Part shown: in pieces, positions 1 to 64,000 of the stretch
Numbering within the stretch: position 1 is the stretch's first letter
Layout: every line of letters starts with the position of its first letter
NCBI GenBank assembly: GCA_017475045.1
Contig: JAFVGH010000034.1
Span: 36,839 to 100,838, forward strand
DNA: 64,000 bases
From: Fibrobacter sp.
GTDB lineage: Bacteria > Fibrobacterota > Fibrobacteria > Fibrobacterales > Fibrobacteraceae
Direction of reading: 5' to 3'
The notes under the pieces: generated by a model
Told to the model about the DNA's origin: nothing
What the model saw: the letters and a program-made list of their open reading frames with translations, nothing else
Databases searched by the model: none
Made by a program: the position numbers and the translations under genes

Positions 1-321
1 ATGGATAGTCCCCAAAACCGGCAATTCAATATCTCCGTTCTGATCCACAAGATATGCGATGCCCGTATTCGTATTATAGTTGGCATTATTGGCATTACGC
101 AGATTGAACGGACGTGCCAACTCTGTATCGAAACTAGTAATAATGACATCTAATTCATCATATGGACTAATAACCGCCTCGAACTTGTTTTCCAGTTCGA
201 TTTGGGTGTTATGTTTCATATCTTGAAGATAGGCGATCTTCCTGTTTGTTACACAAGAAACTGCTGACACGGCAGCCAATGCAATGACGATACCCGTCCG
301 GATGATTCTTTTGCTATTCAT
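1..321 (-). CDS. Wza-like polysaccharide export lipoprotein, partial
   Basis: This is the N-terminal 107 codons of a gene that runs off the left edge. It begins with a lipoprotein signal peptide: MNSKR, a hydrophobic run, then AVSC, giving a lipidated cysteine near residue 23. The mature part holds the segment ISPYDELDVIITSFDTEL, which fits the start of the polysaccharide export (Wza/BexD) domain, followed by YLVDQNGDIELPVLGTI, also typical of that domain. The family forms the outer-membrane channel for capsule or O-polysaccharide export. It lies directly downstream of wecB and is the last gene of the polysaccharide locus in this window. The assignment rests on motif resemblance only, because the SLBB repeats would lie outside the window. 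Confidence 0.85.
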   Translation of the reverse strand, partial: MNSKRIIRTGIVIALAAVSAVSCVTNRKIAYLQDMKHNTQIELENKFEAVISPYDELDVIITSFDTELARPFNLRNANNANYNTNTGIAYLVDQNGDIELPVLGTIH

Positions 322-345
322 GGTCAAGGTATATTTTTCAACCTA

Positions 346-353
346 CAAATATA
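346..353 (-). promoter_or_regulatory. Possible -7 element upstream of the Wza-like gene
   Basis: On the minus strand the sequence reads TATATTTG, a match to the Bacteroidetes -7 consensus TAnnTTTG. It lies 24 bases before the ATG of the Wza-like gene and just after the wecB stop codon. I see no TTG at the usual 19-21 base spacing; the nearest candidates sit 12 and 23 bases away. An internal promoter is therefore possible but weakly supported. Confidence 0.3.
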
Positions 354-359
354 GACAAA

Positions 360-1481
360 TTATTTCAACTTTTCCACAATTCGGGGACAAGCTTTCCCGT
401 CTCCGTACGGATTGACGGCATGACTCATCGTATCGTAATGGTTCTGGTCATTCAACAAAGCGGAAACCTCGCCTACGATTCGGTCATAATCCGTCCCCAC
501 TAACCGCACCGTGCCGGCATCCAAAGCCTCCGGCCGTTCAGTCGTATCTCGCATTACCAACACTGGCTTTCCAAGTCCCGGCGCCTCCTCCTGGATACCG
601 CCCGAATCCGTCAGCACGATATAACTCCTGGACATCAAATACACAAAATCCAAATAATCCAGCGGCTCGATGAAGAATAGATTCTCCCGCTTTTCTTCAC
701 CGAAAACCTGCTTGATCGGCTTCCGTACATTCGGATTCAAATGCATCGGATACACAAAATCCACCTCCGGATACTTCCGCGCCAGATCCCGTATCGCCGT
801 GCACATACTGATGAATCCCTCTCCGAAGTTCTCCCTCCGGTGTCCGGTAATCAGTACCATTCTTCTGTCATCCTGAGGAAGCGCAGCGACCGAAGGATCT
901 GAAGGTTTGTAGCCTTTCTCCATCACATTCTTCACGACCCAATGCAACGCATCGATGACGGTATTCCCCGTCACTGTAATCTTCTCCTCCGGAACCCCCT
1001 CATTCAGCAGATTCTGCCGGCTCAACGGAGTCGGAGCGAAGTCATACTCCGCAATCCGTCCCGTGACCTGACGATTCATTTCCTCTGGCCAGGGGCTATA
1101 GAGGTTGTGCGTGCGAAGGCCAGCTTCCACATGACCAACCGGAATCTGGCGGTAGAAGGCAGCCATTGCCGCAGCCATCGAGGTCGTTGTGTCACCATGG
1201 ACCAGCACAACATCGGGTTTCACAGTATCCAAGACTTCACGCATCCCGGTAAGCACGCGAGCCGTGACATCATACAGATCCTGGCCCTGCTTCATGATAT
1301 TCAGGTCGTAGTCTGGCTTCACGTCGAAGATCTGCAACACCTGGTCTAGCATCTCTCGATGCTGTCCCGTCACGCACACCACGGTCTCAAACGATTCCGG
1401 ATGCTTCTGGAATTCCTTGACCAGTGGGCACATCTTGATGGCCTCGGGGCGGGTTCCGAACACGAGCATTATTCTCTTCAT
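360..1481 (-). CDS. wecB: UDP-N-acetylglucosamine 2-epimerase (non-hydrolysing)
   Basis: This 373-residue protein has the full length of the non-hydrolysing UDP-GlcNAc 2-epimerases. Visible family motifs are [10 protein letters not shown] at the N-terminus, [44 protein letters not shown] and [20 protein letters not shown] near the C-terminus. The enzyme interconverts UDP-GlcNAc and UDP-ManNAc in the cytoplasm. The neighbouring wecC then oxidises UDP-ManNAc to UDP-ManNAcA, so the pair supplies a mannosaminuronic acid precursor to the polysaccharide. A WbpI-like role on a 2,3-diacetamido-uronate is also possible, given the WlbB/WbpD- and WbpE-like genes at the other end of the locus. The start [13 protein letters not shown] is unambiguous. 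Confidence 0.95.
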
Positions 1482-1510
1482 AGATTCTTCGCTTTGCTCA
1501 GAAAGACAAG

Positions 1511-2719
1511 CTAAATATGGTAAACACCATAGAGCGGGCAGATGTTGTGGCAGTCCAGAATCACCTTGCCGGCGAGCTTGTCCCAGTTACCCTTAATCTG
1601 GTCGTGCTTGACCATGATGACGACCATGTCCACATCGCGGAGGAAAGCGTCGAAGTCGTGATACTGATTCTTCACGATATCCTTCTCAATCAGCGGATCA
1701 TAGACCTTCAACGGTTCGGCGAGGTGACGCTCCTGGCATTCAAGCAACTGCAACGTCGGGCTCTCACGGACATCATCGACATTCTCCTTGTAGGTCAAGC
1801 CGTAGAGGCCAACGCGACGAGTATCCGTAATGCCATTCTCCTTCATAATCTCGTGAATGCGATTCAGGACAAAGGCGGGCTGGCCGTCGTTCGTCTTCAT
1901 TGATTCGTCAATGACTTTCGCCAGTGAAGGATAGTCCCCAACCAGGAACCACGGATCCACGCTGATGCAGTGGCCGCCGACGCCGGGGCCGGGCTGGAGG
2001 ATGTTCACACGCGGGTGCATGTTGCAGATGCGGATGATCTCGTAGACGTCCATATTGTCGTGGCGGCAGATGCGGGCGAGTTCGTTCGCAAAGGCGATAT
2101 TCACAGCACGGAAGGTGTTCTCGACGACCTTGGTCATTTCGGCCGTACGGATATCCGTGACCACGATTTCGCCTTGGCAGAAACTAGCATAGCAGGCCTT
2201 GACCTTCTCGCCGATAGCCTTGTCATCGGCACCGATCGTGCGGTTGTTGTGCAAGAGTTCATAGACCATATTGCCGGGGATGATACGCTCGGGGGCATGG
2301 ACCAGGTTCACCTTTTTGCCGGAATCGGCAATCACGGGGCGGACGGACTTGTCGATGGTGCCGGGAGAGATCGTGGACTCGATCACCACCGTCGCCCCGT
2401 CGGGGCAAACGGAGAGCACCTGCTTGACCGCGGCGACCACGTAGCAAGGGTCGACTTTCTTGGAGAACTTGTCATACGGGGTCGGGACGGAGACGATGTA
2501 CATGTCCGTTTTCTGGTATTCCGTGGTGAAGCGGATTCCACCCTTCACGGCGGCGGCGAAAAGCTCATCCAGGCCGTCCTCCTTGAAGGTCGTCTTGCCG
2601 GCGTTGAGCGTTGCCACTAACTCTTTATTGTAATCCGTGCCGATGACCTCCAATCCATGGGAGGCCAGCATCAAGGCCGTAGGGAGGCCGATATAGCCGA
2701 GGCCGATAATGTTAATCAT
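1511..2719 (-). CDS. wecC: UDP-N-acetyl-D-mannosaminuronate dehydrogenase family
   Basis: This 402-residue protein belongs to the UDP-glucose/GDP-mannose dehydrogenase family. The N-terminal Rossmann motif is [10 protein letters not shown]. The catalytic cysteine lies in [16 protein letters not shown], the form typical of WecC. The C-terminal domain includes [15 protein letters not shown]. The reaction is NAD-dependent four-electron oxidation of UDP-ManNAc to UDP-ManNAcA, fitting the downstream wecB. Its start overlaps the end of no upstream gene. Its ATG shares an ATGA overlap with the stop region of the glycosyltransferase gene that lies to its right on the map and upstream in transcription. 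Its base composition is visibly more GC-rich than that of the next dozen genes. Confidence 0.93.
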
Positions 2720-3780
2720 AAACTGTAGTCAATTAATAATTTGCGAGTTAATACTCTATCAATCAGTCTGCATACCTTAGATGCTGACCAATTCTCTTGG
2801 GCATATTTTAGATTCCGGGAACCTAAATGATTGTCCCTTCTCTCATCCTCAATAGCATTCAATACAGATTGCCTGACGGACGCTCTGTCATATGGATTAA
2901 AAGAATAATTCTCGGTCTCTTTCAAGATCTCTCCAACATTTCCCAAATCGGGGCCAACAACCACCTTGCCAGCTGAATAAGCTAAAGGAAGATTGCCAGA
3001 ATTGAGAATTTCTTTCCTTTGAATAAAAACAACATCTGATGCGTATAGCCAGACGTTCAGTTCATCATCCGGCAAATAACCAGAATATTTAATCCCCATC
3101 CTTTTGTACTGAAGAACATTCAGCAAATACTTAATAGTCCTTTTGATATGGCGTCCGTTATAAAAATGCCCCATCGGTATACGTGGAACCAAAAAAGTCA
3201 GATGTCGGTTATTAATATCTTTTGCCATCTCAATAAACAACCGTACTTCGTCGTCATTACGAAAGGCTCCAAAAGAAGAAACCACAATGTTATTTTCAGG
3301 TATATGAAGCCTTCGTTTGGCGTCAGCGGTGCAAAGAGGATGCGCCCATAAATTGCCAGCGATATGATGCGGTGCTATAAAGTGATATCGATGGGGGTAC
3401 TTTTCACTCATAATTCTAAAGCTGTATCTCCCTAAATGATGGAAGGCATCCACCTTAGAATAAACCAAATTATACAAGTCTGTTGTCAGTACATCATTAT
3501 TATGAGGATGCAGATTATGACATGTTACCACTGTTCTGACACCAGACTCTTTTATTCGGTCAAAATGACGTGACAGTCTTTCAAGATCGATTTGATTTCT
3601 ACTCCAATTAAAGATAGCTTCTGGCCATTGGAAGTATAATAAGTCATATTTTTCAAAAGAATCCCAAAAATCATTTAAGTTACACACGACAATGTGACCG
3701 CACTTAATCAATCCATCCACCAAAGACTGCACGTAAGCGTTCTTATCTAATCCACTATGGATGACCATCAATATTCTCAT
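2716..3780 (-). CDS. Glycosyltransferase, GT-B fold (GT4-like)
   Basis: This 354-residue protein looks like a GT4-type glycosyltransferase. The N-terminus MRILMVIHSGLDKNAYVQSL is a first Rossmann strand plus a glycine-rich loop. TCHNLHPHN lies in the middle, and the C-terminal donor-binding half contains a conserved-looking PLAYSAGKVVVGPDLGNVGEIL stretch in the place of the EX7E region. It is cytoplasmic or peripheral to the membrane and would add one sugar to the growing glycan. Donor and acceptor cannot be told. The stop overlaps the start of wecC by four bases (ATGA), so the two are translationally coupled. It is AT-richer than wecC. Confidence 0.75.
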   Translation of the reverse strand: MRILMVIHSGLDKNAYVQSLVDGLIKCGHIVVCNLNDFWDSFEKYDLLYFQWPEAIFNWSRNQIDLERLSRHFDRIKESGVRTVVTCHNLHPHNNDVLTTDLYNLVYSKVDAFHHLGRYSFRIMSEKYPHRYHFIAPHHIAGNLWAHPLCTADAKRRLHIPENNIVVSSFGAFRNDDEVRLFIEMAKDINNRHLTFLVPRIPMGHFYNGRHIKRTIKYLLNVLQYKRMGIKYSGYLPDDELNVWLYASDVVFIQRKEILNSGNLPLAYSAGKVVVGPDLGNVGEILKETENYSFNPYDRASVRQSVLNAIEDERRDNHLGSRNLKYAQENWSASKVCRLIDRVLTRKLLIDYSL

Positions 3781-3792
3781 ATCCCAACTCTG

Positions 3793-4314
3793 CTATCTAT
3801 ATTTGGAATTGAACGACAAAACATAGTCTTTCGTTCTATTGCGATCACTAATCTTTTTCGCCGGTATGCCCCCATAGACTGCATTCTCTTCAATGTCCTT
3901 TGTAACGACGGCGTAAGCTGCACAAACGGAACTATTACCGATTTGAACTCCAGGCTTAATCATTACTCTGCAACCAATCCAGCAATAATCCCCTATCCTA
4001 ACATCTGCACCTTTGGATTCATGTGTATGAACATCATGCTCCATCGTCCATATTATGCTCTCCTGAGCAATATCAACATGATTGCCAATATCAATGAGCC
4101 CACCTCTCCCATCGAGAAGAGTATTCGAATTAATGACACAATTATCACCAATTCGAATATTGCTCCCATTTCTAAACTGGACCTTTCTGCATATGACAGT
4201 GCCCTTCCCGATAGTTACATGGTACCTTTTCATCACCCAAATACGAAACCTCCTAGAAGGGACGTTCATTAAGATAGGCTGAAGCCAGTAATACTTAAAG
4301 TTGTAACTAAACAT
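3793..4314 (-). CDS. Left-handed beta-helix acyltransferase (WcaF/LacA-like)
   Basis: This 173-residue protein consists largely of hexapeptide repeats, for example GSNIRIGDNCVI, GGLIDIGNHVDI and GADVRIGDYCWIG. It has a catalytic-type histidine in the EHDVHTHES loop and ends with the usual VVTKDIEENAVYGGIPAKKI segment. Such enzymes move an acetyl group from acetyl-CoA to a sugar hydroxyl. Here it probably O-acetylates a residue of the polysaccharide or a precursor. The ATG at 4314 is preferred over a TTG one codon upstream. It starts four bases after the stop of the GT2 gene that precedes it in transcription. Confidence 0.85.
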   Translation of the reverse strand: MFSYNFKYYWLQPILMNVPSRRFRIWVMKRYHVTIGKGTVICRKVQFRNGSNIRIGDNCVINSNTLLDGRGGLIDIGNHVDIAQESIIWTMEHDVHTHESKGADVRIGDYCWIGCRVMIKPGVQIGNSSVCAAYAVVTKDIEENAVYGGIPAKKISDRNRTKDYVLSFNSKYR

Positions 4315-4318
4315 CAAT

Positions 4319-5311
4319 TCAGCGCATAACGTTTAGTAAACAGAGAAATCCATATAAGAAAAAAGCGGGAAGATTCTTCCCTATCCAAACACATGATTTA
4401 AGATATGTTCTATCCATTCTACAAATCATTACTCTTTCATCCTTCAATAAAGAAGAAATAAAACGCAAATCCTGGCGGGAGAGATGCTTTGGCTTGGTAT
4501 TTCTAATGATTGTCAAATACCGAAAAACATATCTTCGAATCACATCCATAGGGAAAAGGTCCCGGACTGAACGGCAGGAAAAAACCTTCTCAAAATTACT
4601 TACGACATCAACATAACAGGTCAAGAAAGCGATGAGCGGTTTCAAATGAGCCTGGCTGGAGATGTCACTGCTTAAGGAGCGTTCTCTTCTCTTTTGTATG
4701 TAGACAATATTGTTCAAAGTCCTAAAAGAATCTGCATAGAGCAGATAGGAAAACACAAACACCTTGTCTTCTCCATAACGAAGATTCTCGTTGAATCTCA
4801 AACCATTCTGTCGAATAGTATCTGTCTTGTACAATTTTGCCGCAGGCCCTTCTAGCAAAACAGGACAAGAGAAAGCGTCATCAAGGAAGTGCTCTTTTCT
4901 ATCTATCTGATAATAACTATCCGAACTATATCTAAACTCCTGTTCATGTCCATTGATAATCCGAAGCATTCCTCCCACTGAAAAATCCGACACTCCTGAA
5001 ACCATGCTTTCCAGGGCTCCATCGGATAATTCATCATCCGAATCAACAAACATCACAAATAATCCTTGAGCGTGATCCAAACCCAAATTACGGGCAGAAC
5101 TGACGCCTTTATTTACGGTGTGGAAAACACTTATTCTTAAATCCTTCTTTGCATAATCATCGCAGATTACTCCTGACCCATCCGAACTGCCGTCATCGAC
5201 AAGAATAAGCTCAAAGTCAGCAAAAGACTGCTTTAGAATACTGTTAAGACAAGCACTTAAGTATTGCTTGGTATTATAAACTGGGACTATGATAGAAACG
5301 TAAGGGCTCAT
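4319..5311 (-). CDS. Glycosyltransferase family 2
   Basis: This 330-residue protein opens with the GT2 (GT-A fold) pattern: VSIIVPVYNTKQYLSACLNS, then LILVDDGSSDGSG, then the metal-binding region VMFVDSDDELSD. The C-terminal part carries no membrane helix that I can see clearly. It transfers a single sugar from a nucleotide-activated donor on the cytoplasmic side. A longer reading frame continues upstream to 5383, but it overlaps the deacetylase gene. The ATG at 5311, two bases after the deacetylase stop, places the GT2 motif at the N-terminus as the family requires. Confidence 0.88.
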   Translation of the reverse strand: MSPYVSIIVPVYNTKQYLSACLNSILKQSFADFELILVDDGSSDGSGVICDDYAKKDLRISVFHTVNKGVSSARNLGLDHAQGLFVMFVDSDDELSDGALESMVSGVSDFSVGGMLRIINGHEQEFRYSSDSYYQIDRKEHFLDDAFSCPVLLEGPAAKLYKTDTIRQNGLRFNENLRYGEDKVFVFSYLLYADSFRTLNNIVYIQKRRERSLSSDISSQAHLKPLIAFLTCYVDVVSNFEKVFSCRSVRDLFPMDVIRRYVFRYLTIIRNTKPKHLSRQDLRFISSLLKDERVMICRMDRTYLKSCVWIGKNLPAFFLYGFLCLLNVMR

Positions 5312-5313
5312 AT

Positions 5314-6048
5314 CTAATGAACCATAATGAGGGCTCGCTTTATCATGTTTTTTACATTCTGCAGAATCAATTCCTCGCACCAAGCAAAGCCGAAAGGATT
5401 CCAGCGTTGGGGATGGACCGTGATCATTATATCCTTTGGAATAACACCTCGCCGGAGACCATCGATTACATCCTCCGTAGAATGAAAGGTCAAGCCTTTA
5501 GAGGTCCACTCATCCTGATACTGCGGAATCTTATCCCGGACGCTCACCTTGTAACCATCCCAACGGCGGCCAGTGTCGGTTAGATAAAAAACCTTAGAGA
5601 AATCCGTGTCCAGATAAGGCTCGCTCTCAATACCGAGAGTCTTGTAATCATACTTCTTCCAGATATCCTTGCTGTCATATGGCGACCGAGGGCTTCCATG
5701 CATGCAGATACTCTTTACGGGCACCAACTTCCGCAAGGCTTCCAAATTCTTGCAAAAGTCCTCATAGGCCTTGTCAATGTCACCGTCGCAGGTCGTAAGA
5801 GATTCATAATGATATCCCACTTCGTGGCCAAGAGCAGCGATTTCACGGATAATCCCCTCGTCCCAACTGTCCGGGACCGCACGGAAATAGTAGACACCCA
5901 ACATACCCTTCTCCGCTTCCAGACGAGCCGTTCGAAAGGAATTCTGTGGAAGCAAGTCCACGTCGTGCCGAAGAACTAAAGAATGGAAACCATACCCTTT
6001 CAAAGCATCAAGGAGGGCGCCGTATTTTTCCAACGTAAAGTCCATCAT
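5314..6048 (-). CDS. Polysaccharide deacetylase-like protein
   Basis: This 244-residue protein resembles the NodB-type carbohydrate esterases. LRHDVDLLPQNS holds the catalytic-base/metal HDVD motif near residue 29. GHEVGYHYES holds the second metal-binding histidine pair, and MITVHPQRWNPF near the end supplies a late histidine. It would remove N- or O-acetyl groups from a glycan. It is followed in order by DUF354, FemAB-like and GT4 genes, an arrangement also known from PEP-CTERM/exosortase exopolysaccharide loci. The ATG at 6048 overlaps the stop of the DUF354 gene by four bases; a second ATG follows at once at 6045. Confidence 0.8.
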   Translation of the reverse strand: MMDFTLEKYGALLDALKGYGFHSLVLRHDVDLLPQNSFRTARLEAEKGMLGVYYFRAVPDSWDEGIIREIAALGHEVGYHYESLTTCDGDIDKAYEDFCKNLEALRKLVPVKSICMHGSPRSPYDSKDIWKKYDYKTLGIESEPYLDTDFSKVFYLTDTGRRWDGYKVSVRDKIPQYQDEWTSKGLTFHSTEDVIDGLRRGVIPKDIMITVHPQRWNPFGFAWCEELILQNVKNMIKRALIMVH

Positions 6049-7148
6049 CTGAAATTGTACTGATAGTCAGGATTCTCCATCATAACCTTCCGACTGTTGG
6101 GATAATCCTCAATGAACCAGACCAAGAACTTGGTCAAGTCAATCTTGTCGGAAAGCATCCGATCTCGCCGTTCCATACACACTTTCTTTCGATCGGACTC
6201 ATTCAACCAGGTCTGCACCGACCGGAAAAAGCCCTCTATGTCCTTGGCCTTGTGGCTGAAGCCAAGTTGGTACTTATCCTCAATCTCGTTCAAGTAAGCC
6301 AAGCGACCGGAGAAATCGTTCAATCTGACAAAGGGAGTACCTAATACACCAGCTTCAGCTGCCATCGTCTGGCTGTCACCGATGAACAAATCGGCAAAGG
6401 CCATAATGTGATGAATGTCCAGTGGGTTGATATGCATCCGGTACTTCTCCAACTCGGGTTCCAGCGGTCGTTCAGACGTAATATACACTTCTCCACCGGT
6501 CGCCTCCAGCATGGACACCAACCGCAGGGCTGTATCCTTCTCAATACCATGGACACCGGTGTCATGATGCGCTGTTAACTGAGCAAAACGGATCAAATAA
6601 AAAGGATTATCCTGAGAGATACCATACTTTTCCAAGAATTTACGGTCCGGGGTAAAACTATTTGGATGAAGATAAGCCAATTCATGGTAGGAATGATGTC
6701 CTATCTTCTTATTCTCCCACTTCCCGCAACTGCAAATGGTTGGAGTGATAACGCCCGTGAAAAAGGGATAAAACAACTTGGCGAACAGCGGTGTCGCTTC
6801 TGCGTCATCCTCATCACAGTCAAAAGAGGGTATTCCCGTCAGTTTCCCGGCATAGGCAATCGCGCCATCGCAACCAATGAGGAAATCAGGTTTCGTCTGC
6901 CTGACTATCTTCATAACCGATCCGGTTTTCTGGATGAGCGACAGCGCCAAACCGACCTTCCCGGTCGTACGTGACCGCTCCTTGATTTTGAGATACTCCA
7001 TCCCGGAATTCACACAAAGCTGTTCCAGCACATCCTTCGGCCGGATAACGACCACCACCTTGTGTCCATGGTCCTTTAACGTGCCGATTGTGTTCCGGAA
7101 CAGGTGAAAATGCGCCGGATGGCTAATCATGAACAGATATGTATTCAT
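6045..7148 (-). CDS. DUF354 family protein (GT-B-like)
   Basis: This 367-residue protein starts with NTYLFMISHPAHFHLFRNTI, the hallmark of the DUF354 family, a group related in fold to UDP-GlcNAc 2-epimerases and MurG-like transferases. Further family-like segments are IGCDGAIAYAGKLTGIPSF and FADLFIGDSQTMAAEAGVLG, the latter resembling a sugar-nucleotide-binding region. No reaction has been assigned to it with certainty; a glycosyltransferase role is likely. It overlaps both neighbours by four bases, so deacetylase, DUF354 and FemAB-like genes form one tightly coupled block. Confidence 0.75.
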   Translation of the reverse strand: MNTYLFMISHPAHFHLFRNTIGTLKDHGHKVVVVIRPKDVLEQLCVNSGMEYLKIKERSRTTGKVGLALSLIQKTGSVMKIVRQTKPDFLIGCDGAIAYAGKLTGIPSFDCDEDDAEATPLFAKLFYPFFTGVITPTICSCGKWENKKIGHHSYHELAYLHPNSFTPDRKFLEKYGISQDNPFYLIRFAQLTAHHDTGVHGIEKDTALRLVSMLEATGGEVYITSERPLEPELEKYRMHINPLDIHHIMAFADLFIGDSQTMAAEAGVLGTPFVRLNDFSGRLAYLNEIEDKYQLGFSHKAKDIEGFFRSVQTWLNESDRKKVCMERRDRMLSDKIDLTKFLVWFIEDYPNSRKVMMENPDYQYNFR

Positions 7149-8074
7149 CGTTTTTTCATCAGATTAACAGCCCATTTACCCAAAGTGTACAAGGGCTTGT
7201 TGGCCACGTAGCGGAAACGGCCGTATTCGACTAATTCGCCACCAAATTTCGCTTTAAAATCACGGACGCCGTAACCGCCGTCGCCAGGAGCTCCGGCACC
7301 CATCATGTCAAAGCGCTTGAAACCATTCTCCGCGGCGAAACGGATTCCATGGTATGTAGCCACAGTTGATGGATAAACATTCTTGTACATACCGTCTTTC
7401 CCGCATGCGAACCATTCATAAACCGTATCTTCATCAAACACACAAACGGTTCCTCCGATTATCTCACCCTCATAACGAACCAGTATAAAAATGCTGAAGA
7501 AAGACTCATATAGCTTTTCAAAGAAAGATAATGGAAAGAGCGGCGTCTTTACTCGCGTCTTATACAGATCCTCCAATACGCTGTAGAACGCAACGACATC
7601 CTCCCGGGATGGATTCAAATCGACAGAAACGCCATTTTTCAAAGATGTCTTCACGTCCCGTTTGCGGCTCTTCCCCATCCGTTCTTCCATAGTGTCGGGA
7701 TCCGATGTATCCACAATGAAATCATAATGGGGTTCGTAAACAAATCCAACCTTTTCGAAATAGGTTCGATATGCCGAATAGTCCCGAAAATTACGGGTTT
7801 CAATGTAAATAGCGCGCCCCCGAAGACCGCAGACACACTGCTTCAAGAGTGACTCAATCTCATCTTCCCTAATGCCTTCTGCGAAATACGGCCCGGCATT
7901 GACAATCGCTCTTCTGGAAAAGAAACGCTTCAATGTGCCTCCATCGCTTTGAATATATCCTTGAATTCTACCGATTCTTCTGTCGCCACGTAATACTTCA
8001 TATCGGAAAGGTTCAAACAGACCGGTTGCTTCCAAAAAGGAATAATACGCGTCAGATTGGAAAATGTCTTCCAT
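7145..8074 (-). CDS. FemAB/GNAT-type acyltransferase
   Basis: This 309-residue protein fits the double-GNAT FemAB family (Acetyltransf_6). Supporting segments are GKSRKRDVKTSLKNGVSVD, the EIIGGTVCVFDEDTVYEW strand pair, and VRDFKAKFGGELVEYGRF near the end. Family members attach aminoacyl or acyl groups; in exopolysaccharide loci they are thought to modify the glycan. The start is the ATG at 8074, whose A is also the last base of the preceding gene's TGA (TGATG). An in-frame TTG three codons earlier is less likely. Substrate unknown. Confidence 0.8.
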   Translation of the reverse strand: MEDIFQSDAYYSFLEATGLFEPFRYEVLRGDRRIGRIQGYIQSDGGTLKRFFSRRAIVNAGPYFAEGIREDEIESLLKQCVCGLRGRAIYIETRNFRDYSAYRTYFEKVGFVYEPHYDFIVDTSDPDTMEERMGKSRKRDVKTSLKNGVSVDLNPSREDVVAFYSVLEDLYKTRVKTPLFPLSFFEKLYESFFSIFILVRYEGEIIGGTVCVFDEDTVYEWFACGKDGMYKNVYPSTVATYHGIRFAAENGFKRFDMMGAGAPGDGGYGVRDFKAKFGGELVEYGRFRYVANKPLYTLGKWAVNLMKKR

Positions 8075-8988
8075 CAATAACAAATCGAACTATAAATACC
8101 AATAAGTTTGGCCGCCACTTGAGTATTGGTCAATCCATCCCGCAAAACGGCCTCACGTCCACGAGTTCTTCCATCAAAAGCGAGTGCTTGCCGGAGCGCA
8201 TCGGCCAAAGACTGCGCATCCGATCTTGCCACAAAACATCCGTCGATTCCGGAAACCCTTTCCGCCACATCACCCACATCCACGCTAACGATCGGGCAAC
8301 CACAAGCCATCGCTTCTTTGATTACCTGGGGCGATCCTTCCGTGAAAGAGGTCATCAAGAATGCGTCGGAAGCCTGCATCAAAGTCGCAACCTGCTGACG
8401 AGAATATCCGCTGAGTTCAAGCAAAGTAGCCTCGGGGAAAAACTCCATGGCTTCTTTCGCCAGAGGAGCATTCTTAACCCGATTATCAAAAGCCCCGGCA
8501 AAGAGAACGTATCTCTTGGACGCATCAAGGCCCATGATTCTACGGGCTTCGGCCTTGTCAATTAATGGGTAATCCTCCTGGTTTATACCACAAGGGATGA
8601 GTGCATAATCTTTTTCCGGCTTGGCGATATTGACATTCCTCTGTGATACGAAGATATTGAACCGAGAACGACGGATTGACTTTTTCGACAGCAATAATAC
8701 TTTGGGGTCATTGATGTCACTACCGTGGTAAGTTGTAATCACGGGGACTTTCCTCTGGTAATTGGCGAGCAAGCCGCACAGACCGTAGTGGGCATGAATC
8801 AAATCCGGATGGAACTCCCAGATGGCTTTCTTTAACTTCGGGATCTGACGAAGATATCCAATGATTCCTTTGCCGTTCACGCCAAAAAAACAACAATCGG
8901 CGCCCAATTTCTCAATTGCTTCAACCTGCTCTGTGATAAACGGAGCATAATGACCATTCTTACAGCGGGCGACGATTAAGACTCGCAT
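8074..8988 (-). CDS. Glycosyltransferase family 4
   Basis: This 304-residue protein is a short GT4 enzyme. It has DLIHAHYGLCGLLAN and TTYHGSDIND in the acceptor half. In the donor half, TSFTEGSPQVIKEAMACGCP contains the E-x7-E motif that binds the nucleotide sugar. It is short for the family (usually 350-400), mostly in the linker and C-terminal helices, yet all core motifs are present. It overlaps the FemAB-like gene by one base and lies four bases after the FkbH-like gene. Confidence 0.87.
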   Translation of the reverse strand: MRVLIVARCKNGHYAPFITEQVEAIEKLGADCCFFGVNGKGIIGYLRQIPKLKKAIWEFHPDLIHAHYGLCGLLANYQRKVPVITTYHGSDINDPKVLLLSKKSIRRSRFNIFVSQRNVNIAKPEKDYALIPCGINQEDYPLIDKAEARRIMGLDASKRYVLFAGAFDNRVKNAPLAKEAMEFFPEATLLELSGYSRQQVATLMQASDAFLMTSFTEGSPQVIKEAMACGCPIVSVDVGDVAERVSGIDGCFVARSDAQSLADALRQALAFDGRTRGREAVLRDGLTNTQVAAKLIGIYSSICY

Positions 8989-8992
8989 CCTC

Positions 8993-10855
8993 TCAACCTC
9001 GTTTCTTATAAATCTTGTCGTAAACAGATTTGACTCCCCTATATATAGAAGAATTCGGGCTCAACACTTTTTTTAAAACCTTCCGGACCTTCAAGGTCAA
9101 GTTGTCCACCAATACCATTTTTGATGAATATGAGTTCATCTTCTTCCCGGTAACGGATAGAATCACAGCGATGAGTCGCTGAGCAATTTCATAGTAAACC
9201 CGTGAGGAGAAATGATTAATCCCACCCTCAAAGTCTGAAGGGCTTTTGATGCAATCGTCAACCTGGACATACTTGATACGGGGATGATCCTGGGCAAAAG
9301 CCTTTACTGCCTCATTAATTCCCTGATGACGCTGCTTTACGTCTTCCTGCCCATCAATACCCTTTGTCGCACCCAAGACCAAACAGATAGACGTCTCTTG
9401 TGGGATCCAATCCAAGCAATTCTGCAAAAAAGAAACATACATCTCCGGAGTCGTAAGGCCGAGGCACTCATATTTTTCAGAGAAGGATCGCAGATAATCC
9501 TCTGTGAAAATGTTCCCTCCTGTGTATGTGGTTCGATTGATGTAACGATTCCAGTTCTCCGGGTTAGTCATATCCAGGCCGCCGAAAACCACCCGGATAT
9601 CCGTTCCTTTCTTCCGATAAATCTGATAGGTGGATTCTATCAAGGTGCTGAGAATGATCAAATCATACTTCCCGGTGAAGAAAGTTCCCGAGAGCATGGC
9701 AGGGTCCACGAAGATGCAGTCGCGTACAATCGCCTCTTTATCCTGGCCGGAATAAGTATGAAGCCCCTCAATGTGAACGGAATGATTGTATGCGTCGATA
9801 ATCTGTCCATCCTGGTTGCTCACATAAGTGAACTCAGTCACGAACTGGTCGGAACCTTTGATGTAGACTAGTGAATGGGACATGTCGCACGGTCCTTTCA
9901 GCAGAACTCGGCAATGGATTTCAGGGGTGGCAGGTTCGTTGTCAAGATGCGTTTCCTTTCCGGTCTGATTGATCCATCCGGGACATTCCGTCTTGTTCAA
10001 TTGCATGCGGACATCCCCGATCACGGTTAATTCCGGGAAACCAAGCTTGGCATACACCCACTGCTCAACTTGCTGGCCCATTGTCCGGCAGGAGAACAGG
10101 AAATGCTCCAGTTGGTCGTCCTTCTTCGCATAGAACCCCACAATGCCATAATCCCCGAACCGGTCCTTCGCCGTCACATAACCGCATTGATAATCCGGGT
10201 CTTTAAGAATCTGCTCGAGTTCATCGATGCCAATCCTTTTCTTCGTATAATTCAACTGGTTGCTCCGAAGAAGCAACTCGTGAATCCGTTGAATCTGGTT
10301 CAGGCAGTCTTCGTGGATTTCGACCTGAATATCACTGTCATACAGGAACGCCTCGTTGCTGGCATAGGACTTTGAAGCGGTATCCTTTTCTTCCAGAATC
10401 TTATACTGCTTCAGACGCTTATGCGTAGGATCTTTCTTTTCCAGATTCGCGACCTGCTTGATCAACTCCGGAATCACCTCCGGCCCCTCGATCTGAATAT
10501 CGGGTAGGAAGTGCTTTGCTTCGCCTAAATTGGACGGATTGTCATCGAGGAACAGGACATTGACCGGCCGCAGGGCCATTTTGTCTAATTTGTCCTTCAA
10601 CTGAGGGCCTTTGCTATCCCAATTGATGGACGGGAACACAAACAGATCCCATACACCCAATTCTTGGAGATGCTGCTTGGTCGGCTCAAACTCGTTCTTG
10701 GAACAAATGGAGTTTATAATGCCGCAGTCCGTGAGATCACGAACCAGATTCGCATTCTCCTTGGGGAAGCGGGCACCTCCTTCGGACAAGGTTCCGGCCC
10801 AGAATGTGTCGTCCAGATCCCAGACAATCAGTTTTATTGAATCCAGATGAATCAT
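8993..10855 (-). CDS. FkbH-like protein: HAD-IIIC, GNAT-like and SGNH-like regions
   Basis: This 620-residue protein has at least two recognisable parts. Residues 8-140 are a HAD subfamily IIIC domain: VWDLDDTFWAGTL holds the DxDxT motif, SICSKNE is motif II, and LFLDDNPSNLGE is motif IV. Residues about 150-290 look like the GNAT-like region that follows HAD in FkbH proteins (RSNQLNYTKKRI, GDYGIVGFYA). Residues about 370-580 resemble an SGNH hydrolase: CLVLGATKGIDGQ, and GGINHFSSRVYYEIAQRLI near the end. In classical FkbH the SGNH part, when present, is N-terminal, so this order is unusual. FkbH proteins load glyceryl groups from glycolysis onto a carrier, which would suit an acyl or glycerate decoration. 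The function here is inferred. Confidence 0.75.
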   Translation of the reverse strand: MIHLDSIKLIVWDLDDTFWAGTLSEGGARFPKENANLVRDLTDCGIINSICSKNEFEPTKQHLQELGVWDLFVFPSINWDSKGPQLKDKLDKMALRPVNVLFLDDNPSNLGEAKHFLPDIQIEGPEVIPELIKQVANLEKKDPTHKRLKQYKILEEKDTASKSYASNEAFLYDSDIQVEIHEDCLNQIQRIHELLLRSNQLNYTKKRIGIDELEQILKDPDYQCGYVTAKDRFGDYGIVGFYAKKDDQLEHFLFSCRTMGQQVEQWVYAKLGFPELTVIGDVRMQLNKTECPGWINQTGKETHLDNEPATPEIHCRVLLKGPCDMSHSLVYIKGSDQFVTEFTYVSNQDGQIIDAYNHSVHIEGLHTYSGQDKEAIVRDCIFVDPAMLSGTFFTGKYDLIILSTLIESTYQIYRKKGTDIRVVFGGLDMTNPENWNRYINRTTYTGGNIFTEDYLRSFSEKYECLGLTTPEMYVSFLQNCLDWIPQETSICLVLGATKGIDGQEDVKQRHQGINEAVKAFAQDHPRIKYVQVDDCIKSPSDFEGGINHFSSRVYYEIAQRLIAVILSVTGKKMNSYSSKMVLVDNLTLKVRKVLKKVLSPNSSIYRGVKSVYDKIYKKRG

Positions 10856-10858
10856 AAA

Positions 10859-12265
10859 CTAGAACAGTCCGCGGCTGCCAAGTTTAAAGTATGCCCAAGC
10901 AACTTCCATGAAAAAGACAAGCACACACCACCAATTCAAAAGTTTGAAGGTTTTAGCACGCAAGGTGGCAATACCGTATGCCCACATCAAAATAAGACAA
11001 GGAAGACCTGGCAAAAGGAAGCGCTCTGAATTACTGAATCCACTTAACGATACAACACCTAAGTAAGCAATAGTAAAGGCGCCAATTAACGAAAAGTTTC
11101 GCCATTCCTTTCTGCGAAGAGCTTCGTAAATGGCCAGAATAGCAAATAGACCCATAAAGTTACGGATGAAATTACCGCCATGCTTTTCTTGCTGACCATA
11201 TTGCTGATCGACATCAACCATGGTGGAAAATGGCAGAACAAATACCATAGGGGCCATAACGGTTCCAGTAGCGTATTGGGCCCATTGATTGCCTCGTGAT
11301 ACTTGCTCAAGTCTTTTTCTGGAGACATTATCCTCTCGGTCTTCCCATAACCCTTCAATCTCGGTTAGAATAACTCCTCCACCTGCTACTAACACGCACA
11401 ATAACCCCCAGCCAATAATAGCAAATCTCTTCCAACCTTTTTTCATTGAAGGTGTAGAAGAAAAAAGGGCTGCTGTCGCAAAAGCAAAAGCCGCAGCTAC
11501 TCCAATTACAGTGCGGAAAAAGAATAATGATCCTACCAACAATGAAGGGACGAGTATATTTATGAAGAAGAGTTTTTTACTACGGAAAAGATAATCTGCC
11601 CGTTCAAGAAAAGCGCAAATCAAAAAGAGCATTTCTGTTTCTTTCAGGTGATAACCGCAATAGATGATGAGATTAGGCATAAGTGCACACATCATGACAG
11701 ACAATCTGGTAGTCGACTCGTCAAAAGTGCGAGAGCTAATCTTATAGACCAAATAGCACATCCATGTTCCCAAAATCGCTTTTAAGATACGAGGAATTAT
11801 GATTATAGGCCCAAATGCTTTATATAGGATGGTCAAATAAAGCGGGTATCCCACATCGGAAACACCGACAGATCCGGGGCCGAAATAATAATTCCAAGCA
11901 ACAGACCATGGCTCGGATGCGAGCCATTCGGCCTCTTCATGATATCCCAAGGAATCCGCCGCTCCATATTCAAACGGAATACCCGTAACCCTTGAATAAT
12001 AAAAGTATGATACAACAACCCATATCAGACGAATAATCAATGCGATAAAGAGTATACGTTGTAAAAAACGTTTCTCCGTGAGTGTCTTCCAATCTTTACT
12101 CCAGTTGCTTAAGCAAAGAAAGAAACAACATACACACACAATACCAACCAGCATGTATTCGATTCTCATCGCATATTGAATGTATACCAAACTTACAATA
12201 GCCAATGAGATCAAATAAACGATAATGGCTCGATTAGAAATCTGTTTCGGAAAATATGGAATCAT
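10859..12265 (-). CDS. Polytopic membrane GT-C (GT39/PMT-like) glycosyltransferase
   Basis: This 468-residue protein has about ten hydrophobic segments. Its first large loop includes GAADSLGYHEEAEWLASEP, with acidic and histidine residues where GT-C enzymes carry the catalytic aspartate. PNLIIYCGYHLKETEM and VGYPLYLTILYKAFGP also fit GT39 relatives. Such enzymes use polyprenyl-phosphate sugars on the periplasmic side. Because no Wzy is visible, it could be a periplasmic side-chain transferase or, less likely, a polymerase. It ends four bases before the FkbH-like start. Confidence 0.65.
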   Translation of the reverse strand: MIPYFPKQISNRAIIVYLISLAIVSLVYIQYAMRIEYMLVGIVCVCCFFLCLSNWSKDWKTLTEKRFLQRILFIALIIRLIWVVVSYFYYSRVTGIPFEYGAADSLGYHEEAEWLASEPWSVAWNYYFGPGSVGVSDVGYPLYLTILYKAFGPIIIIPRILKAILGTWMCYLVYKISSRTFDESTTRLSVMMCALMPNLIIYCGYHLKETEMLFLICAFLERADYLFRSKKLFFINILVPSLLVGSLFFFRTVIGVAAAFAFATAALFSSTPSMKKGWKRFAIIGWGLLCVLVAGGGVILTEIEGLWEDREDNVSRKRLEQVSRGNQWAQYATGTVMAPMVFVLPFSTMVDVDQQYGQQEKHGGNFIRNFMGLFAILAIYEALRRKEWRNFSLIGAFTIAYLGVVSLSGFSNSERFLLPGLPCLILMWAYGIATLRAKTFKLLNWWCVLVFFMEVAWAYFKLGSRGLF

Positions 12266-12277
12266 ATTAAGGATGGT

Positions 12278-13423
12278 CTATAACATGGAATCATATACGA
12301 TGGAAACTGCCTCGGATATAGTTTCCCAAGAATACAATAAAGCTTCTTTACGACACATTCGCGACATTTCTACCCAATCAGTATGAGATGACATAAGATG
12401 TTCAATAAAAGATGAGAAAGATATCGTATCACCATAATCTGCCAATAGCCCCGTCACGCCGTCAGAAATAACATAGGGAATGCCTCCCACTTTTGTGGCG
12501 ACGACGGGAAGCCCAGCAGCCATAGCCTCTGCCAAAGCGATACCCTGAGATTCTTCCTGACTGTGTAAAGCGAAAAGATGCGCTTTATGATAAAGGTTAA
12601 AAAGCTCCTCTTTAGGAACATCTGTGAGAATTGATATGCGATTTTTATATGGGCTGGCGGAAAGATACTCTTTCATTTTTCTGAAATAATCCGATTCGGC
12701 CATACTTCCACAAATAGTAAGGTGGGCATCCGGTATCTTTTCACAAATCTTTTCAAAAGACTGAATCAAAAACAGATGCCCTTTTCTTTTAGAAATAGCG
12801 CCGACGGATAATATCTCATGAGAATTGTCAGAGCACGAAATATGGTAAAAATTATCCTGAATCCCCTGCGGGATAATCGTCATATGAGGAACAGACGAAA
12901 GATGATACGCTCGGATTGCTTTCTCAACATATTCCGTATCAACTATAACTTCTTTTGCCGATCTGAGAATACGCCTTTCTGCAGAGGATTGAACAATCAA
13001 TTGATATAGCGTTTTTAGTGAAAATTGCTTTCTCAACAACTTTTTCTTTTCGACATTAATCAGTCCATGGACAGTTACGGCAACGGGAATACCTATTTTT
13101 CTTAACGAATCAAAAACCGTCCAATTGAAGGGGCTAGTTCCATGAAGATGACAAATAGAAGGCTGAAGAGACGTTATGATTTTTAACATGTCCGGAATTC
13201 GGCCCGAGGCGTCTTTCTGATATCGGCCCATGTTCCGAAAACGGTAAACGGTCACTTCTCCTATTCTCTCAATGGAATCCGCGCCATTAAGCCGAGGAAT
13301 ATCAAGAGCGAAAACAGCATGACTCTTGGCTTGCTCCGTAGCAAGGCCATAAACAGAAGACTCAACTCCTCCCCGAATTAAATCCGGGCTCATAGGAAAC
13401 TGACCGATTTGGAGAATGCGCAT
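12278..13423 (-). CDS. Glycosyltransferase family 4
   Basis: This 381-residue protein has standard length and layout for GT4. MRILQIGQFPMSPDLIRGGV contains the N-terminal glycine-rich loop. SICHLHGTSPFNW and VHGLINVEKKK follow. The C-terminal half has ILSVGAISKRKGHLFLIQSF and HSQEESQGIALAEAMAAGLP, which holds the E-x7-E motif. It transfers one sugar with retention of configuration on the cytoplasmic side. It shares one base (TAATG type) with the GT2 gene upstream in transcription. Confidence 0.9.
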   Translation of the reverse strand: MRILQIGQFPMSPDLIRGGVESSVYGLATEQAKSHAVFALDIPRLNGADSIERIGEVTVYRFRNMGRYQKDASGRIPDMLKIITSLQPSICHLHGTSPFNWTVFDSLRKIGIPVAVTVHGLINVEKKKLLRKQFSLKTLYQLIVQSSAERRILRSAKEVIVDTEYVEKAIRAYHLSSVPHMTIIPQGIQDNFYHISCSDNSHEILSVGAISKRKGHLFLIQSFEKICEKIPDAHLTICGSMAESDYFRKMKEYLSASPYKNRISILTDVPKEELFNLYHKAHLFALHSQEESQGIALAEAMAAGLPVVATKVGGIPYVISDGVTGLLADYGDTISFSSFIEHLMSSHTDWVEMSRMCRKEALLYSWETISEAVSIVYDSML

Positions 13424-14391
13424 TAACCTGTAAAAAACCGTAAGAACTTCAATAATCGTTGCTTGAGAAAAGATCCTCTCACCAAAAAGGCTTCACGAAT
13501 CCTTAATAGCCCAATAGGCGCCTTATACAATAAAGATGTCTTTTTCGGCTGCCTTCCCCAATTCACTTTGGAAAGCTCTTGTTCGGCAGCTTCATGATAC
13601 TGTTTGGACAGATAGTATGGGAATAGCCCATATGTCCTTAAATTATCCAAAAGTTGTTTGAGTTCCGGACTGGATTTCTCTTCATCGGCGAGATAATCCA
13701 AATTCCACAGCATATGACAATTCGGGTCATGCAACTTGCCTATGCCTCTCCATGCCGGATCCGAATCCTGAAAATAAAAGGATAGAGGTTCATTTAAAAA
13801 TGCCACTTTGTACTTCAGAACAATCTTGATCCATAGGTCAAAATCCTCTCCCAACTTCAGATGGGGGCGAAACCCACCCATCTCGTCAAAAACTATCCTT
13901 GGAAGAGATACCGCTCCGGTCCATAGAGGCATTCTCAAATCCTCCGCATATACTCTACAGTAATTGATATACCCGCTCTCGGCCCTTTTTACACAAACCT
14001 TCTCGACACCGTTCTTAACATAGTAATAATTCGTTCCATAGATTCCCGCATCGGGATATAAACGGATCAACTCGTCCATCTTCTCCAAAAAAGTGGGAGC
14101 CCACCAATCATCGGCATCGAGAAAACATAAAAATTCACCATGGGATACAGAAACGCCATTATTCCTGGCTGTACTGACACCGGCATTGTTCTGATGAATC
14201 AGTTGATGAGCGACATCACATCCATCCAAAACTGAATGTGCTTTGGCAAATGAGTCATCCGAACTTCCATCATCCACGACAATGAATTCAAAATCCCGGA
14301 AGGTCTGCGACAAAACGCTGTCAAGCGCCTTTTTCACATAAGGTGCTTTATTAAACAGCGGCATGATAACAGAAAACCTCACTTTTTCCAC
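13423..14391 (-). CDS. Glycosyltransferase family 2
   Basis: This 322-residue GT2 protein shows FSVIMPLFNKAPYVKKALDS, FIVVDDGSSDDSFAKA and LCFLDADDWWAP, which is the DxD-like metal site. A downstream segment, GGFRPHLKLGEDFDLWIKI, matches the GT2 region with the catalytic ED. There is no ATG near the start. GTG codons at 14391 and 14382 are both possible; the second gives a four-base GTGA overlap with the preceding gene, like the ATGA overlaps elsewhere in the locus. Confidence 0.87.
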   Translation of the reverse strand: MEKVRFSVIMPLFNKAPYVKKALDSVLSQTFRDFEFIVVDDGSSDDSFAKAHSVLDGCDVAHQLIHQNNAGVSTARNNGVSVSHGEFLCFLDADDWWAPTFLEKMDELIRLYPDAGIYGTNYYYVKNGVEKVCVKRAESGYINYCRVYAEDLRMPLWTGAVSLPRIVFDEMGGFRPHLKLGEDFDLWIKIVLKYKVAFLNEPLSFYFQDSDPAWRGIGKLHDPNCHMLWNLDYLADEEKSSPELKQLLDNLRTYGLFPYYLSKQYHEAAEQELSKVNWGRQPKKTSLLYKAPIGLLRIREAFLVRGSFLKQRLLKFLRFFTG

Positions 14392-15200
14392 TTTTCAATC
14401 TTAAACAGGCATCTTTCCAGAAACCAGACAAGTTTGTATGCCCAAGGATGTTTCTGGAGTCGATTCATTTGTTCGATTGGGAACGCCCATCTTTCGTAAT
14501 CGGCAAGAATCGCGGGAGAAAACAGTTGATCCAAGACCAACGTCCTCTCCTTTCTGTCAAGGTCTTTGTTCGTCTCACTGATTCCGTTCATGTCGAATAA
14601 AGAAACATCGATGTCAGTGTAAACTGGTTTTTCTCCCCCTAAAACTATCACCTGAAGATACCATTTCCAGTCAGAAACTATCTTCAAAGACTCATCATAA
14701 AGGCCATATTGATTGAACAAATCCTTGCGGATATATGCGGGAGAGTGATTCAAGGTTCCGTTGAAGAAGCCTAGAAAGGTTATATCTCTCCCCGCAAAAC
14801 TCTTGTCACGAAATACTTGCCCATCAGGCATATCCTTGAGCATGTTTCCATAGAGTATGGACGGATTACCGTTTTTATCCAAAGCTTCGAACATTTTTTC
14901 GGTCACATCGTCCGAGACCAGGCAATCACCACTGTTGAGGAACTGCAGGTAATCTCCTGTGGCCATCCCAATGCCCTTGTTCATGGCATTGTATATGCCC
15001 TTGTCTGGCTCGGAAACCCACTTTAAACGATGGCCAAAATGCTCGGCGAATTCTTGAATCGTCTCAACGCTTCCATCTGTACTGCCACCGTCAATGAGAA
15101 CATATTCAAAGTCGTCTCTCCGTTGAGATAACACACTGGTAAGGGTTTTTACTAAACCCTCTCGGTTATTCCAATTTATTGTGATAATAGTCAGTTGCAT
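14379..15200 (-). CDS. Glycosyltransferase family 2 (WcaA/WcaE-like)
   Basis: This 273-residue protein has QLTIITINWNNREGLVKTL, YVLIDGGSTDGSVETI and YLQFLNSGDCLV. The last is the variant NSGD metal site found in the WcaE-type branch of GT2. The segment SPAYIRKDLFNQYGLYDESL also fits that branch. The reading frame continues upstream to 15260, but the ATG at 15200 puts the GT2 fold at the N-terminus and lies four bases after the stop of the neighbouring gene. Donor unknown. Confidence 0.88.
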   Translation of the reverse strand: MQLTIITINWNNREGLVKTLTSVLSQRRDDFEYVLIDGGSTDGSVETIQEFAEHFGHRLKWVSEPDKGIYNAMNKGIGMATGDYLQFLNSGDCLVSDDVTEKMFEALDKNGNPSILYGNMLKDMPDGQVFRDKSFAGRDITFLGFFNGTLNHSPAYIRKDLFNQYGLYDESLKIVSDWKWYLQVIVLGGEKPVYTDIDVSLFDMNGISETNKDLDRKERTLVLDQLFSPAILADYERWAFPIEQMNRLQKHPWAYKLVWFLERCLFKIEKWKK

Positions 15201-15204
15201 ATTA

Positions 15205-16284
15205 TCAAATGCAGGACACCAAGTTTGTAAACAATTCGACAGCAGAATCGTCTCCCTCATACCCTATAGGAGATGAAGAAGCGGACATTGACAACACACT
15301 TAATAACTCCTCAAATGAGTGGTACAGGATAACACCATCGACGTTAAAATAATTTCGAGCAGCATCAAAATTGACATATACCGGAATTCCGGCCAGAAGC
15401 ATCTCTGGAATACGAGTGAGAGCCCCGGTTGTTGGCGGCTGATAAATAATGATTCCGTCGACACCGATAAGCATCGTCTCCAACTCCTCGTTGGAAAGAG
15501 TCCCAAAGAAAGAGATATGCGGATGGACAACTTTTCTCAAAGACTCTGTTCCGTAGCCGGCGACATAGAGGTCAAATGAAAGTTCCTGAGTAGATGCGAA
15601 ATCAACCAACGTCTGCATTCCGGAGCGTGTAGGAATGTTGGTAGCAGATCCCAGAAGAGCGTATTTCTTGACAGAATCCGGCACTCGCCGGCCACGTTTC
15701 TGACGAACCGAGAGAAGGAATGTCCGGGCTTCCCGAGGAGGATAATATGGGAGATAATATGCATTGAATCCAAGAAGTCTGAGAAGCCATGTCTCTTCCT
15801 TGGATATGGCAAAAACAGCATCACATTGCCGCAAATTGAAAACCTCTTTCTCCAATCCTTTAATTGAATGACTTTTCACCAGGGATTCAACATTGTGCGG
15901 CATCCCAATTATTGGATGTCCTGTCGCTTTCAGTAAATATAGCATATCCCGGTCATTGGTATTCTCCCAAAGAAAAGCTACATCTTGATGCTTGTATTTA
16001 TCGAGAACTACGGAAATCCGCAATGCATAGTATTTAACAAGCCTAACATAATGAGAGAGAGACTTGATCGCCCTTTTCGGATAATGCCGATGAATAAACG
16101 AGATTGCTCTTAACGACCACTTTACCAATTGAATCCAAGACGCGTCCTTGGGCGGCGCGAACACATCGTCAGCGTAGGGTATTCCCTTTTTATCCAGGAT
16201 TTCACGAATCTGGACACTTCTCTTACTACCACCGTCAGAGAAGGGATCAAGCTTGAACTTGGTATTGCAAACGATCTGTTTCAT
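15205..16284 (-). CDS. Glycosyltransferase, GT-B fold
   Basis: This 359-residue protein seems to be a GT-B transferase. Its N-terminal half has DVAFLWENTNDRDM and IIGMPHNVESLVKSHS. Its C-terminal half has ALLGSATNIPTRSGMQTLVD, a GSATNIPN-like start of the donor domain, and IIIYQPPTTGALTRIPEMLL, which resembles a P/T-rich donor-binding loop. The frame stays open to 16440 inside the GT8 gene, but the ATG at 16284 (MKQIVCNTKFKLDPF) is the first plausible start after the GT8 stop. The specific family is not certain. Confidence 0.72.
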   Translation of the reverse strand: MKQIVCNTKFKLDPFSDGGSKRSVQIREILDKKGIPYADDVFAPPKDASWIQLVKWSLRAISFIHRHYPKRAIKSLSHYVRLVKYYALRISVVLDKYKHQDVAFLWENTNDRDMLYLLKATGHPIIGMPHNVESLVKSHSIKGLEKEVFNLRQCDAVFAISKEETWLLRLLGFNAYYLPYYPPREARTFLLSVRQKRGRRVPDSVKKYALLGSATNIPTRSGMQTLVDFASTQELSFDLYVAGYGTESLRKVVHPHISFFGTLSNEELETMLIGVDGIIIYQPPTTGALTRIPEMLLAGIPVYVNFDAARNYFNVDGVILYHSFEELLSVLSMSASSSPIGYEGDDSAVELFTNLVSCI

Positions 16285-16294
16285 GGAATGGTCT

Positions 16295-17245
16295 CTATAC
16301 CATTGTTGGTTTCTTGACCATGATGCCGAAAGGCCAAAGGAAATATCGCTTGATGAAACCGATAAAAGGTCTTTCTTTTGGCAATTGATCTCTGATGTCT
16401 CTCCATGGTGACAATTTCTTGAACTTATGCCATTCCTCATTGAAGGGATAGAAATAATACTTTGTCATCCATGGTTTCAACTCTGCCGCATAATGAATGA
16501 TGTGCGGGGAGTTTGTCTCAACCACATCCTTCTTCATTCCCTCTCCAAAGGTGTTGAAGAAATATGGCATGCGTAGTTGCATCTGGTAGTTGTAGGAAAC
16601 GGGAAGATTCCTTTTACAATCTTTCGTTATGACATTGAGGACATCCTGGTCATTGTTGAAGATGCGATCATAATTGTTCGCCAGAAAATCCACGCATTTC
16701 TGACCGATTCCGTGAGTTCGCCAATATTCAAGGTTCATGAACAACACCCCGGCATTGAAATATCCTTTGCTTCTGTCATATCCAAGCCGATCATAATACT
16801 CCTGCCACTCGGTGCACATATCCGGGACGGCTCCTACCGCATATTCTTCCCAATCCATATCGAACAACCCTCCTATCGGACGGTTAACGATAATGTCGCA
16901 GTCCAGATATAAAACCTTGTCAACATCCTTGGGTAACAGTTCTTCAGCATAGAGACGATAGTACGTGACAATCGACCAGTGCTTCACGTTTTTTTCATCC
17001 CCCTTAATTGGAAACTTTTCAAAAAAACTCTTGTCGACCATGACAAACTCTATCCTTGCGCTGTATTTGTCAGAAAGTTGCTTGAATCTCTTCTGTTGTA
17101 TTTCTTGCAACGGCTTGTCAATCAGAATATATGCCGAAACCTCCCTGTCCTTGTTGTTCTCCAAGACAGAAGTAAGCATAATACCGCAATAGGGGGCGTA
17201 ATTGTCATCTGTCGCACAGACAATTGCTATTCGGGAATCGCTCAT
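16295..17245 (-). CDS. Glycosyltransferase family 8
   Basis: This 316-residue protein carries the GT8 signatures. IAIVCATDDNYAPYCGIMLT is at the N-terminus, followed by KVLYLDCDIIVNRPIGGLFD with the DxD metal motif (DCD), KGYFNAGVLFMNLEYWR, and FNNDQDVLNVI. GT8 members in surface-polysaccharide loci are retaining glucosyl- or galactosyltransferases (RfaJ type). A histidine expected in the late conserved motif lies in HIIHYAAELKPW. It overlaps the preceding GT2 gene by four bases. Confidence 0.93.
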   Translation of the reverse strand: MSDSRIAIVCATDDNYAPYCGIMLTSVLENNKDREVSAYILIDKPLQEIQQKRFKQLSDKYSARIEFVMVDKSFFEKFPIKGDEKNVKHWSIVTYYRLYAEELLPKDVDKVLYLDCDIIVNRPIGGLFDMDWEEYAVGAVPDMCTEWQEYYDRLGYDRSKGYFNAGVLFMNLEYWRTHGIGQKCVDFLANNYDRIFNNDQDVLNVITKDCKRNLPVSYNYQMQLRMPYFFNTFGEGMKKDVVETNSPHIIHYAAELKPWMTKYYFYPFNEEWHKFKKLSPWRDIRDQLPKERPFIGFIKRYFLWPFGIMVKKPTMV

Positions 17246-18180
17246 ATCAGTCCAAACTTAAACTTGAAATAAACAGACTTCGGAGTATATCCCCATAACG
17301 AGGAGTATTTCTTATCGTTGATCAAACGTCTTGCAATCTTCTTCTCCGCCTTCGGGAGTATCTGGTATTTGCTGAAAATCAGCCTTGACTCATTTCTGAC
17401 AAACGTGTCGATTTCTCCTTGGAAACGGTTATCCGCCTTCTCCATGAAAAGCCTTGACTTAAGGTCAAGCAGTCTGTTACACAGGTCAAGCCAATATGAT
17501 ATATGGCTTGCGGTGTAACCCGTTCTTGTTATGGAATCGGGATTGACGCTATAATCATAAGCGAATAAGTCAATATGACGCACTCTCAAAGCCTTTGCAA
17601 ATACAAGAATCGCATAGTCGTTATCCTCGTACATAATATGCTCGGCAAAAGAAATACGATTCTCAATGAGGAATGATCTCTTATAAAGCTTCCGCCATGC
17701 GGTCACAAGGTCATGGTACCATCGGAATCTTTTGCTAAAGAACATCTCAGGCCCCGTCATCAATTCCTTGGAATCAATCTTATGCAGAGGAGTTCGAACC
17801 GGATAATTCTCATAATTGAAATGCAAAACATCCAAGTTTTCCTGCTCCGCAATAGAACATAAGGTCCCTAAAACATTGTCCTCAATCAGATCATCAGAAT
17901 CAATAAACCACACATACTCTCCACCAGCCACCTCCATGCCCGCATTTCTGGCTCCCCCAAGCTTCCGATTCTCCTTGTTCTTGACTATCCTTAGATTAGT
18001 ATGCTTCTGCTCATATATCCTTACAACTTGAAAAGAGTTATCCGGAGAACAATCATCAACACATATGACTTCATATTCCTCTTCCGGAAGGTCTTGTCTA
18101 TACACGCTGTCCAGACAACGAGCAATATATTGTTCGACGTTGTAAAAAGGGATAATTATAGAAAGTCGAATCTCGGACAT
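17242..18180 (-). CDS. Glycosyltransferase family 2
   Basis: This 312-residue GT2 enzyme has LSIIIPFYNVEQYIARCLDS, VICVDDCSPDNSFQVV, GGARNAGMEVAGGEYVWFID and the SDD metal site. The GGARN motif places it near the WcaA/EpsJ-type GT2 group, as it does the GT2 at 24315. The two N-terminal domains are similar enough to suggest common ancestry. The stop overlaps the GT8 start by four bases. Confidence 0.9.
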   Translation of the reverse strand: MSEIRLSIIIPFYNVEQYIARCLDSVYRQDLPEEEYEVICVDDCSPDNSFQVVRIYEQKHTNLRIVKNKENRKLGGARNAGMEVAGGEYVWFIDSDDLIEDNVLGTLCSIAEQENLDVLHFNYENYPVRTPLHKIDSKELMTGPEMFFSKRFRWYHDLVTAWRKLYKRSFLIENRISFAEHIMYEDNDYAILVFAKALRVRHIDLFAYDYSVNPDSITRTGYTASHISYWLDLCNRLLDLKSRLFMEKADNRFQGEIDTFVRNESRLIFSKYQILPKAEKKIARRLINDKKYSSLWGYTPKSVYFKFKFGLI

Positions 18181-18182
18181 GG

Positions 18183-19067
18183 TTAAATCACTCTGCTTTT
18201 GATAGCATCAATCAAAGTACGGGGGCCGTACTTGATGATGGCCATTATTTCCCAAGCATATAGCATCAATTTCGGATTCTCGTATTTACTTAATCTATTA
18301 AACAGTTCATGATAACCTGTCCTGATATCAGTATTGGAAGAACGTAAGCAGCTCCTCCGAATGACCTCATGAAAACCCAGTTTTAGTACACGTGAATGAG
18401 GGTTATGCTCGTAACATTTGAAATCCAAGGAATTCAAACGAGGGAACTCACCCTTAGGAAGAAAATCGCCCATCGAAGGTTGATGCTTCCATAAAGCATA
18501 CATAAGTGAAAACTGATCCCTTTTGCATCCTCCAATGAGTGTCTTCCACCAAAAAACCCCAATGGCATCCACTTTCGAAGTGTGTCGACGGAAAATGACA
18601 TTATTCTCATAAAGTCCCCATGCCTCCGGGAAACCGTCTTTTTTCATCGCCCTATACCAATTCACAACATCAAAGTCATGAACCCATTTCAAATCCACAA
18701 TAGCGCAAATCTCGTCATAAACACATTTTTGAAATGGGTGTTGAATCCCTCCCCATTCTAATCCTCTTTCCAAGAAATCAAAGAATCGACCATAAACATT
18801 AGAAGTGATGATTTGGATGTTTGCATCTAGATAAAGCGAGGCCTCATAATCTACCAGAACCTTTGTGGGAAAACACTTGACATAACGAGACTTCAACATG
18901 CCATTCCCACCCCCAAAAGGGATAGAACGAACCTGCCATACGCCAATCCGGTCTGTTGTCACATTATCAGTGAACAGTATGTAATCAAATCTTTCGTCAA
19001 CAACCAGAGGCTGATGAATAATATCATAAGACCCAACTAGGGATGTATAAATAACATATTTATTCAT
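18183..19067 (-). CDS. DUF616 (TOD1/MUCI70-like) putative glycosyltransferase
   Basis: This 294-residue protein opens with KYVIYTSLVGSYDIIHQP and continues with FDYILFTDN, KCFPTKVLVDYEASLYLDAN and IQHPFQKCVYDEICAIVDL. It later has WWKTLIGGCKRDQFSLMYAL. These are the conserved blocks of DUF616, a family known mainly from plant TOD1/MUCI70 proteins and also from bacterial polysaccharide loci. A glycosyltransferase role is inferred, with YLDAN as a DxD-like site. It lies two bases from the GT2 gene downstream of it. Confidence 0.78.
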   Translation of the reverse strand: MNKYVIYTSLVGSYDIIHQPLVVDERFDYILFTDNVTTDRIGVWQVRSIPFGGGNGMLKSRYVKCFPTKVLVDYEASLYLDANIQIITSNVYGRFFDFLERGLEWGGIQHPFQKCVYDEICAIVDLKWVHDFDVVNWYRAMKKDGFPEAWGLYENNVIFRRHTSKVDAIGVFWWKTLIGGCKRDQFSLMYALWKHQPSMGDFLPKGEFPRLNSLDFKCYEHNPHSRVLKLGFHEVIRRSCLRSSNTDIRTGYHELFNRLSKYENPKLMLYAWEIMAIIKYGPRTLIDAIKSRVI

Positions 19068-19078
19068 CTAATCTACTC

Positions 19079-19990
19079 TCAATCAGGGAGTTTAATCCAC
19101 CGCCCCCATTTATAATCGAACTCTTCAGGACGAAAAGGAATAATGCCACTTGCAGGGAAAAAAGTCATTTCACCAAAATACACGCGACCATCCGCTTCAT
19201 AAAAATCACAACGCACATGAATAATCCCTTTAGACAACTCTTGAGACAAAACCTTCATCTCATCAAATCCTGCAGGCTTTGTTACGACACCAGGATTATT
19301 AGGATGACCTCTGGTGAAATCCATGTGATTAAAGTCGGAATCGAAATAATCATAGAAAGTTTTCCCAGCCCCGGTTTTATTGGTAACTATTAAAACTGCT
19401 TTACAGCACCCATTCATACAATAGAACTTATAGTCTCTCAGTTCTTGTGAAAGACCATCGTCTATATATTTTTCAGCAATGATTCGTCTCGGAACACTTT
19501 TATATGGCCATTCCCGATGCTTTTTATAAAAATCGTTTTTCAAACCTCGGGCAAGAATTCTTTTCGCCTCCTCAAAATCAAAAGACTTTTTGTCCCTGCA
19601 GATAATGACGCTGCCACTATCATGGGTACACTTGAGCACGAACTGATCCGGAAGTCTTGTGATATCGATTTGTTCGACATCGTCATATGCAGCCAAAGTT
19701 GGAATAACGTATTGTTCCCCGATTCTTTCTGCCACCCATTCTTTTACAGCATACTTATCCACGAGAGTGGTGTAGAGAGGATTATGGTCATATAATTTCA
19801 GCCACTGTAACTTCTCGTTGTATGTCTGAGGGGCCTTTAGGTTCAGCGGGTAGCCGAATACATAATGGAACTGATACTTAAGAAACAACTTATCAGGGAT
19901 TTGCTCCGGCTTGACAATATGAAGCAGCCATTGGCAAACTTTGTATGCAGGATCTTCCCAGAAATGCTTTAACCCACGAAATACATTCAT
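19079..19990 (-). CDS. TupA-like ATP-grasp protein
   Basis: This 303-residue protein matches the TupA-like ATP-grasp family. Its segments are FHYVFGYPLNLKAPQTYNEK, DKYAVKEWVAERIG, QFVLKCTHDSGSVIICRDK and VRCDFYEADGRVYFGEMTFF. TupA was named from teichuronopeptide synthesis, where it is thought to join amino acids to a glycan. Here it may attach an amino acid to an uronic acid such as ManNAcA from WecC. The ATG at 19990 is chosen; a TTG at 20008 would overlap the neighbouring acyltransferase stop. Confidence 0.83.
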   Translation of the reverse strand: MNVFRGLKHFWEDPAYKVCQWLLHIVKPEQIPDKLFLKYQFHYVFGYPLNLKAPQTYNEKLQWLKLYDHNPLYTTLVDKYAVKEWVAERIGEQYVIPTLAAYDDVEQIDITRLPDQFVLKCTHDSGSVIICRDKKSFDFEEAKRILARGLKNDFYKKHREWPYKSVPRRIIAEKYIDDGLSQELRDYKFYCMNGCCKAVLIVTNKTGAGKTFYDYFDSDFNHMDFTRGHPNNPGVVTKPAGFDEMKVLSQELSKGIIHVRCDFYEADGRVYFGEMTFFPASGIIPFRPEEFDYKWGRWIKLPD

Positions 19991-20001
19991 AAAACCGTCC
20001 T

Positions 20002-20943
20002 CTAGCAACTCAAGACAACCTTATTCTCAATCTTTTTGTATAAAAACTGCCAAACACCAAAAGCAAAAGACAAAACAATGGTCAACCCAATAACAATGCC
20101 TAAAGACAACCACTTATCCCCCCAATAATAGCGATGCATAACAAATTGTGTTGTGATTGTTTGAGCAAAAAAGATCTCAAGAGAATGCCTCCCCAACCAA
20201 GAAAAAGTCCTTTTTGCAGGAATACTGCTCAAATTAACGAATGACAGTGAGACCATTAACAATGGGACTGTCATTGAATAAATTAACGTCTCTTCTCTCG
20301 TACAAAAAGCGACAAGTAGCATCAACGAGAACATTTTAATGCAATACCCTTTTCTTTCCCTATTGAGATAGGCAAAGATTCCACACATAATTACCGGGAT
20401 ACGAGTTTGAAGTGTCCAATAAAGATAATCAAATTTCAAGGGTGCCCATGACAGAATCAGCCCTGACACCATTATAAAAATCTGCCAGCCATCTTTGACA
20501 CTTAAGATCCATCTCAGTAGAGGAAGAGTGAAATAAACCAACAATAATGACGGGATGAACCACTCAATACGCGTATGGAAGAAATTAATAGGGGCCAGTC
20601 CAGTCAGGCTTAATACTATTACTTTTGCATTATGCAATAAAGATGCGCCCGGATAAAAACACAATAAGACGATAATTAAGAACAGTATATACTGAGGGTA
20701 AATACGCCGTATTCTATTGCAGTAATACTGGAGCCAACTATGGTGTTCCCATGAGGCGCAACATCCATACGCTGACGCAAAAAAGAAAAGGTCAACACCA
20801 ATGTTACCATGGATGAATGGCGTAAATGGAAATGTGTCCAAATGCCAGGCAACATCAAGACGATAACATAGATGATGGAGAATAATTGCTATAATAGCAA
20901 TCCCCATAAAATAGAACCTATTCTCCTTGCTAAGAGACTCCAT
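20002..20943 (-). CDS. Acyltransferase 3 family integral membrane protein
   Basis: This 313-residue protein has about ten hydrophobic segments. Its first segment has the acyltransferase-3 pattern, with IAIIAIILHHLCYRLD (a conserved histidine in the first membrane span), then GNIGVDLFFFASAYG. Members move acetyl groups across the inner membrane and O-acetylate polysaccharides or other envelope molecules (OatA/OafA type). Here it most likely O-acetylates the glycan in the periplasm. It is slightly short for the family, where 340-380 residues is usual. Its start overlaps the fusion gene by one base. Confidence 0.88.
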   Translation of the reverse strand: MESLSKENRFYFMGIAIIAIILHHLCYRLDVAWHLDTFPFTPFIHGNIGVDLFFFASAYGCCASWEHHSWLQYYCNRIRRIYPQYILFLIIVLLCFYPGASLLHNAKVIVLSLTGLAPINFFHTRIEWFIPSLLLVYFTLPLLRWILSVKDGWQIFIMVSGLILSWAPLKFDYLYWTLQTRIPVIMCGIFAYLNRERKGYCIKMFSLMLLVAFCTREETLIYSMTVPLLMVSLSFVNLSSIPAKRTFSWLGRHSLEIFFAQTITTQFVMHRYYWGDKWLSLGIVIGLTIVLSFAFGVWQFLYKKIENKVVLSC

Positions 20944-23003
20944 CAGTTGGATTTCGCATTCAAATCACTCCATCTAAGCCAGTCGCAGGTGATTTTCATC
21001 CCCCGCTCTACAGAGTAGCGAGGAACAAACCCAAGCAGTTCACGATTCTTACTGACATCGATTTGGGATTGCTGGGCATAAATCGCCATGGATGAGGCAT
21101 CCATCTCCGGCAATTTCTTCATTATCTGCTTTAGAGTCAAGCGTAGCACTTTACGAGGAGCCTTATACTGCCATTTCGCCCGTGTAGGAGAAGTGGGGGC
21201 GAGAGCATTATACTTGTCCATTAGCGACGCCATTCGTTTTGTGAGGAAAGCCTTTGCAACCTTCCTCCATTTTCGATCAAAACCATCCTCCAAAGGAATG
21301 GACGAGAACTGTTCCGGATTCATACCCAAGACATCCAGATAATGGCCATAGAATTCTTTCCAAGTCAGTTTCTCGTCATCTGTAGCGATGAAGGCTTGAT
21401 GATCTGCTGCCGGATTCAAACAGCAAGAGAGACACAAATCCACAACATTGCCCACATACACAGCATTACAGACCCCATTCCCGTGATCCACCCAGATAAA
21501 ATCGCCCTTCCGCATCAACTCGAGGGGGTAGATGGTATACCACATGGAGTAGGGGCCCCAGACATATGTAGGACGGACAATGCTTCCATGAAGCCCATAC
21601 TCGTCCAGCAATTCCCAGAAACGCTTTTCGGATTCGTATTTACTCTTGGCGTATGAATTGTCATAACTGACAAGAGGTGAATCCGCATTCAACCCTTCAG
21701 GTACCGTTTCTCCATGCACAACCACACTGCTCATCTGAACGACATACTTAACCTTTGCTTTTTTGGCTGCGCCAAGTACGGATTCTGTGGCTTTGACGTT
21801 TGTTGCCGCCCCTCCAACTATAGCCAGGTGGAACACATAGTCGCAGCCGGCCATTGCCTTTTCCATCGACATCTCATCAAGAATGTCTGCTTGAACGAAC
21901 TCAACATCAAAGCGACTGACATAAGCGGCCTTTCCCCATTTGTGCACAAGAACACGTACCTTTGCTCCCTCATGGAGGACAAGCTGCTCAACCAAGTGAC
22001 TTCCGATAAAGCCTGTACCGCCAGTAACAAACACGGTTTTCCCTTCAAATCCGCCGATCGGGTTACGAGAAACAGAATGATCTTTCCTCTGTGCATAGCA
22101 ACTCTCAAGTGTCTCCATCACCGCCAGGCCGTCCGCAACCGGACAGACTAAACTATCTTTTCCGGAAATAGCATTTAAGAAGTTACTTAATTGTGCGACA
22201 CCGAGAGACGGCACACTTTCTTTACAGACCCTTTCTGCGCCATCAAGAATATATTTACGTGTGCCAAAAATCTCGAGTTCCGCTTTGTGCCCGTTACCTT
22301 CGATGACAATGGTATTGGAAAGAGCCCTCGTTCGGCTCAACTTGTAGAAGGCTCTCCCTTGTCCAAACTCCATTTTGATAGTAAGATTGCTCTCGAGTCC
22401 TCCCATTGCATCGTCTTCATAAATAACATTGACAGGACGTCCGAGACACCAGAGCAGGAAATCAAGCGAGTGGATTCCGTTGTCAAATAGAGCGCCACCT
22501 GGAACCAGTTCCTTTTTAAAGCAATACCCCGAAACTGTGGGCCAATTAGAAGGAAGTCCTTCATTGATAGTTATAACGGGACTGTCACCGAAGAAACCAC
22601 TCAGAATCAATTCACGAGTCTCCTTTCGGGAAGGATAAAAACGATAAGTATGGCACATGCCAACTGTCAACCCATTCGCCGAAGTACTAAGAATCTTCTT
22701 TGTCTCTGACGCTGAAGGAGAAAGAGGCTTCTCACACAATACGTGTTTCCCGGCGGCGAGGCAATCCTTAAGAATAGCGTTTCGGACATGCGGGGGGGTA
22801 CAAATCACGCATACATCACACATAGGCAATGCGTCGTGATAATCAGACACGGTATGAACCAGTCCGTGTTTTTTTGTCAGTTTATCTCTTTGTTCCGGAT
22901 TGAGTTCGGCAAGAATGACATTATCAAGACCAACAACCGTTTTGGCGGAAGGAATATGGGTCGAATCAGCGATTGCGCCGCCACCGATAATTAACACTTT
23001 CAT
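20943..23003 (-). CDS. Fused Gfo/Idh/MocA oxidoreductase and SDR epimerase/dehydratase
   Basis: This 686-residue protein joins two enzymes. Residues 1-330 are a Gfo/Idh/MocA oxidoreductase: MKVLIIGGGAIADSTHIPSA, CVICTPPHVRNAIL, HVLCEKPLS with the catalytic lysine, and LVPGGALFDNGIHSLDFLLW. From about residue 335 an extended SDR begins: GKTVFVTGGTGFIGSHL (TGxxGFIG), then SYAKSKYESE with the YxxxK pair, and IVRPTYVWGP. The two would act in succession on one nucleotide sugar. A WbpB-type step (3-oxidation) for the first half is possible but not shown. The chosen start at 23003 is the methionine of the Rossmann strand. I find no stop or frame change at the junction. Confidence 0.88.
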   Translation of the reverse strand: MKVLIIGGGAIADSTHIPSAKTVVGLDNVILAELNPEQRDKLTKKHGLVHTVSDYHDALPMCDVCVICTPPHVRNAILKDCLAAGKHVLCEKPLSPSASETKKILSTSANGLTVGMCHTYRFYPSRKETRELILSGFFGDSPVITINEGLPSNWPTVSGYCFKKELVPGGALFDNGIHSLDFLLWCLGRPVNVIYEDDAMGGLESNLTIKMEFGQGRAFYKLSRTRALSNTIVIEGNGHKAELEIFGTRKYILDGAERVCKESVPSLGVAQLSNFLNAISGKDSLVCPVADGLAVMETLESCYAQRKDHSVSRNPIGGFEGKTVFVTGGTGFIGSHLVEQLVLHEGAKVRVLVHKWGKAAYVSRFDVEFVQADILDEMSMEKAMAGCDYVFHLAIVGGAATNVKATESVLGAAKKAKVKYVVQMSSVVVHGETVPEGLNADSPLVSYDNSYAKSKYESEKRFWELLDEYGLHGSIVRPTYVWGPYSMWYTIYPLELMRKGDFIWVDHGNGVCNAVYVGNVVDLCLSCCLNPAADHQAFIATDDEKLTWKEFYGHYLDVLGMNPEQFSSIPLEDGFDRKWRKVAKAFLTKRMASLMDKYNALAPTSPTRAKWQYKAPRKVLRLTLKQIMKKLPEMDASSMAIYAQQSQIDVSKNRELLGFVPRYSVERGMKITCDWLRWSDLNAKSN

Positions 23004-23041
23004 AAATAAGAAAAAACTATATTGTGGGTTGTTGCCCCTGA

Positions 23042-24304
23042 CTATTTCAAGCAACAAAAACCGTAAAACTTGCGATTAATCGCAAAACCATTCTCTGTCG
23101 AATTCCCGGATACCATCATACGTATCGGGAAACGAGTATAAGCAAAAGTCTGAACGTTTGGATGAGTAATGTCAATATTGATCAAGTATTCTCCATTGGC
23201 AATGCCTTCAGGTAGGACAATATGATTATGAAGATGGAAGGGTCCATCGTGTACCTCTAATGGATGTCCCGTATAAAGACCCGGGGCGTGACGAGCAAGA
23301 AGTGTACCCTCCGTATTGCGGAAGGTAACCTCAAGATCCAAAAAATGGTGTCCTTCAATAGTGCCGTCGACCTCAATGTCCACGAATTTATTAGAAAAGC
23401 CCACTTCGCATTTTGCGGAAGGTTGTCCATTCACTTTGACAGAAGATACCTGTATTTCATGGTTTCTAATTGTGAAGATATCTTCTGTCGAAACGAACTC
23501 CTGTGACTCTGCGCTTGCTGATAAATACTTATCGACCGTATCTCCAACAGGCCCAATAAATGAAACGCCTCCATTCTCTAACAAAACGCCAGTTTTGCAC
23601 AAAGCTCTAATGCTTGCCATATTATGGCTTACAAAAAGAACCGTTCTGCCCTCACCTTGACTGACATCCTTCATCTTACCAATCGCCTTTCTCTGGAACT
23701 CGGCATCTCCAACGGCGAGCACCTCATCTACAACGAGGATCTCCGGATCAAGATGTGCTGCTACTGCAAAACCAAGACGCACAGTCATACCGCTTGAATA
23801 ACGTTTGACAGGAGTATCAATATATCTCTCACACCCAGAGAAATCGACGATTTCATCCAGCTTTTTGGCGATTTCAGCCTTACTCATACCCATAATCGCA
23901 CCGTTCATATAGATATTTTCCCGGCCAGTCATCTCAGGATGGAAACCGGTCCCGACCTCCAAAAGAGCACCAATTCGCCCACGCGCACGAATACTACCTA
24001 CTGTCGGACCGGTAACCTTGGACAATAACTTTAACAAAGTGCTTTTCCCCGCCCCATTTTTTCCGATAATCCCCACCACATCTCCTTGTTCGACGCTGAA
24101 ATTGATATCACGCAATGCCCAAACATATTCGCTGCTGCCAAGCGTGGACCGGTCGTTGACTTCCCCTATTTTTAAATAAGGATCCTCTTTTTTTAGGACA
24201 GAAGTCTGCCACCACCGATTAAGGTCATGCGACAATGTCTTGGTGGATACAAGACCCAACCTATATTGCTTACCAACGTGATCAAATTCAATTGCAGTTG
24301 ACAT
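23042..24304 (-). CDS. wzt: ABC transporter ATPase for polysaccharide export, with C-terminal glycan-binding domain
   Basis: This 420-residue protein is a Wzt-type ATPase. It has a Walker A IIGKNGAGKSTLLKLL, a signature YSSGMTVRLGFAVA, and a Walker B PEILVVDEVLAVGDAEFQRK. The first 250 residues form the ATPase. The remaining 170, including LDLEVTFRNTEGTLLARHAP and YLINIDITHP, look like the beta-sandwich of Wzt C-terminal domains, which recognise the modified end of the finished chain. That form is typical of O-antigen systems of the O8/O9a kind. Its partner permease lies at 38254-39147, more than 14 kb upstream in the same operon direction, which is an unusual separation. ATG at 24304 (MSTAIEFDHVGKQYRLG) is chosen over upstream codons. 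Confidence 0.93.
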   Translation of the reverse strand: MSTAIEFDHVGKQYRLGLVSTKTLSHDLNRWWQTSVLKKEDPYLKIGEVNDRSTLGSSEYVWALRDINFSVEQGDVVGIIGKNGAGKSTLLKLLSKVTGPTVGSIRARGRIGALLEVGTGFHPEMTGRENIYMNGAIMGMSKAEIAKKLDEIVDFSGCERYIDTPVKRYSSGMTVRLGFAVAAHLDPEILVVDEVLAVGDAEFQRKAIGKMKDVSQGEGRTVLFVSHNMASIRALCKTGVLLENGGVSFIGPVGDTVDKYLSASAESQEFVSTEDIFTIRNHEIQVSSVKVNGQPSAKCEVGFSNKFVDIEVDGTIEGHHFLDLEVTFRNTEGTLLARHAPGLYTGHPLEVHDGPFHLHNHIVLPEGIANGEYLINIDITHPNVQTFAYTRFPIRMMVSGNSTENGFAINRKFYGFCCLK

Positions 24305-24314
24305 AACACTGATA

Positions 24315-25319
24315 CTATTTAAAACTATTCTTGATACTTTTACCAATCCGTAAGAATGGAGCCATAATGGTTAACGCCATCCGTGACAAAAGCGGGAAGT
24401 GAAAGAAGAGCGACAAAACGCTTCGATCATCAAACCAATTGCTCATCGTGCCCCACTCTTCTTTGGAAAACGACCTATACAGTTCTTCTCTCTCTTTTCT
24501 TCTATACTTCCAAAGAGAAAGCATAACTTGCAGATTATATACACAATGGTCTTTCACCGCAAGAATGACAGCATCCCGATTCTCTGTCACTGTTCTCCCC
24601 CACTCCCAGACACGTAACCCTTGCCTTATTCGATCAATAACTGATTGTATGGATAATCGATGGGTTGTACTATGTTGATTTTGAAAATAATGGTAAATCA
24701 CAACCGGTTTATATTGGACTCTTCTAGCGAGATATGCGCATTGAAGAGTCCAATCCGCATCTTCATACGGGACTTTTTCGACAAAAGGCTTTACTCGCTC
24801 AACCAATTCGTGCCGATATATTCCCAGCCAAACTACTCCAAAAGCAACTTTGTGAATATACTCGCATGTGAAAAGATCGGGACCTGTCATAATCGGAGAT
24901 TCTTCGTTCGGGGCATTACCCCATCGCTTAATAAATCCTCCCTCCGAAACAATATCGGCAGCACCTAAAAGAAGGTCCAACTCATTATCTCCCATATATG
25001 CGAGTAACCCTGCCAAATCATAGTGAGGAATAAAGTCATCCGCATCAACGAAGATGATATACTCACCTTTAGCAGATCTGATACCCGTATTGCGCGCACC
25101 GCCTTGACGCTTGTTCTCTGAATGATGTAATAAAACCAAATTAGGATGAGTAACCTGATACTGTTCAATGATGTGAACAGAAGAGTCTTGGGAACAGTCA
25201 TCGACACAAATGACCTCATACTCATCTTGAGGCAAATTATTAGAATAGATACTATCCAGGCATCGAGAAATGTATTTCTCGACACCAAACACGGGGATGA
25301 TGACAGAAAGCCTGATCAT
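24315..25319 (-). CDS. Glycosyltransferase family 2
   Basis: This 334-residue GT2 enzyme shows LSVIIPVFGVEKYISRCLDS, VICVDDCSQDSSVHI, QGGARNTGIRSAKGEYIIFV and the DADDF metal site. The C-terminal region has hydrophobic helices around LSLFFHFPLLSRMALTIMAP that may hold it to the membrane. It resembles the GT2 at 17242 in the N-terminal domain. The ATG at 25319 shares its A with the LicD stop codon (TGATG). Confidence 0.9.
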   Translation of the reverse strand: MIRLSVIIPVFGVEKYISRCLDSIYSNNLPQDEYEVICVDDCSQDSSVHIIEQYQVTHPNLVLLHHSENKRQGGARNTGIRSAKGEYIIFVDADDFIPHYDLAGLLAYMGDNELDLLLGAADIVSEGGFIKRWGNAPNEESPIMTGPDLFTCEYIHKVAFGVVWLGIYRHELVERVKPFVEKVPYEDADWTLQCAYLARRVQYKPVVIYHYFQNQHSTTHRLSIQSVIDRIRQGLRVWEWGRTVTENRDAVILAVKDHCVYNLQVMLSLWKYRRKEREELYRSFSKEEWGTMSNWFDDRSVLSLFFHFPLLSRMALTIMAPFLRIGKSIKNSFK

Positions 25320-26107
25320 CAATCGGATTCTATCTCAAGACGCTGAAGGTGAAATGTAATTCTCTTTGGAATACTCCTCCAATCCCCATATCTATCCGTC
25401 AATACATATTCGGGATCACGAGGAGCAGAAAACTCAACCCCGTTGAACGATACTTTCGAGAACGGCATATACCTCTCCAACGGTATAAAATACTGATCCG
25501 TATCGGGAGTTTTATGAAAATAGTCCGTCTTGGGAGTAAGCGAGTGAAGAATTCCATAGAAACAAGCTAAAGAATAATAAGAAGCGCATCTGGCACATTC
25601 GCCCGCAGACTTTTTCATTTTAAATTTTCTCCAATGCGACTTAGCGTGGCTCCGTGCCAGGAACAACCGGCGCGCGTATTTGTTATTCTTCTCTATACGT
25701 CCTTTGAACAAATCAATGGAAATGCCTTGATACCTCAAGTTATCTGTAAATCCCTCTTCGATAGCGACCGAGTGGAGATGCCTTACTTTCGCAAATGAAT
25801 AGAAATAATTCGGGTCTGATACCTGATCGTGAAGGATGTATTTCCCGGGCAGCTCTTTTCTTAAAGCAATAGACGCTTTTTCATAATCGTCCTCGAAGAC
25901 AACATAGTCAAAATCATCATCCCAAAGGATGAACCCACCATGACGTACGGCACCCAGCAAAGAACCATATTCGATGACATAGCGGATGTCGTTCCTTTCG
26001 AAAATGTCTTTGATTACCACGGCCATTTCAAACTCAATAGCCTGTAGCCGTTTCAAAAGGTCATTTCCCTGCGGGAATTCAAAAGCAATCTGTTCCGGGA
26101 TATCCAT
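25319..26107 (-). CDS. LicD family phosphotransferase
   Basis: This 262-residue protein fits the LicD/fukutin nucleotidyltransferase-fold family. It has RYVIEYGSLLGAVRHGGFIL followed by WDDDFDYVVFEDDYEKA, giving the GSLLGA and W-D-D-D motifs that bind metal and the CDP-linked substrate. LicD enzymes move phosphocholine or a related phospho-alditol from a CDP donor to a sugar. The two genes just upstream encode an SDR reductase and a TagD-like cytidylyltransferase, so a CDP-activated alditol made by them is the likely donor. The start at 26107 lies four bases after the SDR stop. Confidence 0.9.
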   Translation of the reverse strand: MDIPEQIAFEFPQGNDLLKRLQAIEFEMAVVIKDIFERNDIRYVIEYGSLLGAVRHGGFILWDDDFDYVVFEDDYEKASIALRKELPGKYILHDQVSDPNYFYSFAKVRHLHSVAIEEGFTDNLRYQGISIDLFKGRIEKNNKYARRLFLARSHAKSHWRKFKMKKSAGECARCASYYSLACFYGILHSLTPKTDYFHKTPDTDQYFIPLERYMPFSKVSFNGVEFSAPRDPEYVLTDRYGDWRSIPKRITFHLQRLEIESD

Positions 26108-26111
26108 TACT

Positions 26112-26831
26112 CTACTTAAAACAATATCCCCCGCTGACCTCAATGACACTCCCGTTCACGAAAGCATTATTGATGCAAAACCTCACCGCATCCGCGATCT
26201 CTTTCGGATCCGCGAAACGCTTGATGGCGGTCTTGTTATAAATGTTATTCCTGATTTCCTGAGGCTTATTTTTCTGCCACTCCGTCTCAACGAAACCAGG
26301 TGCGATGGCATTCACCGTCGTATCAGTGTTCTCAAAGAATTTGACCAGATTTTTGGCAAGTGCAAGCACAGCGGCCTTAGTCACGCCATATGACAAAGAA
26401 ACGCTATGGGGAAGGATTCCCATCAACGAGCCGGTGAACACAATCCTGGATCCATGAGGGATATAATCAAACAAATCACGAATCAGGTACACATTGCTGT
26501 TGACATTCATCTGCATTACGCGTTCCCACCCTTCCTCATCAATCTCCTGAAGCCCTTTTCTTAAAGTCATTCCGGCATTGCAAATGAGACAGTCGATATG
26601 CCCTTTCCCCCGCATCTTCATGGCAAAGTCATGCATCTCCTTTTTGCTGGTCTGATCGACACAGAGAATCTCAAAGGCGTCACTGATTGCACTCAATCTT
26701 TCTCTGCATGGCGGCACGGAATCCTCGTCGTAGGCGTAGGTCACAGTCACATGATACCCTTCCTGTAACAACATCTCCGCCGTTGCAAGGCCGATTCCTC
26801 GGGTTGCTCCGGTTACAATCGCATTTTTCAT
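26112..26831 (-). CDS. Short-chain dehydrogenase/reductase
   Basis: This 239-residue classical SDR has VTGATRGIGLATAEML (TGxxxGIG cofactor motif), LICNAGMTLRKG (NAG), FTGSLMG with the catalytic serine, SYGVTKAAVLALAK (YxxxK), and APGFVETEW. By sequence it looks like a FabG-type ketoreductase. In context, between a cytidylyltransferase and LicD, it more likely reduces a keto-sugar phosphate or CDP-bound sugar to an alditol, as the reductase parts of CDP-ribitol systems do. That role is inferred. It overlaps the cytidylyltransferase by four bases. Confidence 0.9.
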   Translation of the reverse strand: MKNAIVTGATRGIGLATAEMLLQEGYHVTVTYAYDEDSVPPCRERLSAISDAFEILCVDQTSKKEMHDFAMKMRGKGHIDCLICNAGMTLRKGLQEIDEEGWERVMQMNVNSNVYLIRDLFDYIPHGSRIVFTGSLMGILPHSVSLSYGVTKAAVLALAKNLVKFFENTDTTVNAIAPGFVETEWQKNKPQEIRNNIYNKTAIKRFADPKEIADAVRFCINNAFVNGSVIEVSGGYCFK

Positions 26832-27283
26832 TTTACCACGTCGGGATTAGGTTGATGGTCGATTGCCTTGATGGTGCCCTCATACCGTTCAAGAATGGAC
26901 TTCTTGATGGCTGTCGTAGAAGCGCCCTCTCCTCTAGGAAAATAGAACACACTGACACCAAGTTCTTTCAGATAGTCATATTTTCCAACCCAGTCGTCTC
27001 CGACGACAAAGACATCTATGTTCAGTTTCTTGACGATCTCTGTATGGTCCAAGGACTTCTGAGGAATTACGATATCCGGATATTTTAGCGCCTTGATGAT
27101 TGCGATTCGCTCCTCAAATGGAATGATTGGAGGATTCTTGTAACTGGTCACCAATTCATCCGTACTGACACCGACAATGAGGGTATCGCCCAGCCCACGA
27201 GCGTATTCAATCATCTTAAGATGGTTGGAGTGGAACATGTCGAATGTTCCGGAGGTATAGACGACTATTCGGTTGTTATACAT
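26828..27283 (-). CDS. TagD/RfaE-type cytidylyl- or adenylyltransferase
   Basis: This 151-residue protein is a small nucleotidyltransferase of the glycerol-3-phosphate cytidylyltransferase type. VYTSGTFDMFHSNHLKMIEY holds the HxxH motif in the variant HSNH instead of the usual HxGH. DTLIVGVSTDELV and RGEGASTTAIKKSI fit the second nucleotide-binding motif. It would make CDP-glycerol, CDP-ribitol or a similar compound for the LicD enzyme two genes downstream. An RfaE-like ADP-heptose role cannot be ruled out but fits the neighbours less well. Confidence 0.87.
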   Translation of the reverse strand: MYNNRIVVYTSGTFDMFHSNHLKMIEYARGLGDTLIVGVSTDELVTSYKNPPIIPFEERIAIIKALKYPDIVIPQKSLDHTEIVKKLNIDVFVVGDDWVGKYDYLKELGVSVFYFPRGEGASTTAIKKSILERYEGTIKAIDHQPNPDVVK

Positions 27284-27285
27284 GA

Positions 27286-28305
27286 TTATTTACCATTAAA
27301 TATCCTTTTAATATAACGGAAAACACGCTCTTTAAAGTCTATCGCCCTTCTATAATGATAATTATGCACCAGATATCCTTTAAATCCTTGCCTGCTCCAT
27401 CCGATTATCGGCCAGAAATCCGTATCGATACGGTCAATAGAATCAATGGCGTGTAAAAAATCTTGTTTACTACCTAAACGCAGAGACGTCTTTAGATATG
27501 TGTCCGCATATAGAAGTGCTTTCTTTGCAGACTCATTATTAAAGTCTGTTTCTTTATCATTAAAGAAACGATATAGACCCATCCAATTCCCTAAGTACTC
27601 GTATTGTTTTCGAAGAATTGTATCTTTCTTGACGTATTGAGACATAATGGAACCTTCATTCCTCCTCTCATAGTTGTAAATGAAACTATCGATTCGGGAA
27701 AAGGAAGACGCATAATATGATAATAACGCCATTTGATACCTATCTTCTGTCATATCAAAGCCATCCAAACACTGTATATTATTATCAGTATAAACAGAAC
27801 GGCGTATAATCCTCCGCCAAATTACATGGTCCAATGAGTACTGGAACTGTTGTAGGACCATTTCATGTTTATCGTGATAAATAGGTTCGAATAGTTTCTC
27901 TATCCCTTTGTCCGTATGCATATAAGCATTCCCAGACACGATATCTGCACTTGTCTTTATTTGTTGCTCAACCAATAACTCTATAGCCTGAGGCTCTAAC
28001 CAATCATCAGAATCCACATGGCATACAAATTGGCCCTTCGCATTATTCAATAAAGTATTTCTCGCAGAAGCAAGACCTTTATTTGAAGAATGACGGATTA
28101 TCCTTACCTGGGCTCGACGTTCAGGATAATCACTCAAGACAGATTCTAAGACATCAATGCTTTTATCAGGAGAGCAGTCATCAACAAAAACAAATTCAAG
28201 ATTGGAATATGTCTGTGAAAATAAACTCCGGGCACAACGTTCAATATATCTCTCTGTTTTAAATATGGGTATTAAACAACTGACGAGATACATGATAAAA
28301 CTCAT
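27286..28305 (-). CDS. Glycosyltransferase family 2
   Basis: This 339-residue GT2 enzyme has YLVSCLIPIFKTERYIERCA, FVFVDDCSPDKSIDVL, GLASARNTLLNNAKGQFVCH and the VDSDDWL metal site. The ATG at 28305 gives a four-base ATGA overlap with the Stealth gene; another ATG at 28293 sits closer to the domain. The gene and its neighbours up to about 34 kb are strikingly AT-rich for this genome. Confidence 0.88.
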   Translation of the reverse strand: MSFIMYLVSCLIPIFKTERYIERCARSLFSQTYSNLEFVFVDDCSPDKSIDVLESVLSDYPERRAQVRIIRHSSNKGLASARNTLLNNAKGQFVCHVDSDDWLEPQAIELLVEQQIKTSADIVSGNAYMHTDKGIEKLFEPIYHDKHEMVLQQFQYSLDHVIWRRIIRRSVYTDNNIQCLDGFDMTEDRYQMALLSYYASSFSRIDSFIYNYERRNEGSIMSQYVKKDTILRKQYEYLGNWMGLYRFFNDKETDFNNESAKKALLYADTYLKTSLRLGSKQDFLHAIDSIDRIDTDFWPIIGWSRQGFKGYLVHNYHYRRAIDFKERVFRYIKRIFNGK

Positions 28306-29330
28306 TTTTCAAAACTTGATTTCATCGGTAAAATCGATCGGAACGCTTCTGAGATCATCATCGAACAACTTTCTGGCTCTGTATTATGCTGCGAATCATT
28401 CAAACAAACTTGAGGAAACAACTGCTGTCTAATACTAACTCCAATTTCTTCAATATTATTGGGAGAGATGTTCCACATCCGACCTCTATCTTTTTCATGC
28501 GCAGGATAAAAACAACCCTTGGCCAAATTCCAAGCGACAGCCAACCATTGATTAACCTGGTCATCTGTCCTGAACTTATGCATACACGTCGTCTCTAAAA
28601 CATCTGGCCATCTTTCCCAGATTTCTTCAAACGACGATTTGAGATGTGGATTTGCAAAATGTCCAAATTTACCGACTGGTAATGTCCTATTGGCAAGGAA
28701 ACAAATAAGATTTCTTCGAGCTCTTTTATACCCAAGCAAAGAAACATTAAACCATTTTTTTCTATTCTCCCAGATTGATTTCTCAATATTGAAACTCCGA
28801 TTTACAATGCAATAATCGTTAAAAACATGCCTACTCCAATTGTTGTATCCAATATCGTCAGGATATCTCAGATTATTAATTAGAACTGGCCAACTATCCT
28901 TAAAGAAGAAAGAAGACTCAACCGGTCTTAACAAAAACATATCATCATTGAAATACACAAATCTTTCAGAAAGGTCTTGAATCCTATGAAGATTCATTTC
29001 AATCGTGATAGAGTTAAAAGTCGGAAGATACTTAGAAGGGATGAAATCCTGATGATTGACCAGATTCAATTGAGGATGATTCTCTTTTAACCAAACGGGC
29101 TTTTGCCCACAAGTAATAAAATGAATTCTATTCACCCATGGGGCAAAAGCCTCAACGCTTCGAAACCAATACCGAAGCATTTCTTCTTCACTGTTAAATC
29201 TAAATATGCCATTAGCGTCCTCAGCTGAAGATATCTGATCTGAGAAACGTCCTTCCCATTTCGCTTTTTCAATTATCCACCGTGAGTCTTTACCATCTAC
29301 CCATGGAAGGACAAAATCAATTCTTTCCAT
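28302..29330 (-). CDS. Stealth family sugar-1-phosphate transferase
   Basis: This 342-residue protein shows the Stealth conserved regions. CR1 is IDFVLPWVDGKDSRW at the N-terminus. CR2 is FNSEEEMLRYWFRSVEAFAP to IHFITCGQKPVWL. CR3 is LSERFVYFNDDMFLLRPV, with the DDxF motif. CR4 is near HKFRTDDQVNQWLA. Stealth proteins (SacB, XcbA, CpsY) are hexose-1-phosphoryltransferases that build phosphodiester-linked capsules. The gene suggests that the glycan contains phosphodiester bonds, in agreement with the nearby LicD module. Confidence 0.9.
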   Translation of the reverse strand: MERIDFVLPWVDGKDSRWIIEKAKWEGRFSDQISSAEDANGIFRFNSEEEMLRYWFRSVEAFAPWVNRIHFITCGQKPVWLKENHPQLNLVNHQDFIPSKYLPTFNSITIEMNLHRIQDLSERFVYFNDDMFLLRPVESSFFFKDSWPVLINNLRYPDDIGYNNWSRHVFNDYCIVNRSFNIEKSIWENRKKWFNVSLLGYKRARRNLICFLANRTLPVGKFGHFANPHLKSSFEEIWERWPDVLETTCMHKFRTDDQVNQWLAVAWNLAKGCFYPAHEKDRGRMWNISPNNIEEIGVSIRQQLFPQVCLNDSQHNTEPESCSMMISEAFRSILPMKSSFEK

Positions 29331-29339
29331 CAGAAAACG

Positions 29340-30251
29340 TTATAAAATACTAATGAGCCTTTTAACAAATAGACGAGTCAAATATAGAGGTTTATGCGTG
29401 TACTCCCGCCAGTTTCTTATACAATACTTTGGCCCCAACTCAAACACACAGCGAAACATGAGACACAGCGAATGAAAATAATCCAGAGAATAGATGCGTC
29501 TAAACCATTGATCCCTAAAAATGTTATAATTCAATCTATTGCCCGATTGTAATAGTTTTGCCCTTTTCAAAGACAACAGAGCGCGTTTATAGAACATTTC
29601 AAGCCCTGGGTCCTTGTTTACCAAAGAATTAGGTAGCCATTCGTGAGAATAGACAAGAAGAGGCGCAATAAAGAAAGAATCAACAGCAAGACTCAATTGT
29701 GTTGAATAAATCATGTCATTCCCCCACTTGACCTCTTCAAAGCGTATATGATTCTTGTCAAGAAACTTTCTTCTTACCATTTTTGTCCATGGCATCACCG
29801 CATCTCTGCATAAAATGTTCGTATCAAAACAAACACTTAAAGAGGAATCAACAATTTCAGGGTAGATATGAAAAGAACCATCCTCGTGATAATACTTATA
29901 CTGGTACAAAACGACATCAGCCTCTTCGGGGAGATCCAACTCACATAATCTGCTTAACTCCGCAGAGATAAAATAATCATCGGCATCAGAAAAAATGACC
30001 CAATCCCCCTTTGCATACTCCAGTCCAATATTACGAGCATATCCAGCACCTTTTCCTTCCTTGGTTAAAACGACCTTGACATCAGCCCGATCATGGCCAG
30101 GGAAATGATTAAAATCGACAATTGTCGGGTTGCTGTTGTCATCTATAACTAAAACCTGAATATCATCACGTACAGGTATAGAATCCAAACAACGTTGAAG
30201 AAGTCCTGGACAATCCCGATGAGGTATAATGATCGAAAAAGAACTTGCCAT
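29340..30251 (-). CDS. Glycosyltransferase family 2 (tandem paralogue A)
   Basis: This 303-residue GT2 enzyme has FSIIIPHRDCPGLLQRCLDS, VLVIDDNSNPTIVDF, GAGYARNIGLEYAKGDWVIF and a SDADDYF metal site. It closely resembles the next gene (30253-31152) over the whole N-terminal domain, including the unusual IIIPH opening, RCLDSIP, DDNS and the FPG-DR-DV spacing. The pair probably arose by tandem duplication. It lies two bases from its partner. Sugar specificity unknown. Confidence 0.88.
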   Translation of the reverse strand: MASSFSIIIPHRDCPGLLQRCLDSIPVRDDIQVLVIDDNSNPTIVDFNHFPGHDRADVKVVLTKEGKGAGYARNIGLEYAKGDWVIFSDADDYFISAELSRLCELDLPEEADVVLYQYKYYHEDGSFHIYPEIVDSSLSVCFDTNILCRDAVMPWTKMVRRKFLDKNHIRFEEVKWGNDMIYSTQLSLAVDSFFIAPLLVYSHEWLPNSLVNKDPGLEMFYKRALLSLKRAKLLQSGNRLNYNIFRDQWFRRIYSLDYFHSLCLMFRCVFELGPKYCIRNWREYTHKPLYLTRLFVKRLISIL

Positions 30252-30252
30252 C

Positions 30253-31152
30253 CTACTTGACTAGATAATGATATACCTTTTTAGAGAGAAACATAGACAA
30301 AGCATAAAAGACAGGGAAATTTAAAATGCTTAATACGCAACTCTTAAGGCACCACCAAAAACCATGTTTACTGAAAATCGTCCTCAACAGCGAGCCAGAA
30401 AGGAGGTCTGTTTGAGAAGTCAATCCTTTCGAATAATACAACTTCTCACTCTTGATTGCTTCTTGTAATCGTGTCATCGCCTCTTTTCGAGTGCCACAGT
30501 AGTCAGAAGTTAAAGATCCTTCTCTTACGGTCATTACATAAATGACATCATTACATACTTTAATCCTATTCGCAAAACATGACACTTGGGCGGAAAAGAA
30601 ATTATCATTACTCCATCTGGTCTCATTAAATCGAATCTGGTGCTCATCAATCAAAGCCTTCTTAATTAACTTACATGTTGAGACTATATACTTGCAACGA
30701 ATAAAGTTCTCATCTATTCGGCCATTCAAATAGTCATCTATCATACGACTTAGATACTCAGAGCGGACCACGGAAGAACTGACATCACTTGAAAGGACAG
30801 AACGATGGTCAAAGATAATTAGATCTTCTTCCGCATCTTTCATCTTATCAAGAAACAGGCTTAAATCATCCGTGAAGAAATCGTCTGCCCCGATAAAGAG
30901 AATCCATTTACCAACGGCATGATTCAATCCAATATTCTGAGCGTATCCTGTTCCTCCTCCTTTGTGCGTTAAAACTATTTCGACGTCACTTCTATCTTTT
31001 CCCGGGAAAGACTGAAAATCTACAATTCCCGAATCACTATTGTCATCGACAATGATAACCTGTACATCTTCACGAGCAGGAATAGAGTCAAGACAACGCT
31101 GTAACAAATCAGGAATGTTCTTGTGCGGGATAATGATAGAATAGGTGATCAT
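30253..31152 (-). CDS. Glycosyltransferase family 2 (tandem paralogue B)
   Basis: This 299-residue protein is the second of two adjacent related GT2 enzymes. It has YSIIIPHKNIPDLLQRCLDS, VIIVDDNSDSGIVDFQ, GTGYAQNIGLNHAVGKWILF and IGADDFF, where the first acidic residue of the metal site is changed (GADD instead of DADD). It also has AQN where other family members have ARN. These changes may alter specificity or activity. ATG at 31152 is chosen, nine bases after the preceding gene's stop. Confidence 0.86.
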   Translation of the reverse strand: MITYSIIIPHKNIPDLLQRCLDSIPAREDVQVIIVDDNSDSGIVDFQSFPGKDRSDVEIVLTHKGGGTGYAQNIGLNHAVGKWILFIGADDFFTDDLSLFLDKMKDAEEDLIIFDHRSVLSSDVSSSVVRSEYLSRMIDDYLNGRIDENFIRCKYIVSTCKLIKKALIDEHQIRFNETRWSNDNFFSAQVSCFANRIKVCNDVIYVMTVREGSLTSDYCGTRKEAMTRLQEAIKSEKLYYSKGLTSQTDLLSGSLLRTIFSKHGFWWCLKSCVLSILNFPVFYALSMFLSKKVYHYLVK

Positions 31153-31160
31153 TTTATATT

Positions 31161-32330
31161 CTAATTTACCATGGAACAAAACAATTCATCCCATTTCTTT
31201 ATTTCCTTGTTCCAGCCTCTTCCCATAATTGTTGTAATAACCCCGTCCGGAATATCAATCCCCTCAGAATGATAGGCTTCCAGAATTACCGTACCCAATT
31301 CTTCCATCCTGTCAACCGGGAAATAAAACAAAGGCTTGTACTGCTCCAAATCTACGTATTTCATCCAAGAACCATGTACAATTTTCTTATGGCACAAGAT
31401 ATACTGCATGACGCATGCTGCTCCAGCATCCGAAATCTGGACATGTACGAATATGTCTGTCGCCATTCTCAATGAATACAGGTCCTCTAAACTTAGATAC
31501 TCTTCAACAAATACGGCGTCCAAATTCAAAGAACAACACTTATCCTTAATCGACTGCACATATTGCTCACTTCCCCACCCATATGTGAACGGAAACAATA
31601 ATGTCAGATTATCCGGCAATTCATTCCTAATGGAATTCACAGCATCAATAATGGCTTCGTGACGGTGGCTGGGAGAAGTACTATATCCGCATGTAATTAC
31701 ATATCTTCCAGTTAGGTCGAATCTGGACTTAGAATCATCGACTGTCTTATCGGGCGCAACTTCCTCAATGAAATCCACATAATCTAAACCAAAACGCAAA
31801 GGGCACATCATCTTTGGATCATACTTAAACTTTTCGATAACGGTCATGCCCAATTGAGAACTGGGATCACATGTTACGCAAGAGGCATAATTATAGATTA
31901 ATTGCATCCGTTTAATGGCATTTTCACCCTCTAATCTTAACACGTCACTTCCCCAAGGAGTAATAACTATACTCTTCGAAGAATTAGCGAGCCATGGCAT
32001 AATCTTCAGCAAAACAGGCTTTGCGAAATGGATATTGATAATGTCATACTTTTTGAAGGATAAAAAAGCGAAGGAAAAACGGAAGATAACCTTATTAATT
32101 CTCTGCGCTATTTTAGTATTTGAGAATCTGCCTCTGTATGCTCGAATGCGAATAATCTTTGAAACAAACTGACTCATCTGATCCGTGACCGAATCCATTT
32201 CTCTATCAGTTAGCAAATGAATATCCACAGATGGATTCTCCTTCTTCAAATACTTTGTAAATGCCCGAATATGAATAAGGCCTATATTATAGGCAACAAT
32301 GAGGAGTTTATATGAATTGTTTTCGGCCAC
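31161..32330 (-). CDS. Glycosyltransferase, GT-B fold (GT4-like)
   Basis: This 389-residue protein resembles GT4 enzymes. It has an N-terminal strand YKLLIVAYNIGLIHIRAF, VITPWGSDVLRLEGE as the central motif, and a C-terminal SDAGAACVMQYILCHKKIVHG in the donor-binding position, which departs from the usual E-x7-E. The start is a GTG at 32330; I see no ATG close to the domain start. Its stop lies nine bases before the GT2 pair. Donor unknown. Confidence 0.75.
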   Translation of the reverse strand: MAENNSYKLLIVAYNIGLIHIRAFTKYLKKENPSVDIHLLTDREMDSVTDQMSQFVSKIIRIRAYRGRFSNTKIAQRINKVIFRFSFAFLSFKKYDIINIHFAKPVLLKIMPWLANSSKSIVITPWGSDVLRLEGENAIKRMQLIYNYASCVTCDPSSQLGMTVIEKFKYDPKMMCPLRFGLDYVDFIEEVAPDKTVDDSKSRFDLTGRYVITCGYSTSPSHRHEAIIDAVNSIRNELPDNLTLLFPFTYGWGSEQYVQSIKDKCCSLNLDAVFVEEYLSLEDLYSLRMATDIFVHVQISDAGAACVMQYILCHKKIVHGSWMKYVDLEQYKPLFYFPVDRMEELGTVILEAYHSEGIDIPDGVITTIMGRGWNKEIKKWDELFCSMVN

Positions 32331-32343
32331 TCTTTTTCTAGAA

Positions 32344-33399
32344 TTATTGAATACTAATAATCTTTAAGTATTCACTCCATTCACCCATATCTCTCCAGGC
32401 ATGTTCACTTACCGGAAAACACCCGACTCGTCCCTTTTTCCCTTTTATTCTTTCAATGAGTTGTGTTATATGAAACACTTGACCTTCAGGAATCTCGTCA
32501 ATACAATCCAAATTAAGAAGATAAAGCCCAGTATTAATCATGTAGGTCAATTCTGGTTTTTCTTTCAGATCCAGCATCAATCCATCCTCTCCAGACTCGA
32601 TTACGCCATAAGGAATCCGAAAACTCTTGATCGCCGTCACTACCGTCAAATCATTTTGATTCGCCAAATGATAATCATAGATATCGCGATAATCCTGATC
32701 AATGATAATGTCGCAATTGGAAACAAAAAACGGGCTTCCCAGTTTACCTCTCAAAAGAGATACACTTCCAATTGTCCCAAGCGGTTTATTCTCTTCAAAG
32801 AATTCAATGTCGTATTTGTGTTCAAGTTGGTTCAGATAAAAAAACATCATGTCCGACTTATAATTGACGGACACATAAAAACGATGACAGCCTATATCCT
32901 CAAAACGGTCCATTATTTCTTCGATAATGGTTTTCTCGCCTATAGGGACAAGAGGTTTAGGAATAACATTGGTCAAAGGTTTTAATCTTGTTCCTTTACC
33001 TCCCGCCATAACGACAACCGGAAGGTCAATCTTCTCTCGAATTGAGACTTCACTCTTCTCAAAGACCTCATTCCAAAACCACACATCAACCAAATGATCT
33101 TCCTCGTCCATAATAGGCATAACCTCTGCGCGAAGACTACGCATCTTATTCTTTATCTCCTCCTCCGATTCCGTGGTATAGCCATATACTTTTGCCTTAT
33201 CCAAGATGGACACAATTGATTCCGATAGAGACTTTTTATTGATAATGGCTCGCTGAATATCCCCAAGGGTCAAGATACCCATGAATCTGTCATCCTTGAA
33301 AACGAAAAGAGTCTTCACTCCCGTTGCATCCATCTGTTTCATTGCCGACAGCAAAGATGCCGATGGTGCTATCAATCGAGTCTTGATTCTATCCATCAT
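32344..33399 (-). CDS. CBS-domain sugar-1-phosphate nucleotidylyltransferase
   Basis: This 351-residue protein begins with a pair of CBS domains (residues about 1-115, for example GVKTLFVFKDDRFMGILTLG). The nucleotidyltransferase follows: PVVVMAGGKGTRLKPLTNVI (GGxGTRL signature), PKPLVPIGEKTIIEEIMDR, and FFVSNCDIIIDQDY with the metal-binding aspartates. This arrangement is that of PtmE, which makes GDP-glucosamine for legionaminic acid, and of similar enzymes. No NeuB, NeuC or NeuA homologue is present in the window, so the sugar activated here is uncertain. It overlaps the NeuD-like gene by four bases. Confidence 0.88.
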   Translation of the reverse strand: MMDRIKTRLIAPSASLLSAMKQMDATGVKTLFVFKDDRFMGILTLGDIQRAIINKKSLSESIVSILDKAKVYGYTTESEEEIKNKMRSLRAEVMPIMDEEDHLVDVWFWNEVFEKSEVSIREKIDLPVVVMAGGKGTRLKPLTNVIPKPLVPIGEKTIIEEIMDRFEDIGCHRFYVSVNYKSDMMFFYLNQLEHKYDIEFFEENKPLGTIGSVSLLRGKLGSPFFVSNCDIIIDQDYRDIYDYHLANQNDLTVVTAIKSFRIPYGVIESGEDGLMLDLKEKPELTYMINTGLYLLNLDCIDEIPEGQVFHITQLIERIKGKKGRVGCFPVSEHAWRDMGEWSEYLKIISIQ

Positions 33400-34052
33400 A
33401 AGACTGTATCAACAGATTTTTGGGGCAAACATCTTCCTGGATTTCCAACATATACGCCGTACTCATCTGTTGATATCAACAGGTTCGAAGCTGCTCCAAT
33501 TAACGTATAATCGGCCAATGAAATACCGTTTCTAATAGTACTATTCAAACCTAAAAAACAATGATTACCAATTCTGGAATACCCCCCCATCACAACCCCA
33601 GAACTGAAATAATTAAAGTCACCTACGATGGAATCATGAGAAAAAACACAAGCAGCCTCAATACAATTGCATTTCCCAATAACCGTACCTGGCCCAATCA
33701 AAACTCCAGGAAGAATAATAGACCCCTCTCCTATTTGATCCGAGTACGAAATAACATGTGAAGAGATATACGTTCCTATCCGACATCCAGCTTTGACGCA
33801 TTCATTGTATATTTTTTCTCTTAAATCATTCATCCTCGAATATCCGTAGGCCAGAATCAATTCACAATCATCTTTCATATATCTCACAAAAGAAGAAAAA
33901 GAATATACCTTCCGGCCTTGAATCTCAGTTCGAGTCATAAAACCATCGTCATTGGTAAAACCAAGAACCTTAATCATATCCTCTTGACGAATATATGAGT
34001 AAAGGCGTTCAGCAAAAGGAGAATCACCATAAATTACAAATTGCTTTTTCAT
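33396..34052 (-). CDS. NeuD/PglD-type sugar N- or O-acetyltransferase
   Basis: This 218-residue protein has an N-terminal Rossmann-like half (KKQFVIYGDSPFAERLYSYI) and a C-terminal hexapeptide helix: IGEGSIILPGVLIGPGTVIG, then HDSIVGDFNYFSSG with the catalytic histidine, then IGNHCFLGLNSTIRNGISL. This is the NeuD/PglD layout. Together with the CapD-like dehydratase and DegT aminotransferase just upstream it would complete a 4-acylamino sugar, as PglF, PglE and PglD do for bacillosamine. It begins three bases after the ATP-grasp stop. Confidence 0.87.
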   Translation of the reverse strand: MKKQFVIYGDSPFAERLYSYIRQEDMIKVLGFTNDDGFMTRTEIQGRKVYSFSSFVRYMKDDCELILAYGYSRMNDLREKIYNECVKAGCRIGTYISSHVISYSDQIGEGSIILPGVLIGPGTVIGKCNCIEAACVFSHDSIVGDFNYFSSGVVMGGYSRIGNHCFLGLNSTIRNGISLADYTLIGAASNLLISTDEYGVYVGNPGRCLPQKSVDTVL

Positions 34053-34055
34053 AAC

Positions 34056-35246
34056 TTATTCAATACAAATAAAGCCTCTGACTTTCTCCTCAAACTCAGT
34101 CATAATATGGTCGAGTCTCTTACGATTATTTGCCCTTACAATGAATTCGCCATATCGATTCGCACTACTCGTTATCTGGTTCACCCGATCTCCCACCCTT
34201 AATCTCAAATTCAAAGAATAAACACTTGCATCTTTGATTTGGTCATAAAACCGATTGTCTATTGATTTTATGATTCCCTCCGGGAAATGAAAAAAAGCAA
34301 TTCCGGAAGAGTAGTCCATTCGACCCTGAGTCATATCAACGGATTCTCCAAAAGCAATCCTCAGTAATTGGTCCTCCATATTGATACTTGTCGAAAGAGG
34401 GACAAGCGTCGAAGTAATATAATCCCCACCTAGCCGAGGACTCGTTTCAATTACAAAAATCCCATGCTCGTTAATTTTGAGTTCCGTATGTGATGGACAA
34501 TGCTCAAAATGAAGAATCCTCCCTATCGAAGAGACAATATCGCAAATTGCACTCTTTTGCTCTTCCGTCAAGTTCGCCGGCTGCTTATGCCCCAATTCCA
34601 CATTGTACGGAAACTCCGTAGTCTTCTTCTCAGTGAATTGGATTACTTCGGACTTCCCATCAAAATGAAAAGCCTCGATGCTGAATTCCTGTCCCTCAAT
34701 GAACTCCTCGACAAGAACCGAATCCAACTTTGAGTATTCCAGAGCCTCAGCCATTGAGACTATCAGATCCTCCCGTGTCCAGCATAGTTTCACCCCCCGA
34801 CTCCCTGAGTTATCCCGCGGTTTTACAATCACGGGATAGGCCATGTCATCCGTTTCCTCGACAGACTTGATTAGCCGTCCTTTTGCACAAGGCACACCGC
34901 CTTCCAAAAAACGTTGTTTCATCTGGTATTTGTCGGTGGACCAGCACGCTGTATCAACAGAAAAGAACGGGAAACCATACTTCTCCGCAATGCGAGCCAT
35001 CATCACAAGCGGCTTATCTGTTGCCGCCGTAACGATAGCATTGATGCCGTATTTCTCAACAACCGCACATGTGCCATCAAAATCCTGCCCTCCGACTATC
35101 TCGAATGCATCTACTTCATCTTTACAAAACGCGTCCTCACACGGATCAATGCCCACCACATAGAGCCCCATCTTGTGGGCTCTTCCAATGATAGACTGCT
35201 GAAGCTCTCCACAGCCAAAAATCAAAATGGATTTACCGGATTTCAT
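34056..35246 (-). CDS. ATP-grasp ligase (carbamoyl-phosphate synthase-like)
   Basis: This 396-residue protein is a cytosolic ATP-grasp enzyme. Residues 5-110 are a pre-ATP-grasp domain starting SILIFGCGELQQSIIGRAHK. The ATP-binding part has YPVIVKPRDNSGSRGVKLCW and VLVEEFIEGQEFSIEAF. The late metal-binding stretch is HTELKINEHGIFVIETSPRL. It forms an amide or ester bond using ATP. Placed between an aminotransferase and an acetyltransferase, it may attach an amino acid or hydroxy acid to an amino sugar; that is inferred. The start at 35246 overlaps the aminotransferase by 14 bases. Confidence 0.85.
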   Translation of the reverse strand: MKSGKSILIFGCGELQQSIIGRAHKMGLYVVGIDPCEDAFCKDEVDAFEIVGGQDFDGTCAVVEKYGINAIVTAATDKPLVMMARIAEKYGFPFFSVDTACWSTDKYQMKQRFLEGGVPCAKGRLIKSVEETDDMAYPVIVKPRDNSGSRGVKLCWTREDLIVSMAEALEYSKLDSVLVEEFIEGQEFSIEAFHFDGKSEVIQFTEKKTTEFPYNVELGHKQPANLTEEQKSAICDIVSSIGRILHFEHCPSHTELKINEHGIFVIETSPRLGGDYITSTLVPLSTSINMEDQLLRIAFGESVDMTQGRMDYSSGIAFFHFPEGIIKSIDNRFYDQIKDASVYSLNLRLRVGDRVNQITSSANRYGEFIVRANNRKRLDHIMTEFEEKVRGFICIE

Positions 35247-36372
35247 TGGCGGCTTTCTCGACAATATCGCAGATGAAATCAATTTGATCCGGCGTCAGCG
35301 CAGCATACATCGGCAGTGTAAACTCACAGTCAGTTACATACTCCGTCTGAGGCAGAATCGAGCCATATTCCTTGTAGATAGAGAAGCGGTGAATTGCCGG
35401 ATAGTGGACACTGGTTTGGATACCAGCAGAATGGATGTATTCGCGAATCCTGTTTCGACGTTCTTTATTTCCGTCTTTCAAAATCACGGGGAAGATGTAA
35501 TTAGAGACAAACTCTGTATTGTCGGCAAAAGGAATAACGACCTCATCAAGCTTAGAGAACCTATCTACATATTGTTTCCGAACATTCAAACGCCTCTCTA
35601 GGTCACTCGGGAGCTTCTTTAGCTGCTCAATGGCGATGGCGGCACGAATGTCGTCCATTCGGTAATTGTACCCAAGTTCAGTAATGTCATATTCCGTGGC
35701 GTGACCGGAAGCACGTTGGTATGACATCGTGCTCATTCCATGAGAACGAAGCAGACGAGCCTTTGCCGCATACTCTTCACTGTTGGTTACAAACATTCCG
35801 CCCTCTCCCGTAGAGATATTCTTATTAGAGAAGAAACTAAACGCAGAACAATCACCTATGGTGCCAAGTTTCTTCCCCTTGTATTCGGAGAGAGGGCCAT
35901 GGCATGCATCCTCGACAACCTTGAGATTATACTTCTTAGCAATAACCATTATCTCGTCCATCTTGGCAGGGAAACCAGCCATATGGACAACGACAATACC
36001 CTTGGTCTTGGGAGTAATCCTCCTCTCGATTTCCTTCGGATCGATATTGATATGCTCCGGTCCCACGATATCGCAAAATACTGGAGTTGCGCCGGTGTAA
36101 CGGATGCAATTGGCAGAAGCCGCGAAGGTCAGTGATGGGCACAAGACCTCGTCACCGGGACCGAATCCACAGATGATACACCCCAGATGTAAAGCATCTG
36201 TGCAGTTGGTAATACTAACTGCGTATTTGGCGCCAAGCATCTTTGCGAACATCTCCTCAAGTTCGGCATTCTTCGGCCCAGTGGAAATCCATCCGGACTT
36301 GATAGTATCATAGGCGGCCTGCGCTTCGCGGTCGTCAAAATTCAGATTGAACAGGGGTATCTTGTATGCCAT
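35233..36372 (-). CDS. DegT/DnrJ/EryC1/StrS aminotransferase (PglE/LegC-like)
   Basis: This 379-residue PLP enzyme has IPLFNLNFDDREAQAAYDTI, SGWISTGPKNAELEEMFAK, VVEDACHGPLSEYKGKKLG and FSFFSNKNISTGEGGMFVT, which holds the PLP lysine. Family members aminate keto-sugars bound to a nucleotide. Lying four bases after a CapD-like 4,6-dehydratase gene, it should aminate the 4-keto product. It is the first of two DegT enzymes in the locus; the other (40332) looks like the WbpE/WlbC group. Confidence 0.93.
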   Translation of the reverse strand: MAYKIPLFNLNFDDREAQAAYDTIKSGWISTGPKNAELEEMFAKMLGAKYAVSITNCTDALHLGCIICGFGPGDEVLCPSLTFAASANCIRYTGATPVFCDIVGPEHINIDPKEIERRITPKTKGIVVVHMAGFPAKMDEIMVIAKKYNLKVVEDACHGPLSEYKGKKLGTIGDCSAFSFFSNKNISTGEGGMFVTNSEEYAAKARLLRSHGMSTMSYQRASGHATEYDITELGYNYRMDDIRAAIAIEQLKKLPSDLERRLNVRKQYVDRFSKLDEVVIPFADNTEFVSNYIFPVILKDGNKERRNRIREYIHSAGIQTSVHYPAIHRFSIYKEYGSILPQTEYVTDCEFTLPMYAALTPDQIDFICDIVEKAANEIR

Positions 36373-36376
36373 TATA

Positions 36377-37582
36377 CTACATCTTCTGGTCTAGATTCTT
36401 CCCTTTCTCCTCGTGTTCAAAGTTGGGAATAAACTCTTTGATAGACAACACCACATCTTCCTTCGTGAAATCTCCCTGGAATAGGGTTTCCAACTTGTCA
36501 AAGAAAACATCCACTTCGACCTTCGGTCGACGCGAAGTATCTTCAATCACGCCCAAGGCTTCAAAACGTTTTAAATCAACGCGTTCGCCGGGGACATAAA
36601 ACTCTTCATATGCCTTTTCTCCGGTTGTATCGCTTTGGAAATACACGACTGGATAGGTATCCGTATTGTACGGCATCTGACGAGCATATCGTTTCGCTTC
36701 GTCGTCACTGGTACACTCCTTCTTCCTCAATCCCTCAGCATTCAAGAACTCATCACAAATACTGCTGAAGGTACGCATTTGGTCTTCACCCAATTTCGGG
36801 AAGAAAACCTCGCCACCCCGTCCCAGGATACACGCAAGCATACAAATCTGCCCGCTCTCCTCTGGCGATACGAAATAACGTTTTACATCGTTCGGGGCTG
36901 CCAGGGGCTGCTTTTTCTGCAGCCGGTGAAGCCATCCATCCGGCAGTGATCCATTACTGAAAGCCACATTGGCAAAACGCGCTGTTGTCACCTTGAACTG
37001 GTCATTATAAGCCATTACCAGATCTTCCATAATACGCTTGCTTGCACCCATGATATTCACGGGATTTGCGGCCTTGTCGGTGCTGACGCAGAAGAAATGT
37101 TTAGGCGGAAACTCACAGAGCAAATCCATCAACTTCTTAGCCTTAATGTCGTTATTCTCAATCAAAGCCTGAACCGAGTATTTGTCCTTCTCACTCCGAA
37201 CATGCTTATGGGCGGAAAAATTCGCTACGATGTCAAAACCCTTTTCTTCCCGAAAGATGCGAGCAAAAATAGGATCGGCGAAATTCAATGTATATGTGCG
37301 ATAGTCCTGGGGGATATACAAGCCGTCAATTGATCGTAAATCCCGGGTTAATTCGACCAAACCATTTTCATTCAGATCGATTACTACCAATTTGCCGGGA
37401 CGAAAAAAAAGGATGGCTTTGATAAAGGAAGAACCGATACTGCCAGCACCACCTATCACACATACGGATTTCCCTTCTATTTCTCGAATAAGAAACGCTC
37501 GATTATCAACGATATCTTGTTCGAACATACTGGTTGCTCGATGCGTTATCCTTTCCGTTATAAAAGCATTAATATCAAACAT
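36377..37582 (-). CDS. CapD/FlaA1-like nucleotide-sugar 4,6-dehydratase
   Basis: This 401-residue protein is a soluble member of the polysaccharide-biosynthesis SDR family (CapD type) and lacks the membrane domain of CapD or PglF. Visible features are VCVIGGAGSIGSSFIKAIL (the GxxGxxG cofactor motif), NFSAHKHVRSEKD, and FFCVSTDKAANPVNIMGASK, which carries the MxxxK form of the catalytic pair instead of YxxxK. PNDVKRYFVSPEESGQICML also fits. It is predicted to dehydrate UDP-GlcNAc or a related sugar, giving the 4-keto sugar for the aminotransferase. ATG at 37582, two bases after the broken acetyltransferase gene. Confidence 0.88.
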   Translation of the reverse strand: MFDINAFITERITHRATSMFEQDIVDNRAFLIREIEGKSVCVIGGAGSIGSSFIKAILFFRPGKLVVIDLNENGLVELTRDLRSIDGLYIPQDYRTYTLNFADPIFARIFREEKGFDIVANFSAHKHVRSEKDKYSVQALIENNDIKAKKLMDLLCEFPPKHFFCVSTDKAANPVNIMGASKRIMEDLVMAYNDQFKVTTARFANVAFSNGSLPDGWLHRLQKKQPLAAPNDVKRYFVSPEESGQICMLACILGRGGEVFFPKLGEDQMRTFSSICDEFLNAEGLRKKECTSDDEAKRYARQMPYNTDTYPVVYFQSDTTGEKAYEEFYVPGERVDLKRFEALGVIEDTSRRPKVEVDVFFDKLETLFQGDFTKEDVVLSIKEFIPNFEHEEKGKNLDQKM

Positions 37583-37584
37583 CT

Positions 37585-38254
37585 CTATCTCTCCCAAATT
37601 ATGCCTGTTTTTCTTACCGATGCTGGATTTCCGGCAATTATTGAATTGGTTTCATTAATTGATTTGGTTACAATGCTCCCTGCCCCGATAACACTATTAC
37701 CATTAATAACCACTCCCTTTAAAATTGTTACTCTTTTCCCTATCCATGTATGGTCGCCAATACTGACATCACTATCTGCATTGAGTTGAACGCCATCCCT
37801 ATCAAAGACTCTATGCCAATCGGTTGTTAAAATCTCAATTGAATCGGATAAGATACAATCGTTTCCGATGGCTATAGAGCAACCACTTCACTCCAAGATA
37901 GGTTTTTCTATATTGTTGCGCATTTATGGTACAATGGTTACCAATCCATATTTTGCCACCTGTACTAAAACCTAAGTCGCAGTTCTTGATTGTTGATTTA
38001 TCTCCTATGACCAGAACGGGATCTTCTTCAATGTGAGCAAAACTGATACAAACATTAAATAACGAACAATTACTTCCCAGAATTATATGTCCTTTCCCCG
38101 ACATATTCGACGAAATAAACACATTCCTAATAGCAACATGCTGTCCAACTGATATTTGAATCCTTTCCCTTTTGCACTTATTCTTAAAGGCAGAAATCTG
38201 AATGAAGTATTTTACTCGTCGATACCATCGAAGAGGGTGAATAAAACCAATCAT
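37585..38254 (-). pseudogene. Hexapeptide-repeat acetyltransferase, frameshifted
   Basis: An LbH acetyltransferase (WcaF/colanic-acid-like) is split between two frames. The N-terminal part runs from the ATG at 38254 (MIGFIHPLRWYRRVKYF) through VLVIGDKSTIKNCDLGFSTG and KIWIGNHCTINAQQYRKTYL, then drifts and stops at 37835. In the next frame, from about 37885, the sequence resumes as GCSIAIGNDCILSDSIEI, then TTDWHRVFD with the active-site histidine, VSIGDHTWIGKRVTI and SIIAGNPASVRKTGIIWER, ending at 37585. Joined, the two give a full-length enzyme of about 222 residues. The indel lies between roughly 37,865 and 37,890. It is either a real loss of function or an assembly error. The start overlaps the wzm stop by one base. 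Confidence 0.85.
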
Positions 38255-39147
38255 TACACCGTATCCATAAAACTCTTCTGCACCTTGTTGAACACCACGA
38301 TGCCGACGCCCAGCAAAAGACACATGAATACAAAACTATAAATCAACCATCTCCAGCCAACAAATTCACCACATCCAAGGAATCCATACTTAAAAGTCTC
38401 GATAACCGGAGTTACAGGATTCAAGCACATGAAAGTATGGACAGGAACTCCCATGAAGAACTTACTGCCTGTCTGGCTCAACGGATAAACGATAGGAGTG
38501 GCGTACATCCAGAGCGAGACCAGGAAGGAAAATAACACCTGTAAGTCACGATACTTGGTCGTCATAGAAGAAACAATGGTACCGAAGCCAAGTGCAAGTC
38601 CCGCCATCATAACAATAAGAAGAGGGAGCAAAAGGGCACACCAGGTAAGATGTGCTTGACAAGAGGGGTCGAATAGGGCATAAGCAACATAAACAATTGC
38701 AAAGAACCCAAACTGGATTGCAAGTGTCAATAAGTTACTTATCACATTCGCAACCGGCATCACCAACCTCGGGAAATACACCTTGCCAAAAATACCGGCA
38801 TTGGTCACGAATGTATTTGAAGTTTTTGTCAAGCAGTTTGCGAAATAGTTCCACATCGCAGTACCCGCCAAATAGAACAAGGGCCTCGGAACACCATCCG
38901 TCGGAATACCGGCAATTCCACCGAACACCACCATGTACATGATTACCGTCAACGCCGGCTGAATCACAAACCACGCCGGCCCCAGAATCGTCTGCTTGTA
39001 CTGCGTGATGATATTCCGTTTGACAAACAAGGAACACAGGTCCCTATAAGCCCATAGCTCCTTGAAATCAACCGAAAACAACTTATCCTTCGGCTTAATG
39101 ACAATGTCCCATTTTTCCTCCTGCACGGAGTTCTTCTCTTCTGCCAT
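38254..39147 (-). CDS. wzm: ABC-2 type polysaccharide exporter permease
   Basis: This 297-residue membrane protein has six hydrophobic segments and the Wzm/TagG/KpsM pattern: LWAYRDLCSLFVKRNIITQY near the N-terminus, then KQTILGPAWFVIQPALTVIM, then IFGKVYFPRLVMPVANVIS. It forms the inner-membrane channel for the lipid-linked polysaccharide together with the Wzt ATPase encoded at 23042-24304. It lies three bases after the sugar transferase gene. Because it is an ABC exporter, the chain is expected to be completed in the cytoplasm before export. Confidence 0.93.
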   Translation of the reverse strand: MAEEKNSVQEEKWDIVIKPKDKLFSVDFKELWAYRDLCSLFVKRNIITQYKQTILGPAWFVIQPALTVIMYMVVFGGIAGIPTDGVPRPLFYLAGTAMWNYFANCLTKTSNTFVTNAGIFGKVYFPRLVMPVANVISNLLTLAIQFGFFAIVYVAYALFDPSCQAHLTWCALLLPLLIVMMAGLALGFGTIVSSMTTKYRDLQVLFSFLVSLWMYATPIVYPLSQTGSKFFMGVPVHTFMCLNPVTPVIETFKYGFLGCGEFVGWRWLIYSFVFMCLLLGVGIVVFNKVQKSFMDTV

Positions 39148-39150
39148 ATC

Positions 39151-40332
39151 TTAATGTGATCTTTTATGCTTAAACACAATATTACCTACCGTCCCCCAGA
39201 AATACCGCCAGTCGGTGGCAAAGGGCTTCTTGTGATAGGCTTCAATATATCTCTTCTCCGAGGCCTGAACGTCTTCAATGGTCTCAGGGGTCTTCTTGTC
39301 GTAATAGAACGGGGGTAAAAGCCCCGGCTTCACGCTGATATGCAGTTTCTGCATCTCCTCGGTGTACAACCCAAAGTACTGCCGGCTCAGCGGGCGCACA
39401 CCCACAAGTTTCATCTGCCCCTTCAGGACGTTAATGAACATGGGCAACTCATCAACCCACGTGCTCCGAAGCAATCGTCCCCAATGATTCACCCGGTAAT
39501 CATGCGCAAACTTCCCGCCCTTCTGTAATCCCTCATGCTCAAGGATATACGGTTGCAAATACTCCGAGTACGGATACATCGTCCGGAACTTGTACACGCC
39601 TATCATATTCCCCTTGTACCCAACACGGTTCAGTTTAACCAGGGCACCATAAGACGGATCGTCGTCCCAGATGGGTTTGCGGAACTTCTGGCCGAGGATA
39701 AAGAATTCACCTTTATGGAAACGTTCGTCCACAACCTCGAATCCGGCTCGGTACATTCTTCCCAGCAACTCCACGCGGCTGTAGCAGCGATTCTTTCCCT
39801 TCGTCACCCACATATAGAACCAGCGGGTCCACTTCATCCGGGCAAAGACTCTGTGCCAAAGGTAATGGCAGAAGTAAATCATCTTGCCGAAAACTCCGGG
39901 ATGCGACCGGAGAATAATGGCCCTCTTCAAACCCGATGTGCGAGAATGACACAGCAAGTAACCGCCGTCCACCATCGTCTCGTTCGCCTTGTTCAGGAAG
40001 GTGTTAAGGTGCCTGATGCGGGTCAGGCCCATCTTGTTGATAATGAGCCGCGGATGATGTCCTTTCAGGGTGTCGAGCGCATTGCCGTCATCGGTATTGA
40101 CGATAAAAGTACTCTCGCCAAACTCCTCATGGTGCTTTTCCAGCCAAGCCATGCTTGCCGACAGATCCATGTCCTTCGTGGCATGGAAAACCCTTGTCAA
40201 ATCCTCATTCCCAACCAGATGCTCCTCCAACTTGGCCCCATTCTCCACGCCCGCTTCCGAGTAGTCCTTCGGAATGCAGGGGCCGTCATACTGGAGGTCA
40301 ACCCAGGGTTTCTTGCGCTTGATCAGTTTCAT
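39151..40332 (-). CDS. Polyprenyl-phosphate sugar-1-phosphate transferase (initiating), divergent N-terminus
   Basis: The C-terminal half of this 393-residue protein matches the bacterial sugar transferase family (WbaP/PglC type): KLNRVGYKGNMIGVYKFRTM, LLRSTWVDELPMFINVLKGQ with the catalytic DE, MKLVGVRPLSRQYFGLY, and KPGLLPPFYYD. The N-terminal half (residues 1-215) has no clear membrane spans of the WbaP kind. It contains FIVNTDDGNALDTLKGHHP and a short hydrophobic stretch near IYFCHYLWHRVFA that may be the re-entrant membrane helix. It probably primes synthesis on undecaprenyl phosphate. The aminotransferase overlaps it by one base. Confidence 0.82.
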   Translation of the reverse strand: MKLIKRKKPWVDLQYDGPCIPKDYSEAGVENGAKLEEHLVGNEDLTRVFHATKDMDLSASMAWLEKHHEEFGESTFIVNTDDGNALDTLKGHHPRLIINKMGLTRIRHLNTFLNKANETMVDGGYLLCHSRTSGLKRAIILRSHPGVFGKMIYFCHYLWHRVFARMKWTRWFYMWVTKGKNRCYSRVELLGRMYRAGFEVVDERFHKGEFFILGQKFRKPIWDDDPSYGALVKLNRVGYKGNMIGVYKFRTMYPYSEYLQPYILEHEGLQKGGKFAHDYRVNHWGRLLRSTWVDELPMFINVLKGQMKLVGVRPLSRQYFGLYTEEMQKLHISVKPGLLPPFYYDKKTPETIEDVQASEKRYIEAYHKKPFATDWRYFWGTVGNIVFKHKRSH

Positions 40333-41450
40333 TACAGAGCTTTACGGATGGCGGTACAGACGGTGTCAATTTGCTCGGTCGTCAGGTAGGGGTGCATGGG
40401 GAGGGAGAGGACGCGGTCGCAGAGGCTGGTCGCAATAGGACAGAGATTCCGGGTCAAACCCGCAAACGCCGTCTGCAGATGCATCGGCTTCGGATAATAC
40501 ACCATCGACGGAATGCCCTCGGCCTTCAAGGCCGCCTGGAGCGCGTCGCGCTGCGCCTTATCGCGCAGGCGAATGGTGTACTGCGCCCAACTGGAGAGGA
40601 ATCCCTCCGGAACGACCGGAGTCGCGACGATGTCTTTCAAACGCTTGGTATACTGCAAGGCCGCGAGATTAATGTCAGCGAGTTCGTACTCGTCGAAAGC
40701 CTTCAATTTCACCTGCAGAACCGCAGCCTGGACGGTGTCCAGCCGGGAGTTCATGCCGATGCGGACGTTGTCATACTTGAACTGGCCCTTGCCATGGACA
40801 CGGTAGGATTCGATGAGCGCGGCCCACTCGTCATTGTCAGTGAAAACCGCACCGCCGTCTCCGTAGCAGCCCACCGGCTTGGCAGGGAAGAAGGAGGTCG
40901 TGGCGATGTCGCCGAAAGAGCAAGCCCGTTTCCCGTCGATGGTACCGCCAAAGCCCTGGGCACCGTCCTCGAGGATGAGAAGACCGTATTTGTCGGCAAC
41001 AGCTCGGATGGCCTTGTAATCCGCCGGCAGGCCGAAAAGGTCGACGGCAACGACCACGCGGGGGCGCAACCGCCCCTCGGCCAGAACCGCCCGAACAGCC
41101 CGTTCCAGATCCGCGGCATCCAGGTTGAAAGTCTCCTCACACACGTCCACGAACACCGGCTCGGCGCCCTCCAAGGGGACGACCTCGGCCGAAGAGAAAA
41201 ATGTGAAATCCGGCACAAACACCGCATCGCCGGGGCCGATGCCCCAGGCCTTCAAGGCCAATGTCAATGCATCCGTGCCATTCGCGCACGTCAGGCAATG
41301 CTTCACTCCCACATACTCGGCCAACTGCTTTTCCAGTTCCCGGACCGGCTGGCCCATGATATACGCGCCGCTAGCGACGGCGTCCAGAATGGCCTTGTCC
41401 ATGTCCTCCTTGAGGACCTGATACTGCTTCTTGAGATCTCTAAACTCCAT
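40332..41450 (-). CDS. DegT aminotransferase (WbpE/WlbC-like)
   Basis: This 372-residue PLP aminotransferase has MEFRDLKKQYQVLKEDMDKA at the N-terminus, TCANGTDALTLALKAWGIGP, VFVPDFTFFSSAEVVPLEGA, and IATTSFFPAKPVGCYGDGGA with the PLP lysine. The last pattern is typical of the WbpE/WlbC enzymes that form UDP-2-acetamido-3-amino-uronates. The acetyltransferase gene 63 bases to its right is WlbB/WbpD-like, giving the next step of that route. It is distinctly GC-richer than the middle of the locus. Confidence 0.92.
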   Translation of the reverse strand: MEFRDLKKQYQVLKEDMDKAILDAVASGAYIMGQPVRELEKQLAEYVGVKHCLTCANGTDALTLALKAWGIGPGDAVFVPDFTFFSSAEVVPLEGAEPVFVDVCEETFNLDAADLERAVRAVLAEGRLRPRVVVAVDLFGLPADYKAIRAVADKYGLLILEDGAQGFGGTIDGKRACSFGDIATTSFFPAKPVGCYGDGGAVFTDNDEWAALIESYRVHGKGQFKYDNVRIGMNSRLDTVQAAVLQVKLKAFDEYELADINLAALQYTKRLKDIVATPVVPEGFLSSWAQYTIRLRDKAQRDALQAALKAEGIPSMVYYPKPMHLQTAFAGLTRNLCPIATSLCDRVLSLPMHPYLTTEQIDTVCTAIRKAL

Positions 41451-41513
41451 GGCTTCGCCTTTGCTCGCCCTATTGACAAAGCGAACAACTACTTATGAAT
41501 CAGGTTGTTAACC

Positions 41514-42074
41514 CTAGGCTTTCTCGAGATCGCTCCCGTTCAGCCTATACTTCCTACCGCACGGGCAAGCGAGACTTTCGTCGAGGCGACGGCCGCACTC
41601 GCACACCCACCCTATCTGCCTGGCCGGAACGCCGGCCATCAAGGCGTAATCTTTCACATCTTTGGTCACCACGGCTCCGGCGGCGATCAGGGCGCTGCGC
41701 CCTACCGTGTGACCGCACACTATCGTGCAATTCGCGCCCAGCGATGCGCCCTCGCGCACGCGCGTACGCGCATAAACTCCGTGCACCGGGAAGTGCGCCC
41801 GCGGAGTATTTACATTCGTGAAAACACACGAAGGGCCGCAGAAGACATGATCCTCGATCTCGACACCTTCGTAGATGGAAACGTTATTCTGGATACGGAC
41901 ACCGTTGCCGATGCGGACGTTGTTGCCCACATTCACATTCTGGCCCAGGGAACAATTCGAACCGATCACAGCCCCTCGCTGAATATGGCAGAAATGCCAA
42001 ATCTTCGTCCCGGCGCCTATCTCGACACCGTCATCAACATAGCTGCTTTCGTGAACGAAATACTCTTCTTGCAC
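41514..42074 (-). CDS. WlbB/WbpD-like UDP-aminouronate N-acetyltransferase with C-terminal zinc-ribbon
   Basis: This 186-residue LbH enzyme matches the WbpD/WlbB group. [60 protein letters not shown] and [10 protein letters not shown] are its characteristic blocks. It would N-acetylate UDP-2-acetamido-3-amino-glucuronate. The last 25 residues contain [19 protein letters not shown], a four-cysteine group that could bind zinc and occurs in some relatives. A GTG at 42074, preceded at eight bases by AAGGGGAG, is the best start; no in-frame ATG exists there. It is the first gene of the polysaccharide locus in transcription order. Confidence 0.9.
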
Positions 42075-42105
42075 AGTCCGGTCTCCCCTTCCGTTTTTAT
42101 CCAAT

Positions 42106-42134
42106 CATAGCCGGGGCATATTACCCCGGCTATG
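42106..42134 (-). terminator. Strong hairpin between the ompA-like gene and the polysaccharide locus
   Basis: CATAGCCGGGG and CCCCGGCTATG form a perfect 11-base stem around a 7-base loop. The hairpin lies 34 bases after the OmpA-family stop and 32 bases before the GTG of the first polysaccharide gene. There is no T-run after it in the leftward direction, so it may be an attenuator or an RNA processing point and not a simple terminator. Confidence 0.55.
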
Positions 42135-42167
42135 CTGGATTCTTAAATCATATTCGCTTACAATGAG

Positions 42168-43484
42168 TTACTCCTGAGACTTGATAGAAGTAATCATGAC
42201 GCAGCGGCTGAGCTCCTTCATGTTGTAGAACATGTAGTCGACACCGCCCTTGTAGTCCTTGACCAGCTGGTTAGGATCCACACCGAACTCGTTGACGAGG
42301 GCATTGTACACAGCGTCAGCACGGTTCTGGGACAGCATGAGGTTGTGCGGCGGGGTAGCCGTCTGCTTGTCGGCATAACCGCAAACCAGGTACTTGGTCT
42401 TCGGGGTGCTCTTGATCAGGTCAGCCACAGCGTGGATGTTGATGAGCTCCTTCTTGGAGATGTCCCAGCGGTCCACGATGAAGTTGATGTGGAACCAGAC
42501 CTCAGGATCCTGATAGTCAGGAACAGGAACCTCCACATAGGTGGTGTCGTGCTTGATGATCTCGACGAGCTCCTTGTCGTACTGGTACACGCTGGTGCGC
42601 TCAGCCATACGCCACTTGCTGGCTTCCTTGCCGATGTTGTAGGTCAGGCCAAGGGAAGCACCAAACATGCCGTCGAACTTGTGGTTAGCCAGCCAGTGAG
42701 CCTTGGTCGGCTCATCCATATACACTTCACCGTCAAAAGCATCACCGATGAGGGCTCCACGGATGTTGAGCAAGAGACGGAGCTGCTCGGTGATACGGAA
42801 GGTATTCATCAAGCCAGCGTTGAACGTGACATCATGGATATTGCCGGAATCGCAGAAACCGAAGATAACACCACCACCAGCATAGGCATCAATGTCAAAC
42901 ACGCGGCTAGGCTTGTAGCCACCGAAGATGTTCATCAGGTCGGCGTGGGCCAGGGCGAAGACATTCAGATAACTACCTTTCTGGAGGGCGAGCTGCTGAG
43001 AATCATACTTGGAGTCAGCCTTAGTGTAGGCCTCCTTCTGGTTCGGGATAAAGTTAGCGACGACCTCACGAGGAGCGCCCTGCCAGTAAGTGCTGCTCTG
43101 ATACAGGCCCTTGAAGGGAGCCCAGTTGGCGCCGAGGCCGACACCGAAGCTCGGAGAGGCCCATTTGGTCAGATAAAGATCGACAGCCGGGAAGACAAAC
43201 ATCTCGGGGATCTTCTTCGCAACCTTCCAGTCGTTGTCACCATAGTACATCTGGGTACCGAGACCGGCGCTGAGCTGCCAGTTCTTCCAGAAACCGTTGG
43301 TGAACACGGACTTCTTGTCAATAACGGTGGTCGTGACCACATAACCGTTCTCGGTCTTGGTCTTCTCCACGATGGTCTTAGTGTTCTCATTCTCCTCAAT
43401 GGTAACCTCAGGTTCATTCTGAGCAAAGAGGCTTGCCGGCGCGAGGAACGCGGCGGCGACAATCAGAAGAAATAATTTTTTCAT
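42168..43484 (-). CDS. OmpA-family outer-membrane protein
   Basis: This 438-residue protein has a Sec signal peptide (MKKLFLLIVAAAFLAPASLFA then Q) and a long central region expected to form the membrane beta-barrel (LSAGLGTQMYYGDNDWKVAK, FGVGLGANWAPF). Residues about 330-435 are an OmpA-like peptidoglycan-binding domain: LINIHAVADLIKSTPKTKYL, VCGYADKQTATPPHNLMLSQ, NRADAVYNALVNEFGV. In the usual NxxLSxxRA motif it reads LMLSQNRAD. It links the outer membrane to peptidoglycan. A second ATG lies two codons upstream at 43490. A good Bacteroidetes promoter precedes it. Confidence 0.9.
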   Translation of the reverse strand: MKKLFLLIVAAAFLAPASLFAQNEPEVTIEENENTKTIVEKTKTENGYVVTTTVIDKKSVFTNGFWKNWQLSAGLGTQMYYGDNDWKVAKKIPEMFVFPAVDLYLTKWASPSFGVGLGANWAPFKGLYQSSTYWQGAPREVVANFIPNQKEAYTKADSKYDSQQLALQKGSYLNVFALAHADLMNIFGGYKPSRVFDIDAYAGGGVIFGFCDSGNIHDVTFNAGLMNTFRITEQLRLLLNIRGALIGDAFDGEVYMDEPTKAHWLANHKFDGMFGASLGLTYNIGKEASKWRMAERTSVYQYDKELVEIIKHDTTYVEVPVPDYQDPEVWFHINFIVDRWDISKKELINIHAVADLIKSTPKTKYLVCGYADKQTATPPHNLMLSQNRADAVYNALVNEFGVDPNQLVKDYKGGVDYMFYNMKELSRCVMITSIKSQE

Positions 43485-43530
43485 ATGCATATAAAGTTAA
43501 CTTTCCGGGATTGCATACTCGTTCAAGTAG

Positions 43531-43561
43531 CAAAGATATAACTCTTTTCTTAATTATGCAA
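43531..43561 (-). promoter_or_regulatory. Bacteroidetes-type promoter of the OmpA-family gene
   Basis: On the minus strand TTG is followed after 20 bases by TATCTTTG, an exact TAnnTTTG -7 box. The predicted transcript starts about 40 bases before the ATG at 43484. Confidence 0.7.
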
Positions 43562-43570
43562 GCAATCTCC

Positions 43571-43601
43571 GAAAAAACCCGTACAGAACTTCCTGCAACG
43601 G
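43571..43601 (-). terminator. Rho-independent terminator after the first phosphatase gene
   Basis: On the minus strand CCGTTGCAG and CTGTACGG form an interrupted stem that is followed by GTTTTTTC. It lies about 20 bases after the stop codon of the phosphatase lipoprotein and just before the OmpA promoter, so it would separate the two transcripts. Confidence 0.6.
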
Positions 43602-43621
43602 CTTTTTCCGGTAACAGACTC

Positions 43622-45544
43622 TTACTCCAAAAGCAATGCTTTCAATTCTTCGATTTCGTCCAAGGTCAATGCGTTTTCTCCGGTCGTCGCCCAGGCCGTC
43701 ACCTTTTCTTGCATTGTCGCCCCCTGGTAAGTATCCCTAAGATACATAATCATATCTTTGTAAGGATATTTTCTCTGATCAGTAGTAAACGAACCACCGG
43801 TTTGGCTCATATGCCGATACCGTTTGTTTTTCACCGTCATGGAAGTCAATTCAAAATCCTTGGACATATCGCTCTCCGAAACACCCAGCAGCGCTTCGAT
43901 AAGGAAAGCCAACGCTCCGGTCCGGTCAGCGCCACCCGCACAATGGAAGTAGATGGCCTTATCATTGTGCACCCTGAGATAGGTAATAACCTTTTTGATG
44001 GCAGCCCGGTACAATTCTTCCGTTTTTCCGGCAGTCTCAGTCACACCGAGGAACTTCAGCAGTTCAAACTGACACCAATCAATCTCCTTTATGGGACGCG
44101 TTTCATAAGTAATATCGGTTTCATCGGATTTATATCCTCGCAATTCCATATCCAGACCGATACCAAGGTCAATGAAAGTGGCCTTGTCAGTATCAGAGAT
44201 ACCATCGATCAAAGCACCTCTGTACAGCCTTCCATAGCGGATCGTTTTATTCCCGGCCTTCCAACCGCCCAAATCGCGGATGTTGTCCGAAATACTCCCT
44301 ATATAAATCATCCGAACCGGGCCTTCGGGAATAAAACAACCACTCTTGAGGGTGGATCCGTCACTCTTCTTAACCTGATAATAATATAACAATCCGGGAA
44401 TAAGATTGTATATTTTGGCCGGACTGGAAGATGCGCTGACTTCAAATGTAGACCCAGTCTCAAAAGTATGAGTGGTCGATAGAATAACCTTGGATGCTCT
44501 TCCTCCACTCCACTCCAACGATATCGGTTTCGGCTGATCCCCGGTTCTGTAATTGCGAGGGAGGTAATTATTTGTCCCGTAGATACTCGAATATGTATAC
44601 CCTGTATCATCCGTATAATCGACATTCGTCATATAGCTCAAAACATAATCGTTCTCGATGTTATATGACTCCGGAGTCATTCCTTCCGGAATGAAATAGA
44701 CTCCCGTATCAAGCGCAAGATTGCTCCATTGGAACTTAGCACGACGAATAGTCATCGTCGATGCGATGTGCCGTGTGCCGATAAGGCCGTCGGTCCTGAC
44801 AAAGGTGACGGTGAATCCTTGCTCGAAAGTGACAGGCTTCGTGACGAAGAAATACTCGGTCCTGGTCTTGAAGGATGTCTCGCCTTCAGGCGGTGTAAGT
44901 ACTATTTCGTCGCTGCCCGTAAGAACGTTCTGGACATTGGGGTGATTATTCTCGTCTAGAACGACTTCTACAATTCCGGCAAGCGCCGCCCCACTATCGT
45001 TCTTCAGGGTAATTTGGGCGATTCCATCATTCTTCAGGAAAAACTTGATGCCACCGCACAAGTGATAGAACCCCATCGACAAGTCATCGGAACGGCCGAT
45101 GGAGATGAACTGACCGTCAGCGAATGTTCCCTCGGCCGCAACCTGGGAGGAGGGAATCACGGTGGTCAATACCTGACCATCACACGAGTTATTCTCGTTA
45201 TAAGGATAAATTGCCCAATATTGGCTGTTCTGACCCTGGGTAACCTCAATCGTCCCGGTAAAATCCGCTTGCGGCGCACTTTCCGTCAATGTCGATTCAA
45301 AGCGGGCACCGCCTTCAGAACCACTGCCGTAGAATACACTGATTGCATCGTCAGGAGACCAGAAGAAGTTACCACTGGCATCCCGGGACGATTTCGTCAC
45401 ATCGTCAGAAGAATATGCGGAAAGCACCACCTGTCTCTTGATAATAAGGGGCTCATCCACTTGATTCTGAGGTTGTTCCTCAGCCTTACAAGCACCGAGG
45501 AACATGATGGCCACAAGGGCAGTCCAATAATATAAGGTTCGCAT
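43622..45544 (-). CDS. Lipoprotein: fimbrillin-like N-terminus fused to tyrosine phosphatase (copy 1)
   Basis: This 640-residue protein has a lipoprotein signal peptide (hydrophobic run then FLGAC, Cys19). Residues about 30-270 look like a fimbrillin-like domain, with FFWSPDDAISVFYGSGSEG and MGFYHLCGGIKFFLKND. A fibronectin-like stretch follows around IYNLIPGLLYYYQVKKSDGS. The C-terminal third is a tyrosine-phosphatase domain of the DSP3 (Y_phosphatase3) type: RDLGGWKAGNKTIRYGRLYR, then YFHCAGGADRTGALAF with the CX5R active site near Cys535. A surface or periplasmic tyrosine (or broad) phosphatase is predicted; the substrate is unknown. Start 45544 is set by AGGAGG eight bases upstream. A 46-codon gene precedes it directly. 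It closely resembles the next large gene. Confidence 0.85.
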   Translation of the reverse strand: MRTLYYWTALVAIMFLGACKAEEQPQNQVDEPLIIKRQVVLSAYSSDDVTKSSRDASGNFFWSPDDAISVFYGSGSEGGARFESTLTESAPQADFTGTIEVTQGQNSQYWAIYPYNENNSCDGQVLTTVIPSSQVAAEGTFADGQFISIGRSDDLSMGFYHLCGGIKFFLKNDGIAQITLKNDSGAALAGIVEVVLDENNHPNVQNVLTGSDEIVLTPPEGETSFKTRTEYFFVTKPVTFEQGFTVTFVRTDGLIGTRHIASTMTIRRAKFQWSNLALDTGVYFIPEGMTPESYNIENDYVLSYMTNVDYTDDTGYTYSSIYGTNNYLPRNYRTGDQPKPISLEWSGGRASKVILSTTHTFETGSTFEVSASSSPAKIYNLIPGLLYYYQVKKSDGSTLKSGCFIPEGPVRMIYIGSISDNIRDLGGWKAGNKTIRYGRLYRGALIDGISDTDKATFIDLGIGLDMELRGYKSDETDITYETRPIKEIDWCQFELLKFLGVTETAGKTEELYRAAIKKVITYLRVHNDKAIYFHCAGGADRTGALAFLIEALLGVSESDMSKDFELTSMTVKNKRYRHMSQTGGSFTTDQRKYPYKDMIMYLRDTYQGATMQEKVTAWATTGENALTLDEIEELKALLLE

Positions 45545-45556
45545 AGTCATGTCCTC

Positions 45557-45697
45557 CTAGAACCCAGGTTGATCTTCATCTCCCGCCGTCTCTCCCGTCC
45601 CGGTCTGGACAGTTGAAAGAATACATTCTTCCATTTGAAGGTACATTACCTCTGCTTGCGGAGCCTCGTAGCCTATCCGCATGTCTTTCACAATCAT
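45557..45697 (-). CDS. Small leader peptide gene B of phosphatase copy 1 (46 aa)
   Basis: This 46-codon gene starts with MIVKDMRIGYEAPQAEVMYL and continues QMEECILSTV, ending GDEDQPGF. It lies 12 bases after the preceding phosphatase gene's stop and 12 bases before the phosphatase it precedes, with its stop codon overlapping the AGGAGG that serves that gene. The core P-x2-x-V-x2-[LI]-[QK]-[LM]-E-x2-[IFL]-L is shared with three other small genes in the same relative position in this window. There is no signal peptide. Function unknown to me. Confidence 0.7.
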   Translation of the reverse strand: MIVKDMRIGYEAPQAEVMYLQMEECILSTVQTGTGETAGDEDQPGF

Positions 45698-45709
45698 ATT
45701 CTGCTTAGT

Positions 45710-47569
45710 TTATTCCAGCATTAAATCCTTCAGTTCTTGAATTTCTTGATCCGTGAGTGGATCCACATCCTCGGAATGCCGCGTCTTCGCCCAGGCGGTA
45801 ACCTGTTCCTGGATCGTCTTTCCTGGCGCAAAGGTCCGGATATACATTACCATCCCCCTGTAGAACCAGCCGCCGTCGCAATTGCGCCGATGGATGGAGT
45901 TCGAGTAAGTGGTGACTTCAAAATCCTTGGACATATCGCTCTCCGAGACGCCCAGGAGGCCTTCGAGGAGGAACGCGAGCGTCCCCGTGCGGTCGGCCCC
46001 GCCGTGGCAGTGGAAGTAAACCACCTTGCCATCCTTGAGCCAATTGATGATGCAGCGGATGGCGTACTGGTATTGGTCGGCGGTTTCTCCGGGAGAGACA
46101 TCGACCTGGAGGTATTTCTGGGCACTCGGCACAAAATAGTGCCAAAGTTTGATGTTCTTGTAGATGACAGGATCCGTGGGTTTCCAGGGGTTGTTTTCCC
46201 CGCTGCCGCCCTGGGAGCCCGGTGGCAGACCGCGCAGGTCCAAATCGACACCGACACCGAGCCGGTTGACGATAATGTCCATCTTGGATGCATCCTGCTG
46301 GATATCGTCCAGATTGGCGCCGCGGTAGATTTTTCCGTACCGGATCGTCTTATCTCCGGCCTTCCAACCGCCGAGGTCGCGGCTATTCTTGAGCAGACCG
46401 TTAATCATCCGCATCGGTCCCTTCGGGATTACGCAGGACTCCCTGAGGACAGTCCCGTCCGCAGCAAGCACGGAATAGAAATGCCGGACACCCGGAGTCA
46501 GATTATAAATCGATGCGGGAGACTCGCTTACGGAAACATCCCAGGAACCCGAAAGATCGGGAGAGGTCGATATCCGGACGGTCGATGCCTTTCCTTCCCA
46601 GGACAGCTTTACCGGGTTCGGCTTGTCAGTACCGGGGTAATTGGAAACTTCAGAACGGGTGTAATCAGGATCGTCGGAATAATCGACATTCTCCAGATAG
46701 GCCCGGACGCCGGAGTTCTCGATGTCGTAGTCATCGACAGTCTTGTAGTCAACGCGGGACGCATCCAGTTTCGAAGAACGGAACTTATTGCGGTTCAATG
46801 CAATAGACGTAGAAGAACGCACCGTACCTTGTATATCCTCACCCTCGAGAAGGATGGTGTATCCTTTCGTCAGGTTGGTCGGAAGGGTGACGAGGTAATA
46901 CCAAACCCCAGCCTCAAAGGTCTTGCCTTCAGGAGCAGAAAGCGTTACTTCGGGACTTCCCTCCTCTACAGCCTGAACAATCGGCTTTCCATCCTTGTCA
47001 AAACCGACGGAAAACTTCCCCACCAGCGGCTCGCCACCGTTGGAAAGGAACGTAACCGTCTGGATGTCGCTGCGGTCCAGCATGAAACGGAGACCGGAGC
47101 AGACGTTGTAGAACCCCATCTCATAAGTCTCCGTGCGAGCAACTGAGATGAAAAGGTTGTCTCCGAAGGTGCCGGCTACAGCGACCTGCTCGGCAGGAAG
47201 ACTCGTCGAAATGACGTCCTTGGAGATTGACGCCTCGGCAGAATAGGGATACAGTCCATAAATGACCTTGTCCCCGCTCGCCTCAGGAAGCGTCCCCTTG
47301 AACTGCGCCGACGACGCCTTCTCCGTATTTGTCGATGTAAAAGCGACCATCTTCCCACCGCTAAACACCGAAAGGCTCTCTTTCGGCATCCATAGTACGG
47401 TGGAATAATCCGCATTCAGCGTGGTGCGGGTCCCGTCGTTTCCTTCCGTCGTAGCCGTCAGGATGATTTCCTGGTCCGACGGCGGAGTTGGAGTGGCCTC
47501 CTCTTTGGTTGAACAGGCGGCAAACAGGCACAGGGCGGCCCAAAGGCCGAAGCGACTATAACGGTTCAT
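45710..47569 (-). CDS. Lipoprotein: fimbrillin-like N-terminus fused to tyrosine phosphatase (copy 2)
   Basis: This 619-residue paralogue of the previous phosphatase has a lipoprotein signal (LCLFAAC, Cys19). Its fimbrillin-like region includes GTRTTLNADYSTVLWMPKES, LSVFSGGKMVAF and FYNVCSGLRFML. A fibronectin-like stretch has IYNLTPGVRHFYSVLAADG. The phosphatase domain has RDLGGWKAGDKTIRYGKIYR, DLDLRGLPPGSQ and YFHCHGGADRTGTLAFLLEG, with Cys near 521. LLGVSESDMSKDFE is identical in both copies. The opening TRT...W....D.I.VF pattern is that of fimbrillin-like proteins. The start overlaps the preceding small gene by 14 bases. The ATG at 47569 gives the signal peptide; a longer version from 47596 would not. 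Confidence 0.85.
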   Translation of the reverse strand: MNRYSRFGLWAALCLFAACSTKEEATPTPPSDQEIILTATTEGNDGTRTTLNADYSTVLWMPKESLSVFSGGKMVAFTSTNTEKASSAQFKGTLPEASGDKVIYGLYPYSAEASISKDVISTSLPAEQVAVAGTFGDNLFISVARTETYEMGFYNVCSGLRFMLDRSDIQTVTFLSNGGEPLVGKFSVGFDKDGKPIVQAVEEGSPEVTLSAPEGKTFEAGVWYYLVTLPTNLTKGYTILLEGEDIQGTVRSSTSIALNRNKFRSSKLDASRVDYKTVDDYDIENSGVRAYLENVDYSDDPDYTRSEVSNYPGTDKPNPVKLSWEGKASTVRISTSPDLSGSWDVSVSESPASIYNLTPGVRHFYSVLAADGTVLRESCVIPKGPMRMINGLLKNSRDLGGWKAGDKTIRYGKIYRGANLDDIQQDASKMDIIVNRLGVGVDLDLRGLPPGSQGGSGENNPWKPTDPVIYKNIKLWHYFVPSAQKYLQVDVSPGETADQYQYAIRCIINWLKDGKVVYFHCHGGADRTGTLAFLLEGLLGVSESDMSKDFEVTTYSNSIHRRNCDGGWFYRGMVMYIRTFAPGKTIQEQVTAWAKTRHSEDVDPLTDQEIQELKDLMLE

Positions 47570-47681
47570 AATCCACCGGTTCAATGCTATTGTCATTCAA
47601 CTCATCATCCGTCCCACTGGTCAGGAAACCCGTTTCCAGCTTTAGGGCAACAACCCTGGAAAATGGGGGCATGTATGACAT
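47556..47681 (-). CDS. Small leader peptide gene A of phosphatase copy 2 (41 aa)
   Basis: This 41-codon gene starts MSYMPPFSRVVALKLETGFL and ends NSIEPVDYEPL. Its last codons overlap the start of phosphatase copy 2, giving translational coupling. The core VVALKLETGFLTSG lines up with VMYLQMEECILSTV of the gene at 45557 and with the VRIQLEADLLGDSV type of the fimbrillin cassettes. There is no signal peptide. It is short, and support comes from its position and similarity to the other three. Confidence 0.62.
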   Translation of the reverse strand: MSYMPPFSRVVALKLETGFLTSGTDDELNDNSIEPVDYEPL

Positions 47682-47700
47682 GGCAATTCGATATTATGGA

Positions 47701-47726
47701 CATCGCCGGCGATTGGGCCGGCGATG
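47701..47726 (-). terminator. Hairpin after the minus-strand fimbrillin cassette
   Basis: CATCGCCGGC and GCCGGCGATG form a perfect 10-base stem with a 6-base loop. It lies 38 bases after the stop of the last cassette gene and 20 bases before the small gene of the phosphatase unit. There is no T-run in the leftward direction. It resembles the hairpin at 42106. Confidence 0.5.
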
Positions 47727-47764
47727 TCGGATGTGGTATTCACAAAGAAACTATACGCTCTTTA

Positions 47765-49927
47765 TTAGAATGTAAGCTGGATCAAAGCTTCGTTGAAGAA
47801 TTCCTTGTTCAAGTCGTTGATCTTGATTGCAGTAGAATTACCTCCGCTAAGACGGGTCTTGAAATAGCACGGATACTCATTCTTGTACTTATACTCACCG
47901 TTTTCCTGAAGCTCAGCATATTCGTCGAAAGCGATGGTCTTAACGAAATAGTAGTTGTGCAATTTCTCTGACCCAGGCTCATTAAAGGCAGATACACCAT
48001 GCTTCACAGGAAGTGAGGATTCATCACCATGAACGACACTGCGCAAACCATTGTTCTGCGGCTCGATCATGATCTGAAGCGGGAAGATGTCACGAGGCAG
48101 ACCGTCCGGCAACATGAGATAAACTACAACATCCTGATTGGACGTATCCGTTGCACCGGCAGCATGAACCGCCGAACACTCTTCTCCGTCAGCCACGAAA
48201 TTCTGCTTGTCCATGACAGTGAAAATAATCTCACGATAGAGGGGCCGTTGACCGGCTTTTTGACCCTGGACTCTGACCTTGCTCATCTTTTCACCACCTT
48301 CGGAACCAAGAAGCTGAACCGTCACCGTTCCATCTCCATTATCCTTGATGCCATCTACAAAACCATCATCATCCTTGTCCTGGTCAATAGCACTAGCATA
48401 GCCAGAGACCTCCATCTGAGTGATGCTGATCGTGACATTACCACTGGAAGCCGTGACAGCAGGGCCATTGGCATCGGGATAGAATGCGAAAGTAAAGGAC
48501 TTCGGCTTGGCCGCACCAACACTGGTGATACTAGTCTGGCTGACCTGAATCTTGGAAGTCTGGGTCCCGATTTCATTCAACATCGAGGTAGCGATGTTAG
48601 CCGAGATATCGCCAAGCCAGTCACCATTATAAGCATTCTGAGGAGTCTTATGATGCTTGGGAGCCTTGATGCCCGTGACCTGGAAATTGTACACAATATT
48701 CCGAAGGATGGGAAGATAACCATTCTCATTCATAAAGGAAATCTTGTAATACCGCGGCATTCCATCTGCTGCTTCAGGACCAGTCTTCCACGTCACTTCA
48801 ATAAGCGCTCCGGATTCCTTGAAAACCGGATTATTGGACGGAATAGAACGCTCATACATATAACCAAACTCCGTACCAGGCGTAAAGAAATCATCAGCAG
48901 CCGGAACCGTGGTCGTATTGAGTTCACGAGAATTGACATATCCGACATAACTTCCCATCACGTCGTCAGCATCGACGGTCTGCTCGTTAATCTTCGTATA
49001 GATCGTACGATAGCCGTCATTTCCGGAATAAGGAACAACTGCTCCGGTACGGGGAGTATCGATCAGATAAAAACCGGTAATATCAAAATCGTCCGAATCA
49101 GAGGTGATGGTAATCTTGGCGAAATTGCGGATGAGCGGGAGATCGTGCAATTTCTCGATAGGGGCCGCTACATAATCCTCATCATCGGAATAAATAGGCT
49201 GATCATTCTGATCGTATCCGATGATGTAAGTGGAGGTCTCATATTGCCCATCAACTACATTCGGTTTCACTCCGTCAATCCGAACACGCTGCCAATAAGC
49301 TGCTTTTCCCGCCTCAGAGTAAATAAGAGGCATCAAATCGGCTTCCGTGGCGTTTTCAACTTTCCCATTGATTGTAACCGTCGACGGAAGAGGATTATCC
49401 AGCGTGTAAGGATCCCCATCCGGCGCATCGTATGCTCCGACCAGGAAATCAAGCACTAAAGGCTCATTGGAAAGAGGCATCAAGACCTCATACTCGACAC
49501 TGTAAGTCTTAACAGTCCGATAAAGGAGATTACCCTCCTCATCTTTCATCTGCTCTCCCTTACCATTCAGAACCGGGACCTGTTTTGTCGTACCGTCATC
49601 GTTGTGAACAATCGATTCCTTAAGGTGGGGTTTCAGGAAATGGCGCAGGATACCGCCAGTTTTCTCATCCTCACCACCGCCGAAGACCGCCACATAGAGG
49701 TCTCCGTTATCGATCGTATATGGCTGATCACCGATATCGTGCTGAGCACGGGTCTGGGTGGCATACAGCATCGTTTCAGGAACGGTAACCGAGAAAGTCA
49801 CCAAAGCCATATCCCCGTCCTTGGGAGGGACGGTTGTGTAGGACACTTTCTGCACAGGCATATTCTCCCGGGTGCAAGCAACCAGGCACAGAAGAGCGGC
49901 GCTGAAAATATAGATAATCTTTTTCAT
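47765..49927 (-). CDS. Fimbrillin-type lipoprotein, third gene of minus-strand cassette
   Basis: This 720-residue lipoprotein has the signal KKIIYIFSAALLCLVAC (Cys18). It contains PLSNEPLVLDFLVGAY and LIRNFAKITITSDSDDFDIT, the latter like the conserved L-x-R-x-x-A-K-I motif of FimA/Mfa-type fimbrillins. The late section has QRPLYREIIFTVMDKQNFV, LPDGLPRDIFPLQIMIEPQN and a C-terminal beta-strand-like STAIKINDLNKEFFN. The paralogue at 59044 shares all these. A role in fimbria assembly or anchoring is inferred from the fimbrillin-like motif and from its place at the end of a fimbrial-type operon. The ATG at 49927 is chosen over a TTG upstream. Confidence 0.75.
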   Translation of the reverse strand: MKKIIYIFSAALLCLVACTRENMPVQKVSYTTVPPKDGDMALVTFSVTVPETMLYATQTRAQHDIGDQPYTIDNGDLYVAVFGGGEDEKTGGILRHFLKPHLKESIVHNDDGTTKQVPVLNGKGEQMKDEEGNLLYRTVKTYSVEYEVLMPLSNEPLVLDFLVGAYDAPDGDPYTLDNPLPSTVTINGKVENATEADLMPLIYSEAGKAAYWQRVRIDGVKPNVVDGQYETSTYIIGYDQNDQPIYSDDEDYVAAPIEKLHDLPLIRNFAKITITSDSDDFDITGFYLIDTPRTGAVVPYSGNDGYRTIYTKINEQTVDADDVMGSYVGYVNSRELNTTTVPAADDFFTPGTEFGYMYERSIPSNNPVFKESGALIEVTWKTGPEAADGMPRYYKISFMNENGYLPILRNIVYNFQVTGIKAPKHHKTPQNAYNGDWLGDISANIATSMLNEIGTQTSKIQVSQTSITSVGAAKPKSFTFAFYPDANGPAVTASSGNVTISITQMEVSGYASAIDQDKDDDGFVDGIKDNGDGTVTVQLLGSEGGEKMSKVRVQGQKAGQRPLYREIIFTVMDKQNFVADGEECSAVHAAGATDTSNQDVVVYLMLPDGLPRDIFPLQIMIEPQNNGLRSVVHGDESSLPVKHGVSAFNEPGSEKLHNYYFVKTIAFDEYAELQENGEYKYKNEYPCYFKTRLSGGNSTAIKINDLNKEFFNEALIQLTF

Positions 49928-49944
49928 ATTCAAATTCTCCTATT

Positions 49945-52296
49945 CTAGTTGTTTAAAGTGCCAGGATAGAAACGATGGACATCATCACCCGTTACAGCGG
50001 GTTCTTCGCCCCAATACCAGATATCATAGACACAACGGATGGAGTGAACGTCATTCCCAGGAGCCTGGAACGTTGTACCATTACCATTGTTAGTCCAGTC
50101 AAAGACATTACCAGACGAAGCATGATAACCTGCCCCGCCATTGAACAAATGCGGAATGACGTCCATGTGCTGGAGGCAGTAAGCGAAATAAAGCTCAGCT
50201 TCCGTAGGAAGTCTCCAACGTCCGGCAGGATAACCGGCTTCCTGATAAGTAGCACAACGCTTTGCAGCATTCTCGTAAACTACACCATTATTGCCAGGTC
50301 GGCCACCGCGATCGGAATTGAACATATAAGCCGGAGCAATAATATTCTTGTCCCTACCAGTAACCATAATCTTATCCACGTTCTCCCACGCTTCTGTATG
50401 AGCAGGAGAAGCATTAGTACCCTGGCCAGTACCACCCCAGAGATAAGGATTCAAGTCCCGGTGACCCTCCTCAAACAATTCATTCCAAGGAACCCTGGGA
50501 TCGCCAATGATATACTCAAAATCAGTTTTATTACCACTACCGGGTTGACCACTAGTTGTACCGTTGCTGTAAACAGAATAAGAACTCGAACTCGGGGCGA
50601 AAGCGGTCACCGTAACAATAGTCATTGTAGTACCCTTATCGCTTGTAGTAGTTTGATTCAAGCGACCATAGCTACCAGTTTCGGAATTGTTCGGACTGGA
50701 GAACAAATCACCAGAATTGCGCCAACGATAATAGTCGCCATTATGATGTTCTGAACTCGGAGCGTTATAAACAGAAGCAGTTTGAAGAGCGTAATAACCA
50801 TTAATGAAACTGTTTCCACCCTCGATGAGTTCCGCATAAATGGACGGGTACTGGGTGATTTTGACCGTAACAGTTTTATCATCCAGATACGGTTCGCCGT
50901 CAGTGGTTGCTTTATGTCGGATTGTGACAGTCCATTCAATCGGCGTACAGTCAAATGTTTCATTATGAGTAACGGTAATATCGGGATCCAACTCATAATG
51001 CAAGTCGAACAACTCGCTGCCAGTCGCAACACAATAATTCCCAGTGTTAGGTTTACTATTAAGAGTTACCGCACGCGGGTTTTTAGTCCCACCCTGGACG
51101 GTTTTCTGCGTTCCGACACAACTGACGATCTCGATATCGTTACTGGAAACGACCGGAACGGAAATATCATCGATACCGTAAATCGTATATTCCTTAACCG
51201 GGACATCCAGGTACAGAGCACTCTCGAATTCAGCAGCGACAGCCGTAGGTTCGAACCAGTTGGCGACATAAATATAGTCGGCAACCAGAGCCCAGTCGTC
51301 CTCAGTTCCACCAGGGGCGGACACATCCACGGTCAGCGTATAAATCGTATTCCGCTTGAAGGTCTCCAATTGAGGAAGGATGATCTTGTAGTAGAAATTG
51401 TTCATACCCTTGGAAGTGCAGGTCCACGGGCAATACAGTTTGAAATAAGGAGCCTTGTTGTCGCTCGTGGAGAAAGCCTGCGGATAGGTATAAACCGCCT
51501 CGGTGGTCCAACTGGTGTAGTCTTCCTTGGCAGAAGTCGTAGATGTCGGCGCAACCTGGTCAGTCGTAAAATAGTCCGTTTTCACGGTAGTAAACTCCAC
51601 CGGAGTAGCTTCAACGACTGCACTCTTGAGGGCATTCACGAAATTCACCCACATCTGGTCCGTAACGGGGGTCCAAGTATTATTGAAATCATCCGTATAC
51701 GAATCTGCGACATTGAATTTGAGGACCAACTTGGCAGCCGTGCGGGTGAGACCAATCTTAAAGGTCTTCGAATCACCTGCCTTGGACGGAGAGATATACT
51801 TCATATACTCCTCGCTCGAACTGTCGTAGGAGTCCATCACGAAATACTCGATTTTCTTGCTCAAATCAGTTTTGATATCGAGAGCAAGAATGTCCTCGAG
51901 GGTTTCCGCGGTGATCGCTTCCGGATAGTTGGCGATGACATAGACATAGGACGGTCCCTGAAGCGGTCCATCGTGGGTATCGGTACGTACGTCAAACGTA
52001 TATTCGTAAAGATTATCGCTAACGGCGACAAGTTCTCCCTCGGCGACATTCTTCCGGACATGGTCGATCAGTTGCGTACCTTCTTCATCCTTGAAGAAGA
52101 AGAAATCAGCATGTTTGACGACGTTCTCGACATTGACTTCCTCGTCGCCGTCGGCACGGGTCTGCAATTCAGACGTCTGAAGCTGAAGGGTGATGACACC
52201 GTCGCCATCCTCAGGGATGACGGGGGTTTCCACAGTGCAGGAAGCAGCAAAGGCTAACGCTGCAACAATCGAAAAATAAGTAATGATTCTTTTCAT
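49945..52296 (-). CDS. Fimbrillin-type lipoprotein with C-terminal FISUMP/DUF1566-like domain, second gene of minus-strand cassette
   Basis: This 783-residue lipoprotein has the signal KRIITYFSIVAALAFAASC (Cys20). The first half carries fimbrillin-like features: HADFFFFKDEEGTQL, YVYVIANYPEA, FKIGLTRTAAKLVLKFNV. The C-terminus (about 690-765) has RCATYQEAGYPAGRWRLPTE, then HSIRCVYDIWYW. This RWRLPT...RCV pattern resembles the Fib_succ_major/DUF1566 or C-type-lectin-like domains that occur at surface-protein C-termini. It may be a tip or minor fimbrial subunit. The paralogue is at 56564-59020. It lies 15 bases after the first cassette gene. Confidence 0.78.
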   Translation of the reverse strand: MKRIITYFSIVAALAFAASCTVETPVIPEDGDGVITLQLQTSELQTRADGDEEVNVENVVKHADFFFFKDEEGTQLIDHVRKNVAEGELVAVSDNLYEYTFDVRTDTHDGPLQGPSYVYVIANYPEAITAETLEDILALDIKTDLSKKIEYFVMDSYDSSSEEYMKYISPSKAGDSKTFKIGLTRTAAKLVLKFNVADSYTDDFNNTWTPVTDQMWVNFVNALKSAVVEATPVEFTTVKTDYFTTDQVAPTSTTSAKEDYTSWTTEAVYTYPQAFSTSDNKAPYFKLYCPWTCTSKGMNNFYYKIILPQLETFKRNTIYTLTVDVSAPGGTEDDWALVADYIYVANWFEPTAVAAEFESALYLDVPVKEYTIYGIDDISVPVVSSNDIEIVSCVGTQKTVQGGTKNPRAVTLNSKPNTGNYCVATGSELFDLHYELDPDITVTHNETFDCTPIEWTVTIRHKATTDGEPYLDDKTVTVKITQYPSIYAELIEGGNSFINGYYALQTASVYNAPSSEHHNGDYYRWRNSGDLFSSPNNSETGSYGRLNQTTTSDKGTTMTIVTVTAFAPSSSSYSVYSNGTTSGQPGSGNKTDFEYIIGDPRVPWNELFEEGHRDLNPYLWGGTGQGTNASPAHTEAWENVDKIMVTGRDKNIIAPAYMFNSDRGGRPGNNGVVYENAAKRCATYQEAGYPAGRWRLPTEAELYFAYCLQHMDVIPHLFNGGAGYHASSGNVFDWTNNGNGTTFQAPGNDVHSIRCVYDIWYWGEEPAVTGDDVHRFYPGTLNN

Positions 52297-52311
52297 AACT
52301 GTTCCTGCTAT

Positions 52312-53889
52312 TTAGTTGCGATAATGCTCATCGTTAACAAAGAAGGTATGATATCCACGCCCACGGTCATAAAGCTGGGTTTCGGAATCGATACTGAACT
52401 TGTTGTCGTACTTGTCATATACATAGGACTTGAAGAAGAGGCTGTGAGCCTCACCGGCCGTACCCTTGTAAGTGATTGTCACCTCAACAAGCGTACTTTC
52501 CTTATCTGACATGTTCCCGGAGATAGTATAAGGTGTTTCGGCTTCCGCATCAGCCGGAGTAGCGGTACCGCCGGTAATTGTGAAGAGGCTCGGATCAAAG
52601 GCTGTGGGTTCAGCCTCAGTTCCGCCATAAACCTCGAGCTCCCATTTGCCACCAAGAGGAAGCATAACCTTGAACGAGAAGGACACGGTCTCTCCATCCT
52701 TGAAATACCACTGCTGGCGATAAGGATCCTTGACACCATTGCCAACGTTCAGGCCATCGGGACCGCCGTTCTTAGCACCAACCACGATGAACTGCGTGGC
52801 CTGCGGAAGATCCGCGGCATCAGCAGAAGCATTTTCGGTCTCCCACTCCAGCACTTCGAGCTGCAGGGTGATGTAGTTGAAGTACCAGCCGGTAGGCAGG
52901 ATGACGCCGTTCATCCGGTGCTTCTTGGCGCCATCGAAGGTCATCCAAGTAGTTTTGTCATTTTTAAGAAGTTTCAAAGTCTTGGTACCCTCGTTGGTGT
53001 AGAAGGTAACTTTCAGGTTGGTAATGTCCTGTGGAAGGGCAAAGACATTGAACGTAAGGTTGGGATTATCCTTGTCGAGGGTAATACCGTCGCCCAAGGT
53101 AGCCTTGACGGTCTTGGCAGCATCACTAGCCTTGACGTAGGTCCACTTCCCATCCGTTCCGCATGTGGCCGTGAAACCACCGGAAAGCTCGGAAGAGGTA
53201 GAGGTGAACTCTACTTCGGTAATGGTAACGGAATATGCCGCCGCAGCCTCATCATCCTGAGGAATTCCAAGATTGAACTCGAAGTCAGTAAATGCAGGAT
53301 TGAACGGGAGATCCACAGTCTTGCCGGCCTTGGCACCGCTGACATATCCCAGCATTACAGCCTGCTGCATATCAGGAGCATAGGCTTCGGTAGTCGCATT
53401 CTGGGTCAAAGCTTGCTCGGCTTCAATCTTAAGCTGAATTGCATTGTTGTCCATGTCCAGAAGGGATGCCTTGTCCGCCGCCAAAGCGGGATAAGCAGCC
53501 CATAACGTGCTGCCCGGGTTCTCCTTCGGATACACCAGGCCACTGCCGGTAGGATCTGTGATAGTAGCGATACTCTTCTCGTCGGATTCGGTGATTGTGC
53601 CGATTGTGTACACGGCCAGGTTCGAGTTGCCGGCGAAGTAAGGAGTACCCCCCGTACGAACGGTAGCGTTTTCGCTCCAGACCATGATCTTGTCACCTGC
53701 GGTCCAGTCGATGCGCTCCTTACCGTTCTTGATCACGCCGCTATAGGCGGTACGGGTCTCATAACCCGTGCTCGCGCTGAAACGGACGAGGTTGTCGGAG
53801 TCGTTGTTGATTTCGGGTCCTTTCTGACATCCGGTCAGGGAAAGGAGGATGCCTGCGCTCAGCAGGATGATGTTTGTGAACTTTTTCAT
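52312..53889 (-). CDS. Fimbrillin-like lipoprotein, first gene of minus-strand cassette
   Basis: This 525-residue lipoprotein has the signal KKFTNIILLSAGILLSLTGC (Cys21). Its opening matches the fimbrillin-like (Mfa-like) family: RFSASTGYETRTAYSG, then RIDWTAGDKIMVWSENATVR. It also has SELSGGFTATCGTDGKWTYV, VFALPQDITNLKVTFYTNEG and a C-terminal YDRGRGYHTFFVNDEHYRN. The paralogue at 54968-56548 shares these, with YDRGRGYHTFFVN exact. As first gene of the cassette it could be the main stalk subunit; that is inferred. The ATG at 53889 follows AGGAGG nine bases upstream. Confidence 0.8.
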   Translation of the reverse strand: MKKFTNIILLSAGILLSLTGCQKGPEINNDSDNLVRFSASTGYETRTAYSGVIKNGKERIDWTAGDKIMVWSENATVRTGGTPYFAGNSNLAVYTIGTITESDEKSIATITDPTGSGLVYPKENPGSTLWAAYPALAADKASLLDMDNNAIQLKIEAEQALTQNATTEAYAPDMQQAVMLGYVSGAKAGKTVDLPFNPAFTDFEFNLGIPQDDEAAAAYSVTITEVEFTSTSSELSGGFTATCGTDGKWTYVKASDAAKTVKATLGDGITLDKDNPNLTFNVFALPQDITNLKVTFYTNEGTKTLKLLKNDKTTWMTFDGAKKHRMNGVILPTGWYFNYITLQLEVLEWETENASADAADLPQATQFIVVGAKNGGPDGLNVGNGVKDPYRQQWYFKDGETVSFSFKVMLPLGGKWELEVYGGTEAEPTAFDPSLFTITGGTATPADAEAETPYTISGNMSDKESTLVEVTITYKGTAGEAHSLFFKSYVYDKYDNKFSIDSETQLYDRGRGYHTFFVNDEHYRN

Positions 53890-53905
53890 GGTTGGTCCTC
53901 CTTTT

Positions 53906-54085
53906 TTACTCCCAGTAGGATTCCACATCATCATTAACATAGGAGAGGTCATGCTCCACGAGCTCATGGCCCAGGATGACAGCTCTCGTGTTGTCTTTGA
54001 CGGAATCTCCTAACAGGTCCGCTTCCAACTGGATTCGGACCTCCTGGATTACCCTCGGGGTTACGAATTGCTTTTTCATACGCAT
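53906..54085 (-). CDS. Small leader peptide gene of minus-strand cassette (59 aa)
   Basis: This 59-codon gene is the first of the minus-strand cassette. It reads MRMKKQFVTPRVIQEVRIQL, EADLLGDSVKDNTRAVILGH and ends in YVNDDVESYWE. It is exactly as long as its partner at 54774-54953, and 42 of 59 positions are identical by my count. It has no signal peptide and no cysteine. The stop is 16 bases before the fimbrillin ATG. The ATG at 54085 is preferred because the equal length matches the partner; 54079 is the alternative. Function unknown. Confidence 0.82.
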   Translation of the reverse strand: MRMKKQFVTPRVIQEVRIQLEADLLGDSVKDNTRAVILGHELVEHDLSYVNDDVESYWE

Positions 54086-54120
54086 AAATCGATTATGTTT
54101 GTTCTAGTCTTATCTATTTC

Positions 54121-54182
54121 CTTCCTTTTATGGCCATGATGCGAACCAAAAACACTGTAAGCGGTTTTGGCCGAGCATCACA
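54121..54182 (-). promoter_or_regulatory. Possible hairpin in the minus-strand leader
   Basis: In the leader RNA the stretch GATGCTCGGCCAAAAC can pair imperfectly with GTTTTTGGTTCGCATC around a loop of about 10 bases. It lies between the predicted transcript start and the small gene. It could affect expression of the cassette; support is only the pairing. Confidence 0.35.
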
Positions 54183-54213
54183 TCACCCAAAAATGGCCAT
54201 AGTTTTCAATGTG

Positions 54214-54244
54214 CAAAGATAATTATAATAATGGATTATACAAA
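54214..54244 (-). promoter_or_regulatory. Promoter of the minus-strand fimbrillin cassette
   Basis: On the minus strand TTTG is followed after 19 bases by TATCTTTG, a full match to the Bacteroidetes sigma-ABfr consensus. The transcript would start near 54207, about 120 bases before the small gene. Confidence 0.72.
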
Positions 54245-54601
54245 TAAAATAGAGAAAATCTCTACTCGGACAAGCGGAAAGATTTTCAAAAACGAACGAA
54301 TAATGATGCATAATCCCCTAAATACTAACGATTTGAAACCCATTCTTCCCCGAGCACAAGGGGAAATGCCGTTCTACAAGCAAGAAATGCCCATATTTAG
54401 ACTAGACAAAGATAATTTCTTCGACTGATTTCTTCCGGAATTCTATCCGGATAACCATACTATGAAAAACAGGAGGGTCAGAATATTCAGAATTCCGAAC
54501 AGAATATGGCATATTTCTTCTAAGTGCCAAAAAAACAGAAAGATAGGACGCATCTCGAGTATTGAGGAGCCTCTGATCAGACAAAAACTGGTTAAAAAAA
54601 T

Positions 54602-54633
54602 TTTGTAATAAGAATTAAATTTCTTTAAATTTG
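54602..54633 (+). promoter_or_regulatory. Promoter of the plus-strand fimbrillin cassette
   Basis: TTTG is followed after 20 bases by TAAATTTG, a full match to the Bacteroidetes consensus. The transcript would start near 54640, about 135 bases before the small gene at 54774. Confidence 0.72.
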
Positions 54634-54639
54634 TGCCAG

Positions 54640-54719
54640 TTTTGGTGTGCCTGACAAGAAGAACATCACCCCCGCCGTTCTGGCGATCCTTCCGAAAACT
54701 TTTTGTCGGCACCCCAAAA
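54640..54719 (+). promoter_or_regulatory. Imperfect inverted repeat in the plus-strand leader
   Basis: TTTTGGTGTGCCTGAC at 54640-54655 pairs with GTCGGCACCCCAAAA at 54705-54719 with one mismatch and one bulge. The arms enclose 49 bases and lie just after the predicted transcript start, so the leader RNA could form a long stem-loop. Its role is unknown. Confidence 0.4.
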
Positions 54720-54773
54720 TATTGGTGTAAACTGCAGATTTAAAGAATGTAAGTTAAAGCAATATAATCGATT

Positions 54774-54953
54774 ATGCTAAAGAAAAAACATTTTGAAACT
54801 CCGATGGTCCTCCAGGAGGTCCAGATCCAACTGGAAGCAGACTTGCTAGGAGGATCCGTCAAGGAAAACACGAGAGCCATCATCCTAGGCCATGAGGTCG
54901 AGGATCATGATCTAGGTTATGTGAATCAGGACCAAAGTTCCTACTGGGAGTAA
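54774..54953 (+). CDS. Small leader peptide gene of plus-strand cassette (59 aa)
   Basis: This 59-codon gene is the first of the plus-strand cassette. It reads MLKKKHFETPMVLQEVQIQL, EADLLGGSVKENTRAIILGH and ends YVNQDQSSYWE. It is the mirror-image partner of 53906-54085, with identical length and about 71 percent identity. It has no signal peptide or cysteine. Its stop lies 14 bases before the fimbrillin ATG, with AGGAGG in the gap. Retention of the SYWE end and the QLEADLLG core in both copies shows selection on the peptide itself. Confidence 0.82.
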   Translation: MLKKKHFETPMVLQEVQIQLEADLLGGSVKENTRAIILGHEVEDHDLGYVNQDQSSYWE

Positions 54954-54967
54954 AAGGAGGACGAATC

Positions 54968-56548
54968 ATGAAGAGAATTACAAACATCCTCCTGCTGAGC
55001 GCAGGTATCCTCCTTTCTCTGACGGGATGTCAGAAAGGAAACAAAGCGGAGAACACCGGGAATCTCGTCCGGTTCAACGCAAAAACGGGGAATGAGACCC
55101 GTACCGCTTATAGCGGTAAGATTACCAACAACTTTGAGCGCATCGATTGGAAGGCCGGCGACCAGATTATGGTCTGGAGCGACAACGCGACTGTCCGGCA
55201 GGGTGGCACACCCTATTTCTCCGGGAACAGCAATCTTGCCGTGTACACGATTGGCTCAATCACCGCCAGCAACGAACAGAGCATCGCCTCGATTGAGGAT
55301 CCCGCCGGCAACGGTCTGCAGTATCCGAACAATAATTCGGGCAGCACGCTCTGGGGCGTATATCCAGCTTCCGCTGTGACGGCCTCCCCTTCTGGCGGCA
55401 GTGTTTCCTTCACCATCGACGCCGAACAGACATTGGCAGAGAACGACAATACCGTTACCTCCGATTCGAATCCCTATGTGGACTTTGTCCCTGATATGGA
55501 CCAGGCATATATGGTTGCCTATGTCAGTGGCGCCAAGGCCGGCAAGACTGTGGATCTCCCGTTCAAACCGGCTTTCACCGACTTCGAATTCAACCTTTCC
55601 ACCAAGTTGGATTATGACCTGACCGTTACCGCCATAGAGATAACCTCCACCTCCACGGCCCTTTCCGGCGGCTTCACGGCCTCTTGTGGGACTGACGGAA
55701 CTTGGACGTATGCCATCGCCGATAACTCCAGCAAGTCTGTCAAGGCGATTCTTCCCAACAGTGGTTTTACCATCAATGCAGCCAATCCCTATCTTTCCCT
55801 CAACGTCTTCGCCCTGCCGCAGGACCTGACCAACCTGAAGGTCACCTTCTACACCAACGAGGGAACCAAAACCTTGAAGCTGCTCGATTCCGACAAGACT
55901 ACCTGGTTATCATTCGCCGGTGCCAAGAAACATAGACTCAACGGCATCCTTCTGCCTACCGGCTGGGTCTTCAGCTACATTACACTGGATCTCAAAGTGC
56001 TGAGTTGGGAAGCCAAGGAGATTGATGGCGTCTCCGGTGAGTTCCCGCAGACCACGCAATTCTCAGTTACCGGTGAAGGTGTCATGAACGGATACAAAGA
56101 TCTGGGACAGGGAGATGCTGACAATCAGGATCCTTACCGCCAGCAATGGTATTTCAAGCCCGGCCAGACGGTAGAGGTATACTTTAAAGTGAATCTTCCT
56201 GCGGGCGGAACCTGGGAGGTCGTGCCTATGGGCGGCACGGAAGCCAATCCCGTCGAGGCCGATGCGACTCTTTTCACGATCCGGAATGTTTCTCCGGCCG
56301 TCAACGGCGTCGCGACTGTTGCAACCAACCTCTATGGCCCCATCGCTCAGACCGGCAGTACGGACGTAAAACTGGAGATCACCTACAACGGTACTGATAC
56401 CAATCCCCACAGCTTCTATTTCCACACCTATGTGTACAGCGGCGCGAACAGAACCGGAACCAAGTATAATGTCGATTCCGAGACACAGCTGTACGACCGC
56501 GGACGTGGTTATCACACGTTCTTCGTCAACAATGCGTTGTATAAATAA
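54968..56548 (+). CDS. Fimbrillin-like lipoprotein, first gene of plus-strand cassette
   Basis: This 526-residue lipoprotein has the signal KRITNILLLSAGILLSLTGC (Cys21) and the fimbrillin-like opening RFNAKTGNETRTAYSG, then RIDWKAGDQIMVWSDNATVR. Further parts shared with the copy at 52312 are VAYVSGAKAGKTVDLPF, VFALPQDLTNLKVTFYTNEG and the C-terminal YDRGRGYHTFFVN. It is the paralogue in the same position of the mirrored cassette. Probable surface fimbrial subunit. AGGAGG lies eight bases before the ATG. Confidence 0.8.
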   Translation: MKRITNILLLSAGILLSLTGCQKGNKAENTGNLVRFNAKTGNETRTAYSGKITNNFERIDWKAGDQIMVWSDNATVRQGGTPYFSGNSNLAVYTIGSITASNEQSIASIEDPAGNGLQYPNNNSGSTLWGVYPASAVTASPSGGSVSFTIDAEQTLAENDNTVTSDSNPYVDFVPDMDQAYMVAYVSGAKAGKTVDLPFKPAFTDFEFNLSTKLDYDLTVTAIEITSTSTALSGGFTASCGTDGTWTYAIADNSSKSVKAILPNSGFTINAANPYLSLNVFALPQDLTNLKVTFYTNEGTKTLKLLDSDKTTWLSFAGAKKHRLNGILLPTGWVFSYITLDLKVLSWEAKEIDGVSGEFPQTTQFSVTGEGVMNGYKDLGQGDADNQDPYRQQWYFKPGQTVEVYFKVNLPAGGTWEVVPMGGTEANPVEADATLFTIRNVSPAVNGVATVATNLYGPIAQTGSTDVKLEITYNGTDTNPHSFYFHTYVYSGANRTGTKYNVDSETQLYDRGRGYHTFFVNNALYK

Positions 56549-56563
56549 TAAGCAGGATCAGTT

Positions 56564-59020
56564 ATGAAAAGAATCATTACATATATTTCTATTTTGGCGG
56601 CGGTCCTGTCAGCGGGCGTTTCCTGCACGCGGGAAGCCATTGACGGCAATCAGGACGGCGGTGAACTTGTGCTCCGTTTCCGGACCGAGGAGATGAGCAC
56701 CAGGGTTACGGTCTCCGATGTCGCTCCCGTCGACGGAGTAGGAGCTGAAAACGCAATTGAGCATGTGGACTACTTCTTCTTTGCCGATGCCAATCCCGCC
56801 AGCCAGGCCATTGTCTCCGGCCGTTTGTCCGGAGATGAACTTACGAAGGTTGAAGGGAGCGAGACCGAGTACAAGTACGGTTTCAACACCGAACTCGCTC
56901 AATTCAAGGCCTTGAAAGGTCAAACCTATCTCTATGTCCTGGTCAATTATCCGGACGAAATACAAGTGAATACGATGAACGGCCTGCTCGAGCTCCCCAT
57001 CTCTACGGATTTCACGGAGGCGCAGACTTCCTTCGTGATGGATTCTTACGACAATGGAGATGAATCCGGGCTGCTGAAGCTTACCCCGAAGTCGCATGAA
57101 GAACAGCGGACGGTGGAAGTCAAACTCGCCAGGGCCGCAGCAAAACTCGTTCTGAACGTCAATGTCAAGAATACTTTCGAAGATGCTTCCGGCAATGTCT
57201 GGAAGCCGGTCACTAGCCAGATGTGGGTGAACTTTGTGAATGCCCGCAATCACACGACGGTGGATGCCGAGGCGGTAGCATTCGATGACAAGGCGTATTA
57301 TTTCAATACCGTCCAAAAAGCCCCCACGGCTATCACTGCGGTGGATGGTGATCACACCAGTTTTGTGGCCGATGCAGTCTACACGTATCCGCAGACATAT
57401 AACACCACGGATGTCACGGCCCCTTACTTCAAGATCTTCTGCCCTTGGATTTGCGACAAGAAGGGCTTGAATAACTTCTTCTATAAGATTATCCTTCCCG
57501 ACCTGGGATCCTTCCAGAGGAACAAGATTTACAAAATGACAGTGGACCTGTCCGTCATCGGCAGCACCGAGGACGACTGGGCATTGGCGACCAATTACAT
57601 CTACGTGTCCGATTGGTGGACTCCTTCTGAAATCGAAACGAGTTTTGAAGGAGCCATGTATTTGGATGTTCCCGTGAAGGAATATGAGATTTACGGTGTG
57701 AACGAAGTTTACATCCCGGTCCTTTCCAGCAACAACATTCAGGTAACAGGCATCACGGGTTCAAAGACCAATCTCTATACTGGGGATAGCGAGTCCGTAT
57801 CAGGAACGACGACAGATGTTTCAAAGGAAGGTTTCAAGTTTGTCCACGCGCTCAACACTGACATGACGTCTAGTGACTATGACTGCACCCCTATTACATT
57901 CACGATGACAGTGAAGCATACGGAAGGCGGTCTTAGTAAGACGATTCAAGTGAAGGTTGTTCAGTATCCGTCTATTTATGCTGTAGAGGATCCCAGCAAT
58001 GGATATGCGTATGTGAACAGCTATACTTACGGCAACACTTCGCAGTATAACCAAAGCGGAACTTACAGAGGCGGAAGATACAGGAGTTACCAGAATGGCA
58101 GCAGGGTTGGTTATATGGCGTATAATAATAATGGTGATGAACTCGCTTCCATCAACCAGGGAGATGGCCTGAACAGTAATTATAGTCAATATGTTGTCAC
58201 CGTAAGCGTCCTTCCTCCCGGATATAAAGTTGCCGGAATGGAAGAAGACGTCGTCATCGGAGATCCGAGAGGAGGACAGCTCGCGAATAATTATTTGGGA
58301 TATGCCACCGGAACCAATGGACAGCGAATCAACACTGTGCAGGAGAATTATAAACCGGCCTCCTCCACGACACAGAATGTAATTGCCCCTGCAATTCGTA
58401 TTGCGTCTTCTTGGGGCGCGACGACTTATCTGAATAATTTTGATCGTGCAGAAGAACGGTGCGCCGCGTATCAGGAGAATGGATATCCTGCAGGACGTTG
58501 GCGTTTGCCCACAGTCGCCGAGATTGATTTCCTCATTCGTCTCTCCACATATGAGCATATACCCGCTTTGTTTACTACGGACAAACAGGATATTTATCAA
58601 TCTAATAGAGACGCCTCAAGTATTACGTATTCCTTCACTTATTATAGCTCGTATTGGTCCAATGGACCCTCTGTATATGCGGGTAAGCCTTATACCGATG
58701 ATGGGCATTCTTCCGCTTATGAGATGGGTGGTACTGAAATAACCATGACGGCACCTGAAAGTCAACAAACATATTGGTCTGGTTGGAATCGATATACAAA
58801 TTATGGTTATTATTGGTGGGTGCCCTACGATAACGATTTTGGATACGCTTATATTGGACATACATTGCCTTTGGTTACAGCCAATTCGGGATACTTTGAA
58901 CCACACGTACGTTGCGTTTATGACGAGTGGTACTGGAGTTCCACGAAGTACAATAATTCCGGACAGCCCATCACTGGCACCGGAACTCCCGCCCAGCAGT
59001 GGATTGGCTATATATTTTAA
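56564..59020 (+). CDS. Fimbrillin-type lipoprotein with C-terminal FISUMP/DUF1566-like domain, second gene of plus-strand cassette
   Basis: This 818-residue lipoprotein has the signal KRIITYISILAAVLSAGVSC (Cys21). Fimbrillin-like stretches are HVDYFFFADANPASQAIVSG, YLYVLVNYPDEI and VKLARAAAKLVLNVNV. The C-terminal domain has RCAAYQENGYPAGRWRLPTV, then HVRCVYDEWYWSS, as in its paralogue at 49945. Between these it has a tyrosine-, serine- and glycine-rich insertion (about 695-775, for example YSSYWSNGPSVYAGKPYTDD) that makes it 35 residues longer than the partner and would vary the exposed face. It is likely the tip or minor subunit of the cassette. Confidence 0.78.
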   Translation: MKRIITYISILAAVLSAGVSCTREAIDGNQDGGELVLRFRTEEMSTRVTVSDVAPVDGVGAENAIEHVDYFFFADANPASQAIVSGRLSGDELTKVEGSETEYKYGFNTELAQFKALKGQTYLYVLVNYPDEIQVNTMNGLLELPISTDFTEAQTSFVMDSYDNGDESGLLKLTPKSHEEQRTVEVKLARAAAKLVLNVNVKNTFEDASGNVWKPVTSQMWVNFVNARNHTTVDAEAVAFDDKAYYFNTVQKAPTAITAVDGDHTSFVADAVYTYPQTYNTTDVTAPYFKIFCPWICDKKGLNNFFYKIILPDLGSFQRNKIYKMTVDLSVIGSTEDDWALATNYIYVSDWWTPSEIETSFEGAMYLDVPVKEYEIYGVNEVYIPVLSSNNIQVTGITGSKTNLYTGDSESVSGTTTDVSKEGFKFVHALNTDMTSSDYDCTPITFTMTVKHTEGGLSKTIQVKVVQYPSIYAVEDPSNGYAYVNSYTYGNTSQYNQSGTYRGGRYRSYQNGSRVGYMAYNNNGDELASINQGDGLNSNYSQYVVTVSVLPPGYKVAGMEEDVVIGDPRGGQLANNYLGYATGTNGQRINTVQENYKPASSTTQNVIAPAIRIASSWGATTYLNNFDRAEERCAAYQENGYPAGRWRLPTVAEIDFLIRLSTYEHIPALFTTDKQDIYQSNRDASSITYSFTYYSSYWSNGPSVYAGKPYTDDGHSSAYEMGGTEITMTAPESQQTYWSGWNRYTNYGYYWWVPYDNDFGYAYIGHTLPLVTANSGYFEPHVRCVYDEWYWSSTKYNNSGQPITGTGTPAQQWIGYIF

Positions 59021-59043
59021 TACTATATAGAATGGACAGAATT

Positions 59044-61194
59044 ATGAAAAAGGTTTTATATATACTTTTTGCGGCCGTTGCCATGGCGACAGCCTGCACC
59101 CGGGAAGCGGTTCCTGAGCAGCAGTCCGTTCTGACAACGACTGTAGCTCCCAAGGAAGGCGACTTGATGCGGGTGACTTTCACTGTCACCGTTCCCGAAA
59201 CGGATCTCTTTGCGACGCAAACAAGGGCGCCGTTCGGCGAGCAGCCCAATATCGGCGCAGGAGACGTGTATGTCGCCGTCTTTGGTGCCGGCGAAAGCGA
59301 TGGTGTTGGCGGCAGCCTCCAGAATTTTCTAAAAGCAAGGATCTTGTACGATCCGGCAACCTACCTGGAGCCTCCCATCCGTCATAACGAGCATGACCCG
59401 TATCAATCGACACCTACCGGAACTGGCTCTTTCAAATATAAATATGAGGTTCTGATGCCTCTCTCCAATGATCCTCTGGTCCTCGACTTCCTGGTTGGCG
59501 CTTGCGACAGTCAAGGTGTTCCATACACCTTGGACCATCCACTCCCGGTCGGTTATGAGAGAGAAGTGATGCCGCAGGTCTACGCTATGGGCGAGCAGGC
59601 AGGCTATTGGCAGCGTAAACGGATCAGTGGTGTTTTCCCGAAAATAGTCAATGGGGAATACAAAATGACCGAGTACACTTCGGACGGTCAGGTTCTTCCG
59701 ATTCAGGATCAGGATTATATTGCCGATGATATCGCAGAATTGCAAGAGGTTAAGCTTATCCGCAATTTCGCGAAAATTACTTATAAGTCTTCGGCGGATG
59801 CCCCGTTCACAATCCACTCTTTCATCCTTGTGGACACCCCTAAAACCAGTGCATTAGCTCCGTATTCCTCTACAACGGGTTACAATACCGCCTATACCAC
59901 GGCTTCCGATGCCGGTGTAATCATGAGTGCTTATCGTGGCTATGTACTCTCTCACGAGCTCAATTCCGGTATCGAAGGGAAAACCTTCATTACAGCCAGT
60001 TCGGGTGATCCCCGGAATTCGTACGGTTATATGTATGAGCGTACGATTCCGACCAATTCGGATCCCGCGTTTGCCGAGTCCGGTGCAATCTTGTACGTCA
60101 CATGGAATGACCTGAGCTGGGTGACCAATACCGAGCTTTATAATTCTTTAAATAGTAATCCCAACCGATACTATAAGGTTTCTTTCGTGGACAATAACGG
60201 CTATGTGCCGATTTTACGCAATATCGAGTATCGATTCGAGGTCTCCAGCATCGTCGCCGATACCCATCCGACCACTGCCGCAGAGGCTTATGCCGGTGCT
60301 TTCTTGGGCGATGTCTCCGCTAACATTACCACATCGATGTTGGATGATATCAGCAATAACAAATCCAGAATCGTCATTGGCGGCCGGGATGGTAATCATA
60401 TGAGTTACACTGCCATCGGCGCGGATAATTCGTTTGACATCGACTTTTACTTTTATCCCGTGAGCGGAAACGATGAGGTTGTCGTCACCAACGGGAAAGC
60501 CTCAACGGCGGCCAACGGCGCCATGGTCACGATCACGAAAGACGTGGAAACCGTCGGATCTTATACACAAGCCATTAGAACGACCTCGAATATCCGCGTC
60601 ACTTCCAACACGGACGGAACTGATAATCATGGTACTATTACTGTGTCGCTGGAAGATTCCGAGGCCGGAGTAGTCAAGAAGGGCAAGTTGAAAATTCTGG
60701 GACAGGTAGAAGGATTCCGCCCGCTGTACCGTGAAATTGAATTCACCGTTATGGAAAAGCAGGAATTCGAAGCCGGAGATATACAGGCCTCCGCCAGCCC
60801 GTTGGGGTCTGACGCAATGAATCAGGCCACGACCGTAACCATTGTTCTTCCCGACGGTCTTCCCCGTGATATCTTCCCGTTGCAGATCAAAATCGAGGCC
60901 CGGAACAACGCCCTGACCAGTATTCCGGACAATACGGTCACTCCCGCTATTTCCGCACTTCCGGTAAAGTATGGGCCCTCGGCATTCGGTGGTTCCAAAT
61001 ACAATTATTACTTCGTCAAGACCATCACATTTGACGACTACGCAACGCTCTCCGGTACATCTTACGTGTACACGAACGAATTCCCTTGCAAGTTCAAGAC
61101 TCGTCTCAGCAGCGGCAACGCTACTACCATCAAGATCAACGACCTCAAAGAGGAATTCTTCGTGGAGAAGACGCTCACCCTCTCCGTTCAGTAA
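59044..61194 (+). CDS. Fimbrillin-type lipoprotein, third gene of plus-strand cassette
   Basis: This 716-residue lipoprotein has the signal KKVLYILFAAVAMATAC (Cys18). It shares PLSNDPLVLDFLVGAC, LIRNFAKITYKSSADAPFTI, RPLYREIEFTVMEKQEFEAG and LPDGLPRDIFPLQIKIEARN with the third gene of the other cassette, and ends with a strand-like TTIKINDLKEEFFVEK. The start at 59044, 23 bases after the preceding stop, gives the lipoprotein signal. Role in fimbria assembly or anchoring inferred. Confidence 0.75.
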   Translation: MKKVLYILFAAVAMATACTREAVPEQQSVLTTTVAPKEGDLMRVTFTVTVPETDLFATQTRAPFGEQPNIGAGDVYVAVFGAGESDGVGGSLQNFLKARILYDPATYLEPPIRHNEHDPYQSTPTGTGSFKYKYEVLMPLSNDPLVLDFLVGACDSQGVPYTLDHPLPVGYEREVMPQVYAMGEQAGYWQRKRISGVFPKIVNGEYKMTEYTSDGQVLPIQDQDYIADDIAELQEVKLIRNFAKITYKSSADAPFTIHSFILVDTPKTSALAPYSSTTGYNTAYTTASDAGVIMSAYRGYVLSHELNSGIEGKTFITASSGDPRNSYGYMYERTIPTNSDPAFAESGAILYVTWNDLSWVTNTELYNSLNSNPNRYYKVSFVDNNGYVPILRNIEYRFEVSSIVADTHPTTAAEAYAGAFLGDVSANITTSMLDDISNNKSRIVIGGRDGNHMSYTAIGADNSFDIDFYFYPVSGNDEVVVTNGKASTAANGAMVTITKDVETVGSYTQAIRTTSNIRVTSNTDGTDNHGTITVSLEDSEAGVVKKGKLKILGQVEGFRPLYREIEFTVMEKQEFEAGDIQASASPLGSDAMNQATTVTIVLPDGLPRDIFPLQIKIEARNNALTSIPDNTVTPAISALPVKYGPSAFGGSKYNYYFVKTITFDDYATLSGTSYVYTNEFPCKFKTRLSSGNATTIKINDLKEEFFVEKTLTLSVQ

Positions 61195-61216
61195 TACTGA
61201 GCACATACAAAACAAA

Positions 61217-61251
61217 GTCGCCCGGGAAATCTCCCGAGCGGCTTTTGTTTT
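61217..61251. terminator. Bidirectional Rho-independent terminator
   Basis: GTCGCCCGGGA and TCCCGAGCGGC form an 11-base stem with one mismatch and a four-base loop, followed by TTTTGTTTT. On the other strand the hairpin is followed by CTTTGTTTTG. It lies between the convergent plus-strand cassette and the minus-strand thioredoxin-like gene and serves both. Confidence 0.85.
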
Positions 61252-61280
61252 ATACTATGATCGGCTAAAAAGAGAAGCCT

Positions 61281-61796
61281 CTATTTCAGCGCCTCCTCAA
61301 CCGCCTTCTCAATCTCCTCCCCCTTCATATCCCGGGCGATGATATTGCCGTCAGGGCCGAAAAGAATGACAAGCGGAATGCTGTCAATATCAAACCGGCC
61401 ATCCGGTTCGGCGTCTTCCACAAACACGAAATGAGGGAAGGTCATGCCCCACTCCGGGATGGCGTCCATGGAGTCCTGGATTTCGTCGCCGTAGGTGACG
61501 CCGAGGACTTTCACCTTGCCCGCGTACTTCTTGTAGATGGCCTGGACATAAGGGACTTCCTCGCGGGCTTCATCGGACCAGGAGGCCCAGAAGAAGGCCA
61601 GGGTGTAATTACCCTTGGTCACTTGCTGATCCCAGAGGGTGTAGGTCAGGACAACCTTGCCGGACTTGTTCAAAGTCAGGTAGGCGTTCTTGAAACCGCC
61701 GGAGGGCGGAGGATCCTGGGCTTTCGCCTCAAAAGATAACGAAAAAAGCATGGCTGTCAGCAAGCTGAAGCCGATGCCGTGTAAAAACCGTTTCAT
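61281..61796 (-). CDS. Thioredoxin-fold (TlpA-like) periplasmic protein without CxxC
   Basis: This 171-residue protein has a Sec signal peptide ending SFEAKA before QDP. The mature part has the TlpA/AhpC layout: YTLAFFWASWSDEAREEVPY, then KVKVLGVTYGDEIQDSM, IDSIPLVILFGPDGNIIARD (cis-proline IP motif) and a C-terminal helix. In active relatives the WASW is followed by CxxC; here it is SDEA, so no redox cysteine remains. It cannot act as a disulfide reductase and may have a structural or binding role. A 53-codon gene ends two bases upstream. Confidence 0.85.
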   Translation of the reverse strand: MKRFLHGIGFSLLTAMLFSLSFEAKAQDPPPSGGFKNAYLTLNKSGKVVLTYTLWDQQVTKGNYTLAFFWASWSDEAREEVPYVQAIYKKYAGKVKVLGVTYGDEIQDSMDAIPEWGMTFPHFVFVEDAEPDGRFDIDSIPLVILFGPDGNIIARDMKGEEIEKAVEEALK

Positions 61797-61798
61797 GA

Positions 61799-61960
61799 CT
61801 AGTTTTTCTTTTCTGTCGGATTCTCGGGTTGCGCAGGCTGCTCGGCGGGCGTCTCGGGGGCTGCCACGGCTCCTTCGGGCGCGGCCGCCTCATTGGACGC
61901 TGTCTGGTTCTGCGGGGTCTTAGGGATAATGATAACCTTGGAGTTGGAAGGTTTTCTCAT
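61799..61960 (-). CDS. Small Ala/Pro/Glu-rich protein (53 aa)
   Basis: This 53-codon gene begins MRKPSNSKVIIIPKTPQNQT and continues as an Ala-, Pro-, Glu-rich stretch to ENPTEKKN. It has no signal peptide and looks disordered. The stop lies two bases before the ATG of the thioredoxin-fold gene, so the two are probably translated together. It does not share the core of the small genes in front of the fimbrillin and phosphatase units. Function unknown. Confidence 0.55.
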   Translation of the reverse strand: MRKPSNSKVIIIPKTPQNQTASNEAAAPEGAVAAPETPAEQPAQPENPTEKKN

Positions 61961-61993
61961 GATTGGTATGCTTTAAGATTGATTATCAGAGGG

Positions 61994-62575
61994 CTATTTC
62001 TCCAGCAGGAAAGCGTCGATGGCCTCCACGGCCTCCTGGACATCGGTGGGATCCGAGACCCAGGTGAAAGGCGGGCGGGAAAGCAGCCAGTCCACAGCCC
62101 CTTCCGGGGCGGCGTCCCTGTTGGAGACATGACGGCTGACATTCGAGGCGATCAGCTCGCAGGCGTCGTAGGCGTGGATGACCTTCATCGACAGGTCATT
62201 GTTCTTGATCTTCGGGAACAGCGAGGACATCTTCAGCAGTTCCAGGGCATCGTGGCTGAAGGCGACGGAGACATCAGCCTCGACCATGCCGCGATGATAG
62301 TTGACGGAATCCGCCGGGCACTTGGCCAGATCCTTCTTGTGGGCTGACAGATACCGGGCCGACTTCTGTTCCTGCTGGAAATACTCCGTCAAGAGGGTAA
62401 TGTCTTCCAGGTTGGAGGACAGTTCCGTCCGCACCAGTTCCAGGGCCGACTGTACCGCGCGTTTATCCCGTTTCCTGTCCAGAATTCCCTGCACCGTGAA
62501 GGTGATCACGATACCCAGGACGACGGACAGCATTCTGCCGAGAAAGGCGGTTATGCGCTCTTTCATAGATTTCAT
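61994..62575 (-). CDS. Membrane-anchored protein of unknown function
   Basis: This 193-residue protein has one membrane span near the N-terminus (RMLSVVLGIVITFTVQGIL) followed by a charged helix (DRKRDKRAVQSALELVRTEL). The rest is mainly helical and soluble (SARYLSAHKKDLAKCPADSV). The layout recalls DUF6090-type Bacteroidetes proteins, but I cannot confirm it. An ATG at 62575 or 62566 is possible. Its own promoter lies just upstream. I do not recognise its function. Confidence 0.7.
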   Translation of the reverse strand: MKSMKERITAFLGRMLSVVLGIVITFTVQGILDRKRDKRAVQSALELVRTELSSNLEDITLLTEYFQQEQKSARYLSAHKKDLAKCPADSVNYHRGMVEADVSVAFSHDALELLKMSSLFPKIKNNDLSMKVIHAYDACELIASNVSRHVSNRDAAPEGAVDWLLSRPPFTWVSDPTDVQEAVEAIDAFLLEK

Positions 62576-62596
62576 AGGATGAGTGCTATAACTCGC

Positions 62597-62627
62597 CAAA
62601 TTTAGGTATTTTTTCTGAAAAGGCAAA
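62597..62627 (-). promoter_or_regulatory. Promoter of the membrane-anchored unknown gene
   Basis: On the minus strand TTTG is followed after 19 bases by TAAATTTG, an exact consensus match. It lies between the aldolase stop (62635) and the ATG at 62575, giving a leader of about 15-25 bases. Confidence 0.72.
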
Positions 62628-62634
62628 CTGAATG

Positions 62635-63462
62635 CTATTCAGTCGTGGCTCCGGTAACGGCGTATTTTTCCTTGAGCAATTCCACCACCGGGTCCATGGC
62701 CTTGGGGAAAACCTTGCGGAGGTCGATCTCTTCGCTCTCCGACAGCACCTTCTTGAGGGCGCGCATGAAGTTGTCCTTGATCTCCGTGGCCAGATTCACC
62801 TTGACGATGCCGTTGGCAATGGCCTCGCGTACCTGGTCGTGCGGGATGCCGGAACTGCCGTGCAGCACCAGCGCCACGGGCGTAGCGGCATGGATCGCGG
62901 CAAGGCGCGGGATGTCCAGATGCGGTGGCAGCTTATAGAACCCATGGGCCGAGCCGATGGATACCGCCAGGGCATCGACCCCCGTCCGGTTCACGAACTC
63001 TACGGCCTGCTCCGGCGTGGTGAATCCGCCGCCCTGCTCCTGACCCAGCTTGGCCACATACCCGAGTTCCGCCTCGACATTGGCCCCATACGGCTTTGCC
63101 ATCTCCACGGCCTTGGCCGATGTCGCCACATTCTCCTCGAAGGGTTTCTCGGACGCGTCGATCATCACGGAATCAAACCCCTCGTCCAGGCACCGCCGCA
63201 CCAGTTCCAGGCTCGGGCCGTGATCCAGGTGGATATACCCCTGCAGCCCATAATCGGCCAACACCTGCCGGCCCATCTTATACGCGGTATGCAGTCCCAT
63301 ATAGTCGATGGAAGACCGCGTAAGCTGCAGCATCACAGGCGCTTTCATCGCCTGCGCCGCCCTCGCCACGCACACCAGCGTCTCATAATTGTAGAAATTC
63401 GTCGCCAGAACCGCCGTCTTCTTCGCCTGGCACTCGTAAAGCACTTCCCTGATCGTTTTCAT
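62635..63462 (-). CDS. Class II fructose-bisphosphate (ketose) aldolase
   Basis: This 275-residue enzyme is a short class II aldolase of the GatY/KbaY/FbaA type. Zinc-binding and active-site motifs are YIHLDHGPSLELVRRCLDEG, GFDSVMIDASEKPF, GANVEAELGYVAKL, LAVSIGSAHGFY, VLHGSSGIPHDQVREAIANG and GIVKVNLATEIKDNF. It cleaves fructose-1,6-bisphosphate or tagatose-1,6-bisphosphate in the cytoplasm. The exact substrate cannot be settled from sequence. A good promoter lies just upstream. Its end is followed by the promoter of the next gene, so it is likely transcribed alone. Confidence 0.92.
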   Translation of the reverse strand: MKTIREVLYECQAKKTAVLATNFYNYETLVCVARAAQAMKAPVMLQLTRSSIDYMGLHTAYKMGRQVLADYGLQGYIHLDHGPSLELVRRCLDEGFDSVMIDASEKPFEENVATSAKAVEMAKPYGANVEAELGYVAKLGQEQGGGFTTPEQAVEFVNRTGVDALAVSIGSAHGFYKLPPHLDIPRLAAIHAATPVALVLHGSSGIPHDQVREAIANGIVKVNLATEIKDNFMRALKKVLSESEEIDLRKVFPKAMDPVVELLKEKYAVTGATTE

Positions 63463-63481
63463 AATCTAACGTTTTATGTCT

Positions 63482-63512
63482 CAAAGTTACCCACTTTCCC
63501 CCGAAATGGCAA
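63482..63512 (-). promoter_or_regulatory. Promoter of the aldolase gene
   Basis: On the minus strand TTG is followed after 20 bases by TAACTTTG, matching TAnnTTTG. The predicted transcript starts near 63475, close to the ATG at 63462, so the leader is very short. Confidence 0.65.
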
Positions 63513-63569
63513 TACCCATTTATAGGTACGTACATCTCAAACGGTGGAGACCTCCTTTCGGAGTGAAAC

Positions 63570-63656
63570 GACACTGGGGGTCTGGGGGTCACCCCCAGTC
63601 GCCCCTGGGGGCAGCCGCGCAGCGGCGGGGGTGAAAGAATGCGGCGCAAAGCGCCG
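63570..63656. repeat. Run of GC-rich hairpins
   Basis: Several short palindromes follow each other: CTGGGGG/CCCCCAG around TCA (63582-63598), GCCCC/GGGGC, GCCGC/GCGGC, and CGGCGC/GCGCCG around AAA. The block is GC-rich and G-runs dominate. It resembles a REP-like intergenic element. No copy number can be judged from one window. Confidence 0.5.
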
Positions 63657-63728
63657 GATTCCTCGTGGGGCGTTAATCGAAAAAGCCAGGCAGCGACGCC
63701 TGGCTTTTTCGTAGCCCCACGAGGAATC
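63657..63728. repeat. Inverted repeat copying the tRNA-Arg 3' end
   Basis: GATTCCTCGTGGGGC at 63657-63671 is the exact inverse complement of GCCCCACGAGGAATC at 63714-63728, which is the 3' end of tRNA-Arg. Inside, CGAAAAAGCCAGGC and its complement form the arms of the terminator. The two arms together are a long, nearly continuous inverted repeat. Confidence 0.7.
63680..63709. terminator. Rho-independent terminator after tRNA-Arg
   Basis: AAAAAGCCAGGC and GCCTGGCTTTTT form a perfect 12-base stem with a six-base loop, with A and T runs at the outer ends. It can act in both directions and lies two bases after the tRNA gene. Confidence 0.85.
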
Positions 63729-63783
63729 GAACCTCGATTTAAAGTTTAGGAAACTTCCGTTCTATCCGTTGAACTATGAGGCC
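63712..63783 (-). tRNA. tRNA-Arg (anticodon CCU)
   Basis: The minus strand folds into a full cloverleaf of 72 bases. The acceptor stem is GGCCTCA/TGGGGCT with G-U pairs at both ends, the D-arm is GTTC/GAAC, the anticodon loop is TTCCTAA (anticodon CCT, reading AGG), and the T-arm is CGAGG/CCTCG with TTCGATT. The CCA end is not encoded. Discriminator base A. Confidence 0.93.
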
Positions 63784-63816
63784 GCGTGGGACCGGAAGAT
63801 TCCGGCACAGAAGGGA

Positions 63817-63999
63817 TTACTCTGCGCTCTTGACGATGATCTGACGACCGCGGTAGTAACCGCACTCGGGGCAGACACGGTGATACATCACAGTGGCGCC
63901 GCAGTTCGGGCAGACACTGAGGGTCGGGACCGCAGCGTGATCGTGCGTTCTTCTCTTGTCTCTCCGCTGCTTGGAGAGTTTGTGTTTCGGATGTGCCAT
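63817..63999 (-). CDS. rpmF: 50S ribosomal protein L32
   Basis: This 60-residue protein starts MAHPKHKLSKQRRDKRRTHD, the standard L32 opening, and has CPNCGATVMYHRVCPECGYY, giving the two CxxC pairs of the zinc-binding type. It is a structural component of the large ribosomal subunit. Length and motifs are those of bacterial L32. Its stop lies 33 bases before the tRNA-Arg gene on the same strand, and both may share a transcript. Confidence 0.97.
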   Translation of the reverse strand: MAHPKHKLSKQRRDKRRTHDHAAVPTLSVCPNCGATVMYHRVCPECGYYRGRQIIVKSAE

Positions 64000-64000
64000 A

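What the first reader, a model, noticed from the sequence alone, without database searches (positions are those of the whole stretch)
45557..54953. A family of 41-59 codon genes in front of every fimbrillin and phosphatase unit
Four units in this island (two phosphatase lipoproteins, two fimbrillin cassettes) are each preceded by a small gene at 45557, 47556, 53906 and 54774. The peptides differ in length but align on a core: YLQMEECILSTV, ALKLETGFLTSG, RIQLEADLLGDSV, QIQLEADLLGGSV, with a proline 7-10 residues before. Each lies 12-16 bases from, or overlaps, the lipoprotein start. The two 59-residue copies are about 71 percent identical with no gaps. They have no signal peptide. They may be translation-coupling leaders, chaperone-like or regulatory peptides for the lipoproteins. 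I know of no function for such a family.
Basis: partly seen in the sequence, partly recalled or inferred. Interest (0 to 1): 0.8.

Follow-up and report, generated by a model that had tools for sequence, protein, structure and literature searches.

The report
Tiny partner genes of fimbrillin-like lipoproteins
In the Bacteroidales genomes examined here, a family of roughly 40-60-residue proteins of unknown function is encoded right beside genes of predicted exported proteins, above all directly in front of lipoproteins with a fimbrillin-like first module, and each small protein is likely a dedicated helper for making or exporting its neighbour, which would add an unnoticed part to how these bacteria build their surface.

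Summary
All four small ORFs exist, and each abuts (12-16 nt) or overlaps (-14 nt) a lipoprotein gene. They form two subfamilies sharing an N-terminal motif (Y-x-x-P ... E-x-x-[IL]-[LC]-x-S): the 59-residue pair (type A) and the 46/41-residue peptides (type B), which a profile without window sequences ranks first and second of 2085 contig ORFs (E 8.7e-7, 2.3e-4). 'Fimbrillin' and 'phosphatase' units share one N-terminal module: of nine window proteins tested, only the four behind a peptide carry it. Elsewhere 22 of 25 type A peptides precede that module; in a 400-kb stretch of one relative 9 of 9 type B hits do, and 0 of 258 genes without the module have a peptide. Genomes hold up to 33 matches (E <= 1). 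dN/dS of the window pair is 0.18. In two distant genomes ten copies follow other genes, mostly with signal-peptide-like starts, which speaks against a mere upstream leader. No Pfam or NCBIfam model matched beyond chance. I favour a cognate cytoplasmic escort of the exported neighbour (inferred; confidence about one third); regulator and leader stay open. The contig is a Bacteroidales contaminant in its bin.

The parts
54774..54953 (+). Type A small gene, 59 codons, heads the rightward pilus cassette
   Evidence: ORF; homologues; followed by N-module lipoprotein (E 2.7e-21); dN/dS
53906..54085 (-). Type A small gene, 59 codons, heads the leftward pilus cassette
   Evidence: ORF; 71% identity to the other copy; N-module lipoprotein follows (E 2.9e-24)
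47556..47681 (-). Type B small gene, 41 codons, overlaps the start of phosphatase lipoprotein 2 by 14 nt
   Evidence: ORF; hold-out HMM E 2.3e-4, rank 2 of 2085 ORFs
45557..45697 (-). Type B small gene, 46 codons, in front of phosphatase lipoprotein 1
   Evidence: ORF; hold-out HMM E 8.7e-7, rank 1 of 2085 ORFs; four database relatives 74-89% identical
54968..56548 (+). Fimbrillin-like lipoprotein, partner of the 54774 gene
   Evidence: N-module HMM E 2e-21
52312..53889 (-). Fimbrillin-like lipoprotein, partner of the 53906 gene
   Evidence: N-module HMM E 1.9e-24; 61% identical to the other copy
45710..47569 (-). Phosphatase lipoprotein 2 (N-module plus Y_phosphatase3), partner of the 47556 gene
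   Evidence: Pfam PF13350 E 1.4e-19; N-module E 9.7e-66; start chosen at the Met before the lipobox
43622..45550 (-). Phosphatase lipoprotein 1 (N-module plus Y_phosphatase3), partner of the 45557 gene
   Evidence: Pfam PF13350 E 1.2e-24; N-module E 9.4e-59
49945..52296 (-). FimD-type tip adhesin of the leftward cassette; no peptide, no N-module
   Evidence: NF052322 E 7.8e-82; N-module E 18
47765..49933 (-). Third gene of the leftward pilus cassette; no peptide
   Evidence: weak Fimbrillin_C and FimD matches; N-module E 0.03
56564..59020 (+). FimD-type tip adhesin of the rightward cassette
   Evidence: NF052322 E 4.5e-80; N-module E 18
58999..61194 (+). Third gene of the rightward pilus cassette (ORF from its first GTG)
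   Evidence: ORF; N-module E 0.19
54602..54633 (+). Bacteroidetes-type promoter-like site (TTTG-N20-TAnnTTTG) towards the rightward cassette
   Evidence: pattern scan; consensus recalled, function not shown
54214..54244 (-). Bacteroidetes-type promoter-like site towards the leftward cassette
   Evidence: pattern scan; consensus recalled, function not shown

Best explanation
The four small genes belong to a family, under selection on its amino acids, that sits directly in front of lipoproteins sharing a fimbrillin-like N-terminal module, and its product is likely a dedicated cytoplasmic escort (export helper) of that one neighbour. Shown: the pairing, its specificity for the module in the stretch tested, the selection, the acidic composition of type B, and the other gene order in two distant genomes. 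By inspection only: no hydrophobic signal segment. Inferred: that the peptide is translated at useful levels; that it meets its partner before or during Sec export; that the conserved N-terminal half (Y-x-x-P ... E-x-x-[IL]-[LC]-x-S) docks on a component common to all copies; and that the variable acidic C-terminal half suits the particular partner. One copy per exported protein would let a genome run dozens of such pairs side by side.
For: Specific pairing: in 400 contiguous kb of relative G092 (a contig chosen for its length in a peptide-rich genome; four of its peptides were already listed), 9 of 9 peptide hits lie directly before an N-module lipoprotein; 9 of 16 N-module genes have one, 0 of 72 other lipoprotein-like genes and 0 of 186 other genes do (Fisher 5e-13). 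Type A: 22 of 25 located peptides precede an N-module lipoprotein, by an HMM made from type B partners only. Peptide-picked loci: 67 of 73 type B rows are followed by a lipoprotein within 40 nt. In the window the module is in the four partners and in none of five other proteins tested. Selection: dN/dS 0.18 for the window pair, 0.15 for the RUG436 pair, 0.05-0.42 for the further pairs close enough to use, except one pair near 0.7 (L110/L119). Other gene order: in G261 and G443 10 of 10 peptides follow a co-directional ORF of 158-2117 codons (gap -4 to 136 nt) and none has a co-directional ORF of 90 codons or more within 60 nt after it. 63 of 63 type B peptides are net acidic. The C-terminal half tracks the partner more closely than the N-terminal half in both samples (r 0.56 against 0.37; 0.37 against 0.22).
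Against: No binding, expression or phenotype is shown. AlphaFold2 gives no fold for either subfamily alone (mean pLDDT 64 and 65, pTM 0.19), unlike known secretion chaperones. 7 of 16 N-module genes in the 400-kb stretch lack a peptide hit, although by the coordinates two of these start 9 nt behind a peptide-headed one; among 82 lipoproteins picked by the module about half had a motif-bearing small ORF. The C-half correlation could reflect physical closeness to the partner gene rather than specificity. In G261/G443 the partners lack the module (E >= 0.15), so no single substrate feature explains all copies. Two type A copies stand in a capsule-type locus behind an UpxY-like gene with no N-module partner, and two type B rows are followed by a non-lipoprotein gene (L182, L198).
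Confidence: 0.35

Rival explanations
1. Trans-acting regulator: each surface-protein unit carries as first gene a small protein that tunes its own unit or silences others, as UpxY/UpxZ do for capsule operons.
For: It stands in front of the partner in most copies read and has many copies per genome; two type A copies lie right behind an UpxY-like antiterminator gene (recognised by eye); the review PMC12632263 (passages seen) describes UpxY/UpxZ antitermination and cross-locus repression in Bacteroides.
Against: No domain match beyond chance level (Pfam: four window peptides and 41 type B; NCBIfam: four window, 28 type A, 41 type B); position behind another gene in ten distant copies; specificity for one protein module in the stretch tested.
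Confidence: 0.25
2. Cis-acting leader: translating the peptide opens or gates the start of the next gene by coupling or nascent-chain stalling; the product has no life of its own.
For: Short, narrow spacing (67 gaps from -14 to +33 nt) with recurrent overlaps such as -14 and -4; TAnnTTTG promoter-like motifs in the 120 nt before the type B peptide more often than inside it (33 of 92 against 2 of 92), though 19 of 92 also have one on the control strand, and type A shows 3 of 23 against 2 of 23.
Against: Coupling alone does not conserve amino acids (dN/dS 0.18); ten distant copies lie behind another gene with none close after; among type B the sharpest residues lie in the N-terminal half, not near the stop; no general ribosome-binding-site feature (9 of 67 reach 6 nt against 4% of shuffles); no Rfam element in window 43000-61500.
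Confidence: 0.2
3. Precursor of a processed and exported peptide (bacteriocin or signal) with the [GAS]-S or C-x-S site as cleavage point.
For: Spacing E ... [IL]L-x-[GAS]-S resembles a double-glycine leader in part (my comparison); many copies with differing tails.
Against: No bacteriocin-leader model among the NCBIfam lines; Peptidase_C39 (PF03412) found in 0 of 13 peptide-rich genomes while 8 of 14 control genomes ring; the tail is conserved in type A. Modification enzymes were not searched for.
Confidence: 0.08

Closest known systems
Dedicated type III secretion chaperones (recalled)
   Same: Small acidic cytoplasmic proteins, one per exported substrate, encoded next to it on either side
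   Different: Those are folded dimers of about 15 kDa for another secretion route; these are about 40-60 residues with no predicted fold and no family match
UpxY/UpxZ regulators of Bacteroides capsule operons (PMC12632263, passages seen; position in operons recalled)
   Same: First genes of many variable surface loci in one genome
   Different: No family match; beside protein genes, not polysaccharide operons, except two type A copies; ten distant copies lie behind another gene
NVEALA peptides in front of beta-propeller lipoproteins of Bacteroides (recalled)
   Same: Short hypothetical proteins just upstream of a lipoprotein family
   Different: No Pfam match beyond chance level for the four window peptides or 41 type B members
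Double-glycine leader peptides / bacteroidetocins (PMC10352776, passages seen; PMC6671954, search listing only)
   Same: Short Bacteroidales peptides with a small-residue motif after an E ... [IL] stretch
   Different: No leader-model match, no C39 transporter in 13 of 13 genomes, acidic tails
Type V pilus subunits FimA/Mfa1 with FimD tip (NF052322; Mfa_like_1)
   Same: The partner genes are of this kind
   Different: The small genes matched no pilus model in the scans made

Membership tests
Double-glycine bacteriocin/RiPP precursor | Match to a curated leader model | tested here: not met
   NCBIfam scans of all 28 type A and 41 type B members list no such model
Double-glycine bacteriocin/RiPP precursor | C39 peptidase transporter in the genome | tested here: not met
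   PF03412: 0 of 13 peptide-rich genomes; control rings in 8 of 14
Cis-acting leader peptide | Lies upstream of the regulated gene | tested here: inconclusive
   True for 67 of 73 type B rows and 22 of 25 type A; not true for 10 of 10 copies in G261/G443
Pure translation-coupling leader | No selection on the amino acids | tested here: not met
   dN/dS 0.18 over 59 codons
Dedicated secretion chaperone | Small, acidic, encoded beside its substrate | tested here: met
   63 of 63 type B acidic; adjacency; that the neighbour is a substrate is inferred
Dedicated secretion chaperone | Stable chaperone fold | tested here: not met
   AlphaFold2 pTM 0.19 for both subfamilies, as monomers
Dedicated secretion chaperone | Binds the substrate and is needed for its export | not testable with these tools
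   needs the bench
UpxZ-type regulator | Sequence membership | tested here: not met
   no Pfam or NCBIfam match beyond chance level; no direct comparison with an UpxZ sequence was made

The most novel reading that the evidence does not exclude
Bacteroidales build a large set of fimbrillin-module surface lipoproteins as two-gene pairs, each with its own tiny unfolded escort whose shared half plugs into a common export step and whose acidic tail fits the partner: an unrecognised one-escort-per-adhesin system with dozens of copies in a single genome.
Probability: 0.3. Interest if true: 0.85.

Novelty: new variant of a known kind. Interest (0 to 1): 0.62.

Why it matters
Type V pili and their fimbrillin-like relatives are main surface adhesins of Bacteroidales, and how the many subunits are kept export-ready or switched is, as far as I know, largely open. 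A small protein in front of 9 of 16 genes of this module in a sampled 400-kb stretch, and of none of 258 others, gives a concrete candidate component: it can be deleted, tagged and pulled down. It also unites fimbrillins, BspA-type repeat proteins, BACON proteins and lipoprotein tyrosine phosphatases as one class with a common first module and a common small partner, and gives two profiles by which overlooked genes can be annotated.

Tried and rejected
Own genome as reference: rejected. The UppS on contig C16 is at most 48% identical to those of the 38 other genomes with a match (of 40 searched), while the bin has a second UppS of the genus kind; FimD reaches its cut-off in 1 of 60 genomes, G000 itself. 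The contig is a Bacteroidales contaminant. A scan of genome contigs with the 59-residue peptide found nothing, one with the fimbrillin pair found a single locus, L017 of RUG436, which I used as centre.

Ribosome-binding-site idea: the window and RUG436 cassettes have strong AAGGAGG-like sites after the peptide, but only 9 of 67 pairs reach 6 nt against 4% of shuffles. Not general, dropped.

C-half specificity: a first correlation (r 0.43 for the C-half, -0.07 for the N-half) was distorted by how I had sampled. Redone by set, both halves correlate and the C-half more; reported as weak.

Peptide resembling a segment of its own partner: no (z 0.8). T9SS link: the profile used rang in no control genome, so it says nothing. 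Structure: no fold for either subfamily, so no fold search was made. Specificity over all gene kinds was tested on 400 kb of one relative only. Translation, promoter use and inversion were not testable. Literature: searches showed, in their listings, no paper that I could recognise as about such a family; only passages of PMC10352776 and PMC12632263 were seen.
Full report
WHAT IS THERE. The window holds two mirrored pilus cassettes and two phosphatase lipoproteins. Leftward from 54085: a 59-codon gene, a fimbrillin-like lipoprotein (52312-53889), a FimD-type tip adhesin (49945-52296; NF052322 E 7.8e-82), a third gene (47765-49933), a 41-codon gene, a phosphatase lipoprotein, a 46-codon gene and a second phosphatase lipoprotein. 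Rightward from 54774: a 59-codon gene, a fimbrillin-like lipoprotein, a FimD-type gene and a third gene. None of the four has a Pfam line at E <= 1, and the only NCBIfam line is a chance-level 0.13 for the 46-residue one.

WHERE THE WINDOW COMES FROM. The window is bases 36839-100838 of contig C16 of G000 (contig length). The UppS gene of C16 is at most 48% identical to those of the 38 other genomes with a match (of 40 searched), and G000 has a second UppS of the genus kind. C16 is therefore a Bacteroidales contig binned with another lineage. The one related locus found by scanning genome contigs with the fimbrillin pair is L017, 'uncultured Bacteroidales bacterium isolate RUG436'; the 59-residue peptide itself found none there. 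L017 has the same mirrored layout, with peptides of 61 and 55 residues heading two divergent cassettes, and served as centre G060.

TYPE A. A profile of six type A peptides searched in 150 relatives of G060 gave 37 genomes at E <= 1; 21 matches in 18 genomes reach E <= 2e-4, two of them the RUG436 copies in the profile itself. I took 27 type A peptides for a partner check; two (database proteins P0002 and P0003) have no DNA here. Of the 25 located, 22 are followed by a lipoprotein with the N-module described below (E <= 8.2e-4), one ends at a contig end, and two (L031, L032) are not. L035 (near-copy of L033, followed by a lipoprotein) and L039 (near a contig end) were left out of that count. 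In a database of 5.8 billion proteins the type A profile finds 296 proteins at E <= 1; 120 were listed, and those with a source name are 'hypothetical protein', with a Bacteroidales bacterium where an organism is given.

TYPE B AND THE SHARED MODULE. The phosphatase lipoprotein searched in the same 150 relatives hit 70 genomes at E <= 1e-10, by its first 280 residues, by the phosphatase part, or by both; the first part is a module carried by many lipoproteins per genome. Of 82 lipoprotein starts taken from such module hits, 44 had a motif-bearing small ORF at -30 to +40 nt, against 69 of 990 background small ORFs; in three of the 44 I judged the ORF a wrong pick (L122 and L145; L104 has a correct one as well). 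A profile of 41 type B peptides, including the two window ones, then found 62 of 91 genomes at E <= 1, up to 33 matches per genome. Reading 70 of those loci, 15 of which hold peptides already in the profile, gave 73 rows, 67 followed by a lipoprotein within 40 nt; the six others are L182 and L198 (non-lipoprotein gene next), one row each of L186 and L207 without a following gene, L210 (193 nt) and L224 (157 nt). Of 67 downstream proteins aligned (two of them from L210 and L224), all have the lipobox Cys and at least 90% the Trp of a W-x-x-G-D-x-I-x-V-F consensus; Pfam at E <= 0.01 sees Mfa_like_1 in 4 of 67, and BACON (7), BspA-type LRR_5 (6), Lcl_C (4), Thioredoxin (3) and Y_phosphatase3 (2) among others.

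TESTS THAT COULD HAVE FAILED. (1) Hold-out: HMMs from 39 and from 94 type B peptides without window sequences rank 45557 first (E 1.2e-6; 8.7e-7) and 47556 second (E 0.14; 2.3e-4) of 2085 contig ORFs. (2) An N-module HMM from 58 type B partners, none from the window, hits the four peptide-headed lipoproteins (E 9.7e-66, 9.4e-59, 1.9e-24, 2e-21) and none of five other window proteins (E 0.03 to 18). (3) In 20 consecutive 20-kb slices of a G092 contig, with HMMs trained without G092, 9 peptide hits (E <= 0.05; 8945 ORFs in the slices) all precede an N-module lipoprotein; 9 of 16 N-module genes, 0 of 72 other lipoprotein-like genes and 0 of 186 other genes have a peptide (Fisher 5.4e-13 against all others, 2e-8 against other lipoproteins). 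I chose this contig for its length in a peptide-rich genome; four of its peptides were already listed and one of these pairs (L217) had been read. My lipoprotein call is lenient (88 of 274 genes), so the 72 'other lipoproteins' surely include false ones; the test against all 258 others does not depend on it. (4) Selection: dN/dS 0.18 at dS 1.0 for the window pair, 0.23 for the two partner genes, 0.15 for the RUG436 pair; other usable pairs 0.05-0.42, one near 0.7.

SUBFAMILIES. Types A and B align by profile over 24 N-terminal columns (probability 75%, E 2.5e-5). In type B the information peaks are Y, P, E, [LI], C/L and S of the first half. Type A has a conserved tail (T-x-G-Q-E-V ... F-N-x-x-W-E). 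All 63 type B peptides tested are net acidic.

SPREAD AND ORDER. In 295 genomes sampled from the order, 10 (G060 included) have type B hits at E <= 1e-3. I read 20 of the 24 listed places outside G060: 10 are followed by a lipoprotein, 8 of them with the N-module at E <= 2e-10, one at 0.004 and one without; the other 10 have no co-directional ORF within 60 nt. Eight of those ten lie in G261 and G443 and were read with wider flanks, which added two more peptides; the remaining two (L234, L246) were not. All ten peptides of G261/G443 follow a co-directional ORF of 158-2117 codons, gap -4 to 136 nt, with none of 90 codons or more within 60 nt after. Seven of these partners begin with a signal-peptide-like stretch by inspection; the starts of three lie outside the stretch or are unclear. 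Pfam finds fn3, cohesin, dockerin or InlB-type repeats in six of the seven scanned, and none of nine shows the N-module (E >= 0.15). G261 also has one peptide in front of an N-module lipoprotein (L245).

HOW IT LIKELY WORKS. Selection on the protein and the other gene order make a mere leader unlikely for the family as a whole. Constant adjacency, one copy per partner, acidity and a conserved front half with a variable back half fit a dedicated partner acting before export. That is inference. The lack of a predicted fold fits a peptide that folds on its partner, but it is no support by itself. A trans-acting regulator fits nearly as well. A double-glycine exported peptide does not: Peptidase_C39 is in 0 of 13 peptide-rich genomes.

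NOVELTY. No Pfam or NCBIfam model matched beyond chance level in the scans made (best E 0.024, an enzyme model hit by one member; type A was scanned against Pfam with the two window copies only), and none of seven literature searches listed a paper that I recognised as about it. As small proteins beside exported partners are a known kind of arrangement, I rate it a new variant of a known kind with its function open.

Noticed in passing
L017:3556-4796 (RUG436): Between the two divergent pilus cassettes lies a tyrosine-recombinase-like gene (3739-4545, recognised by eye, no family scan), flanked by perfect 18-bp inverted repeats (3607-3624 / 4724-4741) and with one promoter-like site pointing right (4639-4670): probably an invertible switch choosing one of two pili.
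   Followed up: partly
window 54086-54773: The window's intergenic region has no recombinase-sized ORF and one promoter-like site in each direction; a 13-bp imperfect inverted repeat (92%) sits at the two small-gene starts (54087-54099 / 54761-54773).
   Followed up: partly
window 43622-47596: Two lipoproteins join a fimbrillin-like module to a tyrosine phosphatase domain with an intact H-C-x5-R-T-G signature.
   Followed up: partly
L061:7685-7870(-) and L062:7509-7694(-): Type A peptides directly behind an UpxY/NusG-like antiterminator gene (by eye) in polysaccharide-type loci, with an outer-membrane-like protein after them.
   Followed up: partly
G000 contig C16: The contig is a Bacteroidales contaminant in a bin of another lineage; G+C falls from 59% and 55% in the flank pieces to 46% in the window.
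   Followed up: yes
L083 (minus strand): A lipoprotein-type gene of the relative G077 ends in a tail that looks like the C-terminal half of a type B peptide, just before the next N-module gene: perhaps a fusion or recombination scar.
   Followed up: no
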